64,000 nt of DNA from Acheta domesticus (taxonomy: Eukaryota > Arthropoda > Insecta > Orthoptera > Gryllidae): positions 51,196,421 to 51,260,420 of the forward strand of contig JAHLJT010003656.1 in NCBI GenBank assembly GCA_031308135.1. Direction: 5' to 3'. How positions within the stretch are numbered: the stretch's first letter is position 1; each line of letters opens with the position of its first letter. Both the position numbers and the translations under genes were made by a program. Below the pieces are notes generated by a model, which worked only from the letters and a program-made list of their open reading frames with translations, did not search any database and was not told where the DNA came from. Positions 1 to 64,000 of the stretch are shown in pieces.

Positions 1-2539
1 ACACTTTTTGGAAGTCACTTTTTTGTATTGTGAAGTGTAATATCCTTTTGTGGTTTTGTTTAGATATACTTAGTTTGTTAGTTAGTTTGTTTAGATATAC
101 AATATGCTCTTTAATTGTTACATTTGTTTCATTATTTCTTGACACAATCCACCATCAATCTTATTCTTTGCCCTTATATTATTTGATCAAAAAATCTTTC
201 CCCCTCTTCCTTTCTTCCTAATGTGTTCTTAATTCCTTTTCTTTGCTATTCAGAAAACCTAAGGCGTATCTATGAAAACCTAAAAAACTATGCTCTAATC
301 ATAATTTATTTAAGATAAAAATACTTCGGTGGTGGCTATAAAATTATAATGAAACATTAAAAACTGGGATTTTTAACTACAAAATATATTGATACAAGTG
401 ATGCATCCCAATATTATCAGCTGAAGTCAGTAATTTTAATTGTTAACTGAAAGCATTATGCAGCTTGTTGAATGCAATGAAAAACTGAAAAACTTAATAT
501 TTTCTTGCATCGTCCATAAATGGCTATAATCGAAATGGAAACTTTTATTCTTCCTCAAATTGCAAACTATTAGTCTTCCTCAAATTGTCATCTCTAAGTT
601 TTAGAATTATGCCTAATTAATTAAACATGAAGTCTATTTTCTGATTGTTATTTTGCTGAGAGATTCTACTTATAGTTTATAGTTAAGAATAATAATTCAT
701 TGTACATTATTGAGCAGTGATTACATTTAATATGTATTGACTAATAAATACTACTCTGAATAATACTCTAATTTACATATTACATTAAAAATGTGAGATA
801 ACAGTATTACAAAAAAATTTTTATTTAACAGCTACTTCAAATGTGTTATATCACATTTATTAAAGTGGACTTTAATGATTTTAACTGTTTAATGATTTTA
901 ATGTTTATAACTACGAATATGATTTTTTCTGTTAAAGCTGTAGATAATGTTTGCATCTCATTTAGATCAATAGATGCATTTCAAATGCAAAAGAGAATTT
1001 ATTTTATTTCAGAATGAATTGCATACAATAATTTCCAGATCAGATTAATACATTAATTAACTTCTATTATGTGCCTTGAACTATAGTTGAGAAAAAAATG
1101 ATTGTATAAGAGACATTAAAATTAGATGTATTTGTTATATTAATATGGTATGATAGTTAATATAGTATGGTGTCTAGATAATATGCCCTGCAAACAATCA
1201 TCAATCAACCAACAAATCATGGAAATGAAATTTCTGAAATTTCAAAGAAATATTTGAATTTATTATTATTTATTGGAGTATGAATTGCATTAAAGCTCTT
1301 GGAAATCATAAACTTGAACTTACAAGTAGATTGTACTGCCATGAATGAATTTTTTGATATTTGGGTTTTCTGTTTCATCTGTTTAGTAATCTTTCTACAT
1401 TTTCCATGCCTTTCAACAATGTGAAGCAACCAGTCAGTGCCATGTATTTACTTTTACCTTTTAAGTACTAGGTAGGAGTACAAACTGGTATTGACAATTT
1501 ACATCTGTACTCACTAGTCTTAAAACTTCAAAAAATTTAGCAGATTCATTTTTAACTGCAATTAAGTATAATAGATAAAACAAACACAATACTAGAAAAT
1601 TTTATTTTAATTTTGTAAACATCAGCTGTTAATAAAATTAAGGCCCACTCTTTCCTTCGTAATGTATGTTGAAAAAAAAATTTGTTGAGCAAGTGTAATC
1701 TGCAGCTTATAATTTACTCTACAGCTGAGAATTTATGCACATTTTCAGTCTAGTGTATAATAAATAGTGTAGAAACTTCAGTAATAGTAAATTCTTAAAG
1801 TAATTTACATAAATTTCTATCTTTTTCATTAATATATATTATTTATATCAGTACAAATTATCACTTTGATTTCTGAGTTCCTATGATCTGGAATGTCATC
1901 ATTTATATCATCAAATTTTGTATTATATTTTAGACACGACTGATTGTGTAACATATTGCGAGAATAATAATTAGCTACTCTGGCTAAGAAAGTATCACAA
2001 CTACTTATTTTCTCATTGTGCTGGTTAAGATATTGCCAAACCTGACAAAAAAAGTCTTGCTCCATATCTTCAAGGCTCTTGTCAATAAAAATGTTTTGGA
2101 TTTAAGACATTGAAATCTCACATGTTTAACAATTGTAGAGTCAATTCCTTGATAAGAATTCTTCATAAAAACTCTAAAACTTTCATGAATAGAGTTTTTA
2201 CCAAGACCTTGTATGACTAATTTTATTATAAAAAAGTAGTAATTATTATTTTATCTAGAAGAATAAAATCTATAAAAAATTAAAATAAGATTTAAACGTT
2301 TTGATACCCTACTAAAGTTACATTTTCACAGGTAAAAAAACTACCAATTTCATTCCTAATTTCTGAATTACTAATTAGTATTTCAGAAAGCAGTAATCGT
2401 TAAGTTATTGACAATGTTGTATTTTTTAATGTTCTATTCCTAAAAGTTGTTTTTAAAGTTAAGTGTCTGAAACCGGCCAGTGAAGAGTATTTATGGATTA
2501 CTGAAGTGATAAATATATTTCGTATATATTTAAATGCAG
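1..2539. other. AT-rich non-coding stretch
   Basis: No gene, RNA or repeat boundary could be recognised on either strand. Open frames are short, low-complexity and lack family motifs. A minus-strand frame of 78 codons at 1829-2065 has no recognisable domain. Confidence 0.5.
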
Positions 2540-2547
2540 GTAAAATA

Positions 2548-3326
2548 CAGTGGCGTAGCGTCAGGGGACGCTGAGATGCTGAGCATCCCCGTATATAAGA
2601 ACCTTAAATACTGTATTGATAATCTTACAAGTGGTCTGTTGAGCGAAACACGTTTTGTATTAATTTTAAATTGATTTCCTATGATTGAATTCGGCGGGAT
2701 GTTGAAGCTGGCCTCTGATTGCTTGGAAGCTAAAACACTTCTAGCGTCTGCCGCCAGATTGCGACGAGCAATGACGCATGCGCAGATGGCGAGATTCCCC
2801 TCTCCCCTCTTCACCCCTGGGCCCAGAGAAAACCAACTGCTTTACGCTAGCGTCTACTGCGGAAAGAAGCTCGTTTGTGCACGAGAGCGCAGCACACTTC
2901 AGGCGGTCAGTAAATTATCTTTCTCTCTCTCACTCGGGAGTCCCCGCTTGGTCATGGGTACAAACTGTAGAAATAATGCCCGACTACTATTTCTTAATTA
3001 ATATCCAATAAATTGTATTATCTCTTAAATAGATTACATATTATTTAAGTCTGCAATGTATAAATTAACAAATGGTCTTATTGTCATTCGCGTATAAGAA
3101 TTAAAGCTGAGCCATTGTATAATTTGCTTTCAAGACATCGGCAGCCCTGACTGCTGTGAGGATTTTGTGGGAAGCGCCTACATCGTCGTAAGCAATCGAG
3201 ATCGTGGAAGTAGTTAAAGTGTAACTGCCTCGTGTTGCGTTCGCCTGTTAGATGAAGTAGTTGATAGTGACATTTTGTGTGTTATTGTTGAGCATCCCCA
3301 AACGTGTGAGTCACGCTACGCCACTG
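2548..3326. mobile_element. Short non-autonomous hAT-type DNA transposon
   Basis: The element starts CAGTGGCGTAGCG and ends with the inverted counterpart CGCTACGCCACTG. The terminal CAGTGGCG form is typical of hAT elements. An identical 8-bp duplication, GTAAAATA, flanks it at 2540-2547 and 3327-3334, the size expected for hAT insertion. A subterminal TGAGCATCCCC block also appears at both ends in inverted form. No transposase is visible in the 779 bp, so movement would need an enzyme supplied in trans. The perfect duplication argues for a fairly recent insertion. Confidence 0.88.
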
Positions 3327-3539
3327 GTAAAATATGATATATGATAATATAATAATATAAATGTTGGAGTAATATAAATTATGAGATTGCTATTAAGATA
3401 AGTAGAGATGAAAAATCTCAAATGGCAAGAAAAGTGATAAGGATTTTTTTTATATTGTAGACGATTTTGTGAGCCATTGTACATATGTATTAAACAGGGC
3501 ATTGAACTTAGAGTTGAACTACTCAAAGGAGTTTCTGTA

Positions 3540-3960
3540 CATCAATTTTAACATTAGATCTAGGACAACAATTGGGCTGGGGAAATCTAACAGATGGAGT
3601 AATTGAAAGTGGTGTGAAAGTTTTCATGATAGCTGTTTCAGTGGAGGTGGAATGTGTTTCTTAAACTTTCATAATTGGCTTAATTCTTTGAGGGACATTT
3701 CTGCAAAGTATTTTGAAGAAGTGGGAAGACACTCAGGAAATGAAGCAGCTCATTGCTATGGTGGCTTTCTTGCAGTTCTATCTGCCTAGTGTGAAGAACA
3801 TCACACGCCTTACAAAGGTGTTCTTGTAAAGACTATAGCTTAATAGCTGGTAATGGTAATGCAAGTAAGAGTGAAGTTATTGAAGTTGTAAAGCAAAAAG
3901 GTTTTGCACCTAGAGATGATAATGAATCTGATTTTTTGGCTTTATGGTATGGTATGGTAT
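3540..3960 (+). pseudogene. RuvC-like Holliday-junction nuclease, prophage type, frameshifted
   Basis: Three successive frames together resemble the phage RuvC-like resolvase family. The first reads ILTLDLGQQLGWG near the start, like the DLGTTTGWA motif carrying the first catalytic Asp. The second reads a GGGM..FL.FHNWLNSL segment and then EAAHCYGGFLAVLSA. The third reads LIAGNGNASKSEVIEVV and DDNESDFLAL, like the family's C-terminal GNGxAxK and DDNEADALAL blocks. In a phage such an enzyme resolves branched DNA. Here at least two frameshifts and a stop break it. It lies directly upstream of the methyltransferase remnant in the same direction, as in some Rickettsiales prophages. A tandem TATGG repeat at about 3946-3968 ends it. 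Confidence 0.7.
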
Positions 3961-4038
3961 GGTATGGCTATGGTATGAATATTAGTAAAGATCTTAACAG
4001 TCTAAAAATCTCACAGAAAGTGGGAATTAAACGATAAA

Positions 4039-4665
4039 ATGGCAAATATTACTGTTTGCAATTCTCCATATAACATTGATTATGGTAGTAGCCAAGAAAG
4101 AGAAGATAAAAATATATTAAACAATAATCAAGGTGAAAAGTATGAGCTTTTTCTCTATATCTCTTCCCACATTTTAGCATACACCAAAAAGAGCAATTTA
4201 TATCTGTGTATCATCACCAGAGTTTTCAAACTTGCAAAAAGTATTTGAAGAAGCATCTGGTTGTTGGTCAACATTTATCATTTGAGCAAAGAATCACTTT
4301 ATGCTCGGAAGATCTGATTATCAGAGATAATACATAGCAATGCTCTATGAATGGAAAAGCAGCAATAAATGTGAGTGGTATGGTGGTAGAAATCAAAGTG
4401 ATCTGTGGTTTCATGATAAGCCAACAGATAACTCACTGCACCCAACAAGGACATCAGTAGAGCTAATGGAGAGAGCAATAGTAAACAGCAGTACACTGAC
4501 ACAGTACTTGATCCATTTAGTGGCTCTGCCAGCACACTGATTGCATGTGAGAGAACAGGAAGAATCTGCAGAACAATAAAGATAGATTCAAAGTTTGTAG
4601 ATGTCACCATAAAACATTGGCAAGTATAAATAGGTAGGAAAACTATTCTTACTGGTATTGGCAAA
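4039..4665 (+). pseudogene. Prophage DNA methyltransferase (N4/N6 type), broken
   Basis: The N-terminal part reads MANITVCNSPYNIDYGSSQ, matching the DPPYN catalytic block (motif IV) of beta-type amino-methyltransferases but with the Asp and first Pro changed to NS. About 100 codons on, in another frame, come GGRNQSDLWF, DKPTDNSLHPT and VELMERAIV. A further shift gives DTVLDPFSGSASTLIACERTG, the SAM-binding FxGxG block, and a tail of the form DSKFVDVTIKHW. The order (catalytic block first, SAM block last) is that of the beta class. Such enzymes modify host or phage DNA at short sites. Several frameshifts and the altered catalytic block mean it is dead. Neighbours on both sides are also phage-type, so this is a bacterial fragment and not an insect gene. 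Confidence 0.85.
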
Positions 4666-4685
4666 ACTTTTGCACAAATTTAAGA

Positions 4686-5190
4686 GTCAAGGGAGTTAAT
4701 AAAAAGAGAAAATAATGAAAAAAAGTGAAAATAACCTAGACAGAAAGGGCAAGAGAACTAGGAGTTTCAAAGCAATATGTCTTTTATTAACTAAAGAAAG
4801 GCAATAGTTGAATTGGAGAATAGTTTAATCAACTTAGAATCAGCAAATGAAGCAGTGGTAGCAATGTGAGATCCAAATCAGACACTAAGGAGGAAAAATC
4901 CAGAAAACACAAGTAATTTTCCAGATGTTGCTAAAAACTCAAATAAAAAATGAAATGGAATGTGGTAAACTGCATGACGCGAAAGCTAAAGCTGAGATAG
5001 TAGAACTTGTAGCAGTAGAGAAAGTAAAAACAAGCATTAAATGAAGCAAGAGTTGTAAGTACTAATTTACTTAAAATTCCAGAAAGAGTATTGGCCTAAC
5101 TGGCATTGGCGAATGATACGGAGAAGATCTAAGAAACATTGAGTGAGGAAATAAAAGATGCATAGGAAGGGTTGATGGAAAATACATTTT
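4686..5190 (+). pseudogene. Phage small terminase / Nu1-like DNA-packaging protein, copy 1
   Basis: Translation across frameshifts gives a helix-turn-helix-like start (ELGVSKQYVS), then MLLKTQIKNEMECGKL, a VELVAVEKVK block, and EARVVSTNLLKIPERVLA followed by LALANDTEKI and ETLSEEIKDA. The series of K(T/N)xIKNEME, KLxxAK, VxxLKIPxRV and ETLxxEI is typical of Nu1-type small terminase subunits, which bind viral DNA ends to start packaging. Several stops and shifts are present. A diverged second copy lies at about 12290-12790. The gene follows the methyltransferase remnant, in the same direction. Confidence 0.65.
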
Positions 5191-5698
5191 GATGACAGTA
5201 AATAATTTAAAACTACTAAAAAAGTTATTTATTAATTTAGTAAGCCTAATCCATATATTAGTTGTGATACTCATTTTAAGCAAATCTACTTGCTAAAAAC
5301 TTATTGCAAACTACTTGCTAAAAATTGTCTTTTGCCTTAAGTGACATGAAAGTGGAACAATTGCATCAGATAAAACTATAAGAAGTAGTGTACATGGTAT
5401 ATACCATATTTTAATGAGTTTAGCATAATAAATGCAAATCAACTTTTGAATAAGTATGATGTGCTCAATGAATCAAGCAAAGACATTAGCTAGAGTATTA
5501 ATATTGCAAACAAATAATAATGCATCATTCTATGACGAAGTAGAAAATAATGTTACAATTTCTACACTATCCATTGAATTGTTTGAAAAAGGTACGAAGC
5601 AAGAACGTGACTTAAAGCAGTGCCACACTGAATGCAAACTAGCATCTGTAAATGTGATTAGTAGGGCCCGGATAATTATGTAATTACACATTTCCTAA

Positions 5699-8322
5699 GG
5701 TAACACTATCAAGTCGAATCAACAATATATATACATACAACACAGGCTTCAGTGACCATACAGCACAAATTCTCAAACTCAAAATGGACACAGAAGTGAT
5801 TAAGGAAACACTTTACAGAGAAACTCGAAATTTCTCTCAAAAAAACTTTGACAAATTTAACTCTCTAATAAGTTCAGAAAACTGGGAGGAGGTATACAAA
5901 GCAACAGACACGAATACCAAATTTAACTTATTCATAAACATATTCCAAAGTTATTTCAACACTGTTTTCCCTCAAACACTGAAGAAAATAAAAAGCAAAA
6001 ACCACAAATCATGGTTAACACAAGGAATCAAAACATCATGTGAAAGAAAACAATACATGCATGAAAAAATCCTTCACAACGAATGTAGTTCTGAATTCTC
6101 ATCTTTTATTACAAAACATACAAAAATATCCTGAAGAAAGTAATTAAACAGGCCAAACTGTTAATGAACGATCATCGCATTGCCAGAGCACAAAACAAAA
6201 CAAAAGAAATGTGGAACATTGTGAAAAATACTCTAAAAACAGAAAACAGAAATACTAAGAACATTGAACTTCACTACAAAAACAATGTTCTGCGCAGCCC
6301 ACAGGAAATAGCAAACACATTCAATAGACATTTCTCAGAAATTGGTGAAAAACTAATTCACTGCAATTCATTAAATAATATAAACATGCAGTCAAATATC
6401 CGCACATTATCAAATGTAAATTCCATATACATTTCAGAAACTTCACCTGCAGAAATACAAAAAATCATTAATCAAATGAAAAACAAATATTCCACAAGAC
6501 TGGATAATATCTCTGACACCCTCATCAAATATACAGCAACAAACATAATAGAACTACTTGCTCACATTTGTAACCACTCCTTAATGATAGGTATCTTCCC
6601 AGAAATTCTCAAGAAAGCAAAAGTGAAGCCGTTATTCAAAAAAGGCAACACTCACGATCCCACGAATTACAGACCGATATTCTTACTATCTGGATTTTCC
6701 AAAATTCTAGAAAAGCTCTTTAATGATAGACTCAAAAGTTTTCTCAATTCTAATAACATATTGACAGAGGCTCAACATGGATTTAGAAATGGTAAATCTA
6801 CAGATACAGCTATCTTCACCTTTCTAAATGACATACTTAGTGCTCTACATCAGAAAGAAATCCCCATCGGTTTGTTCCTACACTTGTCCAGGGCATTTGA
6901 CATTATTGACCATCAGATACTGTTATCCAAACTTGAAATTTTGGGAATTAGAGGCATTGCACATCAATGGGTTAAATCTTACCTTTCAAATCGTTGTCAA
7001 GTAGTCACAATCAAGCATGTTAGAGATGAAAAGATTTCATCCCATTTTTCCCAACCTAAAACGATAAATAATGGAGTACCACAAGGATCAATTCTAGGCC
7101 CTACATTATTTCTCTTTTACATCAATGACATGCCCCTAACTCTACAAAAGAACAAAATGGTCCTATTTCCAGATGACACAAACATTATTATTAAAGCAAA
7201 TACTCAACAAACTCTACAAAAAGAAGCACAAACAGTTCTAGAAGCACTAGTAAAATGGTTTCAGGAAAATAAACTCATCATAAATACCAAAAAATACCAT
7301 CAAAAAGCCAACAACACAATTGATGATAAAAAATATGCCTGTACAAATTGCCCAAAAAACAACTTTCCTGGGTTTGACTATTCAAGATGATCTAAAATGG
7401 AACTCTCACATCACAGATCTAAACAACAAACTTACCAAGACATGTTATGCCATCTACATTCTTAAGTCAAATTCTAACTTGGATACACTGCGAACAGTAT
7501 ACTTTGCAAATTACACTCACATCTAAAATACGGAATCATATTCTGGGGAAATTCTCCAGAAAGTATTCACACTTTCATCATCCAAAAACGAATATTGAGA
7601 ACAATGACAAACACTCACAAATACGAATCCTGCAAACCACTTTTCAAAAAATTACAAATCCTACCGCTACCATGCGTGTACATTTTAGAAATATTAATCT
7701 TCACAAAGAAGGCACTTTTAGAAAACAAGGACTCTGTTACTCTAAACGCAGAAGTTCATAACTATGATACTAGACAAAAAAGAAACGTGCATGTCCCACA
7801 CAGAGAAACTTCACTCTTTCAAAAAAGTACCCTTATAGAAGTCATTACACTATACAACAAACTCCTAGTGAATTTAAAAGCTTAAACTCTGTACACACAT
7901 TCAAAAATAAACTGAAAGCTTTCCTGTTAAACCATACATTCTACAGTACAAAAGAATATGTACATCATAAACACGTATCTACCCAAATATAAACTAGTAC
8001 TAATCATTTTTATATACTCTGTTGCATGGTTTGAAACCCCCAAACTGACTGTTGAATGTAAGGGATGGACCCAGCCCAGGCATCAACTCATAAGAAGACT
8101 ACTTATTTATTTATTTTTTTTCTCTTTCTTTTTTCCTTTCTTTCTTTTTTTATTAGTATAGTTTTTCAATTTTAATATTCATTTCTTTTTTTCTTCTTTT
8201 CTGTATTTAATTCTTAGAAATATCTATATTGTACGTTTTATTATTATGTACATATGCTGACTTGTCATACATGGCTTATGCTGTATTTATGTGACAAATA
8301 AATATATTATTATTATTATTAT
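5699..8322 (+). mobile_element. 5'-truncated CR1/Jockey-like LINE (endonuclease tail, reverse transcriptase)
   Basis: The copy opens inside the C-terminal end of an apurinic-type endonuclease (GFSDHTAQIL, the SDH motif), then a linker with QTLKKIKSKNHKSWLTQGIK (5784-6134, frame break near 6134), then a reverse transcriptase at 6164-7390. The RT shows NYRPIFLLSGFSKILEK, QHGFRNGKSTDTA, NNGVPQGSILGP and FPDD. The first catalytic Asp of the LDLSKAFD motif is His (LHLSRAFD), so the copy is catalytically dead. The C-terminal part continues to about 7960 with frameshifts. The copy ends ACAAATAAATATA followed by (TTA)n at about 8297-8322, a simple-repeat tail typical of CR1-like LINEs. It lies inside the hAT element. 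Confidence 0.85.
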
Positions 8323-9009
8323 CCACGTTTTACGTCGATTAGTGGCCAAAAACGTTGAGTTTTTAGTACATATATTTACATATTTTGTCCGAAATTACAT
8401 ATATTTACATATTTTACACAAATGAACATATTTTTACATATTACTGGATTTTTCCATTATCCTATTAAAAAAAAATATAATTCTTTATTTTTTATTTCTG
8501 GTTTGGATAAGGAATCATCCAAACAAACAATTCAGCACTGTCAAACATTTTTTTCTGTAGCCTCCTCTCTAAAATGAAGCTATTATTACGTGCTAAAATG
8601 AGTGTATCCATAAATGACAACGGTATTGGAAGTAAAAGGGGAAGGCGACTATGCAATCCATAGCTTCTGTTCTGTTAGTTTTCAGCGCGAGTATTGCAGA
8701 GAACAGAAAGGAAGTTTGATTTGTGAAAATTATATCTTTAGCAGGCGATATCGCGCACCCACTTCACATATTTTAGAGGTCTCCTTTGACCTTGATACCC
8801 TTCACCAGAAACTACACGCACCAGTTCAAGAAGGGCCATTGACATTTTTCTTTCCTTGATTTTTACATGCGTCCCTCTACCGTTGTTCGTAAATTATCTC
8901 TTTGGACCAAAAATCTGAAGTAAAATCTCGCCGTGGAACTGATGTAAAAGGAAATCATATTGGCAAGGTTGTGATAGATTTAAAGAACATTTAAAAGTGT
9001 AAGTCTTAT

Positions 9010-9480
9010 TTTGTTAACTTGTGAAGTGTTACCCAAATGCAACCATCAAACTATTACAAAACTGTTTAACGATACAACGGGATTTTTGTGGCCTAATGAA
9101 TTTAAACATAATGTCTTCCTTCCAGTACTAGTGCAAGGCAGCAGAAGCCCTGCAGATATTGTTCCAAAATTACTACTTCTAACCTATCTTGTGAATGCGT
9201 TGTGTTTGCAGAACTGATTAGATCTCAGTTTGATAAAGTTGATGCATTGATTTCCAATACAAAAAAGGATTAACGAGATGGGGCACCTGGATTGACGCTA
9301 TGATCTACAATACTCAAAATTTTGATTTTGTAATATAAGTTACACATCAATTTGATTCTGAAGCTGCAGCATCTATAGGCATATCGAAGCAATTGTTTGA
9401 GACTCAAAAGCTGAACAACTATATTGCACCATTTTTCAGTAAGCAATACAATTCAATGCTTGTAAACATGTTCCCTGAAA
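9010..9480 (+). pseudogene. hAT transposase remnant
   Basis: Fragments in shifting frames include a segment reading LIRSQFDKVDALISNTKK and then RWGTWIDAMIYNTQNFDF. Together they resemble the hAT-transposase stretch in which a VD.LI.N.KK helix is followed by TRWGTW(I/L)DA. About 40 residues between them are missing and stops interrupt the reading. It lies inside the element bounded by hAT-type inverted repeats, which supports the assignment. No dimerisation domain was found. Confidence 0.5.
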
Positions 9481-9689
9481 TTTTCTAGTAGCTTTGGAAT
9501 TACCCCATCGGCAGTTGCTTCTTTAAAATCTGTTCATTTATGATTCGAGGTCAATAGGGGGATCTAGTGAAGAAAAAGAGGTCTTCCGTTCTGGAGAAAA
9601 ACCCAGGATTCGAAACAATTTGTGCTATTAGTGCAGTGCTATGAGGGGACAATTCCATCACACTGGATCCAGAAAATGGAGAAGAATAG

Positions 9690-9880
9690 AAAGTGTATTC
9701 GACATGAATGTTTAGATGCGTTTTTAAACAAATCCTTCATATTTTGCAGTCAAAATGCAATTCGTCATGTATCCTCTCCTCCGTCTTCTCTTTCTTTAGA
9801 GACCTCATTTATAACGATTGGTTGCATATTAGAGCCGCAAAGGGAAGGTATGCTACTAAAATAATATCGGAGATTATATA
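9690..9880 (+). repeat. Interspersed repeat shared with 36.4 kb
   Basis: The stretch with CTTTCTTTAGAG, CTCATTTATA and GATTGGTTGC, then AGAGCCG and AATAATA blocks, recurs in the same order at about 36395-36570 with moderate divergence. It shows two dispersed copies of one family. Element class not determined. Confidence 0.6.
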
Positions 9881-10468
9881 TGTTTTTTATTAATTCGGAG
9901 ATCGTTGAAAATAATAGGATTATGAGAACTATAATGTTTCATTTTGGTCTTTATATTAAGTACACAGAACATTATATACTAAGATAAAGGTATTTTAATA
10001 AAAAATAATTGTTATAATGATACTTAATGTTACATATTTCATACTTTTGAGTACATATTTCTGTATATTATAATACATATATATGTACATATTTTCCCAA
10101 TTTTTAGTACATAATTATCTGGGCCCTAGTGATTAGCAATGGTAGCAATAACACTATTACACCAAAAATAGATGAGGCAGGTGCTGATTTCCAAAAGAGT
10201 TCTTTAGTGTTGGTTGATGCTGAAGGCATAGAGGATGAATTTAATGCAGTTTGTGAGGCAAACAGAATAGGATATAACAGTGGGTGTTCTCCTGATCAGT
10301 TTAACATGGTATTCAGTATATCTTCCAACTACCAAATCTTTAACACGATAAAGGTGCAGAAGAATATAGAAAATCAGGGGATAAGCCAAACCCATCACCT
10401 AAAATTGTAGTGCTACAGCAGGACAATAGGAGTGTAGCTCCACCTTCACCTAGAACAGCAGAAATCAG

Positions 10469-11690
10469 TTGAGTATTATTCAGAACATTGCACTACCAAA
10501 ACCATCACATTCTTCTTTCCATTTAAATGGAGAAAAATCTGATGATGAAGCAGCTACAAGAGAACCTATTTATGCAACTGCAGGCCCAAGTAAAAAATTC
10601 TCAAAAAGAAGATTAGATGGTGAAATAAGCAATCAAAGTCCAGAGATGGAAAAGTCAAATTCTGAAGAAACATCAATTAAGAAAGGATCAGAAGATATAA
10701 TTTATGAACCATAAATCTGAATACAAAATTATGTTTTAAAATGTTTGGAAGGAAGTAATAGTGGAATAGACAATAGAAGTGCAGAGACAACAAGATCAAA
10801 CTCTCAAGTGAAAGAAATGATTGAGTCGTGTAGCCATCAAGGATGGGAGAATATAACATTCAATCCTGATAGTCCAGTTACACTTTCAACTAGCTCATCA
10901 AAACAATGTGATGATGAAGTTAATGAAGAAACCCCATTAATTAAAAAAGGAAAGAAAACAAACCAAACCTGGTTATGAGCAAAGGTTGCAATGCAGCAAA
11001 AAGAGTTTATAATTTTCAGTGTAACTGTGATTTTATTCAGCGCATCAGCGGGTGTGCTATATTTACAAGACAAAGCACAATTTGTTGTATTTTTTGCAAA
11101 CAGCCCTCTCTACATTACTACGCTGATGCAATTATGATAGCAATTACTTCATTACTTGCAATTAGAACAATATTTTGTGGAATAAAGCAATTTAAAGATA
11201 CTGAGGAACATCAAATACAGGTAAAGAATGCAAATGATGGTTTAAATAAAGTATTGGAGCACCACCCAAAGTGTAAAGTAATAAGATCAGTGAAACTGGA
11301 TCATAGCAATGGCACTCATTCAACTTAATGCTTGGGAAGGTAAAAACAGGCTTATTAATATTGACAAACAAGTAATTAGTAGAAGAAAAATAGTAGAATC
11401 AATAATCAAAAACAGGCCATTATTTACAGCATTTTTAAACAGTTTGGTTGCTGCAAATATAGTATTGCCTTTATTACTGTATATGGAAATTGGTATCAGA
11501 AGTGTACCAGAATGCTTTGATTAATGATGTATGGCTATCACTACATGTAGGCTCGAGTATACTTGCACTATCAATGACATGCCTTGGAGGACATAACTAC
11601 AGAAAAACGAATTGCACAAACTTGTATGTTCTGAGGAAAAAATTAAATGCAAAAAAGTTAATGTAAAGTTCATTGAGGAAATAAAGGAAG
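10469..11690 (+). pseudogene. Bacterial-type membrane protein remnant, several frameshifts
   Basis: A polar N-terminal region (10469-10714, then 10745-10970 in another frame) contains EPIYATAGPSKKFSKRR, DDEVNEETPLIKKGKK and other acidic patches. It is followed by hydrophobic segments recoverable only with frame changes: IIFSVTVILFSASAGVLYLQ near 11010-11070, IMIAITSLLAIRTIFCG near 11130-11180, SLVAANIVLPLLLYMEIG near 11430-11500 and WLSLHVGSSILALSMTC near 11530-11580. The layout is a soluble tail plus about four membrane spans. I do not recognise the family. Continuity with the flanking prophage-type genes suggests a bacterial origin. Confidence 0.5.
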
Positions 11691-12289
11691 GACACAAGTG
11701 CTTGAAGAAAACCACAGTAAAGCTGCTACATGCAGCAGTTTAATGCCAGAGCAAGTAGTGGTTGAATTTTATAACTACAAAGATGTAATTTATTTATTTA
11801 TTTCTCAAAAAACAGTAAAAACTGTATATGACGTGTGGGGAAAGAAATTTATCTGCGCACATTTTCTTGAGGGCCAGAATTAAAGGGAAAAAAAAACAAG
11901 AAAAAAAAAACGAAAAAATGAATTTAGAAAATAATTATTGTAGAAAAATCAAAATATTTGAAAAATGTTTTTTCCCGAGTTATAGAAAATCAATTTCAAC
12001 TGTAAATGAACTACAAGCAAAAGGAGTGCTCAACAAAACATGCGCACAGTGAAGCTACATTTACGTCCAGAAGCAAAACAAGGGGCCATCTCAGCATTTG
12101 CTCTATGGATCAGGGAAACTGGACAAAAACCTGATCGAGATGGGATAATTTATAGTATTAGTTGAAAGAACTTTTATAGCCTAATAATAAGCTTCACTTT
12201 ATAAAAAAGGAAGCAGCTATGGTGGAATAGTAATAACACCCAGAGCAAATAGTAGTGTAGAGCTTCACTCTACGCTAATAAAATATTTC
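11691..12289 (+). other. Degraded coding-like remnants of unknown type
   Basis: Short frames at 11698-11883 and 11828-12052 and a reading near 12040-12160 (LHLRPEAKQGAISAFALWI then RETGQKPDRDG) look like remnants of one or two small proteins. I recognise no family. They lie between the membrane-protein remnant and the second terminase copy, all on the + strand. Confidence 0.35.
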
Positions 12290-12790
12290 TAAAATGTTGG
12301 CAAGTATAAACAGGTAGGGAAACTATTCTTACTGATACTGGTAAAACTTTTGCATGCACTCAAGCCAAGACAGTTAGGGTTAAAAAGAGAAAACAAGGGA
12401 AAAAAATTGGAAAAAATAATGCAGACGGAGTGGGCAAGAGAGATAGGAGTGTCAAAGGAATTCCTCTGTTATTTAGTAAAAAAAGGAATAGTTAGTTGAC
12501 GGATGCTCTGACCAATAGAGAACAAGCAAATGAAGCAGTGGCAGCAATGTAGAGATCCAAGTGAGGAGGCAAAATCCAGAAAACATCCGTAACTTTTCCA
12601 TGATGTTGCTAAAAACTCGAATAAAAAATGAAATGGAATGTGGTAAACTGCTGGAGGCAAAAGGAGAACTTGTAGCAGTAGAGGAAGGAAAAACTGAAGA
12701 ATTTAATATAGCAAGAGTTGTACATATAATTTAATTAGCAGCACTGCTTGCATCACTGAGAAGGACTGGAAAGATTCATATGACGCTAAC
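12290..12790 (+). pseudogene. Phage small terminase / Nu1-like protein, copy 2
   Basis: This is a second copy of the segment at about 4612-5130. It begins with the same methyltransferase-tail sequence (TTGGCAAGTATAAACAGGTA) and continues with TEWAREIGVSKEFLCYLVKK, LTDALTNREQANEAVAAM, MLLKTRIKNEMECGKLLEAK, GELVAVEEGKTEEFNIARVV. The reading is cleaner than copy 1, with fewer shifts, but stops after AAM and near VVHI break it. In intact phages the protein recognises DNA for packaging. The duplication means either an internal duplication of the insert or two related prophages in the donor. Confidence 0.65.
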
Positions 12791-12839
12791 TAAAGATTAC
12801 AAACTGACTTGAAGAATCATTTAATGTGTAATAGTTTAG

Positions 12840-13545
12840 ACTTAATCTGACAAGCTGATAAAGTAAGATAAAAATATTAACAAATTTAAAAGGAATGTCA
12901 AATGTGAGTACAGCACAAGAAAAAATACTAAAAACCAAGGTTGGGATTGCTAGGACTTGCAAAGCAATTTGGAAATGTATCCCAAACGTGTAAGGTAATG
13001 GGATATTCAAGGGATTCATTTTACCACTTCAAAGAACAGAATGAAACAGGAGGAGAAAAAGCTTTACACTAGATAAGCAAAAGCAAGCCATTATATGCAG
13101 AGTGTCAGAGGATATAGAAAAAACATAATGGAAATAGCAATAAAATGTCCAATATATGGACAAGAAAGAGCAGCAAAAAAGAGAATTCTCATCTCTGCAA
13201 GTGGAATAAAATCAGTGTGGCAAAGAAACGATCTTGAAAATTTCAAGAAGAGGTTAAAAGCGTCAGAAACAAAGGTTACACAAGATGGCATAGTTTTAGC
13301 AGAAGGACAACTATAGCTCTGGAAAAGGCTAAAGAAGAAAAAGAAACCCATGGAGACATTGAAACAGAGCATTCAGGATATTTAGGTAGCCAAGACAGTT
13401 ATAATGTGGGTAATATCAAAGGTATTGGACAAATTTAACAGCAAACCTTTGTTGATACCTATTCCAGAGTTGCTTTTGCTAAGCCTTTTACAGAAAGGAC
13501 TGCTATCACAGCTGCATATCTTCTTAATGACAGGGTAGTAGACAG
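12840..13545 (+). pseudogene. IS481-type transposase remnant
   Basis: Readings across frameshifts give MSNVSTAQEKI, LAKQFGNVSQTCKVMGYS and RDSFYRFKEQNETGGE (helix-turn-helix region), then MEIAIKCPIYGQERAAKK, ASGIKSVWQRNDLENFKKR, and finally GNIKGIGQI with TFVDTYSRVAFAKPFTER and TAITAAYLLNDRVV, the start of an integrase-core domain carrying the VDxYSR motif. This order matches bacterial IS481-family transposases. The frame 13095-13316 is the longest uninterrupted part. The remnant ends abruptly at a GA-rich simple repeat, before the rest of the catalytic core. It supports a bacterial source for the whole 3.5-13.5 kb block. Confidence 0.75.
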
Positions 13546-13640
13546 ATAATACGAGAGAGATGGAGACAGACAGAGAGAGAGAGAGTCAGAGCAGACAGAG
13601 AGAGATAGAAAGAGTCAGGGAGAGGGAGAGGTGGTAAATA
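13546..13640 (+). repeat. GA-rich simple repeat
   Basis: Runs of GAGAGA mixed with CAGA mark the right edge of the bacterial-type sequence. Confidence 0.8.
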
Positions 13641-15370
13641 AGCACTTGAGAGTAAGTAAACTGAATGTGTAATTTACCATTTACTTAGTATTTAGCATTT
13701 TATTTAATATTATTTATTCATTATTAGCAAATGTTTGTTCAACATATCAAGAATGCTTTATTGTCTTAATTTACACATCAATGAGTTTGAAATACATACA
13801 AAGAACTTAATATGTTTCTATAGTTATGGTAAAATGGAGAAAATACTTTCCAAAACACACCTTGAAACAGAATCTATGTATCCTTATTGATAGTTTTATC
13901 GAACATCAATAATAGTCTTACAAAAATAAACTTTTAAAACATGCTAATTATTAACAACATTTTTTCTTCTAATTTTTGCATCAATAAATATGCTAGATGA
14001 AATGTGTGCACTCGCATGTATAGTTGAATACACTTTTGTAAATGCATTTAAAACTACAAATATTAACTTGATAATATTTATCTTCACCATCTGTTAAATA
14101 TATTTTCAGCTACAAGATTTGTATTTTATTTGGGAACATTTTCTGTTTTGTTAGCTTTTTTGCTTACAAATGGACAGGTTCAAACTTGATATTTTGACAA
14201 TTATATTGATAATAATGTATTACAATTTTTAATGCAGAAAGAAGATTCTCGTTAGATTGAACATCTATTACACAAATTATATTTTAATATATGCATTAAA
14301 TGTATCAAAATTCGTAGCTAAAGCAATGTCTTCAAGACATCATTTATTTTAATTATCTAAATTAATATCATTTTCTAAGCTTCTGTTGGTTTTCCTTCAG
14401 AGCACGGGTGTCCAAATTGCATGGCCTCAAGGGCCACAACTAAATCCTTTTATACGACTGCAGGTCAGTTACTCAGGTGATCCCAAGGACGTTATATAAC
14501 ATGGAGGTGGCATGCCCCACCTTTCCCATTGCAGAAAATGATGTCAGCCACTTGCAAGCTTGGTTAGGCTTCCTGCCAAACAGTTCTCCCAAAAAGCCTG
14601 AAATCTACCTTTTTCCACCTATATATTTTATTTATTCATACTTTGACAAGGAAGATGTTTGATACATAATTATTTGTAATTAACAGACAGAAATATTCAT
14701 AGAATAAAGCAAACCAGACCTGGGAAAAATATTAAACCTCCCCAAAATTCATTAAGTGGCAGAGGAAATATATTAAAAAATTGTTTCATTTATTGCATGA
14801 AGCTGATTAGAATTTCATTTATGTGCTTGATGGCATGTTTTCTTGAAACAGAATTGTACCTTTCACTTCTTGGGAGTGAGAAATTACAATATCTTAAAAA
14901 AGAAACAAAAAAACAACAACAAATAACAGGGAACAGATTCTGAATGCAAGTGCTTTTAGAATGTTACATACAATATGCAAGGAGCTGAAACTAATGTCAC
15001 ACAAATTGATATTGTGAAAACTGCTAGTTATGGTCCAAATTTGACATAAGAAAATAATTAAGTTGTTATATTTGCAAGGAGCCTGAAAATTGAAAAATTC
15101 TGAAAGGAAATGGTTGAATTAGAATTGCCTGAGCAATTCTAATTCAGTTTTAATTCCTACTGACCTGAACAGAAGCATTCAGGTTTTTAATCACAGAACT
15201 GAGAAGAAATTTATACATGAATAAAATTATAAATCTGCTCAAATTTAGGTTTTCCTGAAGCCAATCATTTTCAATAACAAATTCCAAAACAAATATTTTT
15301 CAAATGCAAACAATATATTATTTGAAAAAAATAAAACAATAAATATGTATAAATAATACCAAATATACAT
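13641..15370. other. AT-rich non-coding stretch
   Basis: Nothing recognisable was found. A short GGGTGTCCAAATTGC...GGGCCACAAC motif at 14404-14440 is reminiscent of hAT-derived termini, but no partner end was found. Confidence 0.45.
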
Positions 15371-17403
15371 ATAAACATTGATGGGGTTGATATAAAGGAT
15401 CCAAAAAAAGTAGCAGATTCTTTTAATAACTATTATTCTAATATCGCTTCAAATATTTTCACCACAAACACACTTGGTAACACCAGTACTAACAGGAATT
15501 TCAGAAGTGTGGAAACTTTTAATATCAGTTCAATGTTCATAACGCCAACAAATGAATTAGAAGTGACTGCAACAATAAAAGGACTGAGTAATAAGAAATC
15601 CACAGGTGTAGATGAGATCTCAGATTACTTGGTAAAAAAATGTTGCAGTAACATAGTACATCCATTAACCCATATTATTAACTTGTCATTTCAAACCGGA
15701 AATTTTCCTGATCACTTAAAAATAGCTAAAGTAAAGCCACTATATAAGAAGGGGCTTGAAACAGAAATGGGAAACTATAGACCAGTCTCACTTTTATCTG
15801 TTTTTTCTAAAATTATAGAAAAGATAATGTATACTAGGCTTACTTCATTTTTAAGAAAGCACAAATCTATAACAAACAAGCAACATGGTTTCTGTAAAGG
15901 GAAATCTACCAACACAGCTACAATGGATTTCTTAGAAAGTATTTATCAGGCTGTTGATAAGAAGCACATTAGTATAGGATTATTCCTAGATCTTTCAAAG
16001 GCCTTTGATCTAGTTGACCATGATATATTACTGGATAAAATGGAGTTAATTGGAATACGAGGGATTGCCTATGATTGGTTTAAATCATTTCTTACCAACC
16101 GTAAACAAATGGTGGAAATTGTCCATACTCATGGAAATACCAAAACTGTTTCTAAATATCTTTCCGAAGTAAACCAGATATCATATGGAGTGCCACAGGG
16201 TTCAGTTCTTGGGCCTGTATTATTTCTTATATATATCAATGATTTGGGATATTATCTTAATGAAGGGGAAACAACATTTTTTGCCAATGACACAAGTATA
16301 TTTTTCACAGGTTAACCTCTACAGGTCATCAATCTTAATTTGAACCTCATTTGCATTAGAATTCTAATGCAAATGAGGTTCAAATTAAGATTGATGACAC
16401 TGTACACAAATTATGTGAATGGTTTGAGAGTAATAGGCTAATAATAAATAAAGATAAAACTACTGCAATTTCTTTTCATCAATCCCAAAATATAAATTTT
16501 GAATGTCCACCTATAAAGATTTACAACAAATGCATCACTTATATGGACCAAACAAGGTTTTTGGGGATTTGGCTAGACAACACACTGAAATGGAAACCAC
16601 ATGTTCAAGAATTAACAAAAAGATAGAGTAAAGTATGCTTTGCTTTACAATACATCAGGAGAACACTGCAAATAGAATCAACTCGTTTGTTGTATTTTGC
16701 TCATTTTCATTCTATCTTGTTGTATGGAATAATTTTCTGGGGAAATTCATCTCATGCCACATCCATTTTTAAGCTTCAAAAACGAGCAATTAGAATAATG
16801 ATGCAGGTTAGTAGAAGCACAAGTTGTAGACAGCTCTTTAAAACACTACACATACTACCATTACCGTGCCTATACATTTTTGAAACATTAATGTTTGTAA
16901 AACAAAATTTACAACTGTATACAAAGAAAACACTTGTACATCCCTATAATATAAGGAACAAAGAAGACCTGTTTGTAATACCTGTTAACACTAACCTATG
17001 TAAAAATAATTTCTTCCATACTGGACTTCGTTTGTACAATCATCTGCCCAAATACCTCAAAGACTTGCCTGAGCTGGGTGCATTCCGGAGAGGTCTGCAT
17101 TCCCTTTTGTCTAGTCATAACTTCTACAATGTGAACGAATTTCTAAATTATAAGACTATTTAGGGTAAAATGTGTGTTGGAGCAGAATGTGTCTATGATA
17201 TGTAATTGTTGTATGTAAAACCAAAGTTGCATTATGCACATCTATAAGCATATTGTATTTACAAGTTAGATATGAAAGTATTGTAGCCTATAAATAAGTA
17301 TCTTTGTAAATAATTTTGTTATGTATTTTATATTGTATTTAAAAATGACTTGTCCTATGTCATATGTTATGACCAACTGGATCAATACATATCTATCTAT
17401 CTA
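15371..17403 (+). mobile_element. 5'-truncated CR1/Jockey-like LINE
   Basis: A reverse transcriptase runs from about 15390 to 17163. Visible blocks are VKPLYKKG, NYRPVSLLSVFSKIIEK, QHGFCKGKSTNTATMDF, GLFLDLSKAFDLVDHD (intact first Asp) and YGVPQGSVLGPVLF. The catalytic FADD box reads FAND, which removes one metal-binding Asp. Reading stops at 16314, where a 74-bp palindrome interrupts it, and resumes as IDDTVHKLCEWFESNRLIIN. A C-terminal part (16687-17163) follows after another stop. The 3' end is marked by (ATCT)n at about 17386-17402. It belongs to the same broad clade as the LINE at 5.7 kb but is a separate family, judged by the different tail. Confidence 0.85.
16325..16398. repeat. 74-bp perfect palindrome inside the LINE
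   Basis: The left 37 bases are the exact reverse complement of the right 37, with centre AGAATTCT. The right half is LINE coding sequence, so the left half is an inverted copy of it. It sits exactly where the reverse-transcriptase frame breaks. Confidence 0.95.
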
Positions 17404-17690
17404 ATATACCTCTTCCATGGCAAATTTTTTTTCCAAAGATCAGGCATTCAACTAAGGTGTATCTCAGCCTTATCCAACAGCAAATTTTTGCCGGTGCGGC
17501 CATAAACACCACAGGTTACCATTTTATCACTCTGAAATAATGTCAAATAGTTTAAAGCAAAAAATATAAGCTGAAATAACGACAAATAGCTTAAAAATCT
17601 AGAGTTTAGTTTACGATATTCAATTACGTTTGGCCCTTACGTTAGACACTCACCTTACAATAAATTGTCCAAACAATTTATTTCTCTGGG

Positions 17691-17825
17691 AAATGTAGTT
17701 TATGCAAGTAGTTTATAATGTGAAGCTTTATTGCATGAGTACATGATTTGTAAACGAGCGACGTTAGGAGCGAGTTTTCAATTTCGTACTAATGCAATAA
17801 AGCAACATTATAAACGAACATATGG

Positions 17826-17859
<34 letters not shown>

Positions 17860-17990
17860 ATTGTTTTATGACAGCATTACAAATTCATAAGAGAATCAAA
17901 CTTAATTTTGCAAAAAATTTCCTGTGATGTTTGTCATCCGTGCGAGAAAGCGATCCTCGGCTGTTACATTTAATAACCGCGCCACTTTTT
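17691..17990. repeat. Dispersed repeat with inverted arms, copy 1, with (GTT)n
   Basis: The arms GTTTATAATGTGAAGCTTTA (17711 on) and TAAAGCAACATTATAAAC (ending 17815) are inverted. The same order of blocks (TTTATTGCATGAG, AACGAGCGACGTTAG, ATGACAGCATTA, GAGAATCAAACTTAATTTTG, TTTCCTGTGATGT) occurs in the IR intron at about 44320-44600. A (GTT)n microsatellite at 17826-17865 is present only here. Confidence 0.75.
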
Positions 17991-18264
17991 TTGGCCGATG
18001 ACCTTGCTTCCCCCTCCCTTGAGCAATAAACAGTTGAAGGCTAAAGCTCGCAGCGAGCACACACATTCCAAACAGAAACTTCGTTGGCGCGAAACAGAAG
18101 TTAGTCAAAACTATTGTAGTTGCTTTTAAAGTCGAGAATTTCTCTTCGGGTTTATTCTCAATAATATATAAAGAAATGACTGAAGCATGTCCAGGTTCTT
18201 TAAGGGAGGCACCTCCAATTCCTGAGAAAGTTAAGAGGACGTATATTAGCGGCCAACGCAAAAT

Positions 18265-19214
18265 TATCTCGTGCTCACATCTCAAATCTTAACAAGAAGC
18301 TCACCAAATCTTGCTATGCACCATACACCCTCAGGCCGAACTCGAACATTGAGACACTTCGGACAATGTATTTTGCAAACGTGCACTCACACCTAAAATA
18401 TGGAATAATTTTCTGGGGGACATGCCCCTGAAAGCGCTCGCACATTTATTATCCAAAAAAGAATACTGCAAACAATGACCAGCACTCATAAGCTGGAGTC
18501 TTGCAAACCCCTGTTCAATAAACTAAGGATTCTTCCTCTACCATGCATGTACATATTTGAAATAGTGGTATTCACAAAGATTCTCATGGAAAACAAAGAC
18601 ACTTTTACTCTAAATTTTGATGTACACAACTACAAAACTCGTCAAAAGGATAACCTACATGTTTCCCACTCTGAAACTACATTTTATCAAAAAAGTACCC
18701 TAAGAGAGGGCATTACACTTTCCAACAAGCTATGCCATGGTATTAAAGACATAAACACAATAAATACATTCAAAAGTAAATTGAAAGCTTTCCTGCTTAA
18801 CAACATGTTCTACAGTGTGAAGGAATACACAAATCACAACTCTACTTCCCTTAACAACATATAAATAAACAAAAATTTTTATCCCATTTGACTTTCTGTT
18901 TCATGTTGACTGTTCAAGCTGAAGCAAAGAAAAAACTGGCTTGTCCTGCCCTGCCTCTTGTTGTACTAAATTGCAGGTGGATTGATGTAGAAGGAGAATG
19001 CCTGATCAAAATTCTATTCCTTCTCCCTTAATTTGACAGATACATTAGGCTCTATTAACAATAATGTTATTAAATAATTTCTCAACGAATACTATTATTA
19101 TTATGTTGTTATTATCATTATTGATATTGTTATTATTAATATTATTGACAAGTAAACCTGCATATATCATATCTGAATCGTCATACACAATTAAAATTGT
19201 ATAAGTGACTCAAT

Positions 19215-19218
<4 letters not shown>
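18265..19218 (+). mobile_element. 3' fragment of a CR1/Jockey-like LINE
   Basis: The fragment begins within the reverse-transcriptase C-terminus (NLNKKLTKSCYA, NIETLRTMYFANVHSHLKYG) and continues at 18475-18864 with ILPLPCMYIFEIVVFTK and HNYKTRQKDNLHVSHSET. These match the equivalent part of the LINE at 5.7-8.3 kb. Its 3' end (TCGTCATACA..., then TGACTCAATATTTG) also resembles that LINE's end, and it runs straight into (TTA)n. It is therefore the same or a sister family. Confidence 0.8.
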
Positions 19219-19373
<155 letters not shown>

Positions 19374-22300
19374 CAGCGGCAGCGGCAGCGGCAGCGGCAG
19401 CGGCAGCGGCAGCGGCAGCGGCAGCGGCAGCGGCAGCGGCAGCGGCAGCGGCAGCGGCAGCGGCAGCGGCAGCGGCAGCGGCAGCGGCAGCGGCAGCGGC
19501 AGCGGCAGCGGCAGCGGCAGCGGCAGCGGCAGCGGCAGCGGCAGCGGCAGCGGCAGCGGCAGCGGCAGCGGCAGCGGCAGCGGCAGCGGCAGCGGCAGCG
19601 GCAGCGGCAGCGGCAGCGGCAGCGGCAGCGGCAGCGGCAGCGGCAGCGGCAGCGGCAGCGGCAGCGGCAGCGGCAGCGGCAGCGGCAGCGGCAGCGGCAG
19701 CGGCAGCGGCAGCGGCAGCGGCAGCGGCAGCGGCAGCGGCAGCGGCAGCGGCAGCGCAGCGGCAGCGGCAGCGGCAGCGGCAGCGGCAGCGGCAGCGGCA
19801 GCGGCAGCGGCAGCGGCAGCGGCAGCGGCAGCGGCAGCGGCAGCGGCAGCGGCAGCGGCAGCGGCAGCGGCAGCGGCAGCGGCAGCGGCAGCGGCAGCGG
19901 CAGCGGCAGCGGCAGCGGCAGCGGCAGCGGCAGCGGCAGCGGCAGCGGCAGCGGCAGCGGCAGCGGCAGCGGCAGCGGCAGCGGCAGCGGCAGCGGCAGC
20001 GGCAGCGGCAGCGGCAGCGGCAGCGGCAGCGGCAGCGGCAGCGGCAGCGGCAGCGGCAGCGGCAGCGGCAGCGGCAGCGGCAGCGGCAGCGGCAGCGGCA
20101 GCGGCAGCGGCAGCGGCAGCGGCAGCGGCAGCGGCAGCGGCAGCGGCAGCGGCAGCGGCAGCGGCAGCGGCAGCGGCAGCGGCAGCGGCAGCGGCAGCGG
20201 CAGCGGCAGCGGCAGCGGCAGCGGCAGCGGCAGCGGCAGCGGCAGCGGCAGCGGCAGCGGCAGCGGCAGCGGCAGCGGCAGCGGCAGCGGCAGCGGCAGC
20301 GGCAGCGGCAGCGGCAGCGGCAGCGGCAGCGGCAGCGGCAGCGGCAGCGGCAGCGGCAGCGGCAGCGGCAGCGGCAGCGGCAGCGGCAGCGGCAGCGGCA
20401 GCGGCAGCGGCAGCGGCAGCGGCAGCGGCAGCAGGCAGCGGCAGCGGCAGCGGCAGCGGCAGCGGCAGCGGCAGCGGCAGCGGCAGCGGCAGCGGCAGCG
20501 GCAGCGGCAGCGGCAGCGGCAGCGGCAGCGGCAGCGGCAGCGGCAGCGGCAGCGGCAGCGGCAGCGGCAGCGGCAGCGGCAGCGGCAGCGGCAGCGGCAG
20601 CGGCAGCGGCAGCGGCAGCGGCAGCGGCAGCGGCAGCGGCAGCGGCAGCGGCAGCGGCAGCGGCAGCGGCAGCGGCAGCGGCAGCGGCAGCGGCAGCGGC
20701 AGCGGCAGCGGCAGCGGCAGCGGCAGCGGCAGCGGCAGCGGCAGCGGCAGCGGCAGCGGCAGCGGCAGCGGCAGCGGCAGCGGCAGCGGCAGCGGCAGCG
20801 GCAGCGGCAGCGGCAGCGGCAGCGGCAGCGGCAGCGGCAGCGGCAGCGGCAGCGGCAGCGGCAGCGGCAGCGGCAGCGGCAGCGGCAGCGGCAGCGGCAG
20901 CGGCAGCGGCAGCGGCAGCGGCAGCGGCAGCGGCAGCGGCAGCGGCAGCGGCAGCGGCAGCGGCAGCGGCAGCGGCAGCGGCAGCGGCAGCGGCAGCGGC
21001 AGCGGCAGCGGCAGCGGCAGCGGCAGCGGCAGCGGCAGCGGCAGCGGCAGCGGCAGCGGCAGCGGCAGCGGCAGCGCAGCGGCAGCGGCAGCGGCAGCGG
21101 CAGCGGCAGCGGCAGCGGCAGCGGCAGCGGCAGCGGCAGCGGCAGCGGCAGCGGCAGCGGCAGCGGCAGCGGCAGCGGCAGCGGCAGCGGCAGCGGCAGC
21201 GGCAGCGGCAGCGGCAGCGGCAGCGGCAGCGGCAGCGGCAGCGGCAGCGGCAGCGGCAGCGGCAGCGGCAGCGGCAGCGGCAGCGGCAGCGGCAGCGGCA
21301 GCGGCAGCGGCAGCGGCAGCGGCAGCGGCAGCGGCAGCGGCAGCGGCAGCGGCAGCGGCAGCGGCAGCGGCAGCGGCAGCGGCAGCGGCAGCGGCAGCGG
21401 CAGCGGCAGCGGCAGCGGCAGCGGCAGCGGCAGCGGCAGCGGCAGCGGCAGCGGCAGCGGCAGCGGCAGCGGCAGCGGCAGCGGCAGCGGCAGCGGCAGC
21501 GGCAGCGGCAGCGGCAGCGGCAGCGGCAGCGGCAGCGGCAGCGGCAGCGGCAGCGGCAGCGGCAGCGGCAGCGGCAGCGGCAGCGGCAGCGGCAGCGGCA
21601 GCGGCAGCGGCAGCGGCAGCGGCAGCGGCAGCGGCAGCGGCAGCGGCAGCGGCAGCGGCAGCGGCAGCGGCAGCGGCAGCGGCAGCGGCAGCGGCAGCGG
21701 CAGCGGCAGCGGCAGCGGCAGCGGCAGCGGCAGCGGCAGCGGCAGCGGCAGCGGCAGCGGCAGCGGCAGCGGCAGCGGCAGCGGCAGCGGCAGCGGCAGC
21801 GGCAGCGGCAGCGGCAGCGGCAGCGGCAGCGGCAGCGGCAGCGGCAGCGGCAGCGGCAGCGGCAGCGGCAGCGGCAGCGGCAGCGGCAGCGGCAGCGGCA
21901 GCGGCAGCGGCAGCGGCAGCGGCAGCGGCAGCGGCAGCGGCAGCGGCAGCGGCAGCGGCAGCGGCAGCGGCAGCGGCAGCGGCAGCGGCAGCGGCAGCGG
22001 CAGCGGCAGCGGCAGCGGCAGCGGCAGCGGCAGCGGCAGCGGCAGCGGCAGCGGCAGCGGCAGCGGCAGCGGCAGCGGCAGCGGCAGCGGCAGCGGCAGC
22101 GGCAGCGGCAGCGGCAGCGGCAGCGGCAGCGGCAGCGGCAGCGGCAGCGGCAGCGGCAGCGGCAGCGGCAGCGGCAGCGGCAGCGGCAGCGGCAGCGGCA
22201 GCGGCAGCGGCAGCGGCAGCGGCAGCGGCAGCGGCAGCGGCAGCGGGGGCAGCGGCAGCGGCAGCGGCAGCGGCAGCGGCAGCGGCAGCGGCAGCGGCAG

Positions 22301-25071
22301 CGGCAGCGGCAGCGGCAGCGGCAGCGGCAGCGGCAGCGGCAGCGGCAGCGGCAGCGGCAGCGGCAGCGGCAGCGGCAGCGGCAGCGGCAGCGGCAGCGGC
22401 AGCGGCAGCGGCAGCGGCAGCGGCAGCGGCAGCGGCAGCGGCAGCGGCAGCGGCAGCGGCAGCGGCAGCGGCAGCGGCAGCGGCAGCGGCAGCGGCAGCG
22501 GCAGCGGCAGCGGCAGCGGCAGCGGCAGCGGCAGCGGCAGCGGCAGCGGCAGCGGCAGCGGCAGCGGCAGCGGCAGCGGCAGCGGCAGCGGCAGCGGCAG
22601 CGGCAGCGGCAGCGCAGCGGCAGCGGCAGCGGCAGCGGCAGCGGCAGCGGCAGCGGCAGCGGCAGCGGCAGCGGCAGCGGCAGCGGCAGCGGCAGCGGCA
22701 GCGGCAGCGGCAGCGGCAGCGGCAGCGGCAGCGGCAGCGGCAGCGGCAGCGGCAGCGGCAGCGGCAGCGGCAGCGGCAGCGGCAGCGGCAGCGGCAGCGG
22801 CAGCGGCAGCGGCAGCGGCAGCGGCAGCGGCAGCGGCAGCGGCAGCGGCAGCGGCAGCGGCAGCGGCAGCGGCAGCGGCAGCGGCAGCGGCAGCGGCAGC
22901 GGCAGCGGCAGCGGCAGCGGCAGCGGCAGCGGCAGCGGCAGCGGCAGCGGCAGCGGCAGCGGCAGCGGCAGCGGCAGCGGCAGCGGCAGCGGCAGCGGCA
23001 GCGGCAGCGGCAGCGGCAGCGGCAGCGGCAGCGGCAGCGGCAGCGGCAGCGGCAGCGGCAGCGGCAGCGGCAGCGGCAGCGGCAGCGGCAGCGGCAGCGG
23101 CAGCGGCAGCGGCAGCGGCAGCGGCAGCGGCAGCGGCAGCGGCAGCGGCAGCGGCAGCGGCAGCGGCAGCGGCAGCGGCAGCGGCAGCGGCAGCGGCAGC
23201 GGCAGCGGCAGCGGCAGCGGCAGCGGCAGCGGCAGCGGCAGCGGCAGCGGCAGCGGCAGCGGCAGCGGCAGCGGCAGCGGCAGCGGCAGCGGCAGCGGCA
23301 GCGGCAGCGGCAGCGGCAGCGGCAGCGGCAGCGGCAGCGGCAGCGGCAGCGGCAGCGGCAGCGGCAGCGGCAGCGGCAGCGGCAGCGGCAGCGGCAGCGG
23401 CAGCGGCAGCGGCAGCGGCAGCGGCAGCGGCAGCGGCAGCGGCAGCGGCAGCGGCAGCGGCAGCGGCAGCGGCAGCGGCAGCGGCAGCGGCAGCGGCAGC
23501 GGCAGCGGCAGCGGCAGCGGCAGCGGCAGCGGCAGCGGCAGCGGCAGCGGCAGCGGCAGCGGCAGCGGCAGCGGCAGCGGCAGCGGCAGCGGCAGCGGCA
23601 GCGGCAGCGGCAGCGGCAGCGGCAGCGGCAGCGGCAGCGGCAGCGGCAGCGGCAGCGGCAGCGGCAGCGGCAGCGGCAGCGGCAGCGGCAGCGGCAGCGG
23701 CAGCGGCAGCGGCAGCGGCAGCGGCAGCGGCAGCGGCAGCGGCAGCGGCAGCGGCAGCGGCAGCGGCAGCGGCAGCGGCAGCGGCAGCGGCAGCGGCAGC
23801 GGCAGCGGCAGCGGCAGCGGCAGCGGCAGCGGCAGCGGCAGCGGCAGCGGCAGCGGCAGCGGCAGCGGCAGCGGCAGCGGCAGCGGCAGCGGCAGCGGCA
23901 GCGGCAGCGGCAGCGGCAGCGGCAGCGGCAGCGGCAGCGGCAGCGGCAGCGGCAGCGGCAGCGGCAGCGGCAGCGGCAGCGGCAGCGGCAGCGGCAGCGG
24001 CAGCGGCAGCGGCAGCGGCAGCGGCAGCGCAGCGGCAGCGGCAGCGGCAGCGGCAGCGGCAGCGGCAGCGGCAGCGGCAGCGGCAGCGGCAGCGGCAGCG
24101 GCAGCGGCAGCGGCAGCGGCAGCGGCAGCGGCAGCGGCAGCGGCAGCGGCAGCGGCAGCGGCAGCGGCAGCGGCAGCGGCAGCGGCAGCGGCAGCGGCAG
24201 CGGCAGCGGCAGCGGCAGCGGCAGCGGCAGCGGCAGCGGCAGCGGCAGCGGCAGCGGCAGCGGCAGCGGCAGCGGCAGCGGCAGCGGCAGCGGCAGCGGC
24301 AGCGGCAGCGGCAGCGGCAGCGGCAGCGGCAGCGGCAGCGGCAGCGGCAGCGGCAGCGGCAGCGGCAGCGGCAGCGGCAGCGGCAGCGGCAGCGGCAGCG
24401 GCAGCGGCAGCGGCAGCGGCAGCGGCAGCGGCAGCGGCAGCGGCAGCGGCAGCGGCAGCGGCAGCGGCAGCGGCAGCGGCAGCGGCAGCGGCAGCGGCAG
24501 CGGCAGCGGCAGCGGCAGCGGCAGCGGCAGCGGCAGCGGCAGCGGCAGCGGCAGCGGCAGCGGCAGCGGCAGCGGCAGCGGCAGCGGCAGCGGCAGCGGC
24601 AGCGGCAGCGGCAGCGGCAGCGGCAGCGGCAGCGGCAGCGGCAGCGGCAGCGGCAGCGGCAGCGGCAGCGGCAGCGGCAGCGGCAGCGGCAGCGGCAGCG
24701 GCAGCGGCAGCGGCAGCGGCAGCGGCAGCGGCAGCGGCAGCGGCAGCGGCAGCGGCAGCGGCAGCGGCAGCGGCAGCGGCAGCGGCAGCGGCAGCGGCAG
24801 CGGCAGCGGCAGCGGCAGCGGCAGCGGCAGCGGCAGCGGCAGCGGCAGCGGCAGCGGCAGCGGCAGCGGCAGCGGCAGCGGCAGCGGCAGCGGCAGCGGC
24901 AGCGGCAGCGGCAGCGGCAGCGGCAGCGGCAGCGGCAGCGGCAGCGGCAGCGGCAGCGGCAGCGGCAGCGGCAGCGGCAGCGGCAGCGGCAGCGGCAGCG
25001 GCAGCGGCAGCGGCAGCGGCAGCGGCAGCGGCAGCGGCAGCGGCAGCGGCAGCGGCAGCGGCAGCGGCAGC
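19374..25071 (+). repeat. 5.7-kb hexanucleotide array (CAGCGG)n
   Basis: About 950 near-perfect copies of the 6-bp unit are present. I see only a few interruptions: a one-G loss in the unit near 19755, 21075, 22613 and 24028, a one-base irregularity near 20433, and a GGGG run near 22245. Long open frames through it encode only Ala, Gln-Arg or Ser-Gly runs (plus strand) or Leu-Pro, Arg-Cys or Ala runs (minus strand), and are by-products of the repeat, not genes. CAG and CGG triplets are both able to fold, so strong hairpin formation is expected. The array is GC-rich in an AT-rich setting. Confidence 0.97.
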
Positions 25072-25081
25072 CGCGGATCCA

Positions 25082-27500
25082 GAAAGTATATTTGGGGGGG
25101 GGATTTTCTCTCACTCTTTTTCTCTAGTATATAATAGAGGTCTGCATTCCCCGCGATTTTTAGCGACCAGCGCTCGCTCGCGTCTCTTCTCTCGAGACCA
25201 CGCGCTCGACTGTCCTTCGCAGCCGGTTGTGGACTCCCGGGAACCGGCGGCCGACCGTTCAGGCGAACTGCACCACGTATAACAATCGGCCGACACGTCG
25301 AAGTAAATATCTAAAGATTTAAAGAAAAAATAAACTCCCGCCTCCTCAGGGGTACTGTGGAGGGGAAAGAAAGATATCTAAAGCCAAGTTTCAGGAAAAG
25401 GAAGGAGTATCGAATGGTTTTTAAAACGAATCACCAATAATTTCGTTTTTTCAAAATTTAATATATAGACGAATTTTAATATTAATTTTCAAATAATAAA
25501 TTTTAAAAAAGAATAAAAAGCTTTAAAAATCGAGTCCTCGAACGCACTGAAGAACCTCAAGTGGATCTATTGCAGTTCTGCCTGTGAATTCAAAGAAAAG
25601 GCATTCAAACGTTTTAGAGAGAAATTCCGTTCTTTGTTCCGTTCCGTTCTTTGTTCCGTTCTAGGCATCGGATGTTTAGGAAATTGCCTATTTTATTCTA
25701 ATGAACATAAAATCATTAATTTTCCTTCATTTTTTATGGTGTAAATACAAATACTCTGCTAAATTTAGATGCAAGTGCATTGAAATATATTAGTACCTTT
25801 CCCTTCCAATTTTGTATTTTTGTTGGCTTTTTCCAAATATTTTTGGTGTTGTTGTTGTAATTTTCAGGCATCTGAAACGCAGGTCTTGGTTTCTTAACCT
25901 GGCAGTAGACCCGCGGGGTACCTCAGTCACTCCAGCATTGTTTTGAGCTCATTGTACTTTTAGTTTTTGTTCAATCTCGCGAACAATCACGAGGAAACTC
26001 GCCAGCAGGGAACAGACTCAAATTGTCTTTCCCCCGCGCGGCCAACATTCTTCGGCTGCCCCACCTTCAAAGTTTCTCACGGTACTAGCACGTGTATACA
26101 AAAATATAATAAATGAAACACAGATGTTCAGGCAACAAAACAATTCTCGTCGAGCCCTCTTGGCAGCGCCGAAACGCCGCGTACCTACTGTAAGCCGGGG
26201 AAAGGGCGACAGGTCATCTACCTTGGGCTCGGCCTCCCCGGGCGGGCAAGGCCGCTTCCTCGCCATTAGCCACTACCTGCCTTTTACTAAGCCTTCGGCG
26301 GCCAGACGTGTTTACAAACATTCATAAATATAGCTACGTGCCTCCCGCCCCCATATTGGCGTAAGTATTCGCCGACCACGAACGCATCTGCTAGGCAGCC
26401 GCGTCCGCGCCCGCCTTACCGCCCCAGTCTCTCAGCCGGCTCCGCGGTTCCCGTGAGAAAATACCAAACCTTGCTAATGAGATGCAACCATCGCAGGCAT
26501 CGCCAGTGCCACGCCAAAGTCACGTGACACACTTCAGAAAATAACAACAAATAGCGAGCATCTCTCGCGGCACACTGCGTCTCACCGCATGTCATAGGCT
26601 AGCTGCAAATGTCACGTGACTCCTCCCCCTCTGCACTCGGAAACATACGTTCAAATAAATGCGGCAACTTGTTTCCCACGCGCCACTACGCAGTCACTCT
26701 TCAGTCAAACTACTATTACTGCTCTGTCAAACTACTCACTCTTCAGTCACTCGTAGTCAAACTTCCAAGCGACAACTTCAGTCGCTTCTACGCTGCAACT
26801 GAAAACTATTCAGTCATCTCTTCAGTCGACTTCTAACAGTCATTACTACTCAGTCGCTTCAGCCAACTTCTACGAGACAAACGACTACCATTGACACAGT
26901 TGTCAATACAACGCACGAGTGTCAATGCTTGCTCTACTCGTCAGACGGCCTGCGAACGAGTCAGCTGTCCTTGCTCTGCCTATCAAGGCTCCGGCAATCA
27001 ATTAGCGCGGCCAGCAGGCCGCGATCTACATTCGGGCCACCAGTGAATCAGCCTTCACCTGGCCAAATCAACAGTACGGGCCGCTCCAGCAGTCGAGTAC
27101 GCGCCCATGGTGACATCCAGCCTATCAGCCGTATCATCTGCAGCCCATTTCAACCGACGGCACACATACACTCAGCCGTCTGACCTGGGTTGGTGTTTGC
27201 TGTACTTTCATCAATCTGTAAGTGTAAACTTCAAGAAAGAAGAAACTTAAATCATAAACATTCATTGGTCCTCCGGCTTACTGCCTAACTACTTACTTGT
27301 AAAACTAATCGATATTTCAAGAATTAAATTAAATTCATTCACAAGTACATTGCCTTTCTTTTGCCTCTAGAAACAATCCGCTGAAACCTGATCTGAACCT
27401 GTATGTAGTCGCTTCGCAGCACGGACCTCACACCGCGCTGCATCCACAACAGTTTTATTTATAATCTTGCGAGCTTCTCAATACCTTTCGAGGAAAGCTT
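25082..27500. other. CpG-rich non-coding stretch with CAGTC repeats
   Basis: The stretch is rich in CG dinucleotides. It contains a TATATAATAG box at 25127-25136, paired CACGTGAC sites at 26520 and 26615, and many CAGTCA/TTCAGTC units at about 26690-26860. No coding exon is convincing. It could be a promoter region or an old LTR; I could not find matching LTR ends. Confidence 0.35.
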
Positions 27501-28469
27501 TGTGCACGTATCTCGACCCCTCTCTTTCAACTGCTTCCTGTCCTTTCCTGGAAATTTCGTCGCAATGGCGATGGCGCACTGCGTGAGGGCCACCGAGTCA
27601 CTTCGCGCAACCTTTGTTATCTATTCCTGCCACACTGTTCACAGTAGTTCACCCAAAGGAAGGTGGTCCCGTGGAGCTTCAATATTACTCCACAGAAGCC
27701 AATGATTCACAATTTCAGCTTTTGCGATTTTTTAATAACAATTAATCGCTTATGTTGTATTGAAACGAAAAATAATGGAGTAATTGAAAAATATTGTACT
27801 CGTACAAATAAAACTTTGTATGCATCATTTCGTGAATACATACTTTTGCCGAATGTAAAATAATGTTAAACGTGTGTATATAATAGTAAATAATGTATTT
27901 TGAATTATTGAGTTAAATAGGCTGATGTGCTGGGACCGCTGTTGTTTGGCCGCCGACTGAGTCGACAAATTCAGAGGCTTACATCAACTATTTCACAATA
28001 AATCAGTATGCCCAATGACGACAAGACGTTTTGACGCAAGGAAAAAGTACCCACCTCATTTTTTAGCATATGCATTTTCTTATATACTCGTGAAATTATG
28101 ACCAAATATTCATTGTATTTAATAAATATGCCTTATATTCGGGTTTGTAAAAAAACTTAAATGACATTACAATTGGTACGAAACGAATTATTTTCCCTTA
28201 AGCACTATAAATATAAAAAAATATAAAAATGCATGCTATAAAGGTTTAAATTTATTTTCAGACTTTTTTGCCTTAATTCTTTCAAAAAATGTATTGTTTT
28301 GTCTCTATAAAATTATTTCCAATCAATCGATAAATTGTTACTTTTCAACAAATTAATCGTTTAATTGAAATTGTATTTTCTTTCGATTACAATGAATTGA
28401 AAGAGTTGCGATCACTACGTGCGGCGACTTTATATCCCGTACATGCATTGAGCGGCGAAGCTATCGAGC
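27501..28469. other. Non-coding stretch
   Basis: The first part is mixed in composition and the rest AT-rich. I see no gene or repeat boundary. Confidence 0.4.
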
Positions 28470-28479
28470 AGTCCGGCGC

Positions 28480-29140
28480 CGGTCGAGTGGCCGCGCGGCC
28501 GAGCGGCCGTGCGGCTGACACGCAGCACTCACCGTGCTGGATACTCGGATTGACATGAAATTTCACCAGCTGATAGAACACCATGCAAAACCTAAATACG
28601 CAAATTTTGAAGTGCTATGGAATATTATAAATAGTGTTTTATAGGCATTTTGTACTAGGACCTTTCGTGACCTTCGCGCTTCCCGCAGCGGGCGAGCCGT
28701 TGCTTCGGCAGCGCTAGGAACGTTACGCGGCGTCTATCAGCCGGAGTCAGATTTCCAAGCGCGTTCGTTCCATCTGAACCTGCAAACTAAACACCCGTTT
28801 TTGTCGTCCCGCCTGCCCTCCAAGTAACTGAGACCTTGCTGACAGGCCGATAGTGCAGGCGCGGTGTATGAGTAACGGCTGCAGAACCAGCGGCGAGCAG
28901 CGATTTCCGCCCTTCTACGGTCGGTATGGTCAAGAAAGATCCCAATACTAATTATCTCAAAAACAATACTTGCAATGCTTCATAGCACGTAAAAATTTGT
29001 ATGTAGGGGTTTTGAAAGGTGCTGAACAAGCTAGTAAAATCTCAAGTCAATCCGAGTATGCAGCACGGTGAGTGTTGCGTGTGAGCGCCCGGGCGCTCGG
29101 CGACTCCCGAGTCTCGGCGCGAGCCGCAGGGCGGCCGGTC
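28480..29140. repeat. Foldback element with long diverged inverted arms
   Basis: The left arm contains ACTCACCGTGCTGGATACTC and GGATTGACATGAAATTTCAC (about 28525-28566). The right arm read on the minus strand gives ACTCACCGTGCTGCATACTC and GGATTGACTTGAGATTTTAC (about 29030-29075). Matching extends inward over about 100 bases (GTGCTATG blocks) and outward into GC-rich sequence (GCCGAGCG). The arms are at least 150 bp with point changes and small gaps. No coding sequence lies between them. Confidence 0.75.
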
Positions 29141-29606
29141 GAAATTTCTTGTTCAGTCCAGTCCACCAGTCCGGAACTGTACTCTACTACAGACACCACC
29201 AGACTACCAATTGCAGATATTTTATTCCTGGAGTTCAGAGCAGACTGCAGGACAAGTCTCACTCTTCTGTAATACTCCTTGCGAATTCTCTCTTTCATTG
29301 TGTCGTTCGAGATTGTCTCACATTCTTCAATGCCCAGATATTTGTAAGTTTTAGATCTTGAATCACAGTGTGCATATCAACTTCAATGCTCTCTGACGTC
29401 AGTTTGCCTTTTTTTAAATTGATTTTTGCACATTTGTCAAGACCAAACTTCACGCAGATGTCATTGCTAAAGTCATTCACGATAGACAGCATTTGGGAGA
29501 GAATCGCTTCATTCTTAGCACACACTTTCAGATCATCCATGTAAAACAAATGTGATACTGGCCTTTCATCACCATGGAGCTTGTAACCAAAGTCATCTTG
29601 CGACAA
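29141..29606 (-). pseudogene. R2-like LINE reverse-transcriptase fragment
   Basis: On the minus strand, from 29606 downward, the reading gives VSHLFYMDDLKVCAKNE (with the YMDD catalytic box), FSNDICVKFGLDKCAKINLK and KGKLTSESIEVD. After a frameshift near 29297 it gives KEYYRRVRLVLQSALNSRNK, ISAIGSLVVSVVEYSSGLVD and WTEQEI. This series (YMDD, then GL.KCAK, then RRVR.VL..ELN..NKI.AIN, then Y.FG...W) is typical of a non-LTR reverse transcriptase of the R2-related group. It is cut off downstream at the foldback element and upstream at a (TTA)n tract. Non-functional fragment. Confidence 0.7.
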
Positions 29607-29620
29607 CTGTCTAGATAGTG

Positions 29621-29630
29621 GTTGTTGTTG

Positions 29631-29676
<46 letters not shown>
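29621..29676 (+). repeat. (GTT)n/(TTA)n microsatellite
   Basis: Perfect GTT units change to TTA units. It borders the reverse-transcriptase fragment. Confidence 0.95.
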
Positions 29677-31460
29677 CGAAAAAATTGCGAATGCTTGTGA
29701 AATGGAAAAGGGCAACAAGGTTATGTTGTGTCCTTTGCGTAATGCTTTAGATCGGGATTCAGCGTATTCTGGAGCTAGTATTTCCACTATTCACAGAAAA
29801 GACAAAAAGAACTAATGATACTTTACAATCCCCAGAAACGACCGATAAAACTAACATTGAAGGAAACCAATTTATCATAATCTACGTAATTGTATGTTTT
29901 ACATACTATTTCCACGAACTTTACACAGATCTTCGTATGAAAGTCTGATTTATAGTATTTTAAAACTTCAAAAAATGTTTTCCTTGCTAGTGGCTTAGCG
30001 AATGGTGTGCAAAATACCCTCAGAGTTTGCAGCAGATCAGTAGGGTCCTACGGGGTGCAGCTTTTTTATGACGATGAGTGTATTACAAGCTGCAGACAAG
30101 CTGGAATTATGTAGTGGAGGTGCTGCTCTGCATATTATAAAAGGAAAAAGGGGTCTTGTGCTTAAGTTCATGGATCTATATTCATCATAATTGGTTTTGA
30201 ATTCTTATGTTGGTAGCAAAAATAAAATTTCGTAGCTGATTGCTCATATTAATTACTCTATTGGTGAAGAATTTCTTTATCGAAATGAGACCGGATCAAG
30301 ATTTTGTTAATTTCATATAATGACCCTAAAGATATGAAGTGTTTGTTCTTAATGTAGATTGTATATCTGTGACATACACGCATGCATTATTTTAGTTCGT
30401 ATAATTTATTAATTGCAAAATGTGTACAAAAGCATCAGTACCAAGGAAAAATTCACGTCATAAGATAATCTGTAAACATAATGAAAAAAATTATTTCTAT
30501 TAGAAAATTATAATTGACACAGAAATTGTTTTTCAATGAGGGTAAGTGATGAAGCGAAGCGACTGTTGGGAAAAACAAACCTGTTGACTGTTGAGCATCA
30601 AGCATGTCAAATGATTAATAGTATATCACTGTTTAAGTGATTTTCATAAAGGTAATCCCTATTGTTTTTGTTGTTGTTATAACTCCAACTCCTGTTTTTA
30701 AATGGAAATCCTCATTCTTTAGTACTTATATCATATAATTGCAATTATGCATGGCTCTCGCTACAAAACATTTCAACAAAATTAACACCCCTGTCAGACT
30801 TTATAATAGATTTTTAAAAAAATTCCCATACATTTACAGAAGTGGTTCCCCGATTGTGTGTATTCAGTGACAGATGTAACTTCCTCGCAACGAAAACACC
30901 AGAAAATACTAACTGCACGAAACGCCATCATCAATGCCCAATCTGATCGTGCTGATAAGCGAGGAACTAGCCTTAAACTGGCTTCAGAAATTTTGCCCAA
31001 AAGGCGGCTAGTTAACACACCTATATATCTTACACCATGGTAGAAGTGAAGAACAGGATTCGGTTCCGATTGACGTGCTGAGAATGTCACTCGCGGCGCC
31101 GTCACGGTGTGACCGCCCACAGAGTTCACGGCCCACGCAATTTCCTACGGAATTGTGACGCTTCGCTACCCGTGTCCGAGTTGAGAACGAGGCTCGGGCC
31201 TTTAGCCCTCGCGTTAAGATAAAACATTCTTGAACCTGTCCAACGCATAATTACCAACTCATTTTATACGAAGAATAAATCATTCAAATTCTCCATTACA
31301 CACTCGCTCAATAGAACCGCTTAGACAAAGACACACTGCGCACAAAGACTCCACGGTGAAATAAATACATCGTGTGTGTATGTATATATTTATCTTTATA
31401 TATTTATATATAAAATTATATATTTATATTATATACTTATATTTATATTATAAATTTATA
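29677..31460. other. Non-coding stretch
   Basis: AT-rich with a moderate-GC patch near 30850-31150. Frames there are open on both strands but show no family motif. TATA-type low-complexity sequence lies at 31380-31460. Confidence 0.4.
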
Positions 31461-31947
31461 TCTTTATATATAACATTCTCGTGTCACACTTTTAGTTACC
31501 GTACTCCGAAACGGCTTGACAGATTTTGATGAAAGTTTATATGTATATTCAGTAGGTCTGAGAATAAGTTGTTATCTATTTTTATACCCCTTAGTGATAA
31601 GGGTGGTCCACCCCAATTTTTTTAATTTTTTTGCACGAAACGTTTTAGGCAACCCGCTACACACGGTAGGTATTTCACACGGCGGTATTTCACCAGCTAC
31701 ACGGTGTTTCTCCATATTACGCACCTGGACAGCGATGTGCAGAATCTGCTATTAAATGTGAATAACACGGAGAGAGGCGGGGAAAGAGAAAGAAAGATTG
31801 AGAAAGAGAGAGAGACGGAGAAAGACAGAGACGGGAAAAGAGAGACTGAGAAAGAGAGACGGGGAAAGAAAGAGAGAGACGGAGAAAGAGAGAGGGAAGG
31901 AAAAAGAGAGATATAGGGGCAGAACAACGTCTGCCGGGCTCAGCTAG
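31461..31947 (+). mobile_element. Interspersed element, possibly Helitron-derived, with GAGA tract
   Basis: The element opens with TCTTTATATATAACATTCTC and GTGTCACAC, then CCGAAACGGC, GACAGATTTTGATGAAA and ATATTCAGTAGGTCTGAGAA. It closes with CAACGTCTGCCGGGCTCAGCTAG. The TC start and CTAG end would fit a non-autonomous Helitron, but I see no clear hairpin before the CTAG and the flanking T is absent. A purine-rich GAGAGAC tract fills 31770-31912. A partial inverted copy of the 3' end lies at 33189. Confidence 0.45.
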
Positions 31948-33188
31948 AAAAATATCTTACATATCTTCTTATATATATTACACATATCATATATCTTACA
32001 CAGTGAAAGATATGTTACTTACACCTGTTTTGCAATTCATCCAACGTTTTGTTTTTCAGGAATAAAAATAAATAACTCTCGGCACAATGGAATGCAAAGC
32101 AATAAACAGAAAGTAACTAGCTTTCAGCTGTAATACCACGTTATACTGTGGTAATACACCGAGACGCACTCAGATATTTTGGGCAACCAACAAAACATGG
32201 CGGACACACCAGCGATTGTCTTCACTTTCTAGAGCCAATGTCACCTCCATATATTATAACCTCCTTGGGTGATCCACACCTCATTGTGAATCTCGTCACT
32301 TTGCTCGGCTGCTCTGAAACGGGGGAGGGGGGATTGAACCACGCGAGATATCAGGCCTACCATGCATAGTGAAACATTTTGGGATTATTTTGAATTTCTG
32401 AACATACTAGAAAAAATCCTTAAATCTGAATAATAATCTTAAATAATAAAACTGAATTTATTACCAAAATTTAAGCCACGCATAGCATCAGATTCAATTG
32501 ATAGTAAAGATAATGAACACAATCTAATTTGTCGCATTGTCGTCCTCAGAGTATTTTTTATCCCTTTAGCCTCGTCTAGTTGTTCCTATTGCGATAATGG
32601 GCATTCCCACCCACCCTCCTACGCGTCGTTATTTTCCGTGGCCGCGGAACGAACGTAACTCAAACGGTGCCGCGTAATGTTACCTTTGTAGTTTTGCTTC
32701 GCCTGTGGGGAGCATCAAGTGTCAAGCGGCATTTGTTACTTAAAACCTGAGGGAGATGCTTAGAAGATGAAGGATACATACACGTAGAAAGAAAAAGGAT
32801 CGTTGTATGTCGTAAATAAAAGGAGTCTTCTGAACCAGATTTTTCACATTCCACATGTTTTAGTTTCTCGCGTTTAAAAAGCAACTTCTTAAGAAGAGAA
32901 AGTTATGTAATCTGCCAAGTTAAGAAAAATTATTCTAATTCCAGTCGCTTTTCTTCTTTCCATACAAACCGGGATGCCAGTGGCAATGATATTGATACGC
33001 CACAACTGATTTGGCAAGGTAATCCATTTTGAGCGCTAGCCGATCGTTCGCAGTCTGCAGCGTCTACACTGAAGTCTCCGCTGACGTAACCCTAGCCAGC
33101 AACACATCAATCCTATCAATTATCTCTTTATTATTTCTACCATAGACTAAGGATTTATACATCTTTACTCTATGTTTCTACTAAGAAA
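31948..33188. other. Non-coding stretch
   Basis: I see no gene, RNA or repeat structure apart from the flanking related elements. Confidence 0.4.
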
Positions 33189-33310
33189 ACCCGGCAGATG
33201 TTGTTCTGCCCTTCATCTCCCTTATTCCCCTCCCATCTCCCTTTCTCACTGTCTCTCCCTCTCTCCCCCTGTCCCTGTCTGTCTCTGTGTGTCTCTGTCC
33301 CTCTTATTCA
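33189..33310 (-). repeat. Partial inverted copy of the 31.5-kb element
   Basis: CCCGGCAGATGTTGTTCTGC followed by a CT-rich tract is the reverse complement, with small changes, of the end of the element at 31461-31947 (GAGA tract, GCAGAACAACGTCTGCCGGG). The rest of the copy is missing or unrecognisable. Confidence 0.65.
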
Positions 33311-33733
33311 CATTTACTTGTTGATTCTGCACGTCTCTGAGCAGGCGAGGTAATACCAGGAAGCGCCGGACCAGCAAAAATGTAACCGAATGTTCAGGAA
33401 GAGTTCATTCTGTAATTACGGTAGAGAAACGTTTCTTTGAGACATTTTAGTTTTTAAGGCCCTAGAACGCCTTGTTTAGGAGTTATTTATCTATATAGCT
33501 TCAAAATACTGCCGAGTGTGATTCGAGATGCATTTGACGTGAATATTTAGTTTTGTTGTACAGCGCCATCTAGAGTTTCAACAGAATTAACAGCACATAA
33601 ACTTTCTGGGGGAAAAACACGTAGAAGTGCCGACTTTCATGAAGATCGGTGAGAGAACGAGAGAAAGAGAGAGAGAGAAATAGTTTCTATGATATCGACG
33701 TTAGTTGAGGCCCTTTATTCAGCTCCACCTTAC

Positions 33734-33884
33734 CAATCGCCAATAGCACCGCCATCACCGCCGCGCCCAGCACGCTGGCAAGGAGCTCAGCCCCTGCGCG
33801 GTCCCCCGGGCATGGCCACAGCGCGGCAGGTCGCCCCTCCCCCAGCGGCCGACAGCCGCTCGCCACTGCTCGGTCGACACCATC
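33734..33884 (-). CDS. Possible orphan exon with a membrane segment, IR-like?
   Basis: On the minus strand a CTGCTGCAG acceptor at 33885 and an ATTG|GTAAGG donor at 33734 bound a 151-bp GC-rich open segment. It encodes DGVDRAVASGC... and then AELLASVLGAAVMAVLLAIG, a probable membrane span. Its GC content and character are like the exons of the IR gene on the other strand, and short hydrophobic IR C-terminal exons look similar. No neighbouring exon was found, so it could be a pseudogene fragment or a chance reading. Confidence 0.3.
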
Positions 33885-34485
33885 CTGCAGCAGGTGGAGC
33901 ATTTAAGGGAAACACGCTCGGCTCTGCGTCTGGCGAGAGACCAACCACATTTTCTTCCACTTTTCGAATTTTTAGACCATGATATGTGGTGCCACTGAAG
34001 ATGAGATAAGGTTCCCGAAACATATCACATATGTTTCGATAATTTTTTTTTTTTCCATTTATTTTCTTCCCGTTCGACTTTGTCTTTCGGGGATTTTAAG
34101 GGGTACAATGCTACATACATTAGTTTATGGGGCCATCCTAAGGCAAATGCGGGTCTCGGTGCAATCCTTCAGTATTTTGAAAATTTCTTATTTGAAATAC
34201 TTGACTAACGGAAGTTTTGCATTTATTTAAATGCATTTAGATAGAGACGCCTATTGGGTGGATATCAAAATTCGTTAATCATCGTACCCTAAATTGGAGC
34301 ACAATTGAAGAGTTTTTTACAGAAACTACTGTAGCCTAAAAACTATGATTTTGATCTACAGTACTCTACAAAACTCTACAGTATCCTACGCTACTCTCCT
34401 CGGGATTCATCTGTACTAAATAATGTAGGAAAATTGGCCGTAGACCGGGAAATGTACATAATTTGGGAAATACAATTATGTCCAA

Positions 34486-34832
34486 CTAGCGTACCCGTGC
34501 GAGAACTCTCGCATGTTAAAACCTACCCTTTCCCTATCCATTTGTCTATCCTTTCAATCAAGAAGGAAAGTTGTTAATGAAACATGTTTATTTTTTAATG
34601 TATAAATGTAACTTCTAATGTACTTGCAGAATATCAAACAAAAATAACAATACAATTGATGTTGGAAACAAATTTTAAATAAAAGTTTATTCAGCATTAT
34701 AGAGAAATGTTCTCGGAACAATTCATACTTCTTTAAAAAAAATTGAACAAATGATTTACTCCTCCTTGAGAGTTAACTTTTCGCTTTCCTTGATAGTCAC
34801 ATAATAGAAAAAGTTTTTACTCTTCAGAAAGC
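34486..34832 (-). mobile_element. Helitron-like element end, copy 1
   Basis: Read on the minus strand the end is GCGAGAGTTCTCGCACGGGT then ACGCTAG, followed by T. That is a 6-bp-stem hairpin (GCGAGA/TCTCGC) about ten bases before CTAG, the arrangement expected for a Helitron 3' terminus with insertion before T. The body, up to about 34832, is matched with divergence by the copy at 35513-35862. No Rep/helicase coding sequence is present, so it would be non-autonomous. Confidence 0.5.
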
Positions 34833-35512
34833 AAAGCAAAGTAGTGCGTAAATACCGATGGAGCAAGTACAACCCTACTCTTTACAATATTACTTGAATT
34901 TCCTTGATTTGTTATGAGAAATAGAGGGGGTTTTAGAGAGTTCAGGGTGCCACCTTGCTGGGGTGCGAAAATTGAAAAAAATAATTTGTGTATTAAAAAG
35001 TATTGGATTATTTTCAGCGTTCTTACGTACTTCAAGAAAAGCGATTCCCAGCCAAAAAATAAACTAATGTTTTCACCTTTGAGTACTAAATACAATTTGT
35101 TACCAGTGGAAACAATTTAGTAGGCTTAGACTTCACTTCGGTACATGGGAATGTTACTCAAACGATGTTTGGATATTGAATATCTTAACGAACCGACACC
35201 TTGAGTTTAATATCAAACGGTGTATTATTTACAATATGAGTTTGCAGCTGGACGTTGATGTACATACTTCCAGACACCACCAACATTTAAATCGTGCATT
35301 TGGACTGCGAATGTTGGCAGTTGTCGAGTGACTTCTCCTATTCTTTCTATAATTTTAAATTTCCTTACTTTTTTTAATTAATTCACGTGGTATTGTAGAC
35401 CAGTGCGATTTGATTTTTGTTTTTCATTTATTTCAAGCTATTTCACTTTAGCTAATTTAAAACGTTTGTTCTTTGTGTTGTTCTATACACAAGTTTTCCC
35501 CGACTACCTCCG

Positions 35513-35862
35513 CGTACCCGTGCGAGAACTCTCACATGTTAGACCCTATGTTAGATCCCTATCCTTATATTTCCATTTTAAGAGTGGAAGTAGTTAACAA
35601 AACGTATTTATTTGTGTAAAAATGTAAAGGTAACTTGCAAGGTACTAACACAATATCAAATAAAAAACAATGCAATTGATGTTTAAAATAAATTTTCAAT
35701 AAATATTTATTCAGAATCATGGAGAGTTTTCTTGGAACAATTCACAGCATTTCCTTAAAGACAACGTTTGCAGTAATTATTCAATATTCTTTGACAGCTA
35801 GCTTTTAGCTTCTCGTGAGACACAAAAATATTACAAAAGCTTTTTACTTTTGAGAAAGCTAC
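35513..35862 (-). mobile_element. Helitron-like element, copy 2 (diverged)
   Basis: It shares the CGTACCCGTGCGAGAACTCT terminus and then blocks such as AATATCAAA, CAATTGATGTT, ATTTATTCAG, TTGGAACAATTCA and CTTTTTACT in the same order as copy 1, about 1.03 kb away. The CTAG end is degraded here. Confidence 0.55.
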
Positions 35863-36394
35863 GTGTCTGAACTCGCTGACTTTAAAACTTCATCGAATGA
35901 TAACGAAAATACTGGTACAGGTAAAACACAGTCTTCACTCTTCTCTGTGAACCCATATCCCTCCTCAATTAGGTACACAGCACTTACAGACACCGGTAAA
36001 ACGTTAATTGATTGGTTTCACTACACGCAAAGAAACAACCTTCATAGGTATCAAGCAACTATAACAGTACTTCTAGTTGTTGCTGAAGAGCAAATCTTGA
36101 ATTAATGATTGTGCAAATAAACCTCGTCAGACTGAACAAACTACGGTGTTAACAGAATTCGTAAATAAAGATTGTCAAATCTAAGCCTTCTAAGCCTGTC
36201 GCCACAAAAATTGCTACCAGCAGGAAGGGCTGAAATATTGAGGTGGCCTTGATAGTATTGAAGCGTGGAACCGAAAAATTAATTGAATGGATCGAGGAAT
36301 GTCTTTGGCCTCAAAATTTTACTTTTTAAAGCTCTAAAACGCTTTGTTAATGAGTTATTTGCCGATATTGATTGACATGATGATGTGATGCGGG

Positions 36395-36570
36395 CTGCAT
36401 TTTACATGAATACTTCGATGCGTTTTTTTTAAAGAAACCATCCATATTTTTAAAGTCAAAGTGGAATTCGTCAAGTCTCCGTGAAATTCTCTTTCTTTAG
36501 AGCCCTCATTTATACAGATTGGTTGCGTGTGAGAGCCGGAACGCAAAGGTATACTACTGAAATAATACAG
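36395..36570 (+). repeat. Interspersed repeat shared with 9.7 kb
   Basis: Second copy of the repeat described at 9690-9880. The preceding block (GCTCTAAAACGC, GAGTTATTT) is related to 33450-33560 (CCCTAGAACGCC, GAGTTATTT), suggesting a longer degenerate family with at least three copies in this window. Confidence 0.55.
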
Positions 36571-37733
36571 GAGACGATTGTATACAATTGTAAACTACAA
36601 CCAAATTCTGGTATATTAAGTATGAAACTGGATCATTATTGGTTGTGTTTTGTTTTTTCCAAAGTATTTTAAAATACTATTTTGTATTTTTCATCTAAAA
36701 TACTTAAATGGAAGATTGTTATATTTGGTATCTAAAATACATTCAAGGAAGTATTTTGTATTTTGTATCTGAAATATTTTTTCAAGTATTTTGCCCATAT
36801 CTGGGTATCAATATCGAGTGCAGTGTCAAAATTTTATAATATTTTGGGGTAACGTACAACAAGAGTTGCTTTTGTGTGATATTTTTGTCAACTCACAGTT
36901 TTGTTTTATTATTATACGACGAAGCTAAGGCTTCTGTCATGGAATTATTAATTATTTTAAAAATTAGTTCTGAGACGCATTGGAACACCGTGCAATATTT
37001 TTCGTGTTTTTTTTTTCATTAGTCCCGTGTCGCTTGTAACATGAACGTTGCACGTTGTAGTACGGTGTAATGGTTATACTGCCCCTTATAAATAAAGTAT
37101 GAAATTATTAGTAATAATTGTTTTCCATTATTTCTGAATGATATCTGAGCTACGACATCCGCCGATGCGGCGCCATTGTAAAAGCTTTTTCTCTTGGAAA
37201 CATGCGTTAGAAATTCCTGTCGTTGAGCCACGCCCTTCTTGTTGCGTCAGACAAAAGTATGAAACGAATAGGTAGTTTTTGATTGCACGTTGTCTTACAT
37301 ATAATGATTATTTTTCTCTTTTACGTTTGAATGCTTTTCTCTGTTTGGGTCTCTCAGTGAAGTCAGGAGTCCGGACAACATTCCGCTTGGTGTATGAATA
37401 AGTATGAAATAAAGTATGAAATAAGAAATTACAATCCTTATGTGTTTCTAGAACAATGAACGCTATCTCAAAAATAGGGATCTTTAACGTTTTGATAAAG
37501 TAACGAATAGACAGTTCGAAACCTTATAATTCCGCTTGGTGCTTGGTAACCTTCACAGGCGACAGTAAAGCGACAATGAACATCAAGCGGCCCTGTTCGA
37601 GTGGAATTCGTTCTGCGTCCGTGGTAAATAAATTATGCGCAGGAGAAATAGTGTTTCGGCCTTTGCCACGAGAGTGCGGTGTCGCAATAGTGCGAGTCGT
37701 AGACCTGTCCCTGGACGGCCGGCGTGAGGGGTC
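36571..37733. other. Upstream flank of the IR gene
   Basis: AT-rich with a GC-rich last 200 bp next to the start codon. AAAATAC/GTATTTT-type short repeats lie at about 36655-36790. No convincing core promoter was identified. Confidence 0.4.
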
Positions 37734-38156
37734 ATGGGCGAGCAAGGCCTGCTTCGGACCGATGAGACCGGGCTTCGAGCCTTGGGGCTGGTGCTGGCGG
37801 TGGCGCTGTGGGGGGCGTGGGCGGGGGTAGAGGCGCGGGGCGTGTGCGTGCCGTGGGAGGAGGCGGGGCCGCCCGTGGCGGGGGTGCAGTGGGCGCTGGG
37901 GGGCGCGGGCGTGGGCGGGGGCCGGGCGGTGGGCGTGGTGGACCTGGGCGACGGCCCGCACTGGCTACGGGCCCTGCACGCCCGCGCCGCGGCGCCGCTG
38001 CTGCTGTGGCGCCCGTCTCCATCACTTTTCAATAACAAGGCGCCCGCGTGGCTGGAGAGGCAGGGCGGCTACGTGCTAGCGGCCCTCCGCCACGCCCACC
38101 TCCTCACCTTCCTGCTGCAACACAGCAAGGACGCCGTCTATGACCGCGTCAGGGAG
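37734..38156 (+). CDS. IR exon 1: signal peptide and N-terminal domain
   Basis: Encodes 141 residues. LGLVLAVALWGAWAGVEARG is a clear signal peptide. The segment ending GGYVLAALRHAHLLTFLLQH resembles the start of the N-terminal domain in divergent IRs. Donor GGAG|GTCAGT, phase 0. Very CpG-rich. Frames on the opposite strand are shadows. Confidence 0.75.
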
Positions 38157-41100
38157 GTCAGTCACACCCTCAGTAGGTGATGGGCAATTTGCTACCCCTT
38201 CGTGATCTTCTTCGAGGTCGAACTAGTCACAGGCCCCGTGAAACATCTGGGCGTAAGTCTTGGTGGCCGCGGGTGTTAGGCCCAAGCTTAGGAGCTCGGT
38301 TGAACGGGCCTGGATTAAAATGTTTGTAGCTTCCTAATTCTATTGCAATTTACATTGCTTTTCCGAATTCTTGGTAAAATAGTAATATGTTAAAATAGGC
38401 TTGCAATCCGTACGCATTATTCCCACCGTCTTCTGAAACGACAGGGGCGTTGCTGGGAATACGACTGTGTCAGACGTTATTCCATAAATCACAATACCAT
38501 CTTCAAAAGTAAGCGTAGGTAGAGATTGCGAAAGCTGGAGAATGCCAGAAATTGACATATGACTGACAAATGTTGTTTATTTACTAATACAAGGGTTGGA
38601 GCAGAAGTCATGGAAACTATTTTGTTTGGCGAGAATATGAGTAGGGGTGGAAAATTTCAAATATACACATGAAAGGACAAAGTATAAACTAAATACTTGG
38701 ACATTTATCAACACACAAACATTCAATTTATCATATTTATTAAGGTATTTGAAATGGTACTCGTTTCATGTTCTAAGACATTTGATATAATATGACTTTA
38801 CAAATTCGAAAAGCATTACATACCCATTCTAAAGGCTTGATTAGGTAGATGCTTGATTACCGCATATCACATTGATTCGCACACTCACAGGCCGTCACGT
38901 GTGTTGCTGATCACTGGTTGCTGCGCATTTTTGCAGAAACTCTCCTGCGCATCTCATGGCTGTCCGGTATGGAAGGGCATTATTCCATGAGCTTCCACCA
39001 ATTCCCTGTGACATTCTTGTACATTCCTTTCATGGTAAAAGGCTCTCTTGGACTAAGAGCGCTGTTAGAAACATGTTCCATTCACCTCGCACGGCGGTAA
39101 ACGGACAACTGATTTCAAGTTGCTCTCTGTGCTAATAGAGACACTTGCAGAGCTATCTGTTGATGTAAACACACCTTACGGCAGCATTTCTTTCAAGATA
39201 TAAATGAAATTTTTCTATCCGATAACATTTCTTTTAGAAAAAATTAGTTGCCATGACTTCTGCCCCAACCCTCGTAGTAAGTACTTATTGGCACAAAAGG
39301 GGTTACAGAGCCGTTAACATATTGATATGAAATTTCAATATACGTTACAATAGTAAAATTTAAAAAAATCGTTATTTATGTATCTAGGACGCTAAGTCTA
39401 TGTTTTTGTCCCGAGGGCGGCTTCCAAACTCGAGAGCATCTGGCCTGAGGAACTGAAAAGCGCCTGAAAGAGTCAATAACATCAAGTAACGCCCGTGGAC
39501 CGTAATATTTATGATTTACTAGTTCGTTGCTGAACTAAATAAGGATTAGAAACATATTGTAATTTGACTTGCATAAGAAGAGAAAAGTTGCATTGTAATT
39601 GTCAATTCTGAATATGTCATGGGATAAAAACACGAATCATGTATCTAATTTCTATTGCATTCCCGTAGTTGGATAAACACCGACTTTAACGCGTTTGTTC
39701 GCACAAATTGGAAGAGTATTGTGAAGATACTGCGGAAATTCCCGGAAAAGCTAACAAATCAAAGGATAATATATTTTTTAGCAAAATTTCTAGAAATATA
39801 TGAAAATGGGTATGGTTTATTTGAGATTAGGATGGTAAATAAATATGAATTGCGTAAATGAAACGGTATTTATAGGTTATACGCGTCCATTGCCGAAAGC
39901 TAGTTAGAAGATTCCATTTCATCAAAAAATAACATTTGGTATTTGAGGTAAAACATATTTTTGGTAAAACAATAAGATATTTGAGGTGTGCATTCGAAAT
40001 ATGCTACTACTAGTGATATTTCTACTCAAGAAACATCTACCTATAAAATAAAATGCAATACGTAATAAAAAAGTAAGAGTGACTGATTGGAATTTTAAAT
40101 TCAAGGGAACATGCCAGAAATTTCAATTTTCATATTAATACAAGAAACATGATTATTTCGAATTATTTTTCTTATTTGAGAATTATGTCATTTATTAATT
40201 AAATTTTCCTGTTTATTAAGTTTAATAAATCAAATCCAAAAGAAAGTGAATGTTATTTGCTGTGTTGTTAGGGAACGGGTATAAAGTATTCAAACGGTTA
40301 AAGAATCCTATAGGCCCGCGGCATTATTCCGTGTACCATTACGTGTGTTTACATAACCAAACAGTAAGGACGTAGTAAACCTTAAAATACATTATTAAAC
40401 GTTTAACAAACAAACGCATCTTGACATAAAAAAACAACAAATTTTTACTAAAATACATTATTATTTACTAATATTATAAAAAAGTATTGGGTTGTTTGCA
40501 GAAATTAACGAATGGTGCTTATCGAAACCTTCAACTAAGTTCTTCAGCGCCAGTAGTTCTAGCGGTTGGGAGAACGGTAGACATCGATAATTGTAATCAG
40601 GAGAGGATTCAAGACCATCGATGTTCACAGACCCATGCCTGTACGAACGGTACAGGTAGGCATTGTCTTCAATGTGAAATAAAAGGCAATGGAAGCAGAG
40701 TGGAGAGAACGAAGTATTTTGTAAATAACATGCATGAAAATCAAGTACTACAGAACACCCTTGGGAAACGAAAAAACGTTCATAGAAATTTGGAAAGATC
40801 TTTGAAGGAGATAAGAAACTTGCAAAATAAGACTCGATTTGAAAGCCGGTTCACGAGAAATAGGATAATTGAAAGTAAATGGGAAGACGACTGGCCATCT
40901 CCGACATTCGTTGATAAACAGTTTCGATCGCATCGCCTCACTGAAGACAACAAGCAGTCTCAGACGTACCAACATGACGACCCTGATGTGGATACACATT
41001 TGCAGCACTACTGGAAATCTCAGAAACTCCTTGAGGAAGACTTTGAGAATGAGTGGAATTTACAGAGGTTCCTTGAGGATGAACTGGAGGCCGAGAGGAA

Positions 41101-42277
41101 TTTGCAGAAGCTCCTTAAGAAAGAGCTGGAGGGCGTGATGCAATCGCGGAAACTACCTGAAGATGCGGAGGATGAACGGAAATTGAAGAAGTTCCTTGGA
41201 GAATATTTGAAGGGCGGGAGGAGATGGCAGAAGCTTCACAAAGAAGACTTGCAGGGCGAGCGGGGTTTGCAAAAACTCCTAGAGGAACAAACGAATGGCG
41301 CAAGGCGAATGAAGAAGCTCCTTGAGGAAGACCTGAAGGGCGAGCAGGGTTCGCAGACGCTCCCGGAGGAACAAACGAATGACATAAGGCGAATGAAGCT
41401 GCTTGAGAAAGATCTGGTGGGCGAGCAGGGTTCGCAGAAGCTCCTGGAGGAACAAGCGAATGGCGTAAGGCGAATGAAGAAGCTCCTTGAGAAAGACCTA
41501 GAGGGCGAGCAGGGTTCGCAAAAGGAGGAACAAACGGGCGGCGGGAGGCGAGTACGTGAAGCCGGCCGCTCGGAGGAAGACGTGGCTGGGGCGCAGCTGC
41601 GTGCGGGACGGCTCGTGCTGGCCGCGCTGTGGCAGCGCCACCAGGGCTTCCGCGGGCTGCTGCTAAGCAAACGGCCGGAGGAGGGGCGGTGGTGGGCGCT
41701 GGCCGTCGATGTCGTGGGAGGGAATAGGGCGTGGCTCACCCAGTGTGAGGAGCGCAGTGAGGCGTGCGCGCGCGAGGCCAAGGCGCTGGTGGCAACTCGC
41801 TCCAGGGACCTCGGAGGCGCAATCGTGTTCTACGTGCTCAGACAAAATGCAATGGCGAAATTCACCCGTGTTGATATTGAGGGAATCAGCATCCGAATTG
41901 CAGGCCCGGAGTATCTCAAGAGAAGAGAGCTAGAAAAGAGGCTTCATCTTCGTTTTTATTGGAGAGATGTCGGGAAAAGCTCCACGCCATTGAAGGTACG
42001 TAATAGGTTCGTATAAACAATTAGCAGGAAATATCTTTAAAAAACTTTACTTTTTTAATTAATTAATACAAAAACACAGTATTTTGAAGGATATTTTAAA
42101 ATCATTTCCACATCAGTATTTATATTTTTTAATGCACGTAGTAATTTGAATGTACTATGCAGCCTTCGTCCATCTGAGATGTGTCTGAGCAATAAAAGAG
42201 GTTCAACTGTGACTGAAAATTTCAAATATTTGTGTTGGCACAGGCAGCCAATTAGTTCAAATTTAGTGCCTTACTTC

Positions 42278-42342
<65 letters not shown>

Positions 42343-45300
42343 CAATTATAACCATTCTTTGGAACGAATTAACGGCAAAGGGCATACATTTCAAACGTCA
42401 CGCACCTGAGAGAAAAAGAAATTATTTGTATTAATACAATTGTTCTTGTGCAGTATTCATGCTACTTCTTTAAAAACCTGTTTATTTGGTTCTGTTCACG
42501 ACCATTTCGCTGCTGCAAACCAGATATGGTTTGGTCCAAATATTTTCGTATGTTAAATATATCTCGGGTTTGTGGCTATTACGAAAACGCATTGCACACT
42601 GGTATGGCATTACACATCATTCAGTACATTGAGACTCGAAAACTATTTTTAAGGTAATCTCCAGTAAAAGTGGTTTTTAGGATGCTTATGGAGCAAAAAG
42701 TTCAATGTTTAGCAATAGTGCCGAAAGAGAGGCGATTCTCAAGTGTTCAGATAAATCTGTAAATGTAACAAATAAAACAAAATACTTTACTCTGAGCGCA
42801 TCAGCTACTGTTGATCTTAATGCATCAGTAAGTGATTTGTATACATGAACTAAAATAAAATGAAAGACTGTGAGACTTGTCTATAAAACTGTTTATGAAC
42901 ACGTGATGAAAGTGATTTTCTTATGCTAGTAGGAAAGGTTGCCTCAAGAGGCGGTTAGGCCAATAGCCCGTTTCTAATCGCAATATAAATGTCATTTATA
43001 CTACTCGTAACACAAATAACTATTACGATAAGCATTTTATGAAAAAATACGTACACACATACGTCATTATTTTTTTCATTATCATTAAATTATCCCTGAA
43101 AATACTCTGTAAAAATATTTTGTTAATGTTTTCGAACCAGATTTGCGCGCAACTCAATTCACTGAAACGACATCTCCAAATTAAAAAAGATGTAAATAGA
43201 ACACGACCAGAAGGTGTGTATTCGAGGTCCGTATCCGACAACAGCAAATTTGCGGTTGGAAGTTTCTTTTAAATTTTACAAAACGAACATCATGTAGCAT
43301 ATGCTTACAAGTTAACCAGAAACGCAAGACAATGAAATGAAGACATACGTGCAGTACATTCATATATAATTTTTTGGCCTTTTTTATAAACAGTTTTATA
43401 ATTTTGTCAACAATTATTTTAATTCGTTTTCGACGTTTCGATCCTTTTCATAAATTTCGTCTGGATTACGAGTGAAAAACTGTTTATACTTTTAAAACAA
43501 TTTGAATTTCCATTTCAATGAAACCATACTCAATTACGAAATGTAAACGTTACGAGTTGCTGGTAAAAAACCTCAATGAATGCTCTAGGTCAACAAAAAA
43601 ATTCTTGAAAAATAACTTAAAAGTCTTAAATGATATCACTGAAAAATTAGATATCACAATCTATTGAAAGAAACCTGCATTTTACTTCTTACAGATTTGA
43701 TTAATTCTGTGTGATGTAATTAATTTGTGAAACGTTTCAGGGAAAACATTCATACGAACTATACAGTGATGATGAGAAATATCTAAGTGATTTATTATTT
43801 AATTACGTGGACTTAACAGTTCTTGCCTTGCAACCGGAACGTGGGCACATTCATTCCTATGGCTACGTGGAGGCGTCACAATCAAACTTTAAGATGATAG
43901 TGGCCGTGCCGCCGCCTGACAAGTTGCCGGCGTGGTCGCTGCCGCTGCGCGTGTTCTCCCCACGCATCTGGCTCGCGCTGCTGGGGACGGCGGTGGCGTA
44001 CGCGCTGGCGTGGCGCGTGGTGGCGGGCGAGTCGCTGGCCGCCAGCGCCGCCGCCGCGCTGCGCGCCTTCTCCTCGTGCGGGGGCGCCCCGCAGGACAGG
44101 GTGCGCGCCACGCCGCAGCGCCTGCAGCTGGCCGCCGCGCTGCTCGCCTCCGCCGTCGTCGTCGCCGCCGCCTACCAGGTGAGGACACAGCCTTCCACGC
44201 TCGCCATACTCCTTTGCTTTTCTCCCTTGCTTACTTCAAGTGAAATTAGGAATGAAGTTGGAATTGTCATTTACTGGATAAATATTTGTTGTCATTATTT
44301 CGTTACTTGAAAATAGTAATTTATGCAGTTAGTTTATAATGTTAAGCTTTATTGCATGAGAACATGTTTTGAAAACGAGCGACGTTAGAAGCGAGTTTTC
44401 AAATTGTAGGAATGCAGTAAAGCAACACTATAAACGAGTTGCATATTTTTTGCATGACAGCATTATAAACTTATAAGAGAATCAAACTTAATTTTGCGAA
44501 ACAACTTTCCTGTGATGTATACGGTACTTGACATCTGTGCGAGAAAACGGTGGTTGGCTGTTCCGGATGCCGCTACTTCCCGACGATTCTGTCGCTGCAA
44601 TTGGCTGAATGTGTGATGACGCAATCATTCATGCCTCAAAATACTAATACCACATCATTTGTGACGTAAAACGCCCGATTGTGAACGATTTCTTGCAACA
44701 GAAAAGGTCGTTTATAATGCTGGAATACAAACAAAATCTTATTAATACAAAGATGAAAAATGTGCAAATAAACAACAAGATACTTAATTTAAAGATATCA
44801 TAATTTAATTAGAGTCGAATTTATAACATATAACCAATTCAATTGAGGCCACTAAGTCTTCAATTTTTAGTATTGAAGTACCTCTGATTGTACGACTATC
44901 TTGTGATGATTAATGGAATAATAGTAAAAAGAATATAATGTTCTAAGTCTGATAATTTCACAGTTTTCTAAACTTTTGTTTCGCGAGGAAATGAGAGTAT
45001 CTAATTCCACTACTAATTCCTACTGAACTAATGCTTCCTTTCTAGGGCCGTCTGTTTGACCTGATTGTGAAACCGCAATATTATCCGTACATCGATACAC
45101 TCGACCAACTGAGTGCTAGTGGATTACCAGTGATAGCGTGGGAAGGACATAAATTTTTCATAGAGAATGCCAAACAGATATGTTCAAAATTTGCCGCTGT
45201 TTGTGCAGATTTACCTTCTAAAAATTTGTTAAATCTCAATTTAAAATACATAAACGGCATGAAAGGTGTGATATCAACTCTCGCTGAAAATCAATGCTCC

Positions 45301-48018
45301 ATTTTTACAAGCGATCGCCACTGGTACCTGACAATTTCTAAAATATATCGAAATGCAGGATCGATGAGAATTATCGATGCTGTAATACCCAGTTGGGAGC
45401 ATATTATTACAAGATGGTAAGTAAGTTTAGTTACATGAGACTAGTAAACAAGTAATACTAGTCAGGCTAAATTCCGATATGATAGTGGTCACGAATAGTT
45501 TGTGAGAATCCTAGTGGCATTGGAATACAAGTTTTGCATTCATATTTTATAACTACTGTGACATTCTTCAACTATAAAAAGGATTTATTCTCTTGTTTCT
45601 CTGACCTCAATAATCTTGTCTCCAGCACAATTATAAATCACAATAAATAAACATATTTTCTGGAACGCAGTTGAACAGTATTCTATTGTCGTTGAACAAC
45701 AAAGAAACTTATTATCTCCTTCAAAGTAAAATGTTCGTGCAGACTTCACCATCTCAAGCAAGAATGCGAACCTTTCTGATACTTCGATAAAATGTACCAG
45801 TAGAATTTAGAATGATAACATTCCGTAAGTTCTCTGAACGGATAAATTTCGCCCACAGTGCCTAATAGCCACTGCAACGTCTGGCCAACAGCAATATGCA
45901 GTCGACTCCGGTTATAATGATCTTCTGGGAACTAATATTTTTGGTTCACTATATCCGAGGTTCACAATAACCGATGTTGTCAAAATTAAATAGAATTTCT
46001 CCACAGTGATTGATTTTATTAATTAAGAGATACAACAAAATTCAATAACAGCACGAACAGAAAAATTCAATATCTTTATTTGCCCTTAAAAAATGAATTA
46101 TTTTCAAGTATTACTCGTTCACTTTACATTTGCAGACGGAGCGCTGCGATCTGTTTACATGAGGTCACCGCCGCCTGAATGAGAAACGCGCGTCTGCAGT
46201 AGATACTGACCGTTTATAATGTGATATAGATGGCGGTGAGCAGCACACACAATCCCGGCGGGGCAAGAACATAACCATTAAGTAGTAGATAAGTGCAAAG
46301 AAAAAATAAGAATATTGTACGTGAATGTTGTGAATAGCTTGTGGTGTGATCTATTTTATTGTATATTATCTTAATGATTTAAGGGCGCGACTCCAGCTTA
46401 CTGTCAGAAAGGCGTAATTCGTCAGCTGTGTCCGTAGCGCTTGTGCTGCCTTCGGAGACAGCTGATTGGTCAGATGCTGATTGACATCGGGGCCGTTCGT
46501 GTATTCTCGGTTGTGTGTTCGGGGCTTCACTTTCAAAACAACATTAGTTCCTAATTCTGCCGTCTGCAAATGTAAAGTGAACGAGTAATATGTGCTTCGT
46601 ATATTTTTATTAGTAATTTCTCTCGATCCTTCTCCAGAGTTTGTGTTCTCTTCATACTTGATCCCGCATTGTCCTTAGTCTCTAAGTATCGTAATGCAGT
46701 CTTCACACCCTTCAATTTTTGATGCACTGTTGGAACACCATCTTACTCTCTGTAAACCCTTTTGTTTGCCTTGTAACATACGAGATCCTATCGGTAGCGG
46801 CGTGGCGCAAGCAGCTAATGAAACTTGTCGCTTTCCCGCGCGACACGACGGTTATTGCCAAGCTGTGAGTGTGTGGCAATAGTGGGCTTCATGTCGCCTA
46901 CGTAAAACTCAACGTGCTTTGTCCCGCGGAATCTCAAGTAAAACCAATATTGAAACCGAAATAAGCAATTGCGCGTCGCCGCCGCCAGTTGTAGCCCACG
47001 CAGGACACGGCTTTGGTTTCCGCAGTCAAGCTGAGTGACATACGGTCATCAGTAAGGTCTCCGTTCTAGGTCGGCTACCTTCACCTCTGGGCAGACTTCT
47101 TCGATTATGACTTTTGACTGACGATATATTTTTCACGCTGCCTAGTGTTGGAATTTGCGGCACCGAGAGTTTTCCCAGGAGAGAATTCATTTCCAGGATA
47201 TTCTATTTCCTGCATTTACTATAGCCGATGTTTAGCTTCCCTATAACTGAATCTTCTTATGTTTGTAATGTAAGTGAAACGGGACTATTGACTTTAGTTC
47301 ACTATAACTGAGGGTTCTCTATATCCGAGTTTACTATAACCGGAGTCGACTGTAGTTATTTTGGATTTTTTTCATTCAGTTCACCGTTGCTCTGCCTTTA
47401 TAAACATTACATTAGGGCGCTTGCATTATTGCTAAGATCAACGATTTACATACTGCAGTAGGCTGACAAGAGTACTGTTCCCACTCGCTGCACACGTTCG
47501 CCTAACAGTCCTTCCTTTCGTCACGAAAGATGGACTGGCTTTAAGTTACAACAATATTCTCATTATTTTTTATGAAACCTATGTATCTTTCTAGGTTCGG
47601 CGTCTTAATTGTCTGCATCTGCTTCCATATTTTCAGGAATTGGCCGTGGCTCAATTTAATCAATCAGAAACTGATTCAGTTCCGAGATGTGGGATTATTT
47701 CGTAAGTGGTTGGATGACTTTAACAGGACACAGGCAATGTTTTGGCGTTTACGCCCAGATGTTCCTTGGAAGGAGGCAGAAGTGGGACCGAAGGGTGACG
47801 GTATGCGAACCCTGGAGCTGCAGGACCTGCGGCCGCACCTGGCGCTGCTCTGCGCGGGGCTGGCGCTGGCCGCCGCCGCCTTCTGCGCAGAGATCGCGCG
47901 CAGTCGGCGGGGCGCTGCGCGTGCGCAGATGCGCAAAGGTCTGCGCGCCTTGCTGCGCACGTTGGTGCCGCACCGCAGGCCAACGCGACCTCCCGGCGCG
48001 CGCAGAACGAGGAACTGA
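37734..48018 (+). CDS. Divergent ionotropic receptor (IR), five exons, about 1035 residues
   Basis: Joining 37734-38156, 40502-41995, 43741-44178, 45046-45416 and 47637-48018 gives one open frame; all introns are GT-AG and the phases match (0, 0, 0, 2). IRs are variant ionotropic glutamate receptors used mainly in chemosensation at the dendritic membrane. Features: signal peptide at about residues 15-36; extracellular part to about 715; M1 near 716-734; pore loop; M2 near 765-785; S2 lobe 786-970; M3 near 974-995; Arg-rich tail. The lobe sequence IHSYGYVEASQSN...VAVPPPDKLPAW and LIVKPQYYPYIDTLDQLSAS are typical of divergent IRs. The odd feature is a 14-residue repeat array at residues 314-491, in a protein whose relatives are usually 600-700 residues. 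The binding Arg/Thr/Asp set of true glutamate receptors is not evident. The start ATG has a fair context (GGTCATGG). Confidence 0.85.
38590..39274. mobile_element. Mariner-type non-autonomous element in IR intron 1
   Basis: The ends are CAAGGGTTGGAGCAGAAGTC then ATGGAAACTA and the inverted TAGTTGCCATGACTTCTGCC then CCAACCCTCG, flanked by TA on both sides (38588-38589, 39275-39276). The GAGGGTTGGG...AAGTCATGGCAAC end is typical of insect mariners. No intact transposase is present in 685 bp. Confidence 0.85.
39277..40500. other. Rest of IR intron 1
   Basis: AT-rich, no recognisable element. Confidence 0.5.
40502..41995 (+). CDS. IR exon 2: extracellular domain with coiled-coil repeat array
   Basis: Acceptor TTGTTTGCAG|AAA and donor GAAG|GTACGT, both in phase 0; 498 residues. 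The first 170 codons are polar and AT-rich in base use, then the 14-residue repeats (41018-41551), then a GC-rich end with IR character: GGAIVFYVLRQNAMAKF and ISIRIAGPEYL. The change of base composition along the exon suggests the middle was inserted or expanded inside an older exon. Confidence 0.8.
41018..41551 (+). repeat. Coding tandem repeat, 13 units of 14 codons (two heptads)
   Basis: Units such as MKKLLEEDLKGEQG, SQKLLEEQANGVRR, LQRFLEDELEAERN and LQKLLKKELEGVMQ follow one another. Ten units have 14 residues, two have 13 and the last has 12, all in frame. Leu or aliphatic residues recur with heptad spacing and the rest is charged, so a long coiled coil is predicted. The last seven units alternate two subtypes and are most alike (a 28-residue higher-order unit), pointing to recent expansion at the 3' side. 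Confidence 0.9.
41996..43740 (+). other. IR intron 2, with (TA)n at 42279-42340
   Basis: AT-rich intron. The only structure noted is a perfect TA microsatellite of about 31 units. GC-poor frames inside show no family motif. Confidence 0.7.
43741..44178 (+). CDS. IR exon 3: S1 end, M1, pore, M2
   Basis: Acceptor AACGTTTCAG|GGA and donor CAG|GTGAGG, phase 0; 146 residues. YGYVEASQSNFKMIVAVPPP precedes PRIWLALLGTAVAYALAW (M1). A Ser/Ala-rich loop with SSCGGAPQD follows at the pore position, then LQLAAALLASAVVVAAAYQ (M2). Confidence 0.85.
44320..44720. repeat. Dispersed repeat in IR intron 3, copy 2
   Basis: Matches the repeat at 17691-17990 in block order, including the inverted arms around GTTTATAATGTTAAGC and AGCAACACTATAAAC. 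It continues to a further GTTTATAATG at 44710. Without the GTT microsatellite of copy 1. Confidence 0.75.
45046..45416 (+). CDS. IR exon 4: S2 lobe
   Basis: Acceptor CCTTTCTAG|GGC and donor GATG|GTAAGT, leaving phase 2. It starts GRLFDLIVKPQYYPYIDTLD, the post-M2 block conserved in IRs (a G-L-...-P-Y-...-I-D/T-L motif), and ends VIPSWEHIITR. Confidence 0.85.
45899..47352. mobile_element. Pogo/Tigger-like DNA element in IR intron 4
   Basis: Ends CAGTCGACTCCGGTTATAAT and, inverted, ACTATAACCGGAGTCGACTG. CAGTCGACTC...GTTATA termini with downstream repeats of TTCACTATA.CCGAG are typical of pogo-like elements. TA follows on the right; the left flank is TG, a one-base change from TA. No transposase was recognised in 1454 bp. 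Confidence 0.8.
46110..46589. repeat. Perfect 30-bp inverted repeat inside the pogo-like element
   Basis: 46110-46139 (ATTACTCGTTCACTTTACAT...) and 46560-46589 are exact reverse complements separated by 420 bp. Either a nested element with 30-bp ends or an internal inverted duplication. Confidence 0.85.
47637..48018 (+). CDS. IR exon 5: S2 end, M3 and C-terminus
   Basis: Acceptor ATTTTCAG|GAAT restores the frame (TG+G = Trp). FRDVGLFRKWLDDFNRT is the EsGL..kW block found before M3 in IRs, followed by LRPHLALLCAGLALAAAAFC (M3) and an Arg-rich tail ending at TGA 48016-48018. A second in-frame acceptor at 47594 would add 14 residues; the nearer one fits the family better. Confidence 0.8.
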
Positions 48019-48347
48019 GGACTCAGGAGACCCAGGGGCGCTTTCGAACGGCTGATTCAACGCTCGTGTTTTTAGATTTATTACTAATTCAGCAATTAAG
48101 TTTGAGGACTTGGTGGAAGAATACACTAATTTAACATTACGTAACTTTAAAATTTTACAAACTTTACAAATTAACGTGAACATTTCACTATACGAGCTTT
48201 CGTAGCAATCCACTTCACCGCACTGTTAAACACAGAGCTGTATTGTCTTTCTTAAACATTCTTTTTCCTCAACTTCACAACGCCACTACACTGCACATAA
48301 TTAATAATAATATTAATAATAATAAATAATAATTAATAATAATAATG

Positions 48348-48411
<64 letters not shown>

Positions 48412-48552
48412 GTAGTAGTATTTTTTTCGAGCGAGCATTTCTGCTTTGCTTTTTGCAAGCCCACTTTTATTTTTTTATTTTATTTTTTTTTACTGATCGA
48501 AATTTAGAAATGAGTACAGTGCATATGTAATTCACACAGACACAAACGTATA
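48019..48552. other. Downstream flank of the IR gene, with (AAT)n
   Basis: Probable 3' UTR followed by an AAT/ATA microsatellite at 48300-48410 and a short AGT run. AATAAA occurs only within the low-complexity tract, so a polyadenylation site cannot be assigned. Confidence 0.5.
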
Positions 48553-49504
48553 CAGGTGTTCAGAAAGTCCGGTAACAGTTTTGTTAATTTATTGCACAAA
48601 ACTGTAAACGTCACAGCTTTAATATGTAGGCCGTATAAAAGGGGAACTCTTAAAAGATTTTTTGGAATGTTACAGCAAATATACTTGTAGTTCCGAGATT
48701 CACCGTAGTTGGCGTTTGGTGAAAATGGTGATTTTTGACGAAGAGCGTTCTTCCTCGGTGCTGGAATTTTACGAAAATAAGAGTGCTACAGATGTGCAAC
48801 GAAAGTTCAGAATGGTGTATGGCAAAGAAAACTCGCATAATCTTTGGAGAATATACTCAGTTACAGTGGTAGCAGCATCTTCAATTCTAAGCGTGGGAGT
48901 CTGTAGATTATGTGGTAAAGGTGGCACATACCTACAATCTTTGAAGTATCCACTTATGAAGAGGTCACAAGGAGCGATATCTGTGGAACTAGGAATCCAT
49001 CTTTCGAAACAGTTATTCATATTACCTGCTCATCCAATCTACCGCTGAGGTAGCTCGCTTTTCAGAAATTCGCCAACATCTTATGGTAATGAGGTGGGGC
49101 CCCGTTCATCTGAAATAAGAACGTTCTCTCCTCTCAATATAGAACGGCCACTTCTTTTCATAGGACACTAGCCACCAGTACTCACAAATTTGTCATGCGA
49201 GGCATAAATAGACTTTCAAGTTGGTGCATCTTTCCTGAATTAAGTTCTCAACTTTCGTTGCACACCTGTAGCACTTATTTTTGTACATTGGAAGGAAGCA
49301 CATAGGAAGCACGCTTTTCGCCACAAGTCGTCGTCTATAAAAAAAGGCCCACTGTGGCAAATCCGGGAACTACAAAATTTTGCTGTAACACCCCAAAAAA
49401 ACTATTTCAGTTACTCTTTTGTATGACATGCATATGAAAGCTATATACTATACAGTTTTGAGCATTAAATTAACAAAAGTGTTACCGGACTTTATCCCGT
49501 GAGG
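48553..49504. mobile_element. Rearranged mariner-like element with two inverted 5' ends
   Basis: Left end CAGGTGTTCAGAAAGTCCGG then TAACAGTTTTGTTAATTTA; the right end read inverted gives AAAGTCCGGTAACACTTTTG and TTAATTTA, with TA at both borders. The plus strand carries a transposase N-terminus (FDEERSSSVLEFYENKSATD then VQRKFRMVYGKE) at 48730-48840. The minus strand, read from the right end, carries a diverged N-terminus (SATGVQRKLRT, 49290-49250) joined to a C-terminus with NGAPPHY, then IAPCDLFISGYFKDCRYVPP and LPHNL. So two 5' halves face each other and the normal 3' end is missing. Confidence 0.75.
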
Positions 49505-50116
49505 TATCCCCCAAACTGTATCCCGTTTGGTGAGAGTTTTTGTGTGCGTGTCCAACTCACTGGTCACGTCGGCAAACCTCCCGTTAAGTTTAAACACACA
49601 CATGGCAGATAAATTGGTTGGGAGTTTCTCACTGAGCAGGGAGGAGATTTGTCGCCCAAGGCTATCTGCTAAAATGAGTACCTTTTTGATGGGCTCAGTG
49701 GGAATGTCCTTGTTTTCTTGTGAGCCAGTTTGCGCAACTCTACGTATCTTTGTTACTTTGCGCTTGCTAGCCTGTTTGCGTTGGTTTGTGAATGGACGTA
49801 TCGATGATGGGTGGGGGTGGTGAGGATTGGGAAGGCAAGGAAACTCATTGTAGTAGTCTAATACAGAAAATCTGTTTTGAGTCGTGATTGGTGGTGGTGA
49901 TTGTGATTTTGCTTCCGCGAATGGACGGTTGGAGGTTTTTGCGGTGTTGCCTATTGTTGTCCAACCGTCTGTGTTTTGAACGACCTCTTCGAGCCTTCGG
50001 ATATGTTCATCTAAATTACTGTTGATGTGTGTGAAGGCTTTCAGAAGATCGGCTTTGAGAGTGTAGAGAGTAGAAAGTGTATAGCGATTAGTAGCCATGT
50101 CATGAATGCGTGTCAA
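49505..50116 (-). pseudogene. LINE ORF1 remnant with SGNH-hydrolase-like start
   Basis: From the ATG at 50114-50116 on the minus strand, a polar N-terminus with a possible coiled coil (HINSNLDEHIRRLEEVVQN) leads to a Lys/Arg-rich part. It then gives KKVLILADSLGRQISSLLSE and LTKRDTVWG, the start of an SGNH/GDSL esterase-like domain known in ORF1 proteins of CR1-like LINEs. The frame is cut by the mariner-like element at 49504. About 200 codons remain. Other identities for such a domain are possible, but no active-site His/Asp part is left to judge. Confidence 0.5.
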
Positions 50117-50879
50117 GTGCGTGGTAAATATGAAAATAAGTAAATAGATAATTCCGAATACTACAAAAAAACTACTCCCTAAATTATCTTTTTAATTTAA
50201 TTGTATTAACTTATTAAAATTAAGTTACGTATTTATTTAAAAATAACGGTGATCTCATTCTAATTAGTATTTAAATGTGATTAATTAAATCCAAAAAGCG
50301 TTCAGTGTGTTTAATGTAATAGAATGAAGCTGCAAACTAATAAATACAATTAAATTTATTTATTACTTTACCTATTCGAAAGCCACGAAAATCACCACTT
50401 CGACAAATTTAAATACAAAGTTCAAGTCTTTCCATTACTGTGGTACACGAAACTTTAAATTTTTATGTTTTCACAATTTTCACAACACTTTCACTAATAG
50501 TTTAAAACTTTACGGAAATTTCAATTAATTTGCAGAGAAAAATTAATATTAATGGTCTTTACACTGTTCAAATAAACGTCTGTCCGTTACGCCGTCTTTT
50601 AAACCAAATATTTGAATTACTTCTTTTTCACTGCTTCGGACAATATAAATCTCTTTCAGTTTATCTGTGACAAGTAAACAAGACAGTGTAACAGCAAAAG
50701 TCACTTGAAATATGTAGAAAAGTAGCTGAAAATTAGTAAAATATTGGAACACAGCCACAGCACGTCAGTCACGTAAGCAAGCCAGCCAGCCAAGTCTTCG
50801 CTAGATATTCGAAATTGCCACATACTCTTTCTTGCCAGCTACCATCTACCACCGCCAAAAGTACATTTTTTTGTCATTT
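50117..50879. other. AT-rich stretch
   Basis: No gene recognised. A minus-strand frame of 69 codons at 50549-50758 has an ordinary-looking tail (EKEVIQIFGLKDGVTDRRLF) but no family or splice evidence that I can support. Confidence 0.4.
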
Positions 50880-53800
50880 TCTTAATTTTTGGGTTTCCTA
50901 TTGGTAGAACGAAAATATTAATTTTAGAATATTAAAGAACACAAAATCCTAGCCCTAAATGGCAATGGCAAATTCTGTACCGTTTTAAAGAAAATTGCGT
51001 TTTAGCGCTACTAAAAATTCGAAATTTGAAGCTCATTTTCACAGAAAATGTTTGAGTTTTCAAAATACTTTATTTGAAGTTATTTGAAGCACTTACACTC
51101 ACAAATATAATAATGTTTACAAATTGCTGGTAATGTGCATATTAAAGATGTGAGAGATCTTTCAAAAAATTTACTTTTTTATAGTTTTTGAAAAAACAAA
51201 AAAATAACTCAAAATAAACTTTACGTCATATTAAAAAGTGCCATTAGCACTATCCGATCGAAAAGTTTGAAGACATTTTTTTTAACCATTTATGAGAAAA
51301 TGGCGTTTGAGCGTTTCTGAAAATGCGGAAATTTGAGGTAGTTTTCACAGAAAACGGTTGTGTTTTCGATAAACTTTAGTTGACATTATTTAAAGCACAT
51401 GTACTCATAAATATAATAATGTGAACAATTCGCCGCTAGTGTAAATATTAACGACGTGAGGGGCAAGTAAAAAAATACATTTTTGCAATTTTTGAAAAAA
51501 CAAAAGAATACAGCAATATGGCGTTTATATCTCATAGGGTACATTTAGCATTAGCATTTCATTTAGCTACCAAAAGTTAAAGAAAACATATGGAGCCGTT
51601 TTTGAGAAAATCTAGTTTTTGTAATTTTTTAAAATTGCACATATTGCACGCAATATTGCACGAAAACGACTAAGATTTTCAAAAACATTTACATGACCTT
51701 TATGAAAGAACTCAATATGCAGAACAAATATTATTTGAAGAAAAAATCTCTTTCTTCAATTTTGTAGTCCCAGAAAGACGCCGAAAAAAATCAAACTTTC
51801 ACAATTTTCGAAAATTTAGTTATCCGTAAAAATCGGACCTATTCCATGTTAATAAGTGTATTTTACTCTATTCATACAAGAAATTTAAAGAAAGAATTTG
51901 GAGCCGTTTTTGAGAAAATTTTGAAAATCTCCGGGGGGCTTCATATAAAGTACCCTCAAATTATGAAGACTCTTTTTTAAAATCCCAAAACTTCGGCTAG
52001 AACCAGATTGACCGGGGAATATCCATTTTGGAAGAAATCGTACGTATAGTTTAGGCGCTAGTAGTGTTCACAGACGGACGGACAGACGGACGTTTTCCTT
52101 TCAATTGGTTTTTCGATATCAAGAACCCACAAAAGAGGGTTTCTGGCTACACCACGTGTTAGGGGATTTTTTCTTAATTTAGCAAATGGTTTTATCCACT
52201 TCTTCGTTTTCACGGCCCGGAAATTAATTTTTTTCCTCCGAAAATTGGCCATTTTTTCGCGCAGCATTACATAACTTTCCCTATACTACGTATATCACTC
52301 CGTGTATACGTTCGTATACGGGAAAGTAAAGAGTGGGTAAATCGTGTGCCTATTCGAGAGTATAGTTAATTACCTTCTCTAACACGTTATGTAATCAGAA
52401 TCCATGCTTTGGGGTGTTTGACCCAAAAAAATCGATTGACGGTAAAATGTCTGTAACTCTATTTCTGTTACTTTTTCGTATTTTCCCAAATTTTCACTTC
52501 CGTAATGTTGAATTGAAATATGACTTCACGAATGTCATACAAGAGTGAAACCACTTTTACATGCAAATTTTCATTGAAAGATTTGGAACTGTTTATGGAA
52601 AAAGCGTGGGGGTGTCACTGGAATCGCGCAATTTTGAGTTCATTTTCCCAAAAATAGTTTTGAATTTTAGATAAAGTACATTTGAAATCATTTGAAGCAC
52701 TTGCTCTCACAGACGCAGTAATGTATTAAAAACACCCATAGTAAAAATGTTAAGGACGTCATACATCCAAAATGTTGTTGTTTAAAACAATTTTTGAAGA
52801 AACAAAATAAAACATCAAACTGAATTTTATATAATTTTATTCACTATCCGAAGAAAACGTTTAAAGAAAAAATCTTAAGAAGTTTTTGAGAAAATCTGGT
52901 TTTTAATATTCTATTTTCAATTCATATTTTTTTAATAGTTCATATTTCAATTCAAATCGCAAGAAAATAACTAATATATTCAGGTAAATGTACATGACAT
53001 TTTTTAAAGAAGGTATTGGGAAATACTATTTTCATTTGAAGAAATAATCTCCATCTTCAACATTTTAGCTGTAGACAAACGCCGAACAAATTCACACGAC
53101 AATAATTTTCAAAAATTCGAAAGTAACCGTTAAAATCGTTGAACCTATGTCATCTTTATGTGTGATTTCACGCTATTCTTAGAAGCATTTTAAAGAAAAA
53201 AATTATACCAATTTTGGGGAAACTTTTAGAGATGTCTGAGGGTCTTCAACTAAATTACCCAAATAATTTTAAGAATTCTTTTTAAATCGCAGGGCCTCGA
53301 GTCTGGACAGATTGTTAGTAGAATGTTTTATGTTTTTGTAAAATGTCTACGAATAGTTTAGGCACTAGTGTTGTTTACCGACAGACCAGCGTTCAGAAGG
53401 AAGGACGTCTTGGACAGGCGAACAAACACTCCTCCTCTTTTATCCTACGACTCGATTTATCATTTCAAAACGGCGTTTGTCACCTTGATAAATAGTAAAA
53501 TAGCCGAATCGAATTTTTAAAATGTTTTTGTACTTTCGGACAAATTTGAAAAAGTGGTAAAATAGCGCGCTGGCGACATGCACCCTGAATCTAACGCCAT
53601 ATCATACGCTGAAATCAGATAAATAGACTTCTCTAGGCATGTAAAAAACTGATCTTCAGTAACATCAAAATTCTCTTTCGCGGTATTGCTTGACGATCTC
53701 ATGGCTAAAGTCCGGGTCTAATGTAATTATATATGTTTTGTCTACTGTTCTCATTTTGTGATCTCTGGGAACTGTTGCAATCCTAACAAAATATCTAAAT

Positions 53801-54214
53801 TTTTCGTTACAAATTTTGTACTGTATTACGTATTTTACATATTTTGCTGATCATTTAATATCTGCTTAATACCAAATTTTCTTGAAATTATTTCCGAAAA
53901 TATATTTAATTAATTTTGAAAAATAGTTATTTAAATATATGTTTATATTTTAGCAATGAGCATATTTTGTCTGATACTAATTCAGAATTGCTGATATCCA
54001 TATGTGCTGCACGTAAAGATTTCGAACAGAGTGCTTCAAAGATTCTCTGTTCGTACCTGAGTTTTCTACGTACATCTCTTTGTTTTCATTGCTGATAGAG
54101 AGAAATAAAAAAACAGTAGGCAGAAAAAGTGGTTACTTTTAAATTCGATATAATTAATATTTTATTAATGGAATTTCAAATTGTGAACATTTATTTTACT
54201 TTATCTCTCTTCTC
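50880..54214 (+). repeat. AT-rich repeat family, left block
   Basis: Blocks such as TTTTTGAGAAAATCTGGTTT, GAAGAAAAAATCTC, ACCTATTCCATG, GTATAGTTTAGGCGCTAGTA and GACGGACGGACAGACGGACG recur within the block about 1.3 kb apart. They also occur, mostly in reverse complement, at 59703-63670. The right edge shares TTTTATCCTACGACTCGATT with 63663-63682 (inverted). Apparently about two tandem copies. No protein is encoded. Confidence 0.75.
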
Positions 54215-54421
54215 AATCTTCATACGGGCTCGGCAGCAGTGGTCGAGGCAACATCGTGTGCCCCGCTCAGTGTAGCTCTGCGGTCTGGGATTAGTTTGCG
54301 TGTTATCATCGAACTCAAGAAGTTTAAGTGTCAGTGTAAAGTGAGCAGCATTCTTCCGTCCATAGAACTGTTCTGATTACGACCTACCTGTTTCTCATTG
54401 TGAATGGGGAACAGGAAATAA

Positions 54422-55698
54422 ATGGCCGATACCGAAGCGGCTATCCGAGGGCAGGCCTCTGACTACAGGAGCCAGCCCGTTGAAGGAAACCAGACCGACC
54501 GTCCAAGTTATAATAGAGTTGTTGCCAATGCCATGTACCCGGAGAAGGAACAAGGTATTATAATTGAAGGTAAAGACTACAGCACACCCCTCGAACGGTA
54601 TGTAGAAGCACTAGCAATGATTGTTTCACCTAGTCACATCACGTATGCATAAAAAATTTCAAATAATAGAGTGTGTATATTTTTGAGCAGTAAGCAGTTA
54701 GTATATGAAGTAACAGAGATGTACAAGACTATTAATATTGAAGGTTCCTCCCAAAATATTCGTTCTCTTGTTAGTAGACAAAAGCGTATTGTAATTTCAA
54801 ATGTTTATCGTATGATTCCTAACGCAGTAATTGAAGATGAACTAGACAAACTAAAAGTGATACGCAGTTCTCGAGTGTCATTTCTCAGAGCTGGTTTCGG
54901 TAAAGAGCAGTTCACTCATACCTTAAGTTTCCGTAGACAAGTGTTCGTACTGGAAGATTCAGTAAGCAAGATACCTAAGCCGTACTGATCACATACAAAG
55001 GAGAAAGAAACTGGATTTACATGTCTACCGGCATCATTAAGTGTTTTTACTGTAAGGAAGAAGGACACATTGCCAAAAACTGCAAAAATTTAGGAGATAT
55101 TAACCCCAATCAATCGGAAGACATAATTGAAAATAATGTTTCCCCCGACAACGAACAAAGAGACAAGGTACTCAGTTACCATGAATTTCCCCCACTCGAC
55201 CAAGGCAAGCCTGTTAAGAGAGCCTTATCACAGATCAGAAGTGTTCCCACCAACGATTCAAGTGAACTTCAGGTAGGACAATTTAACCATCCCCAAGGAA
55301 GAATTAAAGATGCGGCAAAACAAAATAAGAAAAAGAAAATGAAGGCCTCTAGGGAGAACACCATTAGTAGTGGCAGCAATAAGAAGAGCATAGTGGAGCA
55401 ACTAGCTCCAGTGAAAGAAATAATAGAAGGGTCAAACAATGTACTCACGTACGATCAACTAAAAGACTTCCTGGAAAACACTTACGGTATAAGTAATCTC
55501 CTTCAAATATCTCTCAGTTATACCAGAGAGACAGGGAAGCTAATCGAAATACTTAAAGAAATATACCCATTACTGTCTTACAGAGGAATAAACTCAAGAT
55601 TTCCCAGAATTATGAAGAATCTGAAGGACCCAGTTCTCTCAGATTCTTCAAGAGAATCGTCCGACAACGAAATAACAAGCGAAGATTTTCAATCATGA
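54422..55698 (+). pseudogene. LINE ORF1 (gag-like, zinc knuckle)
   Basis: Reads MADTEAAIRGQASD... with a stop at about 54650 in the same frame, then continues to about 54975, where a frameshift leads into LITYKGERNWIYMSTGIIKC and CFYCKEEGHIAKNC, a CX2CX4HX4C zinc knuckle. A Lys/Asn/Ser-rich C-terminus follows. ORF1 proteins of this type coat the LINE RNA. The stop codon overlaps the ORF2 start as ATGA (55695-55698), an arrangement suited to coupled reinitiation. One stop and one shift inactivate this copy. Confidence 0.8.
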
Positions 55699-58600
55699 AG
55701 CTAAAAATTTTACAATGGAATATGAACGGTTTTCACACCAGATATGAATTTCATCAGAAGATTCTACAAGATGACAACTATGACATACTGTGCATCCAGG
55801 AAACCAATTCCAAAAATAAGTACCATTTCAATATTAAAGGTTATCAATGTTTTTATAAAAACAGATTGGTTTGTGCAAATGCCAGTGGCGGTGTTGCGAT
55901 CTATGTTCATAACTCGATCAAATGTAGTGAATGCGCCATTACAAGTGACCTAGAAGTATGTGTGATACAACTGTATATTGGCGGTAGTAACTTTCATCTG
56001 TGTAATGCATACATTCCAAATGCGTTTCAACTAGAATATCGCCACCTAGACAATTTACTCTCACAAATATCAGGTGCGGTACTGATAGTCGGTGATTTAA
56101 TAATCACAATTTGATTTGGGGATCAGGCAGAACGGATCGTAGAGGAAAACTTGTTGATGATTTTGTGAATAATGAAGATTTAATGGTCTTGAACGACTGC
56201 AGAAAATCTACATACTTCAACGTGGGTAGCGGAAACTCAACGTGTATCGACCTAAGTATCTGCATTCCAACTTTAGTGAGATATCTGAAATGGAATGTGA
56301 TGGAGGACCTTCACTACAGTGATCATTTCCCCATAACATTGACATGAGAATTCTATTACTGCTGAGGATATCTATATACCCAGATGGATATTTAAAAAGA
56401 CCAACTGGAAGTCGTACCAAGACATCATTGCAGTCAAAGTTCAGAAGCTTAAGAAATTAAACATCGACGATTCAGTACAAATAAATGACATTCTGAGCAA
56501 CTTTACAGAACTTATACTGTCTACAGCAGAGGTTACTATACCCAAAACAAAAAATGCTAAAAGTAAAAAGAAACAACCTTGGTGGACAAAGGAATGTGAA
56601 GAAGCGGTTATGAATTACAAGCATTGGTTCAATGTATTCAAGAAACATAAAACAAATGAAAATCAATTCAGGTTTAAGTCAGCACGATCCAGGGCTAGAA
56701 GAACCATAAAAGAATCCAAGAGGACCTGCTGGAAGGAATACATATCATCCTTAAACAGTAAACTGAACTACATGGAGGCATGGAAGCAAATAAACACCAT
56801 TGATGGAAAATACAGAACAAATTACCCGAAGTTTATATACATGTCAGAGGGTCAAGTTATTGAAGACCCGTTCGACATTGCGAATAGCTTTGGAAAGTGT
56901 TTCGCGTTTAATTCTAGTGATAAGAACCTTGCAGATGGCTTCATGAAACATAAAGAAGAAACTGAGAGATCTCCCCTAAACCTTGAAGAAGATGAAATAG
57001 ATGATTCTAAACAACTGAATGCACCCATTACGTTTCGAGAACTTAAGGTCAATATACGTAAATTAAAAGACACCAGCGCCGGCCCTGACGGAATACCTAA
57101 CATATTTATCCGTATGCTCCCTGAAGAAGCTATCAGTGTCCTTTTAGACATTTACAATTATTTATATTTAAACAATGTTTTCCCACAAAAATGGTCAGAA
57201 GCAGTTATTGTTCCAATTCACAAACCTGGTAAGAACAAATTTTCAATAGACAGCTACAGACCAATTGCCTTAACTTGTTGCCTGTGTAAATTACTTGAGA
57301 AGGTTGTGAACCACAGACTTAAATGGTACCTAGAAAAACATCAGATAATATCACCCCATCAAAGTGGTTTCCGTACGAACCGATCTGCTTTAGACAGCAT
57401 TGCAGTAATCGAGAGCAGCATCTACAATGGATTCGCCAATAATATGTTCACAGTGTTACTAAGCCTCGACATCGAAAAGGCATATGAGATGGTCTGGCGC
57501 AGACGTATCACGGACACAACTACGAAACATGGAATTAAAGGCAACATAGCTAAGTTCGTGTATAACTTCATTAAGGTCATTAATAAAGAAAGGTACATTA
57601 ATGTCAGAGTGAGAGGATCCTTATCAGAGATATATATGTTGGCAAATGGAGTACCGCAGGGCTCTGTGCTTAGTGTGACCTTGTTTCTGTTGATAATAAA
57701 TGAACTTCAGACCAAAATCAAATCACCTGCGATAGTCAACATGTACGCGGACGACTGTAATATATGCATTATAGGTAAACACCTGTCATCAATAGCAGTT
57801 ATAGCTCAAAACATCTTCTAGACACCATTCTCGTATTCTCCACTGAAGTTGGTCTAAAATTCTCGAAGACGAAATCCACATTCATCATTTTTTCCAGGAA
57901 ACGATCCACTGAGAAGACTCTATCCTTAAACCTGGGTGAACATAAGATAAAGCAATGTGAAACCTTAAAAGTCTTAGGCCTAACACTTGACGAAAGGCTA
58001 TCCTGGATACCTCACATTAAAAACTTGAAAGTGGTATGCACCAAGACTAAACTTGATGAAAATCATAAGCCACTCAGCATGGGGGGCCGACTATACAGTG
58101 CTTAGAAGAACATACCAGGCATTGATCAGAGCTAAAATGGATTATGGCAGTATATTCTACGATGCTGCAAATAAGAATATTGAAAGAATACTCGACCCAT
58201 CAATAACACTGGTGTCAGACTGACATGCGGAGCATATAGAACAAGTCCGGTAATAAGCATGTTACAGGAAGCTAAATTACCTCCCCTGGATAAAAGAAGA
58301 AGAAATATAGTTGTAGGATATATAATAAAAATACAGCTAACTGTGGCAACCCAATGAATCAAATTTACCAGTTTACATGCAGACACAGGAAAAAATTATG
58401 CTTCAAAAAGAAACTACCAAAACCTTTATGGGCTATACAAAATACGCACGATATCAGAAAACATTCCCCCACTTAAACCTATCAGTGTTACTGACTATGC
58501 ACCGTGGACTATGCAGGACATTAAAGCTGTGGAACTGGCAAACAATTCTAAGACGACAAAAACTCACAATCAAGAGATAATTCCATTGCGGGTTCACGGG

Positions 58601-59575
58601 TTTTGGTCCAAAAAATAACGTATTCTAGTTTGCCGACGTTTCGGAGTTTATTATAGCTCCATCTTCAGGGCTGGACAAGTTTTCACAACAGAATGAATCA
58701 CGAGAGAATCAAGAGATAAAGAGCCAGAATAGGAGAAGAAATCGCCAAATATCAGAACTACGACAAAGTATACACAGATGGCTCGAAGAGCAGCAACTTG
58801 GTGGGATGTGCCGCTGTAACGCCAACAAGAGTAATTTCAAGCAAACTGCCCGACAAGTACTCCGTTTTGTCCAGCGAGTTATAAGCCATCATCACAGCAT
58901 TAGACTACATTCTTGAAGACGGTGAACATAAATATCTGATAGTAACAAACTCCAAATTGGCTCTATCAACTATTGGAAATGCGTTCTATTCAGGATATCT
59001 GCTAGCTTTAGACACGGTTAGCATGTTAAGAAATTCCCACATTAAAGGAAAAGAGATTTTCCGGATGGATTTTTGGATGGATTCCAGCTCATGTGGGTAT
59101 CAGTGAAAATGAGCTGGCAGACAGATCCGTAAAAGAGGCATCACAACTTGAGGAAAGAAGTAACCTTCCCGTAATACCAGAAGACTATCACGCCCACATA
59201 AAGAGAAATCTACAAGAATTGGACAGGCAGGAATGGAATAATAATGCTCGCTGCAAACTAAGAAGTGTCTTCTAATATGATTTATACAATCCGGCCACAT
59301 CCTTCTGTAGAGATGACCAGATTGTGTTATCCAGATACAGAATAGGTCATACTAAGCTCACTCATGTCAACCTGATCACCGGGAATTTGACTGTAATGTG
59401 TAATGTGTGTAATGTTTCAATGTGTATTAACCATTTATTTTTGTGCCCCAGGTTTGAGGCTGACCGGCTGAGACATGGTGTAAATAATGATATGAAAATA
59501 ATGCTAAACGACAAAGAAAAATGCAGTCGATTTGTTAATTTTTTGAAGGTCATTAATTTGTACAAAGAAATTTAA
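55695..59575 (+). pseudogene. LINE ORF2: endonuclease, reverse transcriptase, RNase H
   Basis: The endonuclease starts KILQWNMNGFHTR, with DILCIQETNSK and, after a frameshift near 56110, ending HYSDHFPITL. The reverse transcriptase (56610-57821) has KDTSAGPDGIPN, DSYRPIALTCCLCKLLEK, HQSGFRTNRSALDSI, LSLDIEKAYEMVW, NGVPQGSVLS and MYADDCNICI, so the catalytic Asp residues are kept. Further frames give the thumb, and RNase H near 58760-59140 has VYTDGSK, then LSSEL, VTNSKLALS (TDS changed to TNS) and an ISENELADRSVKEA end. Several frameshifts and stops after 57821 kill it. A 126-bp insertion splits the linker before RNase H. Confidence 0.85.
58581..58706 (-). repeat. 126-bp retro-type insertion with hammerhead-like core
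   Basis: The insertion is flanked by AATCAAGAGATAA at 58568-58580 and 58707-58719, a 13-bp duplication. On the minus strand it has CTGAAGA (fits CUGANGA), then GGAG...CTCC, then GAAACG, then CGTT, and GTCCA/TGGAC segments on the two sides able to pair as stem I. That is the order of a type I hammerhead ribozyme. One unpaired U after CUGAAGA is non-canonical. Such motifs occur in Penelope-like elements and retrozymes; self-cleavage here is not shown. Confidence 0.45.
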
Positions 59576-61631
59576 AAATGTATAAATTATTAAAAATTGT
59601 GTATGTTGTTAATATGTCTGTTGCTAATAACCTCAGCAGTTGATGCGACATAAAATAAATAAAATAAAATAAAATAAAATAAATTTATTTAATCTTCATA
59701 CGAAGAGAAAGTTACATCGTACGCAGGAAAACACTCAAAGCCGAGTCCTGGTAACGAAAATGTGGATAAATCCTGTTGCTGTGTAGTAAATTACTTCCTG
59801 TAACTCGTGGTGTAGCCAGAATCCATGTTTTGTAGGCCCTTAATACCGAAAAATTAACTGACGGAAAAACGTCTGTCCGTGTCTCTGGTGTATGTGAACA
59901 ACACTAGCGTTTACACTGCGTACAAATTTTTCCAAACTGAAAAAAACAACAAAAAACAGCAGTCGATCTACTGTCAGTCGAAGCTCTGCAATTTTCAAAA
60001 ACATGCTTTTTTTTGGAGACACATTACACGAATCCCCCCGGATATTTTAAAAATTTGCTCAAATATGGCTCCAAATTTTTTCTTTACATTTCTCGTAAAA
60101 ATGGAATAAAATACACATGGCTTAGGTCCGATTTCACTGATAACTGTGAATTTTCGAATATTGCAAAAGATTCAATTTTTCCGGCGTTTCCTAGAACTAC
60201 AATATTCACGATAGAGATTTTTCCTTTCTAAGAAATTTGTTGTACATAATTAGTTCTTTCACTAAGGTCATGCAATTTTTTAAAACAATTTTTGTAGTTT
60301 TGGCGCAATCTTGTGTGCAATATATGCAACTTTAAAAGATAACAAAGAAAAATTTTTTCAAAACCGGCTCCATATTTTTCTTTAAACTTTTGGTAGGGAT
60401 AGTGCGAAATGTACTTTAAGAGATGACATAAACGCTATTTTGCTCTATTCTTTTGTTGTTGCGAAAATAACACAAATGAAACTTTTTGAATAGCCTGTCA
60501 CGTCGTTATTATTTACATCATCGGCGATTTGTTCACATTATTAGATTGATGAGCACATGTGCTTTAAATTATATCATTTAAAGTTTTTCGAAAACTCAAA
60601 AAGTTTTCTTTGGAAATGAACTCGAAATTTCGCATTTTCAGAAACGCTTAAATGCCAATTTTTTCTGAAAAAATTCAATTTTTTTGTTAAAACTTTTTGT
60701 TCAAAGTTTTTGTACGTATAGCGTGAAATGCACCGTCTAAGGAAACAAAAAAATGTTTTGTTGTATTATTTTGTTATTGTTTTTCTTCAAAATTTACACA
60801 AATGTATTTTTTTGAATATTTCGCATGCCTTGTGTGCACATTTGCAGCGATTTTTAAACAGTATTGCATTTGTGAATGGAAGAGCTTAAAATATCTTAAA
60901 ATAAATTTTTTAAAAAAACTCTCAAGATTCCTGTGAAAAAGGGCTTCTTATTTTGCATTGACACAGACGCTTAAACACCCTTTTCTTAAAAATGGTTTCA
61001 AGTTTATGAATGAAAATTGTCGCAAAGAACAAGGTTTCAGTCTTCTTTAATATTCTAAAAGCAATATTTTGAATCTACCATTAGGAAACCGAAAAATTGA
61101 GAAAACCTAAAAATATGTTGGGTGCGTTAAATGGCAGGTGGCAAGATGGGGCAAGACCATAAAGCTAGCCCATGCCAACAAAATAGTAAATTTTACTACG
61201 ACAAAGTCCGAATAACTGGCCGAGACTATAGAAAATTGAAAACTAATACGGGAGTCTTGCCATTCGGTATTACCACTAGTTACTTTCTCGTGTACGTAGT
61301 TACACAAAGTTATGTAATGCTGCGGAAAATCTATTTCGAGATTTCACCGGAAGTACACGTTTTGGGGTCCCTGATACCGAAATGGTGTGTGTGTGTGTGT
61401 TTTGACATTTTAACGTCCGTTCGTCCGTCCATCTGTCTGTGTCTGCCTGTCTGGGCGTACGTGAACACCACTAGCGCCTAAACTATGTGTAGAATTTTTG
61501 CTCAACTGAATAAACCCCTGTCGATCTGGTCTGAGTCGAAGTTCTGCGATTTTCAAAAACATTCATTAATTTTTGGAGATACTTTATATTAAGCCCCAGG
61601 GACATTTTCAACATTTTCCCAACAATGTCAA

Positions 61632-62262
61632 CCAGGATAGGTGGCTTAGGGCATCAACTGATGTCACTACAATGCCTCTGACCGAGAGGTCCTAGGTTCG
61701 AGTCCCGACGGTGGCAGGATTTTCAACACTAGCTTGTCAGCTAGATGTAGAATTCAACCGATGTCTGGAGGAAAATTCTAGCGACCGGCTGCTCTGATTG
61801 GAAATTTTCCGTGGTTTCTCCGATCAACATCAAACGAATGCCGGAGCAATACCCTAACAAACGGACCGCGCGCGATATTTCCTTCCTCTTCCTTGTCCTA
61901 TCTTCACACACACACACTCTAACTTGCACATTACTACCATGTATGCTGGTAGACCAGTGGGAGGATTGTAACTTGTCTCGGCTGTGGGCGGTGCACTGCT
62001 GGTGGGAGATACCTTGTTAAGAAAGGACCCGGCAAGCCAACAGGTAAATCGGTCGGTGATTTAGAGCTTGTCCCGGTTGGGGTGGTGCCCCGCTGGTGGC
62101 AGATACCTGGTTGGGAAACCCCGCTAGTGGACGGAAGGTCGGCGCCGGATCTCGCCATTGGCATAGCGGGCAACATCTCTTCCATCTCACGATGAAATAA
62201 ACATGCATTGCACTTACGCGACTAATGACCACAGTAGTTGACGCGCCCGAAATCACTAACAA
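61632..62262 (+). mobile_element. tRNA-derived SINE
   Basis: The head has TGGCTTAGGG (A-box-like, 61642-61651) and GGTTCGAGTCC (perfect B box, 61695-61705) at tRNA-like spacing, so a pol III promoter is present. A body with CCGTGGTTTCTCCGATCAAC then ATCAAACGAATGCCGG follows. Comparison with the other copies of the host repeat shows that this segment interrupts it, leaving CCAACAATG on the left and CTAACAATC on the right as a possible short duplication. Internal duplication near 61980-62120 (GTGG.AGATACCTGGTT). Confidence 0.7.
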
Positions 62263-62756
62263 TCAATCAAAAATTACTCCAAATACTTTCCTTAAATTAA
62301 TTGTAAGGATAAGGTAAAATATACTAAAGGTGGCATAGGTCTTATTTTCATTGCTGACTCTGATTTTTGGAAAATTGCAAAAGTTCGAATTTTTTTCGGC
62401 GTCTTCCTACAACTACAAAATTTAAGATAGAGATTTTTCCTTAAAATTATATTTGTTCTCCATACTTAGTTCTTTCAATAAGGTCGTGCACATTTTTTTG
62501 AAATTTTTAGTAGTTTTCGCGCAATATTGAGTGCAATTTGTGCAATTTTTAAAAATTACAAGAACAAGATTTTCTCAAAATCAACTTCAATTTTTTTCTT
62601 TAAACTTTTGGAAAGGATAGTGCCTAATATGCTCTGAGATGACATAAACGCCATATTGCTCTATTCCTTTGTTTTTTCAAAAATTACAAAAATGTAATTC
62701 TTTGACTAGCTTTTCATTTCGTAATTATTTTCATTAACGGCGATTTGTTCACATTA

Positions 62757-62893
62757 GGGAGTTTTTTCCACCTCGAACGTTAAGTACTATCGATCTTCTG
62801 CGCATGCGCAGATGCACTAAAGTGATGCGAAACTTGCACTGCGAATGAGCAGAAGATCGATAGTATCTAACGTTCGAGGGTGCAAAAACTCCC
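62757..62893. mobile_element. 137-bp MITE with about 50-bp inverted ends
   Basis: GGGAGTTTTTTCCACCTCGA then ACGTTAAGTACTATCGATCT at the left is mirrored at the right end (AAAACTCCC). TA flanks both sides (62755-62756, 62894-62895), as for Tc1/mariner-type MITEs. It interrupts the AT-rich repeat, whose other copies lack it. Confidence 0.88.
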
Positions 62894-63670
62894 TACTATT
62901 ACATTTACGAGTACATGTGCTTTACATTATGTCTTAAAAGTTCCTCGACAACTCAGATGTTTTCTGTGAAAATGAACTAAAACTTCCGAATTTGCACAAA
63001 TTCTCAAACGCCATTTTCTCAAATTGCTTCTTCAAACTTTTCGTACGAATGCTATTTGCACTCTTTAAGTTAACATAAAATGAATTTGGCTGCATTTTTT
63101 TTATTTTTCAAAAAATAAATAAATGTATTTTTTAAGGGTCTCTCACGCCATTAATATTCACATTTCCAGAAATTTTATACATTATTACATTTGTGAGTAG
63201 AAGTGCCTTAAATGTCTCCAAATGAAGTTGTTCGAAAACTCGAAAGATCCTTGTGAAAATTCCCAAGCTTCCATTTTCGCATTTATAGTAACGCTTAAAC
63301 GCCATTTTCTTAAGAGTGGCTCCAAATTTATCAATGAAAATTGGTATATTGGACGAAGTTTTACTCTTCTTTAATATCCTAAAAGTAATATTTCGCATCT
63401 ACCATTAAGAAGCTGAAAAATGAGAAAAGTTCAAAAAATGTATTTTGGGCGGAAATAGATGTCAGCTGGCAAGAAGATGGGGCAAGATGGTAAAACTGGC
63501 CCAGACCAAAGACATTAGAATACTTTACTATGAGAAAGTATGTGCAATTTGTCCTAAAGTACGAAAACGTTTTAAAAATTCGATTCGGCTATTTTACTTG
63601 GAAAAGGGGATTAACCAGGTGAATTCTATCAAGGTGACAAACACCGTTTTCAAATGAAAAATCGAGTCGT

Positions 63671-64000
63671 AGGATAAAAGAGCTCTTGCGTTATCTCGAT
63701 TTGTTCTTTCCGGTAGTCAAATGGTAATGGAAGATCTTAGAAGTAAAATACATCTCAAATACGATGTGAGGAGATGGAATATGGGTGATATTTACGCAAT
63801 TAGTTCAATTTTTTTTTAAAAATCAGTACCAAAGCGGGATCGGTGTTTTGAGTGATACCTCAGACATTCTTATGATGGTATTCGAAGGAAGATTCGAAGG
63901 AATATGTGAATAAGATAGTAGTTTTATACTACTATTAAAGATGATACGAGACCGTTTGCCCCTATTACAGCATCGGAAAAAATATATTGAGATGCGAAGT
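63671..64000. other. Window edge, no feature
   Basis: No gene or repeat edge recognised beyond the end of the AT-rich repeat. Confidence 0.4.

Follow-up and report, generated by a model that had tools for sequence, protein, structure and literature searches.

Structure of the WO block

Phage WO DNA of Wolbachia spans positions 1672–13540 of the window, the whole stretch of 64,000 nucleotides that was analysed. This block measures 11.9 kb (11,869 bases), of which ~6.2 kb is WO DNA and ~5.6 kb belongs to three later eukaryotic insertions (Table 1). The donor order of its genes is sigma factor, RuvC, methylase, terminase small subunit, ORF620 (a 620-residue Wolbachia gene), second terminase copy and IS481 transposase. 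Identity to WO is ~67–87%, and blastn of the block against WO gives E-values down to 0 with collinear gene order; the block thus has both DNA similarity and gene order in common with sequenced WO prophages. Against the references used, WO matches were absent from the 20 kb preceding the window and, within it, from the part right of 13540.

A sequence-only reading had described a decayed bacterial prophage block at 3540–13545. Its left limit does not hold: the start is moved to 1672 because the element at 2548–3326 sits within WO DNA, 1672–2547 and 3323–3944 being adjoining segments in WO record MN180251. Its right limit stands, refined to ~13540, within the IS481 transposase. The five remnants that it called bacterial or phage (RuvC-like nuclease, amino-methyltransferase, Nu1-like terminase twice, IS481-type transposase) all lie in stretches matching phage WO DNA, and their intact WO relatives bear out these names; the methyltransferase is indeed a methylase, lacking its 5′ half (the match skips ~640 bp of WOVitA1). 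Two genes had been overlooked: the sigma-70-type gene, on the minus strand within 1672–2547, and ORF620, formed by 5395–5661 joined to 10129–11793.

Identity as WO is settled by DNA searches against phages, protein-family scans of single broken pieces being weak: a Pfam scan of 10 such pieces yielded N6_N4_Mtase twice, with one of the matches exceeding its cut-off. Matches of broken pieces to WWE, DUF3882 and EBA-175 fell below their cut-offs and were taken as chance. Intact relatives are clearer. That of the sigma gene is Sigma70_r2 / sigma70-ECF, that of the terminase small subunit gene matches phrog_57 at 6.3e-31, and the WOVitB frame of the IS481 transposase matches NF033577 at 2.9e-51 with 174.7 bits, under the curated cut-off of 224. 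A TATGG microsatellite occupies 3943–3977, within the RuvC-like remnant.

Table 1. Features of the WO block and its insertions, in window positions
Feature	Position	Strand	Evidence or remark
Sigma-70-type RNA polymerase sigma factor gene remnant	1672–2547	-	blastn 84% to MN180251 (L001 9476–10381); also HQ906664; left edge of block at 1672
Target-site duplication GTAAAATA, left copy	2540–2547	.	Single copy in L001
hAT-like element 1, 779 bp, ends CAGTGGCGTAGC	2548–3326	.	Inserted in WO DNA
Target-site duplication GTAAAATA, right copy	3327–3334	.	
WO spacer	3335–3541	+	76% to L001 at 10384
RuvC-like resolvase remnant	3542–4024	+	67–83% to WO or Wolbachia loci
WO methylase gene, 3′ half	4027–4626	+	N6_N4_Mtase 1.3e-6; one piece shares 80% identity with WOVitB over 54 residues
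Terminase small subunit remnant, copy a	4700–5128	+	67–86% to WO or Wolbachia loci
ORF620, 5′ part	5395–5661	+	77–78% to WOVitA2 and IMG/VR L017, L018
Target-site duplication GTGATTAG, left copy	5654–5661	.	Single copy in L003, L017, L018
hAT-like element 2, ends TAGGGCCC..GGGCCCTA	5662–10128	.	Split by LINE
LINE within hAT-like element 2	5736–8316	+	Limits approximate, read by eye
Target-site duplication GTGATTAG, right copy	10129–10136	.	
ORF620 remnant, remainder	10137–11793	+	79–81% DNA to WOVitA2, L017, L018
Element 3 duplication TAATTTAT, 8 bp	11786–11793 and 12146–12153		
Element 3, dispersed host repeat, TTTA-rich end	11794–12145	- (strand inferred)	Own-genome matches
Second methylase tail and terminase small subunit copy b (copy b from 12290)	12154–12825	+	WO matches
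IS481-type transposase remnant, truncated at right edge of block	12880–13540	+	87% DNA to WOVitB

Eukaryotic insertions

The three eukaryotic elements interrupting the WO DNA each lie between two copies of an 8-bp target site. Intact WO phages have a single copy of that site, and the empty donor site was found for all three. The overlap of the blast matches is exactly 8 bp at two insertions and 12 bp at the first. A hAT element and a LINE had been proposed as splitting the block; the LINE is borne out by a reverse transcriptase domain (RVT_1, 7.8e-33), the other element is hAT-like in its ends and duplications, and the third insertion, at 11794–12145, had been missed.

The hAT label for elements 1 and 2 comes from their 8-bp target duplications and terminal inverted repeats. 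Scans of four pieces of element 2 and one of element 1 revealed no hAT transposase domain, and both elements may be non-autonomous; we therefore term them hAT-like. The named protein matches of the LINE include sequences from Cryptotermes (a termite), Periplaneta (a cockroach), bees, spiders, fish and an aphid, besides a few bacterial or symbiont records. Element 3 is a repeat that accounts for 41 of the 42 own-genome matches of the query, at 92–97%; searched against plasmids it had no match.

Decay and age

A pairwise set with permissive gap settings showed indels that break the frame in all seven gene remnants, in keeping with the many frameshifts reported from the letters alone. For codon-position figures that set is superseded by a three-way test. 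In six gene pieces, changes private to the window number 157, 144 and 189 of 1201, 1207 and 1201 sites at codon positions 1, 2 and 3 (13.1, 11.9 and 15.7%), as against 40, 31 and 119 (3.3, 2.6 and 9.9%) in the same test between living WO references. Coding constraint has thus been lost, with some third-position excess remaining on the window branch (p = 0.034 over six pieces). ORF620 is less telling on decay than the other genes because its change is even over codon positions between living phages as well (~2%); without it, the window branch shows 11.3, 10.0 and 15.4% (p = 0.019). Such an excess is expected if the branch was partly spent in a living phage, and the neutral share is then <12%.

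Change in the block appears to be mostly neutral decay, and the test supports the earlier suggestion of an old, decayed lateral transfer. At an assumed neutral rate near 3e-9 per site per year, ~12% change would probably make the block tens of millions of years old.

Nuclear setting and predicted mode of entry

The block is carried by a 130-Mb contig (C2357) of a 2.33-Gb genome and has genome-dispersed repeats within it, and so is embedded in a eukaryotic chromosome. We read 1672–13540 as a piece of phage WO in nuclear DNA, likely that of an arthropod, at a probability of about 0.95; the relatives of the LINE fit such a host. The piece is predicted to have entered germline nuclear DNA from Wolbachia by end joining. 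Its genes have since decayed, likely without selection, and eukaryotic elements landed in it afterwards, giving the three insertions with 8-bp target duplications. A phage recombinase probably did not place the block, since its right end interrupts the IS481 gene and its left end falls in the spacer next to that for the sigma factor. The block is predicted to lack present function.

Second WO block and number of transfers

Contig C5460 of the same genome bears another, less decayed WO block, so that the genome holds at least two. Methylase and terminase small subunit genes are present in both, and a single transfer, later copied, with the window copy decaying faster, might account for the pair; we consider this very unlikely. 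Divergence between the two blocks is 21%, which exceeds that of each from five WO references (16.6–19.9% for the window, 8.2–11.7% for C5460). Among 882 columns invariant in those references, just 2 derived changes are common to the window and C5460, against 102 in the window only and 34 in both C5460 copies only. The methylase of C5460 retains a coding pattern of change (5.1, 3.1 and 11.0% at codon positions 1, 2 and 3), and a search of the genome for the ORF620 stretch 10137–11785 found no second copy. The block on C5460 is likely an independent, later transfer.

Donor and gene order

A tree was built from 22 loci and the window; of 23 loci given, L003 was left out (match <600 bases), and four rows come from two contigs (L017/L028 and L018/L020). 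The window groups in a 15-row WO clade with support of 100/100, a placement that holds at clade level, and has the longest end branch there (0.27). Of the 14 other rows in this methylase clade, nine are nameless IMG/VR contigs and five are named, all as phage WO or Wolbachia.

These five names count against a donor in another of the Rickettsiales, such as a Rickettsia with a WO-like prophage, which we judge a little less probable still than the single transfer. One ORF620 relative, at 68%, is indeed named from a Rickettsia endosymbiont of Ceutorhynchus assimilis, but the ORF620 pieces of the window score 605 bits to the Rickettsia protein against 799 to the best named Wolbachia protein (P0262) and 812 to a nameless one (P0265). 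Among the 120 ORF620 relatives listed of 131, every other named one is from Wolbachia. In IMG/VR, a scan with the ORF620 piece of the window confirmed nothing; one with the intact WOVitA2 protein of this family found three loci. A WO prophage of Wolbachia, within the Wolbachia- or Rickettsiales-type donors thought plausible in the sequence-only reading, agrees with DNA and protein matches alike, and the best matches found were WO phages, not the eukaryotic genes that would have told against it.

The WOVitA2, WOVitB, MN180251 and HQ906664 haplotypes each carry part of the gene order of the block. The sigma module, ORF620 and IS481 occur together in none of the WO loci compared, and the order in the block unites modules that sit in separate phages among those loci. 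Once lodged in a host chromosome, phage DNA no longer evolves as a phage but accumulates change at the neutral rate of the host, and it can therefore date a gene order that the phage already had. On balance we favour, with some reserve, a genome of one arthropod that preserves WO in two time layers: an ancient layer, dating back tens of millions of years and with a mosaic haplotype not known in living strains, and a young, coding-patterned one. The two would together form a datable archive of how phage genes were shuffled within Wolbachia.

Integrity of the locus

The edges at 1672 and 13540 are known from assembly sequence, and a contig of living Wolbachia misassembled onto host DNA could in principle produce them. 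We regard this as highly improbable. Three eukaryotic elements, one of them dispersed in the genome, lie in the WO DNA with duplicated target sites; an assembly join is ruled out as the maker of this pattern because the same sites are empty in intact WO, which also answers the assembly error raised earlier as a possible objection. The frame-breaking indels in all seven gene remnants (counted with permissive gaps), the near-neutral change and the 130-Mb contig argue the same way. That part of the block was domesticated, its product still being made in the host, deserves almost no credence: nothing in support was found, frames are broken and change is near-even over codon positions.

Comparison with known systems

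Transfer of Wolbachia DNA into hosts is well known. The value of the present case lies in two WO fossil layers, the older with a gene order absent from the WO loci compared. The findings suggest one or more encounters of the host lineage with WO-carrying Wolbachia in the distant past, and a likely further one since.

The nuclear genome of the grasshopper Chorthippus parallelus also holds WO DNA of more than one kind: at least three WO haplotypes, with DNA from two Wolbachia supergroups (PMC4675112). Its orf7 alleles, as given there, are coding except one, whereas the present block is far more decayed and cut by eukaryotic elements. The Wolbachia-free woodwasp Sirex noctilio is reported to have twelve Wolbachia genes, eleven of them broken and many phage- or transposon-derived, which the authors consider not recent (PMC8962096); the present case differs in being a single WO block with nested insertions bearing target-site duplications and decay measured by codon position. 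Inserted, partly pseudogenised Wolbachia DNA in the tsetse Glossina morsitans morsitans includes prophage genes, but the coding genes tabulated there are 97.9–99.7% identical to the resident strain (PMC3998919), compared with ~67–87% to known WO here. Nuclear Wolbachia transfers (NUWTs) of nematodes are portrayed as neutral relics that preserve a record of earlier infections, a single genome having them from more than one lineage (PMC12693587; PMC4046930); here the host is likely an arthropod, the DNA is that of a phage, and two decay classes are contrasted by codon position.

Extent and identity of the WO block

In DNA searches of 50,697 phage records, 3540-5661 matched 11 (10 from Wolbachia and one short match to a Lachnospiraceae methylase) and 10129-13545 likewise matched 11, all from Wolbachia. 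The Wolbachia-type phage donor that the sequence-only reading had proposed is thus borne out, as the named region matches phage WO at the DNA level. WO DNA begins further left than the start at 3540 proposed there: 1672-2547 matches the WO reference MN180251 at 84% and the same record then continues in 3323-3944, so that element 1 sits inside WO DNA. A second reference, HQ906664, has the same arrangement around this element. The right end of the match, at 13540, falls within the IS481-type transposase, 87% identical to that of the reference WOVitB, where this gene follows the terminase small subunit. WOVitB is also 80% identical to the methylase piece over 54 residues. Against the references used, neither the 20 kb preceding the window nor the part of the window beyond 13540 gave a further WO match. 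The block comprises 11,869 bases, ∼6.2 kb of WO DNA and ∼5.6 kb of later insertions.

Features of the window and of the second WO block (L-numbers, loci compared; L001 is the MN180251 locus, L017 and L018 are IMG/VR loci)
Feature	Position	Remarks
Gene 1, sigma-70-type		minus strand; named from intact WO relatives
Gene 2, RuvC-like resolvase		intact WO relative matches phrog_159 at 9.6e-28, under Pfam cut-off
TATGG microsatellite	3943-3977	expanded within RuvC remnant
Gene 3, methylase, 3′ half		named from intact WO relatives
Gene 4, terminase small subunit, copy a		named from intact WO relatives
Gene 5, ORF620 (620 residues)	5395-5661, 10129-11793	between copy a and second methylase tail; intact at L003 7973-9835
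Gene 6, second methylase tail with terminase small subunit copy b		named from intact WO relatives
Gene 7, IS481 transposase		under NCBIfam cut-off; WOVitB frame itself incomplete
Element 1, hAT-like	2548-3326	target GTAAAATA, single copy in L001
Element 2, hAT-like	5662-10128	target GTGATTAG, single copy in L003, L017 and L018; split by a LINE with reverse transcriptase domain
Element 3, dispersed repeat	11794-12145	target TAATTTAT, single copy in L019 and L003
LINE-type remnant	15353-16315	reverse transcriptase domain
GCAGCG hexamer array	19373-25071	∼951 copies, 99% match, 5.7 kb; all six frames open
Repeat	49515-50562	recurs beside second WO block at 94.7%
LINE-type remnant	54979-57821	reverse transcriptase domain; 93% relative over half its length in public assembly
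Second WO block (contig C5460)	17,011,893-17,033,632	L126, L120, L121, L122 (17011893-17044692)
Partial second copy (C5460)	17,040,423-17,044,692

Gene content and donor

The gene list of the sequence-only reading had overlooked ORF620, for which Pfam, NCBIfam and PHROGs all gave no match. It has 131 related proteins; among the 120 listed, those with names are from Wolbachia except one from a Rickettsia endosymbiont. The window pieces score best against an unnamed protein (812 bits) and Wolbachia proteins of the close group (799 bits for the best named one). A methylase-tail piece flanks ORF620 on both sides in the reference WOVitA2 and in L017 and L018.

Among 107 loci compared, MN180251 has a close sigma module, six loci located on four contigs have ORF620, and WOVitB alone has a close IS481; none had all three. 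HQ906664, compared separately, also has the sigma module, with neither an ORF620 nor an IS481 match. Since no compared locus unites the modules, the donor would be a WO haplotype outside those compared, one that combined modules known to occur in different phages.

Terminase copies a and b are 25.2% different. Over 295 invariant columns they have 5 derived changes in common, against 36 private to one and 20 to the other; the doubling thus probably predates the transfer and was present in the donor.

Nuclear residence, decay and age

The window (C2357:51196421-51260420) lies on a 130-Mb contig of a genome of 2,328,301,720 bases. Three eukaryotic elements split the block, each bordered by an 8-bp duplication of a site that is single-copy in intact WO. 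Element 3 is dispersed in the same genome (41 of 42 query matches; 40 of 1,153 candidates scored).

A three-way test covered six gene pieces. At codon positions 1, 2 and 3 the window carried 13.1, 11.9 and 15.7% of private changes, and the WO references differed from each other by 3.3, 2.6 and 9.9% (11.3/10.0/15.4% and 4.3/2.5/17.4%, respectively, without ORF620). The window branch is close to neutral; its third-position excess (p = 0.034; 0.019 without ORF620) is what one would expect if some of its length had accrued in a phage. At a host neutral rate that we take to be ∼3e-9 per site per year, 12% change corresponds to roughly 40 million years, with a three-fold error easy in either direction. 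A tree of 22 loci and the window places the latter in a 15-row clade (100/100 support), its position inside the clade open, on an end branch of 0.27 (median 0.06). Of the 14 other rows, five bear names, all of phage WO or Wolbachia, and the remainder are IMG/VR contigs.

Because the block breaks off within a gene on its right and in a spacer on its left, site-specific phage integration is an unlikely origin. Probably a fragment of Wolbachia DNA was instead captured in a germ cell during break repair, a route that we infer, and the WO genes would have lost function after capture. The block most likely has no present function. It adds another case to the transfers of Wolbachia and WO DNA into hosts, well documented in PMC4675112, PMC8962096, PMC3998919, PMC12693587 and PMC5062602.

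A second WO block

Contig C5460 of the same genome carries interrupted WO DNA with best matches of about 77-90%, to stretches annotated VrlC, ankyrin, tail, baseplate, minor capsid, portal, terminase and methylase; it stops short of RuvC. It differs by 8.2% from wKue, the nearest WO reference, and by up to 11.7% from the five used, which differ by 6.5-9.4% between themselves. A coding pattern of change is retained (positions 1/2/3: methylase, 5.1/3.1/11.0%; terminase small subunit, 3.2/1.9/7.7%; terminase large subunit, also broken, 3.6/3.2/11.4%), and the block is less decayed than that in the window. Over 882 invariant columns the two blocks have 2 derived changes in common (2 more differ), with 102 confined to the window and 34 to both C5460 copies. 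We read the C5460 block, from these sequence comparisons, as an independent and later transfer. Its two copies represent a later duplication, since they agree at 98.3% across 5.6 kb, a stretch that runs beyond the WO DNA and takes in sequence containing a dispersed repeat.
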